39,336 bases of DNA from NCBI RefSeq assembly GCF_030409335.1, contig NZ_JAUFPN010000185.1, forward strand, positions 1-39,336, written 5' to 3'. The translations under genes and the position numbers were made by a program. Origin of the DNA: Paeniroseomonas aquatica. Its GTDB lineage: Bacteria; Pseudomonadota; Alphaproteobacteria; Acetobacterales; Acetobacteraceae. The notes under the pieces are model-generated. The model did no database searches. It was not told the DNA's origin and saw only the letters and a program-made list of their open reading frames with translations. Of this stretch, positions 1-39,336 are shown piece by piece. Each line of letters begins with the position of its first letter. Positions within the stretch are counted from its first letter, which is position 1.

Positions 1-136
1 TAAGGTTGATAACACGGCATGCAAATTCGTCAAACAAGATAATTATCGTCAAAAAAAAGATTCCGCCGCCCGGCCGGGCCGCGCCCTCCCGCCGCGGAGG
101 CTGGAGGATCGCCGGACGGCATGCGACCCTCACCGC

Positions 137-1501
137 ATGACCTTTCGCCGCCGCACCCTCCTCGGCTTCAGCATCCTCCCGGCCATGCCGCGCCCCGCCC
201 AGGCCCAAGCCCAGGCCCAGGCCCAGGCCCAGGCCGAGTATCCCCCGGTCCTGTTCCTGCACGGGAACGGCGACCATGCCGCCCTCTGGCAGACCACCCT
301 CTGGCGCTTCGAGTCGAACGGCTTCGCCCGGGACCGGCTGCTCGCGGCGAACTTCCCGGACCCGCTGGCGCGGGACGACGACGCCGTGCCGCAGCCCAAC
401 CGCAGCGGCAGCGCGGAGCAGACCGGGCGCCTCGCCGCCTTCGCCGGCGACCTGCGGCAGCGGACCGGCGCCGCCCGCATCGCCCTCGTCGGCAACAGCC
501 GGGGCGGCAACCCGATCCGCGACTTCACCCTGCACCAGGGCGGCGCCGGGCAGGTCTCCCATGCGGTGCTCTGCGGCACCCCGAACCGCGGCGTCCAGGA
601 CTGGCCCGAACGGGCGGGCAACGAGTTCAGCGGCCGGGGGGCCTTCCTCGGCCGCCTCAACGGCGGGCCGAGCGACGTGGTGGCCGGCACGGCCTTCCTG
701 ACGCTGCGCAGCGACGGCAACGACCTCTATGCCCAGCCACGCGCGGTCTGGTCGCCGCAGACGCCGGACCGCGCCACCGGCACGGATGTGGACGGGCCCG
801 CGCTGCGCGGCGCGACCAACCTCGTCCTGCCCGGCCTCGACCATCGCGAAACGGCCTATCACGCGCGCGCCTTCGCCGAGATGTTCCGCTTCATCACCGG
901 CCGGGCGCCGGCCCGCATCGCGGTGGTGCCGGAGGCGCGGCCGGTGCTGGACGGCATCGTCACCGGCACGCCGGGCGGCGTCCAGACCAACCGCCCGGTC
1001 GAGGGCGCGGTGGTCGAGATCTTCCGCACCGACCCGGACACCGGCGCCCGCCTGGGCGAGGCCCTGCATCGCCGCACCACCGGTGCCGACGGCCGCTGGG
1101 GGCCGGCGGCGGTCGAGCCCGGCTGGTCGCTGGAGCTGGTCGTCGCGGCGCCCGGGCACCCCATCACCCATGTCTACCGCTCCGGCATCCCGCGCTCGTC
1201 GGCGGTGATGCACCTGCGCCCGGCCCGGCCGCTGACGGCCGAGGACCGCGCCGCCGGCGGCGTGCTATTGTTCACCCGGCCGCGCGGCTACTTCGGCCTG
1301 CCGCGGGACACCATCCTGCTGGATGGCGCCGTGCCGCGCGACGTGCCGGCGGGCATCGCCCGTGCCGCCACCGCCACCCTGCGACTGCCGGCGGCGGAGC
1401 TCGGCCGGCCGGTCCCGGCCCTGTTCAACGACGAGCGCATCGTCGCCCGGGCCTGGCCCAGCGCCGAGGGCCGCATCGCCGTGGCGGAGCTGACCTGGTG
1501 A
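137..1501 (+). CDS. Exported alpha/beta-fold hydrolase (lipase/esterase-like)
   Basis: A 454-residue secreted hydrolase of the lipase/esterase superfamily; substrate unknown. The N-terminus FRRRTLLGF resembles a twin-arginine-type signal and is followed by a run of Ala-Gln dipeptides that ends in AEYPP, where the mature chain probably begins. FLHGNGDH gives the oxyanion strand-turn, and GNSRGG near residue 118 is a canonical nucleophile elbow (G-x-S-x-G). From about residue 270 there is a second region (VEGAVVEIFRTD, then TTGADGRWGP) that looks like a carboxypeptidase-regulatory-like beta-sandwich, so the protein is an esterase domain plus a surface domain. The nearest GGAGG is about 30 bases upstream, so the start is not well supported by a Shine-Dalgarno site. 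It stands alone and converges on the leftward gene that ends at 1565. Confidence 0.8.
   Translation: MTFRRRTLLGFSILPAMPRPAQAQAQAQAQAQAEYPPVLFLHGNGDHAALWQTTLWRFESNGFARDRLLAANFPDPLARDDDAVPQPNRSGSAEQTGRLAAFAGDLRQRTGAARIALVGNSRGGNPIRDFTLHQGGAGQVSHAVLCGTPNRGVQDWPERAGNEFSGRGAFLGRLNGGPSDVVAGTAFLTLRSDGNDLYAQPRAVWSPQTPDRATGTDVDGPALRGATNLVLPGLDHRETAYHARAFAEMFRFITGRAPARIAVVPEARPVLDGIVTGTPGGVQTNRPVEGAVVEIFRTDPDTGARLGEALHRRTTGADGRWGPAAVEPGWSLELVVAAPGHPITHVYRSGIPRSSAVMHLRPARPLTAEDRAAGGVLLFTRPRGYFGLPRDTILLDGAVPRDVPAGIARAATATLRLPAAELGRPVPALFNDERIVARAWPSAEGRIAVAELTW
197..235 (+). repeat. Hexanucleotide tandem repeat in the signal-peptide region
   Basis: Six consecutive units of GCCCAG (the second is GCCCAA) followed by GCC encode an Ala-Gln ladder of 12 residues between the hydrophobic part of the signal peptide and the mature protein. 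The unit is a multiple of three, so slippage would change the length of the segment without breaking the reading frame. Confidence 0.9.
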
Positions 1502-1564
1502 GCGGCCGGCGCGGTCCAGGGGGCGGCACCGGCCAGCCGGGGTGATGCGCCGGCGGGCGCGGCG

Positions 1565-3313
1565 TCATCCGGCCCGGGGGCGGGCCGGGGCCCTGTCCCT
1601 GGCCCCCGCCCCGGCCCCCGCCCCGGCCCCTGCGGCCTGCCCCGCCGCGCTTTCGTCCCGCAAGGCTTCGCCCAGGATCTCCGCCACCTGCCGGCGCATG
1701 CGCATGGTGGTCGGCACGTGGTCGAGGCCGGACTCGATCCGGATCGTCAGGCCGGGCCAGTGCCTGGCGCTCCGGCGCGGCAGGCCGAGGGCCTCGTTCC
1801 AGATGCCGTGGCTGGGATCCTCCGCCCCCAGCAGGACGAAGACCGCCACCCCGCGCCGCGTCAGGGTCTCGAGCGCCTGGCGGGGCCGGCCCGCCGCGTC
1901 GCCGCGCAGCCATTGCCGGCCGCGGGCCGCCGCCGCGGCGAGCTGCCCCCAGAGCACCCGGCCGATGGCGAGCTCGCCCCGGCGCAGCTTGAGCCAGGCC
2001 TGCGGCTGGCCGAGCGCGCGCAGGTAGGTTGCCGGCCCGCGGGACATGACCCGCGCCATCTGCAGCATCTGGTCGCCGGCGCGCCACTGGAACACGAGCT
2101 GGTTGACCAGCAACAGCCGCTCGACCCGCGGCTCGGCCAGTGCGGCGTGGAAGGCGTGATAGGCCCCGGAACAGGTGCCCTGCAGGGCGAAGCGCCGGTA
2201 GCCGCGCGCCGCCAGGGCATCGATCGCCGCGCGGAAATCCTCCAGGCGGTCGGTCTCATAGGCATGCGTGTCGCCTTCCGCCGGCGAGCGGCTGTCGCCG
2301 AGCCCGGCGAAATCCAGCCGCAGCGAGGCGATGCCCCGGGCCGCGAGGTGCCGCGCCAGCACCACCGTGCTGCGCCCGAAGCCCACCCGCGGATCGTAGC
2401 CGGTATTGCCGATGATGACCGCGAGGCCGGGCGGCGCCTCGCCCGCCGGCCGGGCGAGGATCCCGACCAGGGCCGCCGCCGGGCCGAAGCGGAGCGGCTG
2501 CTCGACCCAGCCCTCGCCCGCCAGGGCGGGCATGGGATCGGGCGCTGCCGCCGGCACCGCGTCGCGGGGCGGGTGCCGGCGGCGCAGCCAGTCGATGGCG
2601 CGGTCGAAATCGGCCAGCGGCGGCGGGTGGTCTAACTGCGCGTGCAGCAGCGCCTTGAGGCCCTCGAAAGGCAGGGTGGCGACCGCGGCGCCGCTGCCGC
2701 GCCAGGCCTCGACGCAGGCCGCCGCGGCGGCCGCGGGGCCGGCGGCCAGCAGCAGCACGGCCTGGTCCGGGCGCAGCGCGACATGGCCGAGCGCGAGCTC
2801 CGCCAGCCGGTCCAGCGCGTCGCGCGGCAGCCAGCAGCCATCCGCCTCGAGATGGCCGGGCTCCGGCGCCGTGCTGGCGAAGCGCTCGGCGGCGCGCCAT
2901 TCGCGCACCTGGTCGCGGCCGGACAGCGGCGGCCCGAGCAGCATCAGGGCGGCGACGTCGGCCCGCCTGGCGGTCGCCGCCATGCCGAGCAGGGCGCCGA
3001 GGCGGAAGCCGCAGACCACGATGCGGGTCGCGCCGGAGAGCGTCCGCAGCCGGTCAGCGGCGGCCCGGATGGCCGCGAGCCAGGCCTCCGGCGCAGGCTC
3101 CGTCAGCTCGGCGGAATCGCCGCTGCCGGGGTAGTCCATGCGCAGCGTCGCATAGCCGGCCGCCGCCAGCCGGTCCGCCAGCAGCCGCAGCGCGCGATGC
3201 GACACGCAGGCCTCGCGCCCCAGCGCCGGGCAGACCAGCACGGCCGTCTCGCTGCCGCCGCCGGCCGACGCATGCAGCCAGCCGAAGCCGCCGGCGATCA
3301 GGACGGGCCGCAT
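1565..3313 (-). CDS. Fused tandem alpha/beta hydrolase, exosortase-A-hydrolase-like
   Basis: A 582-residue cytoplasmic protein made of two alpha/beta-hydrolase domains. Domain 1 (about residues 1-270) has RMDYPGSGDS and, at the nucleophile elbow, GFRLGALL, with Arg where serine is expected. Domain 2 (about 290-560) has IIGNTGYDPRVG, RLDFAGLGDS and an elbow GTCSGA with Cys at the nucleophile position. From memory of the families, RLGALL is typical of the exosortase-A-associated hydrolase 2 and the Cys elbow of hydrolase 1; here they appear as one chain. The C-terminus is an Ala-Gly ladder coded by a 12-base repeat. The start ATG at 3313 shares one base with the TGA of the upstream gene (TGATG), which implies translational coupling and sets the start. 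The open frame continues upstream to 4612, but that part is out of frame with the beta-lactamase-like gene and is a shadow. Confidence 0.75.
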   Translation of the reverse strand: MRPVLIAGGFGWLHASAGGGSETAVLVCPALGREACVSHRALRLLADRLAAAGYATLRMDYPGSGDSAELTEPAPEAWLAAIRAAADRLRTLSGATRIVVCGFRLGALLGMAATARRADVAALMLLGPPLSGRDQVREWRAAERFASTAPEPGHLEADGCWLPRDALDRLAELALGHVALRPDQAVLLLAAGPAAAAAACVEAWRGSGAAVATLPFEGLKALLHAQLDHPPPLADFDRAIDWLRRRHPPRDAVPAAAPDPMPALAGEGWVEQPLRFGPAAALVGILARPAGEAPPGLAVIIGNTGYDPRVGFGRSTVVLARHLAARGIASLRLDFAGLGDSRSPAEGDTHAYETDRLEDFRAAIDALAARGYRRFALQGTCSGAYHAFHAALAEPRVERLLLVNQLVFQWRAGDQMLQMARVMSRGPATYLRALGQPQAWLKLRRGELAIGRVLWGQLAAAAARGRQWLRGDAAGRPRQALETLTRRGVAVFVLLGAEDPSHGIWNEALGLPRRSARHWPGLTIRIESGLDHVPTTMRMRRQVAEILGEALRDESAAGQAAGAGAGAGAGARDRAPARPRAG

Positions 3314-4578
3314 CAGCCGGCCTCCCCGGCCGCGGGCTGGGCATGGGACTGGGCATGGGATTGGGCAGGGGGCTCGCCCTCGGACAGGGCCCGGGACAGC
3401 CGCTGCAGCAGCGCCGGCCAGTCGAGCTCGCCGGTCCGGTCGCCGGTGCGGAGCAGCACCATGCCGCGGGCGCGCGAGACGTACAGCACCTGGCCGAAGA
3501 GGCCGGAGGCGAAGATGTCGGGCGGGCCCGCCGGGTTGGCGAAGCTCCACCACAGCAGGCCGTAGCCCGGCGCCCCCTCCGGCGCGGTCGCGGCCTGGCC
3601 CAGGCCGGCGATCCAGTCCGCCGGCAGCAGCCGCGTGCCGTTGGCCAGCACCCCGCCCCGCAGCACCAGCGCGCCGATCCGCAGGTAGTCCTCGGCGCAG
3701 GCGGCGATGCCGCTTTCCATCTTCTCGAAGCCTTGGGCGTTGCTGTCGAGGATCCATTCGGCCGGGCAGGCCGCGCCCATCGGGCGCCAGAGCCGGCGTT
3801 CCAGGAAGCCCGATGGGGTCTCGCCGCTGGCGCGGGCGAGCGCCATCCCCAGCAGCATCGCGTTGCGGTCGTCGTAGAGGAAACGCTCCCCGGGCCCGAC
3901 CTCCGGCCGCACCGCCGCCGCCACCGCCCGGAGGTCGGGCGCGAAATGCATGCGCTGCGCCGCCCGCCAGGGCAGGCTGAGCGGACCCAGCGGCCACCGG
4001 TTGTCGAGGGCGAAGCCCGATTGCATGTCGAGCAGGTGGCGCAGCGTGACGCCGGAGCCGCGCAGGCCGGGGACCTCGGGCAGCAGCGTCTCGGCCGGGC
4101 TGTCCGGCGGCGGCAGCAGCCCGTCGCCGATCGCCGCGCCGACCAGCAGGCTGGTGACGGATTTCGCGACGGAGAAGGAATTCTGCGGGCTGCGCGGGCC
4201 ATGGCCGTTCAGGTAGGCGGCATAGGCCAGCCGGCCGTCCCGCAGCACCAGCAGCGTGTTGGTCCCGGCCTGCGCCAGCGTCTCCGGCAGCCGCGCGCCG
4301 GTCCAGGCGGCGCCGCCGATGCGGCCGAAGGCCTCGGCCACCGCCGCCGCGCCCTCCGGCGCCCGCGGCAGGGGCGACGGCACGGCCGGGGCGGCGATGG
4401 CCCGGACCGGGAAGCGCTGCCGGTCGAGCGGGCTGGGGTGCTGCCAGAGGACCAGGCGGCGCACGTAGTCCGGGCCGAATTGCCAGGCGGCGATGCCGAG
4501 GTCGGCGGCCAGGACGGCCACGCCGAAGGCGGCGGCGGCTAGGGCGAGGAGAACCAGCGGCGAAAACAGCATCTTCAT
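3313..4578 (-). CDS. Beta-lactamase-fold serine hydrolase, membrane-anchored
   Basis: A 421-residue class C beta-lactamase/esterase-family protein (6-aminohexanoate-dimer-hydrolase-like). A hydrophobic N-terminus (MLFSPLVLLALAAAAFGV) anchors or exports it. The catalytic SxxK motif is SVAKS, the second motif is the YDDRN region, and SGLFGQ stands near the place of the usual third motif. Such proteins hydrolyse esters or amides rather than acting as true beta-lactamases. ATG 4578 was preferred over a start at 4608 because GAGGT lies a few bases before it. The C-terminus carries a short repeated Ala-Gln-Ser-His segment coded by a 12-base repeat at 3339-3374. It overlaps the fused hydrolase by one base, so the two form an operon, and it is divergent from the GH2 gene. 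Confidence 0.82.
   Translation of the reverse strand: MKMLFSPLVLLALAAAAFGVAVLAADLGIAAWQFGPDYVRRLVLWQHPSPLDRQRFPVRAIAAPAVPSPLPRAPEGAAAVAEAFGRIGGAAWTGARLPETLAQAGTNTLLVLRDGRLAYAAYLNGHGPRSPQNSFSVAKSVTSLLVGAAIGDGLLPPPDSPAETLLPEVPGLRGSGVTLRHLLDMQSGFALDNRWPLGPLSLPWRAAQRMHFAPDLRAVAAAVRPEVGPGERFLYDDRNAMLLGMALARASGETPSGFLERRLWRPMGAACPAEWILDSNAQGFEKMESGIAACAEDYLRIGALVLRGGVLANGTRLLPADWIAGLGQAATAPEGAPGYGLLWWSFANPAGPPDIFASGLFGQVLYVSRARGMVLLRTGDRTGELDWPALLQRLSRALSEGEPPAQSHAQSHAQPAAGEAG
3339..3374 (-). repeat. Three 12-base tandem units
   Basis: Three imperfect copies of GGGCATGGGACT (plus-strand sense) lie in frame at the 3' end of the beta-lactamase-like gene and encode a hydrophilic Ala-Gln-Ser-His tail. 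Confidence 0.7.
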
Positions 4579-4695
4579 CGTTACCTCGGCAGGCGATGGC
4601 CACGACATTCACGGTATTGGCGAAGGGCCCGCCTTATTTGACGAAATCGCGATACGACTATGCCTGTGCTTCAATGATCATTAGGAACGTCCGCC

Positions 4696-7188
4696 ATGGC
4701 AATGGTCGATTCCATCGATGGCCTGCAGCGGACGAGCCTGGAGGCGGGCTGGGAATTCTGCAGCACCGCCGCCGATGCCGTCGCCACGCCGGCGGCCTTC
4801 GGCCCGGCCGCGTGGCGGCCGGCGGTGGTGCCGGGCACGGTGGCGACGGCGCTGCGCGCCGCCGGCCTGGCCGATGCGGCGACCCTGGCCGGCCTCGCCG
4901 CCCGGGACCACTGGTACCGCCTGGCCTTCGTCGCCGAAGGCCCGCACCGGCTCCGCTTCGAGGGGCTGGCGACGCTGGCCGAGGTCTGGTGCAACGGCGA
5001 GCTCCTGCTGTGCTCGCACAGCATGTTCCGCGCCCAGGAGGCCGCCTTCCTGGGCCGCGGCGACAACCTGCTGCAGATCCGCTTCCGCGCCGCCGCGCCG
5101 GTGCTGGCGGCGCTGCGGCAGGGCCGGCCCCGGCCGCGATGGCGGCCCGTCCTGGCGCAGGAGCCCGGGCTGCGCTGGCTGCGCGCCACCCAGCTCGGCC
5201 ACATGCCGGGCTGGGAGCCGGCGATCCCGGTGGTCGGCCCCTACCGCCCGGTCCTGCTGCTGCGCGAGACCGGGCCGCTCCGCGTCGCGGCCGTGCAGCT
5301 GCGGCCGTCGCTCGATGCCGATGGCCGGACCGGCCGGCTGTCGCTGCGCCTGCGGCTGGCGCCGGGCTGCGAGCCCGGCGCCGCGCTGCTGCGCTGCGCC
5401 GGTGCCGCGGCCCCGCTGCAGGCGCTCGGCGACGGGCTCTGGGGCGCCGCGCTGCGGCTGCCGGAGGTGCCGGTCTGGTGGCCGGCGACCCATGGCGGGC
5501 AGCCGCGCCACGCCGCGGCGGTGGAGACCGCGGCGGGCGCCATCCGCTTCGCCCCGACCGGCTTTCGCCGCATCGAGCGCGAGGCGCGCGAGGACGGCCG
5601 CTTCCGGCTGCGGGTGAACGGCGAGGCCCTGTTCTGCCGCGGCGCCTGCTGGGCGCCGCCCGACCCCGCCGGCCTGCCCGGCGACGCGGCGGCGCTGCGG
5701 CCGACGCTGCTGGCGGCGCGCGCGGCGGGGATGAACATGCTGCGGGTCGGCGGCACCATGGCCTATGAGGCGCCGGCCTTCCACGCGCTCTGCGACGAGC
5801 TCGGGCTGCTGGTCTGGCAGGAGTTGATGTTCGCCAATTTCGACTACCCCGCGGCCGATCCGGCGTTCCTCGCCGAGGCGGTGGCGGAGGCCGAGGAGCT
5901 GCTGGAGCGGCTGGAGGCGTCCCCCAGCCTGGCGGTGCTCTGCGGCGGCAGCGAGGTGCAGCAGCAGGCGGCCATGCTCGGCGCGCCGCGCACCGCCTGG
6001 GCGCCGGGGCGGCTGTTCGACGATGCGCTCGCCGGGGTCGCGGCGCGGCTGGCCCCCGGGGTGCCCTGGCTGCCGGGCTCGCCGAGCGGCGGCGACCCGC
6101 CCTTCCGGGTCGATACCGGCGTCGCGCATTACTACGGCGTCGGCGCCTACATGCGGCCGCTCGAGGACGCCCGCCGCTGCGGCCTGGGCTTTGCGGCGGA
6201 GGCGCTGGCCTTCGCCAACGTGCCGGACGCCGGGTCGCCGGCCCTGGCCGGCTGGCCGCCGGTGCACCACCCGGGCTGGAAGGCGGGCGTCCCCCGCGAC
6301 CCCGGGGCCTCCTGGGACTTCGAGGATGTCCGCGACCACTACCTGGCCCGGCTGCATGGGCTGGATCCCGGGCTGCTGCGCCGCTCCGACCCGGAGCGCT
6401 ACCTGCGCCTGTCGCGCGCGGTCACCGCCCAGGTGATGGAGGCCTGCTTCACGGAATGGCGGCGGGTCGGCAGCGACTGCGGCGGCGCGCTGGTCTGGCT
6501 GCTGCGCGACGTCCAGCCCGGCGCCGGCTGGGGCGTGCTGGACCATGCCGGCGAGCCGAAGGCCGCCTGGCATGCGCTGCGCCGGTCGTTCCGCCCCCTG
6601 CAGCTGCTGCTGACCGACGAGGGCTGCAACGGGCTCGACCTGCATCTGCTGAACGAGCATGCGACGGCCTTCGCGGGCCGGGTCGCGCTCCGGGCGCTGC
6701 GCGCCGACGGCCGGGTCCTGGCGGCCGGGGAGGCCCCGGTCGTGCTGCCGCCGCGCGGCGCCCTGCGGATGCCGGCGCAGGCGCTGCTGGAGCATTTCGT
6801 CGACCTCAACGCGGCCTATCGCTTCGGGCCGGTCCGGCACGCCTGCGTCGTGGCGGCGCTGCGGGACGCGGCGGGGCGGGAGGTCGCCGATGCCTGGTCG
6901 TTTCCCGCCGGCCTGCCGGTCGCGCCCATGCCGCTCGGGCTCGAGGCGCGGCTCGAGGGCAGCGCCGCGGCGGGCTGGTCGCTCCTGCTCGGGACGCAGC
7001 GCCCGGCGGTGATGGTGCATGTCGAGGCGCCGCACTGGCGGGCGGCGGAGAACTGGTTCCACCTGGCGCCCGGCCCGCCGCGGGCGGTCGCGCTGCTGCC
7101 ACGCGGCGACCCTTCGCTGCCGGTCCAGGGCGAGGTGCATGCGCTGAACGGCGAGGCGCCCGCCGGCTTCCGGCAGGCGGCGGACTGA
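4696..7188 (+). CDS. Glycoside hydrolase family 2 protein, beta-mannosidase-like
   Basis: An 830-residue protein with the GH2 layout: a sugar-binding sandwich domain (residues 1-180; PGTVATAL, WYRLAF, LATLAEVWCNGELL), an immunoglobulin-like domain (about 190-290), a TIM barrel (about 300-620) and C-terminal sandwich domains. It has no signal peptide, so it is probably cytoplasmic. The likely acid/base is Glu420 in CGGSEVQQ and the likely nucleophile Glu502 in GFAAEALAF. GH2 enzymes normally have Asn directly before the acid/base; here it is Ser419, so activity or specificity may be unusual. AGGA lies 8-10 bases before the ATG, directly after the palindrome AATGATCATT (4673-4682). A hairpin terminator follows, so it is probably transcribed apart from the carrier-protein operon, although it lies next to it. 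Confidence 0.82.
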   Translation: MAMVDSIDGLQRTSLEAGWEFCSTAADAVATPAAFGPAAWRPAVVPGTVATALRAAGLADAATLAGLAARDHWYRLAFVAEGPHRLRFEGLATLAEVWCNGELLLCSHSMFRAQEAAFLGRGDNLLQIRFRAAAPVLAALRQGRPRPRWRPVLAQEPGLRWLRATQLGHMPGWEPAIPVVGPYRPVLLLRETGPLRVAAVQLRPSLDADGRTGRLSLRLRLAPGCEPGAALLRCAGAAAPLQALGDGLWGAALRLPEVPVWWPATHGGQPRHAAAVETAAGAIRFAPTGFRRIEREAREDGRFRLRVNGEALFCRGACWAPPDPAGLPGDAAALRPTLLAARAAGMNMLRVGGTMAYEAPAFHALCDELGLLVWQELMFANFDYPAADPAFLAEAVAEAEELLERLEASPSLAVLCGGSEVQQQAAMLGAPRTAWAPGRLFDDALAGVAARLAPGVPWLPGSPSGGDPPFRVDTGVAHYYGVGAYMRPLEDARRCGLGFAAEALAFANVPDAGSPALAGWPPVHHPGWKAGVPRDPGASWDFEDVRDHYLARLHGLDPGLLRRSDPERYLRLSRAVTAQVMEACFTEWRRVGSDCGGALVWLLRDVQPGAGWGVLDHAGEPKAAWHALRRSFRPLQLLLTDEGCNGLDLHLLNEHATAFAGRVALRALRADGRVLAAGEAPVVLPPRGALRMPAQALLEHFVDLNAAYRFGPVRHACVVAALRDAAGREVADAWSFPAGLPVAPMPLGLEARLEGSAAAGWSLLLGTQRPAVMVHVEAPHWRAAENWFHLAPGPPRAVALLPRGDPSLPVQGEVHALNGEAPAGFRQAAD

Positions 7189-7213
7189 CCCGCCGGGCCG
7201 GCGGGCCGCCATG

Positions 7214-7242
7214 TCGCATTCCCGAGAATGTGATCTTTTTTT
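7214..7242 (+). terminator. Rho-independent terminator after the GH2 gene
   Basis: An 8-bp stem (TCGCATTC with GAATGTGA, one G-T pair) with loop CCGA is followed by TC and seven T residues. It lies 25 bases after the GH2 stop codon and is the clearest intrinsic terminator in the window. Confidence 0.8.
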
Positions 7243-7290
7243 AGGCCTGTTCCCGTAATTATTTGTTTACCACGGCAACATCCGGGCCGA

Positions 7291-7321
7291 GGCTCGCAAC
7301 GAGCCGAACAAGAAATGTTCG
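7291..7321 (+). promoter_or_regulatory. Two stem-loops in the leader of the carrier-protein operon
   Basis: GGCTCG-CAA-CGAGCC (7291-7305) is a perfect 6-bp stem with a 3-base loop. CGAACA-AGAAA-TGTTCG (7305-7321) is a perfect 6-bp inverted repeat with a 5-base spacer. They share base 7305 and end one base before the GGAGGG Shine-Dalgarno site of the carrier-protein gene (7323-7328). As RNA they could control translation; as DNA the second could be an operator. The function is inferred. Confidence 0.5.
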
Positions 7322-7337
7322 TGGAGGGTGGCGATAC

Positions 7338-7631
7338 ATGGCCGCTGATGGACAAGCAACATCCATGTCCGACGCCGGGATCCTGACGCGGATCCGCGGC
7401 CTGGTCGGCGACCATGGGCAGCTCGCGCTGGACGTGGCGACCCTGCCGGACGATGCGGATCTCTACGATGCCGGCCTGTCCTCGATGGCCACCGTGCAGC
7501 TGATGCTGGCGATCGAGGAGGCCTTCGACCTCGAGGTTCCCGACCGGCTGCTCAACCGCGGGACCTTCCGCAGCCTCGCCGCCATCGGCCGCGTGGTGAC
7601 GGAGCTGCTGGCCGCGACGCCCGGCCGATGA
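7338..7631 (+). CDS. Small carrier protein partner of the amino acid ligase
   Basis: A 97-residue acyl/peptidyl carrier protein. The motif LYDAGLSSMATVQLML corresponds to the ACP signature GxDSLxxVEL, placing the phosphopantetheine serine at Ser49. FDLEVPDRLLN is the usual helix III region. The GL-S-S-x-A-x-VQLML form is, from memory, characteristic of the carriers served by aaRS-like amino acid:[carrier protein] ligases rather than of fatty-acid ACP. ATG 7338 was chosen because GGAGGG lies 9-14 bases before it; a second ATG nine codons on is possible. Its TGA overlaps the next gene's ATG by four bases. Confidence 0.88.
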   Translation: MAADGQATSMSDAGILTRIRGLVGDHGQLALDVATLPDDADLYDAGLSSMATVQLMLAIEEAFDLEVPDRLLNRGTFRSLAAIGRVVTELLAATPGR

Positions 7632-8800
7632 GCCGGCGGCGCAGCACCGTCGCCGAGCGCGCCGCGCATGTCGGCCGCGAGGTCGCGGCCCCGGCCGCGG
7701 AGGCGGTCGACCGCGAGGCCCGCTTCCCGCACGAGGCGATGGCCGCGCTGCGCGAGGCCCGGCTGCTGGGGGCGCCGGTCGACAGCGGGCTCGGCGGCGA
7801 AGGCGCGGCCTTCGCCGAGATCGCCGAGGCCTGCCACGCGCTGGGACAGCACTGCGCCAATACCGCCATGGTCTTCGCGATGCACCAGATCCAGCTGGCC
7901 TGCCTGATCGACCATGGCCGCGACCGCGACTGGCCGCGCGACTTCCTGCGCGAGGTGGCGACGCGGCAGCTGCTGCTGGCGAGCGCCACGACGGAAGCCG
8001 CGACCGGCGGCGACACCAGCCGCAGCGACTGCGCCGTCGAGGCGGCCGGGGGGCGCATCGGCTTCCTCAAGCAGGGCTGCGTCATCTCCTATGCCGAGCA
8101 GGCGGATGCCGTCCTGGTGACGGCCCGCCGCGGCCCGGCCTCGCCGCCGTCCGATCAGGTGCTCTGCGTGGCGCGCCGCGACGACCTGCGGCTGGAGCCG
8201 GCCGGCGGCTGGGACGTGCTGGGGATGCGCGGCACCTGCAGCGCCACCTGGCACCTGCAGTTCACCGGCCTGCCCGAGCAGGTGCTGCCGGTGCCCTATG
8301 CGACGGTGCTCGAGCAGACCATGCTGCCGGTCTGCCACACGCTCTGGAGCAGCCTCTGGCTGGGCATCGCCGCCGATGCGCTGGGCCGCGCCGGCGGCTT
8401 CCTGCGGACGCGGGCGCGGCAGCATCCGACGGAACGCCCGGCCGGGGCGCGCCGCCTGGCCGAGGCGCTGACCACGCTGGACGTGGCCCGCGGCCATGTC
8501 GCCGGCGGCGTGCGCAGCTACGAGCAGTCCCGCGCCGCCGGGGCGGAGCAGCGCGGCCTCGGCTTCGGCCTGGCGATGAACGGGCTGAAGACCCGGACCT
8601 CGGCCACCGCCCTCGGCCTGGTGCAGGACGCCCTGCAGGTCTGCGGCATCGCCGGCTACCGGAACGGCACCGCCTGGAGCGTCGGGCGGCACCTGCGCGA
8701 CATAGCCTCCGCGCCGATCATGGTGAACAACGACCGCATCGCCGAGGCGACCGCCACCATGGCCCTGATGGCCCGTCCCCGGGAGACCCTGCTGCCATGA
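7628..8800 (+). CDS. Acyl-CoA dehydrogenase-like flavoprotein acting with the carrier protein
   Basis: A 390-residue protein of the acyl-CoA dehydrogenase superfamily: an N-terminal helical domain, a central beta domain (SATTEAATGGDTSRSDC, then FLKQGCVISYAEQADAVLVTA) and a C-terminal helical domain (LVQDALQVCGIAGY, then GRHLRDIASAPIMVNNDRIAEA). It would oxidise a thioester at the alpha-beta carbons using FAD, here plausibly an aminoacyl-S-carrier. In classical members the C-terminal segment reads RD..x..I.EGT, with Glu as the catalytic base; here the aligned residues are V-N-N-D, so that Glu is absent. The base must lie elsewhere or the chemistry differs. It overlaps by 4 bases (ATGA) with both neighbours. 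The family is clear; the substrate is inferred from the operon. Confidence 0.83.
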   Translation: MSRRRSTVAERAAHVGREVAAPAAEAVDREARFPHEAMAALREARLLGAPVDSGLGGEGAAFAEIAEACHALGQHCANTAMVFAMHQIQLACLIDHGRDRDWPRDFLREVATRQLLLASATTEAATGGDTSRSDCAVEAAGGRIGFLKQGCVISYAEQADAVLVTARRGPASPPSDQVLCVARRDDLRLEPAGGWDVLGMRGTCSATWHLQFTGLPEQVLPVPYATVLEQTMLPVCHTLWSSLWLGIAADALGRAGGFLRTRARQHPTERPAGARRLAEALTTLDVARGHVAGGVRSYEQSRAAGAEQRGLGFGLAMNGLKTRTSATALGLVQDALQVCGIAGYRNGTAWSVGRHLRDIASAPIMVNNDRIAEATATMALMARPRETLLP

Positions 8801-9720
8801 GCGGCGACCTGCTGCAGGAATTGTTCGCCGGCCGCCACCTGGTGCCGAGCGGCATCGACGGGCTCTACGGCCGCGGCCCCCTGTTCGAGGCGGTGGTGAC
8901 CCGGCTCGAGGCGATGATCGACCGGATGGTCTCGGCGGATGGCGCCGAGGTCATGCGCTTCCCGCCCGGCATGCCGCGCCGGGTGCTGGAGCGCAGCGGC
9001 TACCTGAAGAGCTTCCCCGACCTGGCGGGCGCCATCCACTGCTTCTGCGGCGACGAGCGCGCCCATGCCCGCTTGCTTGCGACGTTGGAGGCGGGCGGCG
9101 ACTGGACGGCGGCGACCACCGGCGCCGACATCGTGCTGACGCCGGCCGCCTGCTACCCGGTCTATCCCGCGGTCGCGGCGGCGGGGCCGCTGCCGCCGGA
9201 GGGACGGCTGATCGACGTCGCCTCCTGGTGCTTCCGGCACGAGCCGTCGCGCGACCCGGCGCGGCTGCAGATGTTCCGGATGCGCGAGCATGTCCGCATC
9301 GGCACGCCGGAGCAGGTGCGCCACTTCCGCGATGCCTGGATGGAGCGCGCCTCCGGCTTCGCCGCGGCGCTCGCGCTGCCGGCCCGGCTCGACCTCGCCA
9401 ACGACCCCTTCTTCGGGCGCGGCGGCAAGCTGATGGCCGACAGCCAGCGCGACCGGCAGCTGAAATTCGAATTGCTGATCCCGGTCGGCAGCGCCGAGCG
9501 CCCGACCGCCTGCATGAGCTTCAACTACCACCAGGATCACTTCGGCCAGGCCTGGGACATCCGGGCGGCGGGGCCCGGCGGCGCCGGGGCGGTGGCCCAT
9601 ACCGCCTGCGTGGGCTTCGGCATGGAACGCCTGACGCTGGCGATCCTGCGGCACCACGGCCTGCGGCCGGAGGCCTGGCCGGCCCCGCTGCGGACCGCGC
9701 TGGACTGGCCCGCGGCATGA
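8797..9720 (+). CDS. Amino acid:[carrier protein] ligase (class II aaRS homolog)
   Basis: A 307-residue protein equal to the catalytic core of an atypical seryl-tRNA synthetase without a tRNA-binding domain. Homologs are known to activate glycine or alanine with ATP and transfer it to the phosphopantetheine arm of a dedicated carrier protein. The expected zinc ligands are present: Cys119 (TPAACYPVYP), Glu164 (FRMREHV) and Cys271 (HTACVGFGMERL). The Cys-to-Glu spacing of 45 equals what I recall for the Bradyrhizobium enzyme (Cys131, Glu176, Cys279). Class II motif 2 is seen as CFRHEPSRDPARLQMF and motif 3 as GFGMERLTLA. The partner carrier gene is two genes upstream. Both ends overlap neighbours as ATGA. 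Confidence 0.92.
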   Translation: MSGDLLQELFAGRHLVPSGIDGLYGRGPLFEAVVTRLEAMIDRMVSADGAEVMRFPPGMPRRVLERSGYLKSFPDLAGAIHCFCGDERAHARLLATLEAGGDWTAATTGADIVLTPAACYPVYPAVAAAGPLPPEGRLIDVASWCFRHEPSRDPARLQMFRMREHVRIGTPEQVRHFRDAWMERASGFAAALALPARLDLANDPFFGRGGKLMADSQRDRQLKFELLIPVGSAERPTACMSFNYHQDHFGQAWDIRAAGPGGAGAVAHTACVGFGMERLTLAILRHHGLRPEAWPAPLRTALDWPAA

Positions 9721-10667
9721 CCGCCGCCACCGGCCAGCGCGCGCCCCACACCTGGCGGCCGCATCCGCTGCACGCCGCGGCGCGCGACTGGCCGGAGACC
9801 AATTGCTACACCGACCTCTGGATCTCCCTGCTGCACGACCGCGGCTTCGAGCCCACGGCGATGCTGGGCTTCCTGGCGGCGCAGGACTGGGAAGGCGACC
9901 AGTTCACTTTCTTCAAGCCGCCGCCGCAGGAGCTGCGGCTGCTCTATGGCGCCACGCTGCGCGAACTGGCGGTCTACGAGGTGCTGGAGGAGCACGTGGC
10001 CGAGGCGCTGCGGCGCGGCCAGGTGGTCCTGCTGGAAGTCGACGCCTGGTGGCTGCCCGATGTCGCCGCGACGGCCTATCGCCGCCACCACACCAAGACC
10101 ACGATCGGCATCCTGGCGGCCGACCCCGGCCGGCGGCAGCTGCGCTACCTGCACAATGCCGGCCGCTTCACCCTGCAGGGGGAGGATTACGACGGGATCC
10201 TGGCGGGCGGCGCGGCCCTGTTCCCCTATGCCGAGGCGGCGGGCTTCCTGCCGGCGGGCGGGCTGACCGGGCGGGAGCTGCGCGAGGCCGCAGCCCGCCT
10301 GCTGCGGGACCAGCTGCAGGGCGCGCGGCCGGCCCGGCCGGTCCAGGCCTTCGCCGCCGACCTGCCGCGGCTGCTGCAGGGGCTGGCGCGGCGCGACGCG
10401 GCGGCGCTGCACCGCTTCTCCTTCAACACGCTGCGGCAGCTGGGCGCGGCCTGCGAGCTGCTGGCGCGCCACCTGCTCTGGCTGCGGGAGGGCGAGGCCG
10501 TGCCGGCGGCGGCGGCGGCGCTCGAGGTCTCGGCCGGCGCCAAGGCCCTGCAATTCGTCCTGGCGCGGCAGCTCCGCCGCGGCGACACCACCTCCCCCGC
10601 CGCGCTGCAGGGCCTGGCCGAGACCCATGCGGCCATGCTCGACGGGCTGCGCCGCGACTTCGGCTGA
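9717..10667 (+). CDS. DUF1839-like protein of the carrier-protein operon
   Basis: A 316-residue soluble protein without signal or membrane segments. The N-terminal half is rich in conserved-looking aromatic and acidic positions (ETNCYTDLWISLLHDRG, GDQFTFFKP, EVDAWWLPD, HHTKTTIGI), and a more helical half follows. From memory it matches DUF1839, a family of unknown biochemical role that often sits beside amino acid:[carrier protein] ligases. The Cys and His residues (NCYTD, RRHHTKT) and the EVDAWWLPD patch recall papain-like or transglutaminase folds, which would suit acyl transfer from the carrier, but this is inference. The start is fixed by the ATGA overlap with the ligase gene. It ends the operon; a GC-rich 7-bp hairpin (10679-10703) without a T-run follows. 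Confidence 0.75.
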   Translation: MTAATGQRAPHTWRPHPLHAAARDWPETNCYTDLWISLLHDRGFEPTAMLGFLAAQDWEGDQFTFFKPPPQELRLLYGATLRELAVYEVLEEHVAEALRRGQVVLLEVDAWWLPDVAATAYRRHHTKTTIGILAADPGRRQLRYLHNAGRFTLQGEDYDGILAGGAALFPYAEAAGFLPAGGLTGRELREAAARLLRDQLQGARPARPVQAFAADLPRLLQGLARRDAAALHRFSFNTLRQLGAACELLARHLLWLREGEAVPAAAAALEVSAGAKALQFVLARQLRRGDTTSPAALQGLAETHAAMLDGLRRDFG

Positions 10668-10718
10668 CCGGCGGTCCGGCCGGCGCGGCACCGGGCCGCC
10701 GGCACCCAACCGAATCTT

Positions 10719-10733
10719 GTTCTTGATTCGTTC
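10719..10733 (+). promoter_or_regulatory. LexA (SOS) box, GTTC-N7-GTTC
   Basis: GTTCTTGATTCGTTC matches exactly the direct-repeat LexA site known for alphaproteobacteria. It ends 25 bases before the start of the small gene upstream of dnaE2, where it could cover the promoter or early transcript. SOS control of the small gene plus dnaE2 follows by inference. Confidence 0.8.
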
Positions 10734-10758
10734 GACTCTTCCCGCCACCCTCCGGCGC

Positions 10759-11028
10759 ATGACCTTCCCAGACCCGCCGCCGCCCGCCCCCTCCGACGTC
10801 CCGGCCGACCGGGTGCGGCCGGCGCCCGACCCGCTGCTGCCGGTCGACCAGGGCGAGCTCGCCTCGGCCCTGGCCTACGGGCTGCGCTTCGACGAGCGCG
10901 GCAAGCCCCGCCGCGGCACCGCCTGGGAGATGGCCGCCACCGTGCTGGCCGAGCAGCTCGTGGCGCAGCTCGAGCGGTCCCACTTCGTCGTGCTCAAGCG
11001 CCCGCCGCGCCCCCCGCACAGCACCTGA
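10759..11028 (+). CDS. SOS-linked small protein of unknown function
   Basis: An 89-residue protein. The first 30 residues are Pro-rich and probably disordered; the rest (GELASALAYGLRFDERGKPRRG, then AVTVLAEQL-type helix, LERSHFVVLKRPP) looks like a small helical domain ending in a short beta strand. Small proteins with a similar ending (LERSGFVVMRRP) are common hypothetical proteins in alphaproteobacteria, by recollection. It lies 25 bases after a perfect LexA box and 5 bases before dnaE2, so it is probably the first gene of an SOS operon. It occupies the place where imuA-imuB usually precede dnaE2 but is far too short to be either. Confidence 0.65.
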   Translation: MTFPDPPPPAPSDVPADRVRPAPDPLLPVDQGELASALAYGLRFDERGKPRRGTAWEMAATVLAEQLVAQLERSHFVVLKRPPRPPHST

Positions 11029-11033
11029 CCGGG

Positions 11034-14345
<3,312 letters not shown>

Positions 14346-14379
14346 CCGCCCAGCCGTGGCCGGGCCGCGCGGCGCGGGG

Positions 14380-14520
14380 TCGATGTGCAGGGTGACAGGC
14401 GCATATCCCGGCCGGTCTTTCGGTGCAGGACCGCACCAGTCCGGCACCGCGACGGTGCGGCCGCAGTAAGGAGCGGTCGGAGTCTCCGGTTCCGATGCCG
14501 GGGTGCCGAAGGTCGCGCCG
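14380..14520 (+). other. Structured intergenic element, possible cis-acting RNA
   Basis: This segment after dnaE2 holds several short perfect hairpins: GGTGC/GCACC around 14422-14437, GCACCG-CGA-CGGTGC around 14444-14458, CCGC/GCGG around 14461-14476, and CGGAG-T-CTCCG around 14479-14489. CGGTGCAGGACCG followed by CCGCGACGGTG loosely recalls parts of the cobalamin riboswitch core, but the GGGAA element and a good B12 box are missing, so no riboswitch is claimed. It lies upstream of the glycan operon. Confidence 0.3.
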
Positions 14521-14533
14521 TATTTCAAAATGG

Positions 14534-14565
14534 GTTACAAACAGGAACACGCGGAAGTTTGTAAC
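14534..14565. promoter_or_regulatory. 9-bp inverted repeat GTTACAAAC / GTTTGTAAC
   Basis: Two perfect 9-base arms are separated by 14 bases in a local AT-rich patch, 53 bases before the start of the glycan operon. A related GTTACATAA lies at 14599-14607. The arms are about two helical turns apart, which suits a dimeric regulator. GATTTTTGG follows the second arm, so a weak terminator for dnaE2 is the alternative. Confidence 0.45.
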
Positions 14566-14618
14566 GATTTTTGGCTCGAACCATGGCCAACCGGCCAGTT
14601 ACATAAGGTTTCCATTGA

Positions 14619-16823
14619 GTGGGCGAGATTTTCGAGCGGGAACGGTCGGCAACCGAACTCGGTTTCACCGGCGAGCGCCTGACCGGCACGATGCAGGGTC
14701 AGATCGAGATCGAGCATCTGCACCGTTACTTCCTGGCGCGACAGGCGAGTCGTGGCCTCGATGTGCTGGATATCGCCTGCGGCGAAGGCTACGGCAGTGC
14801 CTTGCTCGCCCAGGTGGCCCGCTCCGTCGTCGGCGTCGATGTCTCGGATGAGGCGGTGGGCTTCGCCCGGCAGTCCTACCGGCGGGACAACCTGCGCTTC
14901 CTGACCGGCGACGGCCGGGCCATCCCACTCGGCGATGCCTCGGTCGATGTGGTTGCCTCCTTCGAGACCTTGGAGCACCTGTACGAGCAGGAGCAATTCC
15001 TGGCGGAATGCCGGCGCGTGCTGCGGCCCGGCGGCCTGTTGCTGATCAGCACGCCGGACCGCGAGGTCTATTCGCCGGACGGCTCCACCGCCAACCGCTT
15101 CCACGTGCGGGAGCTGGACCTGGCGGAGTTCCACGCCGCGCTGGCGCCGCACTTCCCGCATGTCGGCATGTTCCGACAGCGGCCGATGCTCGGCTCGGCG
15201 ATACTGCCGCTGGCGCCCGATTCCGCGGCCCGGCCGGCGATCACCTTCGAGCAGCGTGGCCGCGACACCTTCGAGGCCAATGCCGGCCTGCCGAGGGCGC
15301 TGTATCTGCTGGCCTATTGTTCGGACCGTCCGGTCGCGCCGCCCTCGGCCAGCCTCTACATCGAGACCAGCCAGATCGAGCTGCGGGCCGCCGAGGCGGC
15401 GCGCCAGCAGGAGGCGCTGCGGGTGGAGGCGGCCAACCGGGCCGCGGAACTTGCGGCTGCACGCTTGCGCCACGCCGCGGAACTCGCGGCCGAGCGTTCG
15501 CGCCATGCCGCGGCCCTGGACACCGAGGAACGCCGCCACGCCGGGGAGCTGGCCTCCGCCCTGGCCGCCGCGCACGAAAGCCATGCCCAGCGCATGGCGG
15601 TCCAGGCGGCGGCCGTCGCCGCGATGCAGGAGGATCATGCCCGGCAGCTGGCGGCCGAATGCAGCCATGCCGCCGCCGCCCATGCCCGCGTCGGCGCGAT
15701 CGAGGCCAGCACCATCTGGCGGGCGACCGGGCCGCTGCGGGCGGCGCTGAGCGCCGCGCCCGGCATTCGGCGGCTTGGCCGCCGCGGCGCCAAGCTGGCG
15801 TGGTGGAGCCTGACCTTCCAGCTGCCGGACCGGCTGCGCCAGCGCCGCCAGATTCAGGCCTTGATCGCCGAGGCGGCTGCCGCCCCCCCGGCGCCGCCCG
15901 CGCCCATACCCGAGCCCTTGCCCGAGCCCGCACCCGCGCCCCTGCCTGATCCCCTGCCGGCCCGGACTACGCTTTCCCCGGTTGCCCTGCGGGTGCAGCA
16001 GCGGGCGTTGGGGAGCCTGCTGGCCCCGCCGCGGCTGGCGATCACCATCGGGCTGGTCACCTACGACAACGATCCGGCGGAGCTGGCGCGCTGCATCGCC
16101 AGCGCCCGGCTGGCGCTGGCGCAGGTCGACGGGCCGGGGCGCATCCTGGCCATCGACAACGGACGGCCGACCCCGCCCACGGAGGGCGTGGAATGGCTCC
16201 CGAGCGCCGGCAACATCGGCTTCGGCGCGGCCCACAACCGGCTGATGCAGGCCGCCTTCGCCGGCGGCGCCGAGCTCTATGTCGCGGTCAATCCGGACGG
16301 TGCCTTCTTCCCGGATTGCCTCGCCGCCATTGCCCGGATGCATGCCGCGCATGCCGGCCAGGCGCTGATCGAGGCATGCCAGTTCCCCGCCGAGCATCCG
16401 AAGGCCTACGACCCCGTCACCTTCGAGACCGCCTGGGCTTCGGGCGCCTGCCTGGCGGTCCCGCGCGGGCTGCATGAGGCGATCGGCGGCTTTGACGAGG
16501 ATTTCTTCATGTACTGCGAGGACGTCGACCTCTCCTGGCGGGCGCGGGCGCATGGCTTCGCCGTGCTCATCAATCCCGCCGCGCTGTTCCTGCATGCGGT
16601 GACGAACAGGACGCACCGGCCGCAGCTCTGGCCGATGATGCTGCGCTCCGGCCATGTGCTCGCGCGCAAATGGGGCAATCCGGAATTCGTGGCATGGGCC
16701 GAAGCGCAGCTGGCCAGCCTGGGCGAGGCGCCGCCCGGGGCGGAGCCGAAGCCGGTGCCGGAGTCCTGGCACGACATACCGGACTTCTCCCGCGGCTTCT
16801 CCTTCTCCCCGGTGCGCTGGTGA
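14619..16823 (+). CDS. Methyltransferase - coiled coil - GT2 glycosyltransferase fusion
   Basis: A 734-residue cytoplasmic protein for glycan assembly. Residues about 30-190 are a class I SAM methyltransferase (VLDIACGEGYGSAL motif I, ASFETLEHL, LRPGGLLLISTP). Residues about 245-355 are an Ala/Glu/Arg-rich coiled coil. Next come STIWRATGPLRAAL, a motif common in glycan-assembly proteins, and a Pro-rich linker (PEPLPEPAPAPLPDPLP). Residues about 465-710 are a GT2 domain of the rhamnosyltransferase type (GLVTYDNDPAEL, GNIGFGAAHNRLM, NPDGAFFPD, MYCEDVDLSWRARAHGF). Such fusions can cap or extend a polysaccharide chain by coupling methylation to sugar transfer. The GTG start is supported by AAGG about 10 bases before. 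It overlaps the next gene by four bases (GTGA). Confidence 0.85.
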   Translation: MGEIFERERSATELGFTGERLTGTMQGQIEIEHLHRYFLARQASRGLDVLDIACGEGYGSALLAQVARSVVGVDVSDEAVGFARQSYRRDNLRFLTGDGRAIPLGDASVDVVASFETLEHLYEQEQFLAECRRVLRPGGLLLISTPDREVYSPDGSTANRFHVRELDLAEFHAALAPHFPHVGMFRQRPMLGSAILPLAPDSAARPAITFEQRGRDTFEANAGLPRALYLLAYCSDRPVAPPSASLYIETSQIELRAAEAARQQEALRVEAANRAAELAAARLRHAAELAAERSRHAAALDTEERRHAGELASALAAAHESHAQRMAVQAAAVAAMQEDHARQLAAECSHAAAAHARVGAIEASTIWRATGPLRAALSAAPGIRRLGRRGAKLAWWSLTFQLPDRLRQRRQIQALIAEAAAAPPAPPAPIPEPLPEPAPAPLPDPLPARTTLSPVALRVQQRALGSLLAPPRLAITIGLVTYDNDPAELARCIASARLALAQVDGPGRILAIDNGRPTPPTEGVEWLPSAGNIGFGAAHNRLMQAAFAGGAELYVAVNPDGAFFPDCLAAIARMHAAHAGQALIEACQFPAEHPKAYDPVTFETAWASGACLAVPRGLHEAIGGFDEDFFMYCEDVDLSWRARAHGFAVLINPAALFLHAVTNRTHRPQLWPMMLRSGHVLARKWGNPEFVAWAEAQLASLGEAPPGAEPKPVPESWHDIPDFSRGFSFSPVRW

Positions 16824-17692
16824 GCGCCGCGCGGGACGGGGTGGACGTGATCGTCCGCTTCCACAACCTCGCCCGCCTCGGGGAGCTGCGCCGCGCGGTC
16901 TTCTCCCTCGCTGGGCAGGAGTTCCGGCCGATCCGCATCCTGCTGGTGCTGCAGCGCTTCAGCGATGCGGATGTGGCCACGGTCCGGGCAGCGCTCGCGC
17001 CGCTGCTGGCGCTGCCCGAGCAGCTGGCGCTGGAAGTGCTGCGCTTCGACGCGCAGGAGCCGCTCGATGCGCGCTCGGCGCTGATGAACCTCGGTTTCGC
17101 CGCGGCGACGGCCCGCTACGTCGCGCTGCTCGACTATGACGATGTCCTCTACCCGGAAGCCTACCGGATGCTGTCCGACCGGCTGCGGGAGAGCGGCGCG
17201 GCGATCGCCTTCGGCAATATCGGCGTGGCGATGGTGGACGTGCATGAAGGCTTCTTCCACGCCTATGCGCATCAGCAGCCGTTCTCGGGCAACAGCCTGG
17301 CCGACCTGTTCCGGCAGAATTTCTGCCCGATCCATTCCTTCATGGTGGACCGCACGCGGGTGCCGGCGGGGGAGCTGCGCTTCGAGCCGGCCCTCACCAT
17401 CGAGGAGGACTATGAATTCCTGCTGCGGATCTGCTCGCAGGCAAGATCCGACTTCACGCTGGTGAATACCCGGATCGGCGAATACTACTACAAGTCCGAC
17501 AACAGCAACACCGTGGCCGGGCGCGACTCCATCCCGCCGGCGGTGGTCGCGCAGATAGAGGCGGCGACGCGGTTCAACGACGGCCGCCGGAGGCTGGCGA
17601 CGCTCTCCCCCGCCGTGCAAAGCCAGCTGGGCCTCGAGCCCTACCAGCCCGGCCTGACCATCCACCGCTTCCTGGTGGAGCGGTCCGCATGA
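16820..17692 (+). CDS. GT2-family glycosyltransferase
   Basis: A 290-residue GT-A-fold transferase. VDVIVRFHNLARLGELRRAVFSLAGQEFRPIRILLVLQ is the usual N-terminal strand-helix-strand, given here across its length only to mark the domain start. LLDYDDVLYPEAY holds the metal and nucleotide-sugar binding acids, and TIEEDYEFLLRI is the likely catalytic ED region. There are no membrane segments. The GTG start at 16820 overlaps the TGA of the fusion gene (GTGA), and the end overlaps the acyltransferase (ATGA); the frame is open further upstream, but that part lies inside the preceding gene. Donor and acceptor cannot be told from the sequence. Confidence 0.85.
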   Translation: MSAARDGVDVIVRFHNLARLGELRRAVFSLAGQEFRPIRILLVLQRFSDADVATVRAALAPLLALPEQLALEVLRFDAQEPLDARSALMNLGFAAATARYVALLDYDDVLYPEAYRMLSDRLRESGAAIAFGNIGVAMVDVHEGFFHAYAHQQPFSGNSLADLFRQNFCPIHSFMVDRTRVPAGELRFEPALTIEEDYEFLLRICSQARSDFTLVNTRIGEYYYKSDNSNTVAGRDSIPPAVVAQIEAATRFNDGRRRLATLSPAVQSQLGLEPYQPGLTIHRFLVERSA

Positions 17693-18774
17693 AGGACCCC
17701 GGGGTGCCGGGGCCGGGCAACAACTTCGATGCCTTGCGGCTCGGCGCGGCATCGATGGTGGTGCTCGGCCACTCTTTCATCCTGGTCGGGCTGCCGCCGC
17801 ATGCCGCGCTGGGCCATTCCGTCTCGACCCTGGCGGTGCTGATCTTCTTCGCCATCAGCGGCTATCTCGTCGCGGGCAGCTGGCTGCGCGATCCGCATCC
17901 GGGGCGCTTCGCGCTGCGCCGGGCGCGGCGCATCCTGCCGGCCCTCGCGGCCGTGGTGCTGATCTCGGTGCTGGTGCTCGGCCCGGTGCTGACGCCGCTG
18001 CCCTTCGGCGACTATGCCCTGCACGCGCAGACGCTGCGCTACCTCGGCAACGCGATACTCTATGTCTCCTACACACTGCCGCTGGTCTTCGCCGAGAACC
18101 ACTACCCGCATGCGGTCAACGGCAGCCTCTGGACCCTGCCGGTGGAGGCGACGATGTACGCCCTGACCCCGGTGCTGATGCTGCTCGGGCGGTGGCGTCC
18201 GGCGCTGCTGGCGGCCCTGGCCCTGGCCGCCGGGCTGGCGGCCTACGCCCTGGCCGCCGCTCCGAGGGAGGTGGTGATCGGCGGGACCGGCTTCTGGAGC
18301 GCCGCGATGCTTGCGCCCTATTTCGTGGCCGGCGCCGCCGTCGCCCGCTTCCGCCTGGAGCGCTGGCTCGATCCCCGCCTCGGCCTCGCCGCGCTGGCGG
18401 TGCTGCAGATCGCCCCGCTCGGCGCCGTCCCGCGCGAGATGCTGCTGATACTCGCGCTGCCCTATGCGGCGCTGGCGGTCGCGCTGCGATCCTGGCCGGT
18501 GCTGCGCCGGGCCGGCCGCTTCGGCGATGCCTCCTATGGTCTCTACCTCTGGTCCTTCCCGGTGCAGCAGACGGTGGTGCATGTCCTGGGCACGGCGGGC
18601 GGCGGCTGGGCCAACGTGGCGGTGGCGCTGCCGGTATCGGTGATCCTCGGCCTGCTGTCCTGGCACATGCTGGAGAAGCACGCGCTGCACCGGGGCGGCC
18701 GGCCCGGGGTGCGGCGCATCGGACCGCCCCTGGCGCTGCCGCAGGCCGAGCCATGGCGGCGATCACCGGGATGA
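17689..18774 (+). CDS. Membrane acyltransferase, acyltransferase 3 (OafA/ExoZ) family
   Basis: A 361-residue integral membrane protein with about ten hydrophobic segments. The opening GNNFDALRLGAASMVVLGHSF contains the family's conserved Arg and His, and NGSLWTLPVEATMYALTPV is the characteristic SLWxLxxE motif. These enzymes move acetyl or other short acyl groups across the membrane onto surface sugars. ATGA overlap with the GT2 upstream and with the methyltransferase downstream places it in the glycan operon, so it probably acylates the product of this cluster. The family lacks sequence cues for the acyl group. Confidence 0.88.
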   Translation: MKDPGVPGPGNNFDALRLGAASMVVLGHSFILVGLPPHAALGHSVSTLAVLIFFAISGYLVAGSWLRDPHPGRFALRRARRILPALAAVVLISVLVLGPVLTPLPFGDYALHAQTLRYLGNAILYVSYTLPLVFAENHYPHAVNGSLWTLPVEATMYALTPVLMLLGRWRPALLAALALAAGLAAYALAAAPREVVIGGTGFWSAAMLAPYFVAGAAVARFRLERWLDPRLGLAALAVLQIAPLGAVPREMLLILALPYAALAVALRSWPVLRRAGRFGDASYGLYLWSFPVQQTVVHVLGTAGGGWANVAVALPVSVILGLLSWHMLEKHALHRGGRPGVRRIGPPLALPQAEPWRRSPG

Positions 18775-19820
18775 CCGCCCTTCGCTCCGCCCTGCTGCGC
18801 ATCCCGGCGGTCCGCCAGCTGAATGAGGGCCGCCACCGGCTGCTGCGGGCATTGGCCGGGGCGGCCCCGCCCACGACGGAGCCCGCCACGGCGCCGGTCG
18901 AGGCCAAGCTCCGCCAGGCCCTGGCCGATTGCGAGGGGCAGCTGGACGGCCTGCGCACCCAGCTGCTGCACCTCCAGAAGGACACCGAGGCGATGCGCGA
19001 TGCCCGGCGGGAGCATCGCCTGTTCATCACCGACTACGCCTATTTCCCCAGCGCCCGGCCCATCGAGGCGACGGCCGGCGGGCGGCAGGTGGCGGCCCGC
19101 TTCATGCGCGACGAAGCGACGATCGCCGCGACGCTGCGCGACATCGCCGCCCGGGCCGGGGCGCTCGGCCGCATCAGCCGCGACGCCGAGGCGCCGCTGC
19201 AGCCGTTCTGGGCGAACGACTGGTTCCCTCCCTTCGACGGCGCCGCGTTGTACGGGCTGATCGCGGCTAATGCGCCGCGCCGCTACATCGAGGTCGGGTC
19301 GGGGATCTCGACCCGCTTCGCCCGCCGCGCCGTGGCGGACCACGGGCTGGCGACGCGCATCGTCTCGATCGATCCGCATCCGCACAACGCCACCGAGGGG
19401 CTGTGCGACGAGACCATCGTCAGCCGCATGGAGGACATGCCGGCCGCATTCTGGGCCGGCCTCCATGCCGACGACATGGTGTTCATCGACAACAGCCACC
19501 GCAGCTTCCCCGGGTCGGACGTGACCGTGTTCTTCACCGAGGTGATGCCCGCGCTGCCGGCTGGGGTGATCTATGGCGTCCACGACATCTTCCTGCCCTG
19601 GGACTACCCGCAGGAATGGCGTGAGCGCTTCTACAACGAGCAGTACCTGCTGATGACCTGGCTGCTCGGCGGCGGTGGCGCGGACGAGGTGCTGCTGCCT
19701 GTGCTCTGGGCCTACCGCCAGCCGGCGCTGCACGGACTGCTCGCGCCGCTGTGGGAGGCGCCGGGGCTGTTCGACGGGCTGACGACCCATGGCGGGACCT
19801 TCTGGGCGCGCCGGGGCTAG
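18771..19820 (+). CDS. SAM-dependent methyltransferase of the glycan operon
   Basis: A 349-residue protein. Residues 1-85 are helical with a short coiled coil (AKLRQALADCEGQLDGLRTQ). The rest is a class I methyltransferase of the Methyltransf_24 kind: YIEVGSGISTRFARRAV is motif I, IVSIDPHPHN the following acidic strand, and DDMVFIDNSHRSFPGSDV a catalytic or metal-binding segment. Start ATG 18771 was chosen because it gives the same 4-base ATGA overlap as the other junctions; an ATG six codons upstream is possible. It probably methylates a sugar hydroxyl in the glycan. Confidence 0.8.
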   Translation: MTALRSALLRIPAVRQLNEGRHRLLRALAGAAPPTTEPATAPVEAKLRQALADCEGQLDGLRTQLLHLQKDTEAMRDARREHRLFITDYAYFPSARPIEATAGGRQVAARFMRDEATIAATLRDIAARAGALGRISRDAEAPLQPFWANDWFPPFDGAALYGLIAANAPRRYIEVGSGISTRFARRAVADHGLATRIVSIDPHPHNATEGLCDETIVSRMEDMPAAFWAGLHADDMVFIDNSHRSFPGSDVTVFFTEVMPALPAGVIYGVHDIFLPWDYPQEWRERFYNEQYLLMTWLLGGGGADEVLLPVLWAYRQPALHGLLAPLWEAPGLFDGLTTHGGTFWARRG

Positions 19821-19878
19821 GGCCGCGGATGCGCATCCTGCCAGGCGCCCCTCGACCTCGGAGCAAGCGGACACAGCC

Positions 19879-20868
19879 ATGACGAAGCCCGCCGGCAGCC
19901 CGCCCGACAGTCCGCCCGACAGCTCGGGAGACCGCACCTTCCCCCCGTGGCGCCGGGCCCTCGGGCGGTTGTCCGGCCTGCTGCCGCGGCCTGCTCCTGC
20001 TCCCCTGGACATGGCCACCCTGCGGCGAATCGAGGCGCTCGAGCGCCGCATCGCGCAGGTCGAAGGCCAGCATGCGCTGGAGCGGGACCGGGTGGACTGG
20101 GCCCTCGCGCTGCATGAGGGGCTGCCGGATCAGATCGCCGCCTACCAGACGGCACGCGCCGACCAGGCCTATTGGGCGGGCCACGCCGCAGCCGATCCGC
20201 TGGTCTCGGTCGTCGTGGCGACAGCCGACCGCACCGGGACGCTGCTCGAGCGCGCCATCCCCTCGGCGCTGGCGCAGACCCACAGGAACCTGCAGATCGT
20301 CGTCATCGGCGATTGCGCGCCGGCCGCCACCGAACGGGGCCTGGCCGCCTTCCGGGATGGCCGCATCCAGTTCGTCAACCGGGCCGAGCGCGGCCCCTAC
20401 CCTCCGCCGGGACGGGACCGCTGGCGCGTCGGCGGCTGCCTGGCGATGAACGAGGGCCTCGCCCGCAGCATGGGCGACTTCGTCACCCATCTGGACGACG
20501 ACGACACGATGGAGCCCTGCCGCGTCGAGGCCCTGCTCACCGCCGCCCGGCAGGAACGCGCGGATTTCCTCTGGCACGGGCTGCGCTTCCAGCTGCCGGA
20601 CGGCAGCTGGATGGAGCTCGGCAACGGCGCGCTGGAAGTGGGCCAGGTCGGCACGCCGTCCATCTTCTACCATCGCTACTTCGCGCGGATTCCCTGGGAC
20701 CTGCAGGCCTATCGCGCCTCCGAGCCGGGCGACTGGAACCGGCTGCGCAAGATCAAGGCCCTGCGCCCGCGCCTGCATTATGTCCCCCAGGTGCTGGCCA
20801 GCCATTTCGCGGACCCCTCGCCCCCACCCTTCCGGCGCCTGCCGGGGGAGCGCTTCCTGGACGACTGA
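19879..20868 (+). CDS. GT2-family glycosyltransferase
   Basis: A 329-residue transferase with a Pro-rich N-terminus, a short coiled coil (ALERRIAQVEGQHALERDR) and a GT-A domain from about residue 110: SVVVATADRTGTLLERAIPSALAQT, then IVVIGDC, and HLDDDDTMEP carrying the DxD metal site. No membrane segments are seen. It lies 58 bases after the methyltransferase gene, the first break in an otherwise overlapping operon, and has only a weak ribosome binding site. It is convergent with the NeuD-like gene. Confidence 0.85.
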   Translation: MTKPAGSPPDSPPDSSGDRTFPPWRRALGRLSGLLPRPAPAPLDMATLRRIEALERRIAQVEGQHALERDRVDWALALHEGLPDQIAAYQTARADQAYWAGHAAADPLVSVVVATADRTGTLLERAIPSALAQTHRNLQIVVIGDCAPAATERGLAAFRDGRIQFVNRAERGPYPPPGRDRWRVGGCLAMNEGLARSMGDFVTHLDDDDTMEPCRVEALLTAARQERADFLWHGLRFQLPDGSWMELGNGALEVGQVGTPSIFYHRYFARIPWDLQAYRASEPGDWNRLRKIKALRPRLHYVPQVLASHFADPSPPPFRRLPGERFLDD

Positions 20869-20903
20869 GCGCGGGGCGGAGCGGCATGCCGGCGGCTGCC
20901 GGA

Positions 20904-21572
20904 TCAGCCCGACGGCGCCTCCTGCCGCGCGGCCAGCAGGCGCGCCGGCACGCCGACCGCCGTCCGCCCGGCCTCGACGTCACGGATGACGACGGCGCCC
21001 GCACCCACGAAGGCGGAGCGCCCGATGCGGCAATGCGGCATGACCCGGGCGCCGACGCCGAGTTCGGCGCCGTCCTCCACCACGACGCCGCCCGCCAGCG
21101 CCGTGCCGGGGCCAATGGAGACGAAGTCGCCGATCCGGCAATCATGCGCGATGGTGACGCCCGGGTTGACCAGGACATGGCGCCCTACCGTCACATCGGC
21201 CGTGATGGAGGAGAGGCCGGCGACCACGCTCCCCGGCCCCACCGTGACCGTGCGGCCGACCAGGGCACGCGGGTGGATCAGCGTGGCGAAGCGGGGGCCC
21301 GCCAGGGCCTCCACCCGGCGCACCGCCTCCGCGCGCCGGGTCGGGTTGCCGATCGCAATGAGGATGCGGACGCTCGGGTCCTGGCGCAGCAGGGCCGCGG
21401 CATCGCGCCAGACCGGAAGGCCGTGGACCTTGGCCGGCGCGTCAAAGGCCGCATCGACCACGAAGCCGAGCGGGGAAAGCGGGAGCCCTGCCGCTGCCGC
21501 GTCGCGCAGCATCTCGGCGACCTCCCGGCCGAGCCCGCCAGCACCGAAGATCGCAACCCGGATGATGCTCAT
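20904..21572 (-). CDS. NeuD/PglD-like sugar O- or N-acyltransferase (left-handed beta helix)
   Basis: A 222-residue protein with an N-terminal Rossmann-like domain (VAIFGAGGLGREVAEML) and a C-terminal left-handed beta helix of hexapeptide repeats (VTVGPGSVVAGLSSI, GRHVLVNPGVTIAHDC, IGDFVSIGPGTALAG). VTIAHDC contains the catalytic His. Such enzymes acetylate sialic acids or 4-amino sugars of UDP-linked precursors. It directly follows an aminotransferase gene (16-base gap), the expected order for making an N-acylated amino sugar. ATG 21572 was preferred to an upstream GTG at 21578 because of spacing from a GGGG site. Confidence 0.85.
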   Translation of the reverse strand: MSIIRVAIFGAGGLGREVAEMLRDAAAAGLPLSPLGFVVDAAFDAPAKVHGLPVWRDAAALLRQDPSVRILIAIGNPTRRAEAVRRVEALAGPRFATLIHPRALVGRTVTVGPGSVVAGLSSITADVTVGRHVLVNPGVTIAHDCRIGDFVSIGPGTALAGGVVVEDGAELGVGARVMPHCRIGRSAFVGAGAVVIRDVEAGRTAVGVPARLLAARQEAPSG

Positions 21573-21588
21573 GGGCACGACCCCAGGG

Positions 21589-22734
21589 TCAGGCCAGGCA
21601 TGCCGCGACCCGGGCGAGCTGGGCCGGCGTCAGGTCGACCAGGAACGGCAGGCCGATCACGCGGGGGGCGATGTCGTCGGTGACGCTGAGGTCATCGCGC
21701 GGGAGATCGGCGAAGGCCGCGTGCCGGTGCGTGCCGAGGCCCCACCAGCGGCGCCAGCCGACGCCCCCGGCGTCGAGCCGGTCAAGCCGGGTCTGCAGCT
21801 CCGCGCGCGGCAGGGTGACATTGAAGGTCATGGTCGCCCAGTCGCCGCCCGACGGCTGCTGCAGCCGCGCGCAGGAGCCGGCCAGGGCCCCGGCATAATC
21901 GCGGCCCAGGCGACGGAGCGCGGCTTCCTTGGCATCGACCTCCGCCAGCACGGCCAGGCCCATGGCCGCCGTGTATTCCGAGATGCGGTAATTGCCGCCC
22001 CGGAGATCCGATTGCCGGCTGCTGCCGGAGAAGCCGAAGCCGATCATGGATTCGATCCGGGCAGCCATGTCGCGGTCCGTCGTGATGACCGCGCCTCCCT
22101 CGCCGATGCCGAAGACCTTGGTGGCATGCAGGCTCACGCAGAGCGGCTGTCGGCCGATGCGGCGCAGGGAGGTGGCGGCGGCTGCGGCATCGAAGACAAC
22201 CGGCACGCCGTGCTCCCGCTCGAAGGCTTCCCACGCCTCGACATCCGGCGGGGCGCCGAAGGCGCTGACGACCAGGACGGCGGCCGGCGGCATGGCCATG
22301 CGGCGCATGGCACGCTCGGCCAGCACGGGCGTGAGAACGAGGGACTCCGCGTCCACATCGACCAGGAAAGGCGTGAGGCCCGCGTTGCAGACGGCGTGCG
22401 CGCTTGCGATGAAGGTGAAGGATGGCATGAGGCAGAGGTGTCGTCCCGCCGCCGCACGGAGGCGGAGCGCCACCTCGATCGCCGTGGTGCCGCTGCTGGT
22501 CGGCACGACGTGGACACCCCGCACGCCGGCGCGAAGGCCGAGCCATCGCGCGAAGCCGTCACGGAAGGCCGTCCAGAGCGGCCCCTGATTGCTGTAGATC
22601 CGCGTCTCGTCGATCCGGCGAAGAAAAGGCAGCACCCGGTCGATCGTCGGCAGGCTCGGACGCAGCACGGGAATGGGCTGCTCCGCCTGAGGCGATCGCA
22701 GGAAGGCATCGGCGGGTCCCGCGGCTGTGTCCAC
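21589..22734 (-). CDS. DegT/DnrJ/EryC1-family sugar aminotransferase
   Basis: A 381-residue PLP enzyme that would transfer an amino group to a keto-sugar nucleotide. PTSSGTTAIEVAL binds PLP phosphate, VFDAAAAATS carries the Asp that contacts the PLP ring nitrogen (Asp182), and SLHATKVFGIGEGG contains Lys206, the Schiff-base lysine; this is the standard family motif. The assigned start is GTG at 22734; no strong ribosome binding site was seen, so a later start is possible. With the downstream acyltransferase it forms a two-gene unit for an acylated amino sugar. The keto-sugar-forming dehydratase is not in the window. Confidence 0.85.
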   Translation of the reverse strand: MDTAAGPADAFLRSPQAEQPIPVLRPSLPTIDRVLPFLRRIDETRIYSNQGPLWTAFRDGFARWLGLRAGVRGVHVVPTSSGTTAIEVALRLRAAAGRHLCLMPSFTFIASAHAVCNAGLTPFLVDVDAESLVLTPVLAERAMRRMAMPPAAVLVVSAFGAPPDVEAWEAFEREHGVPVVFDAAAAATSLRRIGRQPLCVSLHATKVFGIGEGGAVITTDRDMAARIESMIGFGFSGSSRQSDLRGGNYRISEYTAAMGLAVLAEVDAKEAALRRLGRDYAGALAGSCARLQQPSGGDWATMTFNVTLPRAELQTRLDRLDAGGVGWRRWWGLGTHRHAAFADLPRDDLSVTDDIAPRVIGLPFLVDLTPAQLARVAACLA

Positions 22735-22891
22735 ACGTTCCTCAAGACGATCTGTGCCGCGGAACTATGGCATATCGCGGTGCCAATCCAATGCCGGAGC
22801 CTGTTCGGCCTTCCTCCCCGCCCGACTTCGCGCGGAATGGCGGAATTGCCGGCCTGGGAGGAGGCGGGATGCCGCGGGCCCCCGGCCTCCC

Positions 22892-23461
22892 TCAGGCGAA
22901 CATCCTGTCCAGGCCGTCGCCGGTCGGCACGTGGTGGGCGATGCCGTCGAGGTTGTACCGGTTGGCCGGCCTGGTCTGGACGAAGGTCTTCTCCGCCTCC
23001 GAGGCGGTGCAGAAGTGGCTGCCGTGGCTGGGCCCGTAGAAGCGATACACGGCGGTGAAGCCTTCCTGCGCGGTCTTGCTGACGAGAAGGACGGACCGTC
23101 GTGGCCGAACCACGTGCCGAGGTCGCGGATCACCATGCCGCGCTCCTCCTCCGCCGGAGATGCTGGCGCATGTCGACCTGCTGCCGGACCGGGAGAGCCC
23201 GGGCAGGCGCCGGTAAAGCGTCCGCGGCGCGCCCGCCTTGCCCTCGGCATCGAGGAAGCCGATCACCCGGGCGGCCGTCTCGCGGTGGCGCGCGCTGCCC
23301 GGGCCGGTGGCGGCAAGGGCCAGGAATTGCAGGTAGTAGCCGCAGATCTCGGGAGAGACCCCGTCCCACTGACCATCCGCCTCGCGGTCGTTGATGATGC
23401 CGCCGGCGACGCCGGCGGGCGCGCGGAGGACGACCTCGTCGGAGAGCAACCACCGCTCCAT
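22892..23461 (-). pseudogene. Decayed gene with DUF5648-like tail
   Basis: The frame from ATG 23461 reads well for about 90 codons (MERWLLSDEVVLRAPAGV, SPEICGYYLQFLALAA, ARVIGFLDAEGKAG) and then loses sense. A stretch in another frame (MVIRDLGTWFGHDG, around 23120-23160) looks protein-like. The first frame becomes sensible again as AVYRFYGPSHGSHF-type sequence and TASEAEKTFV, ending at 22892. That tail resembles the DUF5648 repeat of surface proteins. At least two frame changes are needed to join the parts, so this is a broken gene or two adjoining fragments. The N-terminal part recalls capsule-locus proteins of unknown role. Sequencing error is possible but would have to occur twice. Confidence 0.55.
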
Positions 23462-23499
23462 CGCCGCGGCGTGGCCGGACGCGCCGGCTTTCGGGTGAG

Positions 23500-24696
23500 C
23501 TATCGGGCGCTGCCGGGCGCGGGCAGGCCCAGTGCCTTCATGATGCCGGGGTGAAGCCGGGTGGAGGCGGTGTACCGGCCGGCGGGGACGGCGAAGCCCA
23601 TGCTGTCGTCGAGCGCCCACAGCGCCCAGCCGATGCGCGCCTGCTCGGCCGCGCGGCGGACGGCTTCCAGGTAGGCGGTGCGGGCGGTGTCGTTCAGGGC
23701 CTGGGCCGCACCGAACTCGGTCAGCGCCACCGAGACCCGGTGCTCCCGCCCCCAGCGAACCGCCCGGTCCAGGTTGGCCGCGACCGAGGCGGCGTCGTGG
23801 CGCTCCGAGCACCAGTAGTTGGCGATGGCCCGGGTCCGCTCGTGTTCGATGGAGGCGACGGCTGCCTCGCACTTCGCCCGGTCGGTGACCGGGAAGGGAA
23901 GCTTCCCCATGGCCCTGGTATCGACGCCCTGCTCCCAGGAGGCCAGCAGCGTGAGGATCTGCGGTTCGTAGGTGTGGAAGCTGTAGACCACGTTCCTGTC
24001 GGCGACCGGCTTGACGCGGAGCAGGCCGTCGATGCTGCTCCAATCCGCCCCGGCCAGCACGATGGTGTTCTGCGGCAGCGACCGGCGGATGAGGCCGACG
24101 AGCTCGGCCTGCATCTGGTCCCATTTCGCCGGGTCGGCGAAGGTCGGCTCGTTGACGACTTCCGGGAAGGTCAGGCCCGGCGGCAGGTGGGCGAGCGCCG
24201 GGGCCAGGTCGCGCCAGAAGCCCAGCAGGTTCTGCCGTGCCTGGGCCGATTCCTGAAGGTCCCAGTTGCCGAGGTTCTGCGGATGCGGCTCCACCATCAC
24301 GGCCAGCCCCGCCTTCTGGAACCGCTCGACGGCCGCGACGATCGCCGCCAGCCTGTCCCGCTCGATGCGGCTGCCCTGCATCACCACCTCGGGCCCGACC
24401 GCCAAGCGCACGTAGGTGAAGCCGGCCCGCTTCAGCGAGGCCGCCGCCGCGTCGTCCATGTGCTCGCGCAAGGCGCGCAGGCTGCCGTCGGCCGGGAAGC
24501 GGAACCAGTGCGCGACGTTGATGCCGCGGGCGAGGCTGGCCATGCGGTCCGGCGGAGCTTCGGCATGGGCGGCAGGCACCCGGCCGAACAGGCCCAGCAC
24601 GGCGGCGCCTGCCAGCAGTGCCATGCGGAGCGAGGACCGCACGGTCCCGGCGTGCCTGCTGCCGAGGCTGGTCGGCCCTGCGCTATCGTGTCCCAT
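23500..24696 (-). CDS. Exported glycoside hydrolase family 5 (endoglucanase-like)
   Basis: A 398-residue secreted TIM-barrel glycosidase. Residues 21-46 are a signal peptide (SSLRMALLAGAAVLGLFGRV, then PAAHAEA). Catalytic residues are Glu183 as acid/base in EVVNEPTF and Glu327 as nucleophile in ALTEFGA; SFHTYEP supplies the conserved His241 and Tyr243. GH5 members of this kind in polysaccharide loci trim beta-linked polymers during export or release. ATG 24696 is supported by AAGGTGG about 9 bases before. It is transcribed toward the decayed gene and divergent from the WecG remnant. Confidence 0.88.
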   Translation of the reverse strand: MGHDSAGPTSLGSRHAGTVRSSLRMALLAGAAVLGLFGRVPAAHAEAPPDRMASLARGINVAHWFRFPADGSLRALREHMDDAAAASLKRAGFTYVRLAVGPEVVMQGSRIERDRLAAIVAAVERFQKAGLAVMVEPHPQNLGNWDLQESAQARQNLLGFWRDLAPALAHLPPGLTFPEVVNEPTFADPAKWDQMQAELVGLIRRSLPQNTIVLAGADWSSIDGLLRVKPVADRNVVYSFHTYEPQILTLLASWEQGVDTRAMGKLPFPVTDRAKCEAAVASIEHERTRAIANYWCSERHDAASVAANLDRAVRWGREHRVSVALTEFGAAQALNDTARTAYLEAVRRAAEQARIGWALWALDDSMGFAVPAGRYTASTRLHPGIMKALGLPAPGSAR

Positions 24697-24889
24697 GCGT
24701 GCTGCCACCTTGCTGAATGCCGGCACAGTACTGCATCTCCCAATCCGGCCATCTCAAGACGGCGTGGGACACTGCGGCCGCCTACACATCCGCGTTGCCC
24801 TGCCGGAGGAAAGCCGGGACGCATGCGACGAGCCCGCATGGCGGCGCCGGCCGTGATCCATCGACCGCGGTCAACCAGGGTGATGCCGC

Positions 24890-25468
24890 ATGGCCCACGG
24901 CACCGCCTGCACGGATACCGCGGCTGACCGGATCGGGAGCACGGAGCTGCCGGGTCTCGGCTTCGCCGACATGGGCGTGGCGGAGACGGCCGAGTGGATC
25001 GCCCGTCGCCCCGCGGATGCGCCCTTCGGCTCCGTGGTCACGCCCAATGCCGAGCACCTGGTCCGGCTGGCCAGGACGCCCGACCTGATGCGGGCCTGCC
25101 GGGGCCGTCATCGCGCATCATGTCCCGCCGCTCGGCTTCGGGCGGGACGAGGCCGCGTACCGGCGCACCGTCGACTTCGTGGTCGATCATCCCGCCCGCT
25201 TCTGCGTCTTCGCCTGCGGGATGCCGCGGGGCGATCTGCACGGCACCGCGCTCTGCGTCGGCTCGGCCCTGGAATTCCTCACCGAGGCGCAGCAGCGGGC
25301 GCCGGCCATGATGCAGCGGGCCGGGCTGGAATGGCTGCACCGCCCGTACCGGGAGCCACGGCGGCTCGGGGGCGGTGCCTGGTGCAGTCGCCGCCCATCC
25401 TCACCCTGCTGCTGCAGGAACGGGCCAGGCTGCGCCAGCGGCGGACGGGTCCCGCGCGCCCGTCCTGA
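24890..25468 (+). pseudogene. WecG/TagA/CpsF-family glycosyltransferase, decayed
   Basis: The frame from ATG 24890 begins as a normal family member (GLGFADMGVAETAEWI, VVTPNAEHLVRLARTPDL) and stops making sense near 25105. From there another frame continues as HHVPPLGFGRDEAAYRRTVD, FALCVGSALEFL-type sequence and RAPAMMQRAGLEWLHRPYRE, the family's C-terminal signature, to about 25370. The first frame then resumes with CLVQSPPILTLLLQERARLR, the usual last helix, to a stop at 25468. The central 70-80 residues with the catalytic region (the DG and GG motifs) are missing at the first junction. One deletion and two frame changes make this a clear pseudogene of an enzyme that adds N-acetylmannosaminuronate-type sugars to a lipid carrier. 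Confidence 0.8.
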
Positions 25469-25535
25469 GGCCACCACCCCGGCCGGTTTGACCCCCGCCG
25501 CCAGCGTGCAATGCTCCCCCCAGGGGAGGATGCCG

Positions 25536-26990
25536 ATGCGCGAGACGCGGTGCGATGTGGTCGTGGCCGGTTGCGGCGTGGCCGGGCTGTCCGCCGCGGT
25601 CGCGGCGGCCGAGGCCGGTGCCCGGGTGGTCGTGCTGGAGCGGGCGCCGCAGGCCGAGCGCGGCGGCCAGAGCCGCTACACCGAAGCCTATCTCCGGATG
25701 AAGAGCGAGGCCGAGGTCACCGACGACTTCGAGACCCATCTCGCCGAGAACAGCAGCGGCCTCCTCGACCCCGACATCATCGCCGAGAGCGCCCGGCCGG
25801 TGGAGGGGCGCGCCGCCTATGCCGCCGCCATCTCGATGGCCGAGCCCGGCTTCATCGCCACCTTCGCCGACCAGGCCGGCCCGACCATCGCCTGGCTAAA
25901 GGGCTTCGGCCTGCGCTTCGACTTCCTGCCCACGCAATTCCTCACGAAATCCCAACCGCGGCTGCTGCCGGTCGGCGGCGGCCTCGCGCTGGTCGAGGGG
26001 CTGGCGGCGCGGGCCGCGGGGCTGGGCGTCGAGATCCGGTACGAGACGACGGCCGAGCGGCTCGAGCAGGACGCCGAGGGCCGCGTCACCGGCCTGCTGG
26101 CCCGCCACCGCACGGAGGGGCGGCTCACCCTGCGCGGCCGCGTGGTGCTCGCCTGCGGCGGCTTTGAGGGCAATGCCGAGATGCTGACGCGCTACCTCGG
26201 CCCCCGCGCCGCCTTCCTGCGCCCCATCTGCAAGGGCGGCCATTTCAACCGCGGCGAGGGCATCCGCATGGCGCTCGATATCGGCGCCGCCACCGCCGGC
26301 GATTTCGGCAGCTACCATGCCGAGCCGATTGACCCGCGCTCCGGCGTCCCGGAGCCCTCGGTCTTCGTCTTCCCCTACGGCGTGCTGGTGAACAAGGACG
26401 GCCGCCGCTTCACCGACGAGGCGCCGGGCACCGTCGATGCGCACTACGAAAGCGTCACCCGGCGGATCTTCGAGCAGCGCGACGGCATCGCCTACGTGGT
26501 GCTGGATGCGAGGCACCAGCGGGTGCCCAACGTCCGCCTCGCCATCCGCACCGACCGGCCGCCCATCGTCGCCGCCAGCCCGGAGGCGCTGGCGGCGCAG
26601 CTGGGCCTGCCGCCGGCGGCGCTGGCCGAGACCCTGCGGGGCTACAACGCCGCCTGCCGGCCCGGCGCCTGGAAGCCGCTCGAGCTCGACGGGCTGGCGA
26701 CGGCGGGGCTCGACCCGCCGAAATCGAACTGGGCGCTGCCGGTCGACGAGCCGCCCTTCCACGCCTATCCGATCATGTCGGCCAATGTCTTCACCTTCGG
26801 CGGGCTGAAGGTGGACAGCGACGCCCGGGTGCTGGACGGCGACGGGAGGCCGATCGCCGGCCTCTATGCCGCCGGCGAGATCATCGGCACCTACTACCGC
26901 ACCTATACCGGCGCGACCTCGGTGCTGAAGGGCCTGGTCTTCGGCCGGCTGGGGGGCGCCCATGCGGCGCGGCGCGACAATGCGGCCTGA
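25536..26990 (+). CDS. FAD-dependent dehydrogenase, TcuA/fumarate-reductase-like
   Basis: A 484-residue flavoprotein of the FAD_binding_2 family. CDVVVAGCGVAGLSAAVAAAEAG is the dinucleotide-binding site, GGQSRYTEAYLRM lies in the FAD-contact region, and VFTFGGLKVDSDARVL with GLYAAGEIIGTYY close the C-terminal FAD domain. The closest known kind, from memory, is tricarballylate dehydrogenase TcuA, which oxidises tricarballylate to aconitate; other members act on different carboxylates or steroids. ATG 25536 is preferred because GGAGG lies 6 bases before it. It is followed after 30 bases by a racemase-family gene and then by a binding protein, suggesting a small organic-acid catabolic operon. 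Confidence 0.8.
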   Translation: MRETRCDVVVAGCGVAGLSAAVAAAEAGARVVVLERAPQAERGGQSRYTEAYLRMKSEAEVTDDFETHLAENSSGLLDPDIIAESARPVEGRAAYAAAISMAEPGFIATFADQAGPTIAWLKGFGLRFDFLPTQFLTKSQPRLLPVGGGLALVEGLAARAAGLGVEIRYETTAERLEQDAEGRVTGLLARHRTEGRLTLRGRVVLACGGFEGNAEMLTRYLGPRAAFLRPICKGGHFNRGEGIRMALDIGAATAGDFGSYHAEPIDPRSGVPEPSVFVFPYGVLVNKDGRRFTDEAPGTVDAHYESVTRRIFEQRDGIAYVVLDARHQRVPNVRLAIRTDRPPIVAASPEALAAQLGLPPAALAETLRGYNAACRPGAWKPLELDGLATAGLDPPKSNWALPVDEPPFHAYPIMSANVFTFGGLKVDSDARVLDGDGRPIAGLYAAGEIIGTYYRTYTGATSVLKGLVFGRLGGAHAARRDNAA

Positions 26991-27020
26991 CCGCGCCCCG
27001 GCCCGAGGGGGGCGCTAGCC

Positions 27021-27857
27021 ATGCGGATCTGGCACCAGAGCTTCAGCGACCTCGACCGCGCGCCGCTCTATCGCGCGACGCTGGCCCGCCATGCCGCGGC
27101 GGTGCTGCCGGGCGACGACGTGGTGCTGCACGGGCTGCGGCCCGGCACCTACGGCACCGACTTCGCCCCGATCCACGCCATCCGCCACCGCTACCTCGAA
27201 TACCTGAACGAGGCGCAGGTCATCGAGGCGGCGCTGGCGGCCGAGCGTGCCGGCTACGACGCCTTCGCCCTCGGCTGCTTCTACGACCCGGCGCTGACGG
27301 CGGTGCGCTCGCTGGTGGATATCCCCTGCCTCGGCCTGTCGGAGACCTGCATGCTGGTCGCCTGCTCGCTCGGCCAGCGCTTCGGCCTGGTCTCGCTGGA
27401 GGCGAGCCAGCGCGCCCAGCACGAGGAGCAGGCCCGGGCCCATGGCCTGCGCGAGCGGCTGGCCGGCGTGGTCGCGATGCAGCCGCCGATCGACGAGTAC
27501 AGCCTCGAGGGCGACGAGCAGGCCACCCTGCCGCTGCTGGACGGCTTCCACGCGGCCTGCGGCCGGCTGGTCGGGATGGGCGCCGAGGTCATCATCCCCG
27601 GCGACGGCTTCCTCAACGAATTCGTCTGGCGGCACGGGCTGCGCGCGAGCCATGGCGCGGTGGTGATGGACGCGCTGGGCACGCTGTTCCACCACGCCCG
27701 CTTCATGGTCGGCGCCCGGGCCGCGATCGGGCTGCAGGTCAGCCGCGCCGGCCGCTACGCCCGGCCACCCGCGGCGATGCTGGCCCAGGCCCGTGCCGCG
27801 GCGGGCGCCACCGCCATGACCGAGGACAGTTTTTCGGGCGACGCAGATCGCCGCTGA
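27021..27857 (+). CDS. Aspartate/glutamate racemase-family enzyme (noncanonical)
   Basis: A 278-residue protein of the Asp/Glu/hydantoin racemase superfamily. The first catalytic cysteine is Cys86 in ALGCFYDPAL. The second half of the active site, where family racemases carry Cys in a GC motif, reads IIPGDGFLNEF with no cysteine. Single-cysteine members are known among arylmalonate decarboxylases, so decarboxylation or isomerisation of a carboxylate is as likely as racemisation. It has no signal peptide. It sits between the TcuA-like gene (30-base gap) and a binding protein (21-base gap). Confidence 0.75.
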   Translation: MRIWHQSFSDLDRAPLYRATLARHAAAVLPGDDVVLHGLRPGTYGTDFAPIHAIRHRYLEYLNEAQVIEAALAAERAGYDAFALGCFYDPALTAVRSLVDIPCLGLSETCMLVACSLGQRFGLVSLEASQRAQHEEQARAHGLRERLAGVVAMQPPIDEYSLEGDEQATLPLLDGFHAACGRLVGMGAEVIIPGDGFLNEFVWRHGLRASHGAVVMDALGTLFHHARFMVGARAAIGLQVSRAGRYARPPAAMLAQARAAAGATAMTEDSFSGDADRR

Positions 27858-27878
27858 ACAGTGGGAAGGATACCAAGC

Positions 27879-29102
27879 ATGCGACGCGCATTCCTCATCA
27901 TGGCGCTGCTGGCGGCCGGGCTGCCCGCCGCCGCGCAGACCCCGCCCGCTACCCGGCGGGAGGCGATCCGCATCGGTATCATGAGCGACCTCTCCGGCAG
28001 CTTCGCCGATGTCGCCGGGCCGGGCTCGGTGGTCGCGGCGCAGCTGGCGGCGCAGGATTTCGGCGGCCGCGCGGCGGGGCTGCCAGTGCAGATCATCTCG
28101 GGCGACCACCAGAACAAGGCCGACACCGGCTCCGCCATCGCCCGTCGCTGGTTCGACACGGATGGCGTCGATGCCATCGTCGACCTGCCGAATTCGGCGG
28201 TGGCGCTGGCGGTTGGCGAGGTCGCGCGGAACGCCAACCGCGTCGCCCTGGTGACGGCTGCGGTGTCGAGCCGCCTCTCCGGTGACCTCTGCTCGCCCAA
28301 TACCATCCACTACTCGCTCGACACCTGGTCGATGTCGAACGTGCCGAGCCGGGCGCTGGTGCAGCAGGGCGGCAACAGCTGGTTCTACGTCACCGCCGAC
28401 TACGCCTTCGGCCACGACCTCGAAAAGCAGTCGGGCGAGGCGGTGACGCGGGCCGGCGGGCGGGTGCTCGGCTCGGTCCGGCATCCGCTCGGCACCACCG
28501 ACTTCTCCTCGGTGCTGCTGCAGGCGCAGGCCTCGCGCGCATCGGTGGTGGCGCTGTCGAACTCCCAGGCCGATTTCATCAACAGCATGAAGCAGGCCTC
28601 GGAATTCGGACTGTCTCGCCGTGGGCAGCGGGTGGTCGGGCTGGCGGTCTATATCTCGGACATCGTGTCGCTGGGCCTGGAGGCGACGCAGGATGCCGTC
28701 GTGGTCGGCAACTGGTACTGGGACCTGAACGAGGGCAGCCGCAGCTTCGGCCGCCGCTTCGCAGAACGCATGGGTGGCCGCATGCCGACCGACCTGCAGG
28801 CCAATGTCTATGCCGCCGTCACCCACTACCTGAAGGCCGTGGAGGCGCTGGGGCAATCGACCGATGGCCGCGCCGTCGTAGCGCGCATGAAGGCGACGCC
28901 GACCGACGACACGGTCTTCGGCCGGGGCGAGATCCGCGCCGATGGCCGCCGCATCAGCCCGGTCTACGTCTTCCAGGTCAAGAAGCCGGCGGAGTCCTCC
29001 GGCCGCTACGACGTCTACCGCCTGACCCGGGAGGTGCCGGTCGAGGACTCCTACCGGCCCGTCGCCCAGGGCGGCTGCCCGCTGGTGCCGCGCGGGGGCT
29101 GA
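27879..29102 (+). CDS. Periplasmic substrate-binding protein, branched-chain amino acid type
   Basis: A 407-residue type I periplasmic binding protein (LivJ/Leu-Ile-Val-like) with a short signal peptide (MRRAFLIMALLAAGLPAAAQ). Mature features include IRIGIMSDLSGSFADVAGPG, the DHQNKADTG segment and FVTADYAFGHDLEKQ-type hinge sequence. It binds a solute in the periplasm, but no permease or ATPase gene is next to it, so it must use a transporter coded elsewhere or act as a sensor. GGAAGG lies about 10 bases before ATG 27879. It closes the TcuA-racemase operon and converges, 12 bases apart, on a paralogous gene. Confidence 0.85.
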   Translation: MRRAFLIMALLAAGLPAAAQTPPATRREAIRIGIMSDLSGSFADVAGPGSVVAAQLAAQDFGGRAAGLPVQIISGDHQNKADTGSAIARRWFDTDGVDAIVDLPNSAVALAVGEVARNANRVALVTAAVSSRLSGDLCSPNTIHYSLDTWSMSNVPSRALVQQGGNSWFYVTADYAFGHDLEKQSGEAVTRAGGRVLGSVRHPLGTTDFSSVLLQAQASRASVVALSNSQADFINSMKQASEFGLSRRGQRVVGLAVYISDIVSLGLEATQDAVVVGNWYWDLNEGSRSFGRRFAERMGGRMPTDLQANVYAAVTHYLKAVEALGQSTDGRAVVARMKATPTDDTVFGRGEIRADGRRISPVYVFQVKKPAESSGRYDVYRLTREVPVEDSYRPVAQGGCPLVPRGG

Positions 29103-29114
29103 GCCCGCCGCCCC

Positions 29115-30356
29115 TCAGGCCCGGATCATCGGGCAGCCCCCGTCCGCCAGGGGACGGAAGGCCTGCTCGGCCGCGACGGTCTCCACCAGCTTCAGGAGGT
29201 CGCCGGCGCCGCGGCTCTCCGCCGGCGTCTTCACCTGGAACAGGTGCACCGGGGCGATCATCTGCCCGTCCGCGCGGATCGTGCCGGCACCGTAGGCGTC
29301 GTCGTCGGTCGGCGTGCCCTTCATCGCGGCGACGGTGCGCTGGCCGGAGACCCTGGCCTCGGCCACGCCCATCGCCCGGACCGTCTTCAGGTAGTGCAAC
29401 GTCGCCGCATAGGCGCCGGCATGCAGCGAGTTCGGCAGGATCGTCGGCCGTTCGAAGCGCCCCTTCACCCGGTTATAGAAGGCACGGGTGCGGTCGTTGA
29501 GGTCCCAATAGAAGCTCTCGGTCATCAGCAGCCCCTGGGCGAGCGGCAGGCCCATGGCGACGACGTCGGTGATCAGCGTGCCGAGCCCGGCGACCTTGGT
29601 GCCGCGCCGCGTGATGCCGAATTCCTGCGTCTGCTTCATGCAGTTGATGAGGTCGCCGCCGGAATGCGCGAGGGCGATGACCTTGGCCCGGCTCGACTGC
29701 GCCTGCAGCAGGAAGGAAGCGAAATCGGTCGTGCCCGGGAAGGGATGCCGGACCGCGCCCAGCACCTTGCCGCCGGCGGCGCGCACGAAGGTCGAGGCGT
29801 CCTCCTGCAGGGCATGGCCGAAGGCGTAGTCGGCGGTGACGAAGAACCAGGTGTCGCCGCCCGCCTTGGTCACCGCCGTCGCCGTCGCATGGCCCATGCT
29901 CCAGGTGTCGAGCGGACCGTGCACGAGGTTGGGCGAGCACTGCGCGCCGGTCAGCACCGAGGAGAGCGCGCCGGTGTTCAGGTGCACCTTGTCCTTCTCG
30001 CGCGCGACGGTGTTCGCGGCCAGGGCGACGGCGGTGTTGCCGACCTGCACCAGCGCATCGACGCCGCCGCGGTCGAACCATTCGCGCACGATGGCGCTGG
30101 CGACGTCGGGGCGGTTCTGGTGGTCGGCGGTGACGATCTCGACCTTCAGGCCGGGCGTCTCGGCCATGATCTCCGCGACCGCCTGCTGGACGCAGGCCGT
30201 GCCCGTCGGGCCTTCGACGTCGCGGTAGGTGCCGGACATGTCGGTGAGGGCACCGAGGCGGATCGTCCCGTCGGCGGACTGCGCCGCGCTGCGCCGTTGC
30301 GGCAGCAGCCCGACCAGGGGCACGGCGCCCAGCAGCATGCGGCGGTTCATGGTCAT
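29115..30356 (-). CDS. Periplasmic substrate-binding protein, paralog of its neighbour
   Basis: A 413-residue type I periplasmic binding protein with a signal of the twin-arginine or Sec kind (NRRMLLGAVPLVGLLPQRRS). It is plainly paralogous to the convergent gene: both share the order of SDLSG/TDMSG, DHQN, LDTWSM, TADYAFGH, the VRHP..TTDF motif, and the ending PTDD...G.IRADG with P-V-x-x-FQVK. Again no ABC permease or ATPase is nearby. The start ATG 30356 has GGGGA about 9 bases before. It lies 94 bases downstream of the amidotransferase-like gene on the same strand. Confidence 0.85.
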   Translation of the reverse strand: MTMNRRMLLGAVPLVGLLPQRRSAAQSADGTIRLGALTDMSGTYRDVEGPTGTACVQQAVAEIMAETPGLKVEIVTADHQNRPDVASAIVREWFDRGGVDALVQVGNTAVALAANTVAREKDKVHLNTGALSSVLTGAQCSPNLVHGPLDTWSMGHATATAVTKAGGDTWFFVTADYAFGHALQEDASTFVRAAGGKVLGAVRHPFPGTTDFASFLLQAQSSRAKVIALAHSGGDLINCMKQTQEFGITRRGTKVAGLGTLITDVVAMGLPLAQGLLMTESFYWDLNDRTRAFYNRVKGRFERPTILPNSLHAGAYAATLHYLKTVRAMGVAEARVSGQRTVAAMKGTPTDDDAYGAGTIRADGQMIAPVHLFQVKTPAESRGAGDLLKLVETVAAEQAFRPLADGGCPMIRA

Positions 30357-30450
30357 GGCGTAATTCCCCGAGGGCGGTCCCGGACCGCGGCTTGGGGCGT
30401 CTTCTAGACCGCGGAGCGCCGCGCCGCCAAGCGGCGGGGACCGCAGGCGC

Positions 30451-31335
30451 TCATCCGCCGCGCCGGCGCGACCGCATGACCGGCCGGACCAGGTGCGCGA
30501 TGAAGTTGCGCAGCTCGGTCTGCCGCAGGGCAGGATCGGTGACCTGCCTGTCGAGGCCGAGCTGCCACGCCAGGTCGCGGCGGGAGGGCTCGCGGTGCAG
30601 CGCCTCGATGCGGTCGGCATGGTCGTCCAGGTCGCGCCGGTCGTGGGCGAGCCCCTGTCGCAGCAGGTCCTCGGCCTGGCGCCGCACCGCTGCCGCGACC
30701 TCGCCCAGCGTCAGCTCCGGGTGGTACTGCACGCCCCAGAACACGCCGCCTCCGTGCCGGATCTCGGCCGCCTGCACGGCGCTTACCGCGTTGCCGGCCA
30801 GCAGGACCGCCCCTTCGGGCAGCCGCTCCACCTCGTCGGTGTGGATCGCCGGGGCATCCCAGGCCGCCGGCCGGCCGGCAAGCAGCGGGTGGTCGCGTCC
30901 CGCCGCGGTCGCCACGATGCGGCGGGCGAAGGCGGCCTCGTGCCCGCGCCGGCTCTCCCGCACCGTGCCGCCCGCGGCCGCCACCGCCACCTGCAGCCCG
31001 GCGCAGGACCCGAAGGCGGGCGTGCCCGAGGCGAAGACGTCGCGCATGAAGGCAAGCTGGCGGCGGACCGCGGGCGTGTCGCGGTACACATGCAGCGGCG
31101 AGCCGGTGAGGAAGACCGCATCGTAGCCGGCCAGCGCGTCCCGCCCCGGCGCCTCCGCCCCTTCCTCCGACGGCCGGGCGAGGTCGCAGGCGGCGCCCGG
31201 GACGAGGGCCCGGAGGGTGTCGAGGTAGGTCTCGCCGCTGCTGCGCCCGACGCTGGCGCGGCGCTGCTCGCGCTGCTCAAGCGTCTCGCTCTCCGCCACC
31301 AGGAACCGGGGCCCGGCCCCCTCCGGGGGCGTCAC
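30451..31335 (-). CDS. Class I glutamine amidotransferase-like protein
   Basis: A 294-residue (from GTG) protein with a GATase1 domain: GSCAGLQ holds the nucleophile Cys111, and GVQYHPEL holds His205 and Glu207, a complete triad. Such stand-alone domains (GuaA-like) hydrolyse glutamine or gamma-glutamyl compounds. Residues after about 215 form an extra helical tail rich in Arg and Asp. The open frame extends to a TTG at 31443, but that extension (HERQTAWKPHDHHPAPRP) is not protein-like; GTG 31335, just ahead of RFLVAESETLE, where homologs seem to begin, was chosen. No Shine-Dalgarno supports it, so the start is uncertain. Confidence 0.75.
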   Translation of the reverse strand: MTPPEGAGPRFLVAESETLEQREQRRASVGRSSGETYLDTLRALVPGAACDLARPSEEGAEAPGRDALAGYDAVFLTGSPLHVYRDTPAVRRQLAFMRDVFASGTPAFGSCAGLQVAVAAAGGTVRESRRGHEAAFARRIVATAAGRDHPLLAGRPAAWDAPAIHTDEVERLPEGAVLLAGNAVSAVQAAEIRHGGGVFWGVQYHPELTLGEVAAAVRRQAEDLLRQGLAHDRRDLDDHADRIEALHREPSRRDLAWQLGLDRQVTDPALRQTELRNFIAHLVRPVMRSRRRGG

Positions 31336-31606
31336 GGCCGGGCCGGCGCGGGTGGCAGGGGCAGGGCGGGGCGCAGGGTGATGGTCATGGGGCTTCCAGG
31401 CGGTTTGCCGCTCATGGAGTGGGGTCGAAGCGACGCGGCGCAACCCGCAGCGCCGGCAAAGCTGCGTGGGGCATCGCCGCGGCCTGCCGGGCCGCCGGGA
31501 TTTCCGCTAGACCGTGATCCGCGCTCCGGACGCGCGATCGCGCCCGAGGCACCCGGCCGGGAGTCTCCGGCGTTGGCGCATCTGGCAGCAGGGTCGGGAG
31601 GCGGGG

Positions 31607-32272
31607 ATGTGCAACCTCTACAGCATCACCAAGGGTCAGCAGGCGATCCGCGAATTCACCAGGGCGATGACCGACCGGACGGGCAACCTGCCGCCGCTGC
31701 CCGGCGTCTATCCCGACTACGCGGCGCCGATCGTCCGCAACCGGCCGGAGGGCCGCGAGCTGGCCATGGCCCGCTGGGGCATGCCCTCGCCCGCCTTCGC
31801 GCTGAAGGGCCGCAAGACCGATCCCGGCGTCACCAATGTCCGCAACGCCCAGTCCCCGCACTGGCGCCGCTGGCTCGGGCCCGAGCACCGCTGCGTGGTG
31901 CCCTTCGGCAGCTTCGCCGAGCATGAGGTGCTGCCGGACGGCAGCCGCCCGCCGGTCTGGTTCGCCCGCGACGAGGGCCGGCCGCTGGCGGCCTTCGCCG
32001 GGATCTGGACCCGCTGGACCTCGGTGCGCAAGCTCAAGGAGGGCGAGACGACGAACGACCTCTTCGCCTTCCTGACCACCACGCCGAATGCCGAGGTGGC
32101 GGCGGTGCATCCCAAGGCCATGCCGGTCATCCTGACCACGCCGGAGGAGATCGACACCTGGCTCTCGGCCGGCACGGAGGAAGCGCTGGCGCTGCAGCGG
32201 CCGCTGGCCGATGGCGCGCTGGTCGTCGTCGCCCGGGGCGAGAAGCAGGACGGGGCGCCCGCCGCGTCCTGA
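31607..32272 (+). CDS. SRAP-domain protein (YedK/HMCES family)
   Basis: A 221-residue protein of the SOS-response-associated peptidase family, which crosslinks to abasic sites in single-stranded DNA through its second residue. MCNLY gives the essential Cys2; Asn77 (TNVRN), the Glu region FAEHE at 104-107 and His168 (VHPKAMPVIL) complete the active site. GGGAGG lies about 10 bases before the ATG. The stop codon overlaps the dinB start by one base (TGATG), so the abasic-site shield and a translesion polymerase are coupled in one transcript. No LexA box was found in the 270 bases upstream. Confidence 0.9.
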   Translation: MCNLYSITKGQQAIREFTRAMTDRTGNLPPLPGVYPDYAAPIVRNRPEGRELAMARWGMPSPAFALKGRKTDPGVTNVRNAQSPHWRRWLGPEHRCVVPFGSFAEHEVLPDGSRPPVWFARDEGRPLAAFAGIWTRWTSVRKLKEGETTNDLFAFLTTTPNAEVAAVHPKAMPVILTTPEEIDTWLSAGTEEALALQRPLADGALVVVARGEKQDGAPAAS

Positions 32273-33399
32273 TGGGGGGAAGCGTGGCCGAGACCGACCC
32301 CGGACCGGAGGCGACGGACCAGGCGGCGGCGCGGCCGCGCAAGATCATCCACATCGACATGGATGCCTTCTATGCCTCGGTCGAGCAGCGCGACGACCCG
32401 GCGCTGCGCGGCCTGCCGGTCGCGGTCGGCGGCTCGCGCGAGCGCGGCGTGGTGGCGGCGGCCAGCTACGAGGCCCGGCGGTTCGGCGTCCGCTCGGCCA
32501 TGCCCTCGGTGACCGCCCGGCGGAAATGCCCGGAGCTGGTCTTCGTGCCGCCGCGCTTCGAGGTCTACAAGGCGGTGTCGCTGCAGATCCGCGCCATCTT
32601 CGCCGCGCATACGCCGGTGATCGAGCCGCTCTCGCTGGACGAGGCCTATCTCGACGTCACCGAGAACATCCAGGGCATCGCCTCGGCGACCGAGATCGCC
32701 GAGCGGATCCGCGCCGAGATCAGGGCGGCGACCGGGCTGACCGCCTCGGCCGGGGTCTCCTACAACAAATTCCTGGCCAAGCTGGCCTCCGACCACCGCA
32801 AGCCCGACGGGCTCTTCGTCATCACGCCGCGGCTCGGCCCGGCCTTCGTCGAGGACCTGCCGGTCGGCCGCTTCCACGGCGTCGGCCCGGCGACCTCGGC
32901 CCGGATGGAGCGGCTCGGGATCCATACCGGGCGCGACCTGCGGGCGCGGAGCCTGGCCTTCCTGCAGCAGCATTTCGGCAAGGCCGGCGCCTACTACTAC
33001 TGGATCGCCCGCGGCATCGACGAGCGCCCGGTACGGGCGGACCGGATCCGCAAGTCGGTCGGGGCGGAGAATACCTTCGCCGCCGACCTGGCCACGCCGG
33101 AGGCGGCGCGGGCGGCGCTGCAGCCGATCCTGGACAAGGTCTGGCGCTACTGCGAGGGCACCGGCATCCGCGGCCGCACCGTGACGCTCAAGGTCAAGTA
33201 CGCCGACTTCAGCCAGGCCACCCGCAGCCGGACCGGCCTGGCGCCGGTGGCGAGCCGCGGCGAGCTGGAACGGCTGAGCTTCGCGCTGCTCGAGCCGGTC
33301 TTCCCGGTGCCGCGCGGCATCCGGCTGCTGGGCGTGACGCTGTCCTCGCTCAACGACGAGCCGGTGGCGGGCGAGGCGCAGCTGCGGCTGTCCCTCTGA
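32272..33399 (+). CDS. dinB: DNA polymerase IV (DinB), Y-family
   Basis: A 375-residue translesion polymerase. IIHIDMDAFYASVEQ supplies catalytic Asp29 (and Asp31), PLSLDEAYLDVT supplies Asp123-Glu124, and the GVSYNKFLAKLASDHRKPDG segment is typical of DinB. The helix-hairpin-helix region is FHGVGPATSARMERLGI. It ends in QLRLSL, a good sliding-clamp-binding motif. The length is normal with a 20-residue N-terminal extension; GTG at 32284 is an alternative start. The ATG shares its A with the stop of the SRAP gene. Confidence 0.95.
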   Translation: MGGSVAETDPGPEATDQAAARPRKIIHIDMDAFYASVEQRDDPALRGLPVAVGGSRERGVVAAASYEARRFGVRSAMPSVTARRKCPELVFVPPRFEVYKAVSLQIRAIFAAHTPVIEPLSLDEAYLDVTENIQGIASATEIAERIRAEIRAATGLTASAGVSYNKFLAKLASDHRKPDGLFVITPRLGPAFVEDLPVGRFHGVGPATSARMERLGIHTGRDLRARSLAFLQQHFGKAGAYYYWIARGIDERPVRADRIRKSVGAENTFAADLATPEAARAALQPILDKVWRYCEGTGIRGRTVTLKVKYADFSQATRSRTGLAPVASRGELERLSFALLEPVFPVPRGIRLLGVTLSSLNDEPVAGEAQLRLSL

Positions 33400-33521
33400 G
33401 CAGCCTCCGACCTGATGGACTCATCGGACCGGAGATATCTGCTCGCGGGAACAGCAGGCCGGAGCGGGCTCCGTGAGCCGGTGCGGACGGAAACCGCCCT
33501 GGCCGCGCCGGGCGGGCGCGC

Positions 33522-35366
33522 TCAATGTGGCGCCAGCGGCCAGAAATAGGCGATGAGCGGCACCCCCGTCAGCAGCACCAGGATCGAGAGCGGCAGGCCG
33601 AGCCGCGTGTAGTCGCCGAAGCGGTAGCCGGCCGGCCCCATGACCAGCGTGTTGCACTGGTGCCCGATGGGGGTGAGGAAGTCGCTCGCGGCGCCGAGCG
33701 CCACCGCCATCAGGAAGGGATCGGGGCTGAGGCCGAGCTGCTTCGCCAGGGTCGCCGCGATCGGGCCCATCACCAGCACCGTCGCGGCGTTGTTCAGGAA
33801 GGGCGTCACCGCCATGGCGAGCAGCATGGTCACGCCCAGCGACACCAGCCCCGGCAGGCCGACGACGGCGCTGGTGAGCCAGCCCGCGAGCAGGTCGGTG
33901 CCGCCGGTGTGCTGGATCGCCCCGCTCACCGGGATCAGCGCCGCGAGCAGCACGACGACCGGCCAGTCGACGGATTCGTAGGCCTCGCGCGTGGTCATCA
34001 CCTTCAGCGCCAGCAGCGCGACCACCGCCCCGAAGAAGGCGGTCGCCACCTTCAGCGCCCCCATCGCCACCAGCAGCATCGCCGCCGCCAGCACCGCGAG
34101 CGGGATCCAGGACCGCCTGCCGCGGCCGAGCGCCATGGCGCGCTCGGCCAGCGGCAGGATGCGCAGCTCCCCCAGCTTGTCCGGCATGGTGGCGGCCAGG
34201 CCGCGCAGCAGCACCACGTCGCCCGCCCGCAGCCGCATCTGGGCGATGCGGTCGCGCAATTGCTCCCGGCCGCGGCGGCTGACCGCCAGCAGCGAGAGGC
34301 CGTGGCGCGTCCGCAGGGTCATCGCGGCGGGGGTGCGCCCGACCAGCGGGCTCTCGCCGGTCACCACGCCTTCGACGACGCGCAGGTCGTCCTCGTCGGT
34401 GTCGGGGTTGTCGACCACCGGGCCCTCGCCGGCGAGCACCAGCCCGGCGCCCGCGACCAGCCGCTCCAGCTCCGCCGCCTCGCCGCGCAGCATCAGCCCC
34501 TCGCCCACCGCCAGGCGGTGCCCGCCGTCGGGCGGCCCGGCCGCCGCCTCCTCCACCACCGCCGCCACCCCGCCGCCGTCGGCGACCGGCCGCTCCTCGC
34601 CGCGGCGGGGCAGGAGGGCGGAGACCTGGACCTCGCCCTCGCCGAGGGCCTTCAGCTCGACGACCGTCATCCCCGCGGCCGTGGCCCCCGTGGGCACCCG
34701 GGCCTCGAGGGTGTACTGGCCGATGGTGAAGGCCGCCTCCATTGAGGAGGCGCCCTTGCGCCCGCCCGGCAGCAGGCGCCAGCCCACCATCAGGTACAGC
34801 AGGGTGACGACGCAGACCCCGAGCCCGACCGGCGCGTAGTCGAACATCCGGAAGGGCGTGCCGGTCAGCTCCTCGCGCACCCGGGACATGATGATGTTGG
34901 GCGCCGTGCCCACCAGCGTGACCACGCCGCCGACCATGGCCGCCGTCGCCATCGGCATCAGCAGCGCCGCCTGCGGCGTGCCGGTGCGGCGGGCGATCTG
35001 CAGCGCCACCGGCATCATGATGGCCAGCGCCCCGACGTTCTTGGTGACCATCGACAGCAGCATGGTCGCGCCCGCCAGCACCGGGACCTGCACCGCCACG
35101 GTCCGGAGCCGCGGCGTCACCGGCCGCATCAGCGTCTCCACCGCGCCCGACTTGGCGACGGCCTGGCTGATGATCAGCGCCGCCGCGACGATCACCACCA
35201 CGTCGTCCGACAGGCCCTCGAAGGCCTTGTCGGCCGGGATCACGCCGATCAGCACCCCCGCCAGCAGCGCGCCGAGCGCCACCGCGTCATAGGCGAAACG
35301 TCCCCAAAGGAAGAAGCCGATGGTGGCGCCCATCAGCCCGAAGGCAAGGCCCTGGTCCAGTGTCAT
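33522..35366 (-). CDS. SLC13-family permease with TrkA-C domains
   Basis: A 614-residue membrane protein with about twelve hydrophobic segments in two blocks (residues about 5-200 and 400-610). They are separated by two soluble TrkA-C (RCK_C)-like domains (about 210-380; YTLEARVPTGATAAGMTVVELK and ESPLVGRTPAAMTLRTRHGL). Family markers are VTKNVGALAIMMPVAL and TPFLNNAATVLVMGPIA, with the second copy ending SDFLTPIGHQCNTLVMGP. Members move dicarboxylates, sulfate or other anions with sodium or protons. The ATG at 35366 starts TLDQGLAFGLMG; the longer open frame upstream is not protein-like. It converges on dinB across 122 bases without a clear terminator. Confidence 0.85.
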   Translation of the reverse strand: MTLDQGLAFGLMGATIGFFLWGRFAYDAVALGALLAGVLIGVIPADKAFEGLSDDVVVIVAAALIISQAVAKSGAVETLMRPVTPRLRTVAVQVPVLAGATMLLSMVTKNVGALAIMMPVALQIARRTGTPQAALLMPMATAAMVGGVVTLVGTAPNIIMSRVREELTGTPFRMFDYAPVGLGVCVVTLLYLMVGWRLLPGGRKGASSMEAAFTIGQYTLEARVPTGATAAGMTVVELKALGEGEVQVSALLPRRGEERPVADGGGVAAVVEEAAAGPPDGGHRLAVGEGLMLRGEAAELERLVAGAGLVLAGEGPVVDNPDTDEDDLRVVEGVVTGESPLVGRTPAAMTLRTRHGLSLLAVSRRGREQLRDRIAQMRLRAGDVVLLRGLAATMPDKLGELRILPLAERAMALGRGRRSWIPLAVLAAAMLLVAMGALKVATAFFGAVVALLALKVMTTREAYESVDWPVVVLLAALIPVSGAIQHTGGTDLLAGWLTSAVVGLPGLVSLGVTMLLAMAVTPFLNNAATVLVMGPIAATLAKQLGLSPDPFLMAVALGAASDFLTPIGHQCNTLVMGPAGYRFGDYTRLGLPLSILVLLTGVPLIAYFWPLAPH

Positions 35367-35799
35367 GTCGTGCGCTTCGATCTGTGTCGGGGAGGGCTGG
35401 TCGTCCGGCAGGCCCCGGGTGGGGCGGGCCGGAGCACAACCGGCGCGGTGACGGGGAGTTGCCTCCCTGGTTGAGTTTGCGCGAGGCGCTGCCCGCGCCG
35501 CAGGTTGCGGCGGGGCGGCCAGCGGCGTCACCGTGACGGATGCCGGCGGCGGCCCGCGCGGCGAGGTGGACGGCGCCGTGCTGGCGGGTGGCACCATCCT
35601 GCGCCTGCCGCCGCGCGGCTGAGCCTGGGCCCGAGGCCCCGGGATGCCCGGGTTGCGGCGATGTCATGCATCCTGGGGGCGGGGACCGGCGCTGAAGGCG
35701 GCGCCGGATCCCGACGCCGATCGCCGGCCATGCCCGGCCTGCCGATTTCCGGAAGGACCACCCGATGCGCGATGACTGCCACCCGCTGGTGACGGCCTG
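35367..35799. other. 433-base gap between divergent transporter genes
   Basis: This gap holds the presumed promoters of the SLC13 gene (left) and the ArsB-like gene (right). It also contains a short open stretch at 35452-35622 that looks like the end of a lost gene, and a possible 11-codon leader peptide at 35765-35800 whose TGA overlaps the ArsB-like ATG by one base. No other structure was seen. Confidence 0.4.
35452..35622 (+). pseudogene. Possible 3' remnant of a small gene
   Basis: A 56-codon frame without a start codon ends in VTVTDAGGGPRGEVDGAV and GTILRLPPRG before TGA. The pattern G-E-V-D-G-x-x-L-x-x-G-T-x-L-R-L-P-P recalls a small beta-barrel domain seen in proteobacterial hypothetical proteins. 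It may equally be chance coding in GC-rich DNA. Confidence 0.22.
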
Positions 35800-37068
35800 A
35801 TGCTGGCGACGCTGGCCGCCTCCCCCTGGAGCACCTGGGGCATCGCCGCGGCGGCGACCGCCGGGGTGATCCTGCGCCCCTTCGGCTGGCCGGAATTCGT
35901 CTGGGCGGCGGCGGGGGCCATCCTGCTCGTGCTGCTCGGCCTGCTGCCCTGGCCCGAGGCGCTGGCCGGCGTCGCCCGCGGCACCGATGTCTACCTCTTC
36001 CTCGTCGGGATGATGCTGCTGGCCGAGTTGGCGCGGCAGGAGGGGCTGTTCGACTGGCTCGCCGCCCGGGCGGCGCGGCTGGCGAAGGGCTCGGCCACCC
36101 GGCTGTTCACCCTGGTCTTCGCGGTCGGCACGCTGGTCACCGCCTTCCTCTCGAACGACGCGACGGCGGTGGTGCTGACGCCGGCGGTCGCCGCGGTGGC
36201 GCGGGCGGCGAAGGCGCAGAATCCGCTGCCCTACCTGCTGGTCTGCGCCTTCATCGCCAATGCCGCGAGCTTCGTGCTGCCGATCTCGAACCCGGCCAAC
36301 CTCGTCATCTACGGCCGCCAGATGCCGCCGCTGCTGGACTGGCTGCCGCGCTACGCGCTGCCCTCGCTGGCGGCGATCCTCGCCACCTATGCCGTGCTCT
36401 GGCTGACCCAGCGGCAGGCGCTGCGGGCGCCGGTCGCGACGGACATCGCGGTCCCCACGCTGTCGCCCGGCGGCCGGATGGCGGCCCTCGGCATCCTCGG
36501 CACCGCCGCGGTGCTGCTGACCGCCTCGGCGCTCGGCGCCGACCTCGGCCTGCCGACCTTCCTGGCCGGGCTCGCCGCCGCCGGGCTGGTGCTGCTGCGG
36601 TCGGACTGCGGTCCGCTGACGGTGCTGCGCGGCATCGCCTGGGGCGTGCTGCCGCTGGTCGCCGGGCTCTTCGTGCTGGTCGAGGCGCTGCAGCGCACCG
36701 GCGTCACCGCCGTGCTGGCCGGGCTGCTGCAGGACCTGGTGCGGCACTCGGTGACCGAGGCCACCTGGATCGCCGGCGGCGCCCTGGCGATCGGCACCAA
36801 CCTCGTCAACAACCTGCCCGCCGGGCTGGTCGCCGGCCGCGTGGTGGAGCTGGCGCAGGTGCCGGAGCCGGTGCGCGCCGCGGTACTGATCGGCGTCGAC
36901 CTCGGCCCGAACCTCTCGGTGACCGGCTCGCTGGCGACGATCCTCTGGCTGATCGCCCTGCGGCGCGAGGGCGTGGTGGTGACCGCCTGGCAATTCCTGA
37001 AGCTCGGCGCGCTGGTGATGCCGCCGGCGCTGATCCTGGCCATCGCCGCCGTCTTCCTTGGCGCCTGA
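35800..37068 (+). CDS. ArsB/NhaD-type ion transporter (arsenite-efflux-like)
   Basis: A 422-residue permease with about eleven membrane segments. Conserved blocks FLSNDATAVVLTPAV, LPISNPANLVIYG, GTNLVNNLPAGL and GPNLSVTGSLATILW match the ArsB branch of the ion-transporter superfamily. ArsB exports arsenite or antimonite; there is no arsR, arsC or arsA gene here, so arsenic resistance is not established. The ATG overlaps by one base the stop of an 11-codon upstream frame. An MFS gene follows after 34 bases. Confidence 0.82.
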   Translation: MLATLAASPWSTWGIAAAATAGVILRPFGWPEFVWAAAGAILLVLLGLLPWPEALAGVARGTDVYLFLVGMMLLAELARQEGLFDWLAARAARLAKGSATRLFTLVFAVGTLVTAFLSNDATAVVLTPAVAAVARAAKAQNPLPYLLVCAFIANAASFVLPISNPANLVIYGRQMPPLLDWLPRYALPSLAAILATYAVLWLTQRQALRAPVATDIAVPTLSPGGRMAALGILGTAAVLLTASALGADLGLPTFLAGLAAAGLVLLRSDCGPLTVLRGIAWGVLPLVAGLFVLVEALQRTGVTAVLAGLLQDLVRHSVTEATWIAGGALAIGTNLVNNLPAGLVAGRVVELAQVPEPVRAAVLIGVDLGPNLSVTGSLATILWLIALRREGVVVTAWQFLKLGALVMPPALILAIAAVFLGA

Positions 37069-37102
37069 GCCCACCCCCGCACCGAAGACCGGAGTGACCC
37101 CG

Positions 37103-38434
37103 ATGACGGCTGCCACCGACGCCCGAACCATGCCCGGAGGCGGGCAGCCCTCGCCGCGCATCCGCCGCGGCCTGGATGCGCTGAACTTCTTCCTGGCCGA
37201 TGTGCGGGACGGGCTCGGCCCCTACCTCGCGATCTACCTGCTGGCGGTGCGCGGGCCGGACCAGGGCTGGAACGAGGCGACCATCGGCCTAGTCATCACC
37301 CTCTCGGCGGTCGCCGGGCTGCTGTCGCAGACCCCGGCCGGGGCGCTGATCGACCGCAGCCGGCACAAGCGGGGCATCGTCATCGCCGCCGCGGTGGCGG
37401 TGACGGTGAGCTGCGTGGTGCTGCCCTTCATCGGCAATTTCTATGCGGTGGCCGCGACGCAGTCGCTGGCGGGCATCGCCGGCGCCATCTTCCCGCCGGC
37501 CCTAGCGGCGATCACCCTCGGCATCGTCGGGCCCCGCGCCTTCTCCCGCCGGGTCGGGCGGAACGAGGCCTTCAACCATGCCGGCAACGCGGCCTCGGCG
37601 GCGCTGGCGGCCGGCTCGGCCATCCTGTTCGGCCCGGTCGTCGTCTTCTGGATCATGGGGGCGCTGGCGGCCGCCAGCATCGCCGCCATGCTGCTGGTCC
37701 CGGCCGCGGCGATCGACGACGACATGGCGCGCGGGCTGGAGGACGCGCCCGACGGCAAGCCCGCCGGGGAGGAACCCTCGGCCTGGAAGGCGCTGCTGAC
37801 CTGCAAGCCGCTGCTGATCTTCGCCGGGCTGATGGCGCTGTTCCACCTGGCCAATGCGGCGATGCTGCCGACCGTGGGCCAGAAGCTGACGCATATCGTC
37901 GGCAAGGACTACGCCACCTCGCTGATCGCCGGCTGCATCGTCGCCGCCCAATGCGTGATGGTGCCGGTCGCCATGCTGGTCGGCGCCAGGGCGGATGCCT
38001 GGGGGCGGAAGCCGATCTTCCTGGTGGCCTTCGGCGTGCTGGCGCTGCGCGGGCTGCTGTACACCTTCTTCGACAGCCCCTGGTGGCTGCTCGGCGTGCA
38101 GCTGCTGGACGGCGTCGGCGCCGGCATCTTCGGCGCCCTGTTCCCGGTGGTGGTGGCGGACCTGACGCGCGGCACCGGGCGCTTCAACGTCAGCCAGGGG
38201 GCGGTCGCCACCGCGCAGGGGCTGGGGGCGGCGCTGAGCGCGACGCTGGCCGGGACGGTGATCGTCGGCGCGGGATATTCCGCGGCCTTCCTGCTGATGG
38301 GCGGCATCGCCCTGGCCGGCTTCCTCGGCTACCTCCTGGCCATGCCGGAGACCGGGAGGACGGCGGGCGCCCGCGGCGGCCGGGGCCCCGGCACGGCGCT
38401 GCAGGCCGCGGGGGCCGCCGCCCCGGAGGGATGA
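37103..38434 (+). CDS. Major facilitator superfamily transporter
   Basis: A 443-residue protein with about twelve membrane segments. FFLADVRDGLGPYLAIYLL begins helix 1, AGALIDRSRHKRGIV is the loop 2-3 signature (GxxxDRxxRR-like), a cytoplasmic loop at about 205-230 divides the halves, and VGARADAWGRKPIFLV repeats the signature in the second half. Substrate unknown. It probably shares a transcript with the ArsB-like gene. The 18-base gap to the convergent Crp/Fnr gene holds a small GC hairpin (GCCCG-CCGC-CGGGC) without a T-run. Confidence 0.85.
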   Translation: MTAATDARTMPGGGQPSPRIRRGLDALNFFLADVRDGLGPYLAIYLLAVRGPDQGWNEATIGLVITLSAVAGLLSQTPAGALIDRSRHKRGIVIAAAVAVTVSCVVLPFIGNFYAVAATQSLAGIAGAIFPPALAAITLGIVGPRAFSRRVGRNEAFNHAGNAASAALAAGSAILFGPVVVFWIMGALAAASIAAMLLVPAAAIDDDMARGLEDAPDGKPAGEEPSAWKALLTCKPLLIFAGLMALFHLANAAMLPTVGQKLTHIVGKDYATSLIAGCIVAAQCVMVPVAMLVGARADAWGRKPIFLVAFGVLALRGLLYTFFDSPWWLLGVQLLDGVGAGIFGALFPVVVADLTRGTGRFNVSQGAVATAQGLGAALSATLAGTVIVGAGYSAAFLLMGGIALAGFLGYLLAMPETGRTAGARGGRGPGTALQAAGAAAPEG

Positions 38435-38452
38435 TGCCCGCCGCCGGGCGGC

Positions 38453-39157
38453 TCAGGCCTCGGCCTCGGCGATGCGCTGCAGCAGGGCGCGGTCGCGGAG
38501 GACGAGGCAGCCCTCCTCGGTGCCGAGGTGCCCGGCCCGGGTCCAGTCGCCGAGGTGCTTGTTGATGCTCTCGCGCGAGGCGCCGATCAGGCTGCCGATC
38601 TGCTGCTGCGAGAGCTTGATGGTGAGGCGGGTGCCGCCCGGGGTGGGGCGGCCGAAGGTATCGGCCAGCCGCAGCAGGCCGCGCGCCAGCCGCGAGGGCG
38701 CCTCCCGCAGCAGCGCATCCTCCAGCGTCTCGCTGGTCTGGCGCAGCCGCTGGCAGAGCACCGTCAGCAGCCGTGCCAGGGCTTCCGGGTTGCTGGTGAG
38801 GAAGGGCAGGAATTGCGCGCGCTCGATAACGAAGAGCTCGGTCTCCTCCAGCGCCACCGCATCGGCGGTGCGCGGCCGGCCGTCGAGCAGCGCGATCTCG
38901 CCGAACATGCCGCCCTGGTCGAGGATGTTCAGCACCAGCTCCCGCCCGTCGTTCGAGAAGGTGCAGATCTTCACCCGGCCGCGGATGATGGCCATCATGC
39001 TGGCGCCGGGATCGCCCTTCTGGAAGATCGTCGCGTGGCGCGGGTGGCGCATGATCTGGGCGGTGGCGGCGAGGCGCCGGAGGTCCTCCGGCCGCAGGTG
39101 CCGCAGCAGGGGATGCGCGGCGAGCACCGCGTCCCGGTGGCTTTCGGCAAGCGCCAT
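38453..39157 (-). CDS. Crp/Fnr-family transcriptional regulator
   Basis: A 234-residue regulator. Residues about 10-125 form a cyclic-nucleotide-binding-like domain (IFQKGDPGASMMAII, GGMFGEIALLDGRPRTADAV), followed by the dimerisation helix and a winged helix-turn-helix (KLSQQQIGSLIGASRESINKH). The GE...RTA phosphate-binding pattern suggests that it could bind a nucleotide. There is no N-terminal cysteine cluster, so it is not an oxygen-sensing Fnr. ATG 39157 has AAGGAG 8 bases before it, which decides the start. It may control the neighbouring transporters, but no binding site was identified. Confidence 0.88.
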   Translation of the reverse strand: MALAESHRDAVLAAHPLLRHLRPEDLRRLAATAQIMRHPRHATIFQKGDPGASMMAIIRGRVKICTFSNDGRELVLNILDQGGMFGEIALLDGRPRTADAVALEETELFVIERAQFLPFLTSNPEALARLLTVLCQRLRQTSETLEDALLREAPSRLARGLLRLADTFGRPTPGGTRLTIKLSQQQIGSLIGASRESINKHLGDWTRAGHLGTEEGCLVLRDRALLQRIAEAEA

Positions 39158-39240
39158 CGCGCAACTCCTTGCAGGCAGGGCCGGCAAAGTGTCACGCGGG
39201 CATGGCGGGGATACAAGGGGATGACGAAAAGCGTGATATC

Positions 39241-39273
39241 CCGGGGCGGCAGGTTGAATGACTGCCGCCCCGG
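39241..39273 (-). terminator. Perfect 12-bp hairpin after a leftward gene
   Basis: CCGGGGCGGCAG and CTGCCGCCCCGG are perfect complements around a 9-base loop. It lies 17 bases beyond the stop codon of the leftward gene entering from the right edge. Only CTTTTCG follows on that strand, so termination is probable but not of the textbook T-run kind. Confidence 0.55.
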
Positions 39274-39290
39274 AGCGGTATCTTGGATGG

Positions 39291-39336
39291 TCACTGTCCG
39301 CCGACGGTGACGACCTGCTGGCCGGCGAAGGCGCCG
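39291..39336 (-). CDS. C-terminal end of a gene cut by the window edge
   Basis: The minus strand reads GAFAGQQVVTVGGQ followed by TGA, and the strong hairpin lies just after. Only about 14 residues are visible, too few to assign a family. Confidence 0.4.
   Translation of the reverse strand, partial: GAFAGQQVVTVGGQ

Follow-up and report, generated by a model that had tools for sequence, protein, structure and literature searches.

The window analysed here, the whole 39,336-nt stretch of Paeniroseomonas aquatica DNA, carries on its forward strand four open reading frames in tight succession. They encode a carrier protein that serves as phosphopantetheine acceptor (7338..7631; 97 aa, or 88 aa from the alternative in-frame ATG at 7365), a flavoprotein of the acyl-CoA dehydrogenase fold (7628..8800; 390 aa), an amino acid:[carrier protein] ligase with a seryl-tRNA-synthetase-like core (8797..9720; 307 aa) and a papain-like DUF1839 protein (9717..10667; 316 aa), for which we propose the role of an aminoacyl-S-carrier:amino-sugar amide synthase. 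The three junctions are ATGA overlaps at 7628, 8797 and 9717, and the placement and overlaps given in the preliminary description of this DNA are confirmed. Dicodon log-odds from our own gene caller are positive for the carrier (63, counted from 7365), the flavoprotein (212), the ligase (167) and the DUF1839 gene (214).

Directly upstream of the carrier lies a beta-mannosidase-like GH2 glycosidase (4696..7188, forward strand, 830 aa; PF22666, 55.5 bits), and farther out, on the reverse strand, a tandem alpha/beta-hydrolase (1565..3313, 582 aa; Hydrolase_4, 59.3 bits). Between these two sits a beta-lactamase-fold serine hydrolase (3313..4578, reverse strand; PF00144, 101 bits), which has no counterpart among the gene clusters of the other loci that we compared.

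Conservation of the cassette

Because our gene caller mislabels some antisense ORFs, the presence of genes across 60 DUF1839 loci was scored by tblastn. Loci with too short a flank were omitted, which leaves denominators of 48 to 57 of the 60. Loci L062-L065 duplicate L076-L079. The carrier was found in 54/55 loci with enough flank, the flavoprotein in 56/56, the ligase in 53/57, the GH2 glycosidase in 56/56 and the tandem hydrolase in 41/48. The four genes are part of a larger cassette that includes the GH2 and tandem hydrolase genes, and these two cannot be regarded as merely nearby, as had been supposed. This gene set recurs, if patchily, in Alpha- and Betaproteobacteria, one member of the Myxococcota and two actinobacterial loci.

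The ATGA overlaps can be discarded as a conserved mark of the cassette: with start codons picked by rule, the exact overlap occurs at 16/55 carrier/flavoprotein junctions and at none of the flavoprotein/ligase (0/53) and ligase/DUF1839 (0/56) junctions across the 60 loci. What is common is close spacing, with gaps of at most 100 bases at 54/55, 53/53 and 55/56 of these junctions, respectively.

The linkage also appears in genome samples, both of which include the window's own genome. A ligase match adjoins DUF1839 in 5/5 DUF1839 genomes from a sample of 385 (hypergeometric 3.7e-9) and in 3/3 from a sample of 200 (1.3e-4). On plasmids, for which 15 of 59 records with DUF1839 were examined, the five core genes occur together in Rhizobium, Azospirillum, Shinella, Phyllobacterium, Mycetohabitans and Caballeronia, and some of these plasmid loci adjoin unrelated genes such as nif. 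Chance or local co-occurrence is ruled out by the 60-locus counts, the two genome samples and the plasmid records. The neighbourhood comparison proposed in the preliminary description supports the view of the four genes as a conserved unit. Some exceptions concern the ligase: three loci (L019, L040, L051) keep the cassette, yet no ligase match was found anywhere in their genomes, and the ligase match of another genome (G693) contains an in-frame stop. Pairwise identities of six families correlate with r of 0.69-0.94 (0/200 permutations as high), which agrees with shared descent but does not separate it from species history.

Carrier protein and ligase

The carrier scores 38 bits against PP-binding and 98.4 bits against NF005480, where the cut-off is 72. 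Its modified serine, Ser49 when residues are numbered from 7338, lies in a column conserved to at least 95% across 67 aligned rows (64 distinct). The alignments of the other three core proteins hold repeats as well (distinct rows: flavoprotein 62/65, ligase 66/74, DUF1839 63/70). Genes for carrier activation accompany some cassettes, as an AcpS-carrier fusion (L054) or as an Sfp-type phosphopantetheinyl transferase directly beyond the cassette (L053).

The ligase scores 468.7 bits against NF005479 (amino acid--[ACP] ligase; cut-off 357) and matches the Bll0957 structures 4h2w (E 4e-97) and 3mey (E 2e-94). Its family and its relatives of known structure both mark the predicted protein as an amino acid:[carrier protein] ligase, the aaRS-derived type to which it had been assigned earlier. 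Cys119, Glu164 and Cys271, which we take to be the zinc ligands, are invariant in 26 aligned ligases (the window and 25 of 77 matches, picked for spread). Such ligases prefer Gly or Ala as substrates. They were described in 2010, and to our knowledge the end product of the systems to which they belong is still not known. Loading of carriers by these ligases is reported in passages of PMC2922099 and PMC9437257.

Ligase genes also occur away from DUF1839. Acyl_transf_3, GNAT or MBOAT proteins lie nearby in 3/14 ligase loci without DUF1839 (L093, L096 and L094, the last counted through its 78-81% DNA likeness to L093), and an MBOAT protein is found in 2/3 loci with a distant ligase (L080, L081). 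No recognised acyltransferase was found in the other 11/14, so the idea of interchangeable acceptor enzymes stands on a minority of these loci.

The flavoprotein

The flavoprotein has the fold and family profile of an acyl-CoA dehydrogenase (Acyl-CoA_dh_N, 41.7 bits; AF2 model with pLDDT 90.1, Foldseek). Aligned to solved dehydrogenases, it has Val366 at the usual catalytic Glu position, presumably that of the Glu in the 'YEG' motif, and this column is Ile or Val in 27/27 flavoproteins (the window and 26 of 71 matches, picked for spread). Nor was an isovaleryl-CoA-dehydrogenase-type Glu seen on comparison by eye with the positions that we assume for it. The missing Glu weakens the case for an ordinary acyl-CoA dehydrogenase, but it does not exclude a dehydrogenase because the best solved match, 7p98, lacks Glu too and has Thr at the same position. 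Invariant in the 27 proteins are His86, His237, Asn368, Asp369 and Arg370. Foldseek lists dehydrogenases and DszC/TdsC monooxygenases side by side for the model, and such a mixed list does not decide between the two. At one locus (L082), a distant ligase adjoins an AurF-type N-oxygenase and a carrier-like protein, a gene arrangement hinting that carrier-bound amino acids may be N-oxygenated in more than one system.

The DUF1839 protein

The DUF1839 protein scores 312.3 bits against PF08893 (cut-off 22.5). Its AF2 model (pLDDT 92.5) has a papain-like domain and a helical C-terminal part, and Cys30, Lys127 and His146 are invariant, with Thr or Ser at 128, in 39 sequences (the window and 38 of 71 matches, picked for spread). 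A papain-like fold for DUF1839 was already published in 2023 (PMC10318531); passages of that paper give C(T/S)H for the family, with the catalytic His and its partner in altered order. What is new here is the match of the model to CcbD, CtaG and the AziU2-U3 complex over about its full length. All 13 Foldseek matches at E <= 0.001 are AziU2-U3, CtaG or CcbD chains (E 7e-8 to 5e-4); the CcbD/LmbD-type structures 7yn2 and 9dks match with E of 2.9e-4 and 5.4e-4, TM of 0.52-0.57 and rmsd of 6.3-6.5. TM-scores are moderate overall (0.52-0.59, rmsd 5.5-6.9), and the comparison is one of overall fold.

Solved structures yielded no convincing match to DUF1839 in profile searches. Membership in BtrH_N by sequence was rejected (PF14399, 12.7 bits against a cut-off of 29.7; hhalign probability 6.6%, E 0.0055), and a relation to BtrH may be retained as structural likeness of the model only.

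A papain-like fold with a Cys nucleophile would also suit a hydrolase of glycan- or peptide-linked groups in place of a transferase. Passages of PMC10318531 suggest, from context, acyl-CoA-dependent glycan processing at the cell wall, and PeiR, a pseudomurein endoisopeptidase, matches weakly (E 0.13, probability 0.96). However, no hydrolase is among the 13 matches at E <= 0.001, and DUF1839 is tightly linked to the carrier and the ligase, and we consider a hydrolase improbable. The matches to CcbD, CtaG and AziU2-U3 instead lend model-based backing to the transfer of the amino acid to an acceptor by DUF1839, as the preliminary description had it.

The GH2 glycosidase, the tandem hydrolase and the glycan context

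The GH2 enzyme carries Ser419, Glu420 and Glu502 in 59/59 aligned sequences (no repeats; the profile was built from the window and 14 of 66 matches, picked for spread). Glu420 (acid/base) aligns with a Glu of 6byg and Glu502 (nucleophile) with a Glu of 5n6u, an alignment whose acid/base column holds no Glu. The nearest solved structures are beta-mannosidases, not glucosaminidases, but in the beta-mannosidase 6byg an Asn precedes the acid/base Glu, and here Ser-Glu replaces Asn-Glu, so that the beta-mannosidase Asn is absent. Passages of PMC12243196 associate the change of Asn to Ser in GH2 with C2 amination, and place beta-galactosidases in the Ser-Glu subfamily GH2_14. No export signal was seen in the GH2 protein on inspection by eye.

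In the tandem hydrolase the first domain lacks a nucleophile, whereas the second has Cys381 and His532, both in 46/46 aligned sequences (no repeats). This Cys nucleophile, together with the flavoprotein in 56/56 loci, would fit a scheme in which the amino acid is freed in oxidised form, as an alpha-keto or imino acid for instance, with DUF1839 and the tandem hydrolase acting as thioesterases and no conjugation taking place. Such a scheme leaves both the GH2 enzyme in 56/56 loci and the CcbD-like architecture of DUF1839 unexplained, and we give it little credence.

Clusters of glycosyltransferases, flippases or deacetylases occur in 40/60 loci, many of them close relatives. Only glycan clusters common to at least two loci were counted, which misses unshared glycan genes; the counted clusters are absent from 20/60 loci, eight of which are shorter than 12 kb, and the notion that glycan genes always surround the cassette is thereby ruled out. 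In Rhizobium sp. NLR16a the tandem hydrolase is fused to a glycan flippase. A PIG-L de-N-acetylase lies between the GH2 and hydrolase genes at one locus (L054) and a polysaccharide deacetylase is found in 12/60; either enzyme could be a source of free amines. Decoration of the cell surface by the cassette product is plausible.

The product might also be a small diffusible amino-sugar conjugate, that is, a specialised metabolite and not a glycan decoration. The plasmid cassettes in six genera and the 20 loci without counted glycan clusters point this way, as do four loci (L105, L109, L110, L113) with no glycan gene among their annotated neighbours in an incomplete gene table, and the nearest mechanism, that of CcbD, builds an antibiotic. 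The glycan clusters in 40 loci and the fusion of flippase and hydrolase argue against it, and we hold a diffusible product to be unlikely, if worth keeping in mind.

Proposed pathway

We propose, with a probability of about 0.6, that these genes form a self-contained conjugation cassette: an aminoacyl-carrier is formed, undergoes a flavin-dependent change and is used by DUF1839 for transfer to an amino sugar. As its relatives have been shown to do, the ligase would use ATP to activate a small amino acid, probably Gly or Ala, and place the aminoacyl group on the pantetheine of the carrier. The flavoprotein would then dehydrogenate or N-oxygenate the aminoacyl thioester. From fold and context, Cys30 of DUF1839 would accept the acyl group from the carrier, and an amino sugar would then receive it on its amino group, yielding an amide by a CcbD-like ping-pong route. 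The substrate of the GH2 enzyme would be a glycoside that probably bears an amino or other substituent at C2. The tandem hydrolase, through the Cys nucleophile of its second domain, may be a thioesterase or acyl-transfer partner near glycan export. The most likely product would be a surface glycan or soluble sugar conjugate that carries an aminoacyl-type decoration. We infer the flavoprotein reaction, the acceptor and the product alike. More tentatively, it is possible that the flavoprotein carries out a new reaction on carrier-bound Gly or Ala, either N-oxygenating it or oxidising it to an imino or keto acyl group, and that DUF1839 then transfers this unusual acyl group to a 2-amino sugar to give an undescribed surface or secreted sugar modification.

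The pathway had been put forward as a new idea, which it is not: a note in proof of 2010 (PMC2922099) already describes this neighbourhood, and passages of it predict that an uncharacterised ORF couples the amino acid to an amine on a surface sugar and that a redox enzyme modifies the aminoacyl group. The conserved unit and the type of ligase are supported, and the transfer step by DUF1839 has structural backing; the novelty and the incidental place of the glycosidase and hydrolase do not.

If DUF1839 is a CcbD-like amide synthase and the sugar processed by GH2 is substituted at C2, the class of acceptor turns into a specific guess that can be put to the test. If the proposal is true, carrier-based aminoacylation of sugars would reach beyond one antibiotic pathway to many bacteria that are soil-dwelling, plant-associated or symbiotic. 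The Pfam family DUF1839 would gain a function, as would a branch of acyl-CoA-dehydrogenase-fold proteins that lack the usual base.

Comparison with known systems

The tandem hydrolase resembles hydrolases 1 and 2 associated with exosortase A (XrtA) in exopolysaccharide loci, but it scores below the curated cut-offs for both TIGR03100 (119 bits against 168.45) and TIGR03101. With the Bll0957 system of Bradyrhizobium japonicum, whose ligase and carrier were reportedly described by Mocibob et al. in 2010, the cassette has ligase, carrier and flavoprotein in common. A locus that we take, by inference, as Bradyrhizobium-like (L070) has these three genes but, unlike the window, neither DUF1839 nor GH2; its ligase is followed by a 291-aa protein with no Pfam or NCBIfam match, a relative of which (38% identical) is encoded at a further locus (L072).

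Enzymes of the BtrH, CtaG and AziU3 type combine a papain-like domain with a helical C-terminal part, as DUF1839 does, and work with a carrier partner. Seven BtrH-type proteins share invariant Cys, His and Asp, whereas DUF1839 has Cys30, Thr/Ser128 and His146, and the profile comparison between them is weak.

The closest parallel is lincosamide synthetase (CcbD/LmbD, with the carrier CcbZ/LmbN and the A-domain CcbC/LmbC), in which the amino acid is likewise carrier-bound. That system uses an adenylation domain and the cassette an aaRS-type ligase; the flavoprotein and the GH2 enzyme are extra in the cassette. Relative to the Cys-His-Glu triad of CcbD/LmbD, Cys30 of DUF1839 is invariant and the residue order is apparently different, with no sequence homology shown. 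CcbD links a carrier-bound amino acid with an amino sugar, according to passages of PMC12945683; it is a Cys enzyme resembling cysteine proteases that forms an amide to the amino sugar, and the DUF1839 model matches its fold over about the full length.

Extent and gene order of the cassette

The four genes that the preliminary description had grouped in the window, namely those for the carrier (7338-7631), the flavoprotein (7628-8800), the ligase (8797-9720) and the DUF1839 protein (PF08893; 9717-10667), are open frames on the + strand, joined by ATGA overlaps at 7628, 8797 and 9717. Its four family labels also stand: a carrier protein, a protein of acyl-CoA dehydrogenase fold, an amino acid:[carrier protein] ligase whose score lies far above the curated threshold, and a DUF1839 protein. 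The ligase resembles Bll0957, a solved Bradyrhizobium enzyme, across almost its entire length, and the residues proposed as zinc ligands (Cys119, Glu164 and Cys271) are invariant in 26 aligned ligases. The window's own genome holds one match to DUF1839 and one to the ligase.

Six proteins were sought by tblastn in 60 loci encoding DUF1839 relatives, taking as denominators the loci with enough flank. The carrier was present in 54/55, the flavoprotein in 56/56, the ligase in 53/57 and a GH2 glycosidase in 56/56, while a tandem alpha/beta-hydrolase was found, on either strand and anywhere in the locus, in 41/48. The expected linkage across genomes is thus borne out, but the limit of four genes is not: GH2 and often the hydrolase also belong. 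The genes usually run carrier-flavoprotein-ligase-DUF1839-GH2, often with the hydrolase next, and metagenome bins of Myxococcota (L053), Acidimicrobiia (L054) and Frankiales (L056) show the same arrangement. The window places GH2 (4696-7188) upstream of the four genes, also on the + strand, and has the hydrolase gene (1565-3313) on the - strand.

Plasmid records with DUF1839 number 59, and all five core genes were present in 13 of the 15 examined (the hydrolase in 7). In the other two, GH2 is shortened beside a transposase (L118) or only cassette remnants are left (L106). The cassette is real, compact and recurring. The copies in L106 and L118, both Rhizobium leguminosarum plasmids, are decayed or transposase-flanked; in L106 just part of the ligase and GH2 remains beside DUF1839, with a nonribosomal peptide synthetase near. 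DUF1839 is encoded twice on the Cupriavidus metallidurans CH34 megaplasmid (L108), by genes some 4 kb from each other (9001-9939 and 13852-14682), one within a five-gene cassette and the other outside it on the opposite strand. On a Rhizobium gallicum plasmid (L110:1-13511), the five-gene cassette has nif genes on one side and an annotated ACC deaminase gene on the other.

Coupling of DUF1839 to the ligase

The occurrence of DUF1839 is patchy yet coupled to the ligase. In the class sample it was found in 5/385 genomes, against 10/385 for the ligase above cut-off and 19 at E ≤ 0.001; in the family sample the figures were 3/200, 11/200 and 13, the window's genome being included in both samples. 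DUF1839 was absent from all three further genomes sampled from the window's genus. All seven distinct DUF1839 genomes in the samples have an adjoining ligase match, carrier and flavoprotein, and six have GH2; in one of the seven (G693), a stop lies inside the ligase match. The converse fails, as the ligase is frequently present without DUF1839. Three cassettes (L019, from Roseibium denhamense, and the metagenome bins L040 and L051) consist of carrier, flavoprotein, DUF1839 and GH2, with no ligase between flavoprotein and DUF1839 and no match genome-wide, which counts against a strict ligase requirement. L030 has a ligase paired with a carrier some 30 kb from the cassette.

We also considered 14 ligase loci above cut-off that lack DUF1839, several of them close to contig ends. 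Five (L071, L074, L093, L094, L096) have the tandem hydrolase and no flavoprotein, and three (L093, L096 and, by likeness to L093, L094) have Acyl_transf_3, GNAT or MBOAT proteins nearby. Two others (L070, L072) encode a protein of 291 and 285 aa, respectively, with no family match and 38% identity between the two. From this minority of loci we infer that a shared aminoacyl-carrier supply may feed various acceptor enzymes.

L093 and L094 come from the window's genus and represent a different ligase locus without DUF1839, with carrier, ligase and tandem hydrolase; L093 additionally has Acyl_transf_3, GNAT, MBOAT and GDSL proteins, and the L094 DNA is 78-81% alike. More distant ligase homologues, under the cut-off of the ligase profile NF005479, adjoin an MBOAT protein and a carrier (L080:7065-10115, L081:5502-9771), a layout resembling that of D-alanylation (Dlt) in which the aaRS-like ligase takes the position of DltA. 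Another distant ligase (L082:6538-8705) adjoins a carrier-like protein, judged by eye, and an AurF-type N-oxygenase.

Carrier loading and the flavoprotein

An AcpS-type phosphopantetheinyl transferase is fused to the carrier in L054, and an Sfp-type one lies directly beyond the cassette in L053, so that carrier chemistry is independently supported. We consider it very likely that a small amino acid is loaded onto the carrier; this and the later steps of the proposed mechanism are judged from sequence and predicted structure.

The flavoprotein model (pLDDT 90.1) has the acyl-CoA dehydrogenase fold, with both acyl-CoA dehydrogenases and DszC/TdsC monooxygenases among its structural neighbours. 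The usual catalytic Glu aligns with Val366, and Ile or Val occupies this position in 27/27 sequences; 7p98, a dehydrogenase in the same alignment, likewise lacks the catalytic Glu. The reaction may be a dehydrogenation or an N-oxygenation. That the bound group would be altered in a flavin-dependent manner ahead of transfer, much as the preliminary description had suggested, we put at slightly better than even.

Glycosidase, hydrolase and surrounding glycan genes

The GH2 protein of the window is nearest to beta-mannosidases. Both catalytic Glu residues are retained, as is W319, probably the mannosidase-typical Trp, and Ser replaces the Asn ahead of the acid/base in 59/59 sequences (Asn in 6byg). 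A 2025 GH2 survey ties Ser-Asp in glucosaminidases to accepting C2 amination, and the Ser-Glu subfamily GH2_14, which includes beta-galactosidases, to possible substituted substrates (PMC12243196). A fair guess for the substrate would be a beta-linked sugar substituted at C2.

The tandem hydrolase is similar in its two alpha/beta-hydrolase domains to XrtA-associated hydrolases 1 and 2, with scores under the cut-offs. Its first domain no longer has a nucleophile (Arg or Gly at that position in 44/46), and its second keeps Cys381 and His532 in 46/46. On plasmid p3 of Rhizobium sp. NLR16a (L111:13850-17158), a Polysacc_synt_3 flippase domain and the tandem hydrolase form a single 1103-aa protein; GT4 genes flank this fusion gene.

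Of the 60 DUF1839 loci, 40 carry at least one of three kinds of glycan gene (glycosyltransferase clusters in 37, flippase clusters in 25, a polysaccharide deacetylase in 12) and 20 carry none; these are raw counts that are not independent, many loci being closely related (Roseibium, Methylobacterium). We lean slightly towards a cassette that serves a surface glycan over one that makes a soluble conjugate. The window itself also encodes a PglD-like acyltransferase and a DegT-type aminotransferase (20904-22734), a pair of amino-sugar genes some 10 kb from the cassette, and, by eye, a DnaE2-like error-prone DNA polymerase III alpha subunit (11034-14345) and a DinB-like Y-family polymerase (32272-33399).

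DUF1839 and known carrier-dependent enzymes

The AlphaFold2 model of the DUF1839 protein, built on a 39-sequence alignment, has a mean pLDDT of 92.5. It had 13 Foldseek matches in the Protein Data Bank at E ≤ 0.001, approximately full-length and all to AziU2-U3, CtaG or CcbD. The likeness is purely structural (TM-scores 0.52-0.59, rmsd 5.5-6.9), and sequence profiles gave no link from DUF1839 to BtrH-type proteins or to solved chains in general. The AziU2-U3 complex (azinomycin) and CtaG (closthioamide) work with carrier proteins. In CcbD (celesticetin), a Cys takes carrier-tethered proline and the thiooctose amino group then attacks (PMC12945683).

Cys30, Lys127 and His146 are invariant in 39/39 DUF1839 sequences, all of which have Thr or Ser at position 128. 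Cys30, Thr/Ser128 and His146 agree with the C(T/S)H site that PMC10318531 gives for DUF1839. That paper makes no mention of CcbD, LmbD, AziU3 or CtaG and was the sole one on DUF1839 found, in a search mostly short of subscription journals. The predicted fold and the gene context argue, with a probability of roughly 0.6, that DUF1839 would transfer the acyl group to the amine of an amino sugar.

Earlier literature had already anticipated the outline of the cassette; what the present analysis refines is its gene content, its likely chemistry and the class of acceptor. A prediction made in 2010 had an uncharacterised ORF amidating a surface sugar (PMC2922099), and the likeness of the DUF1839 model to CcbD suggests a concrete mechanism for it.
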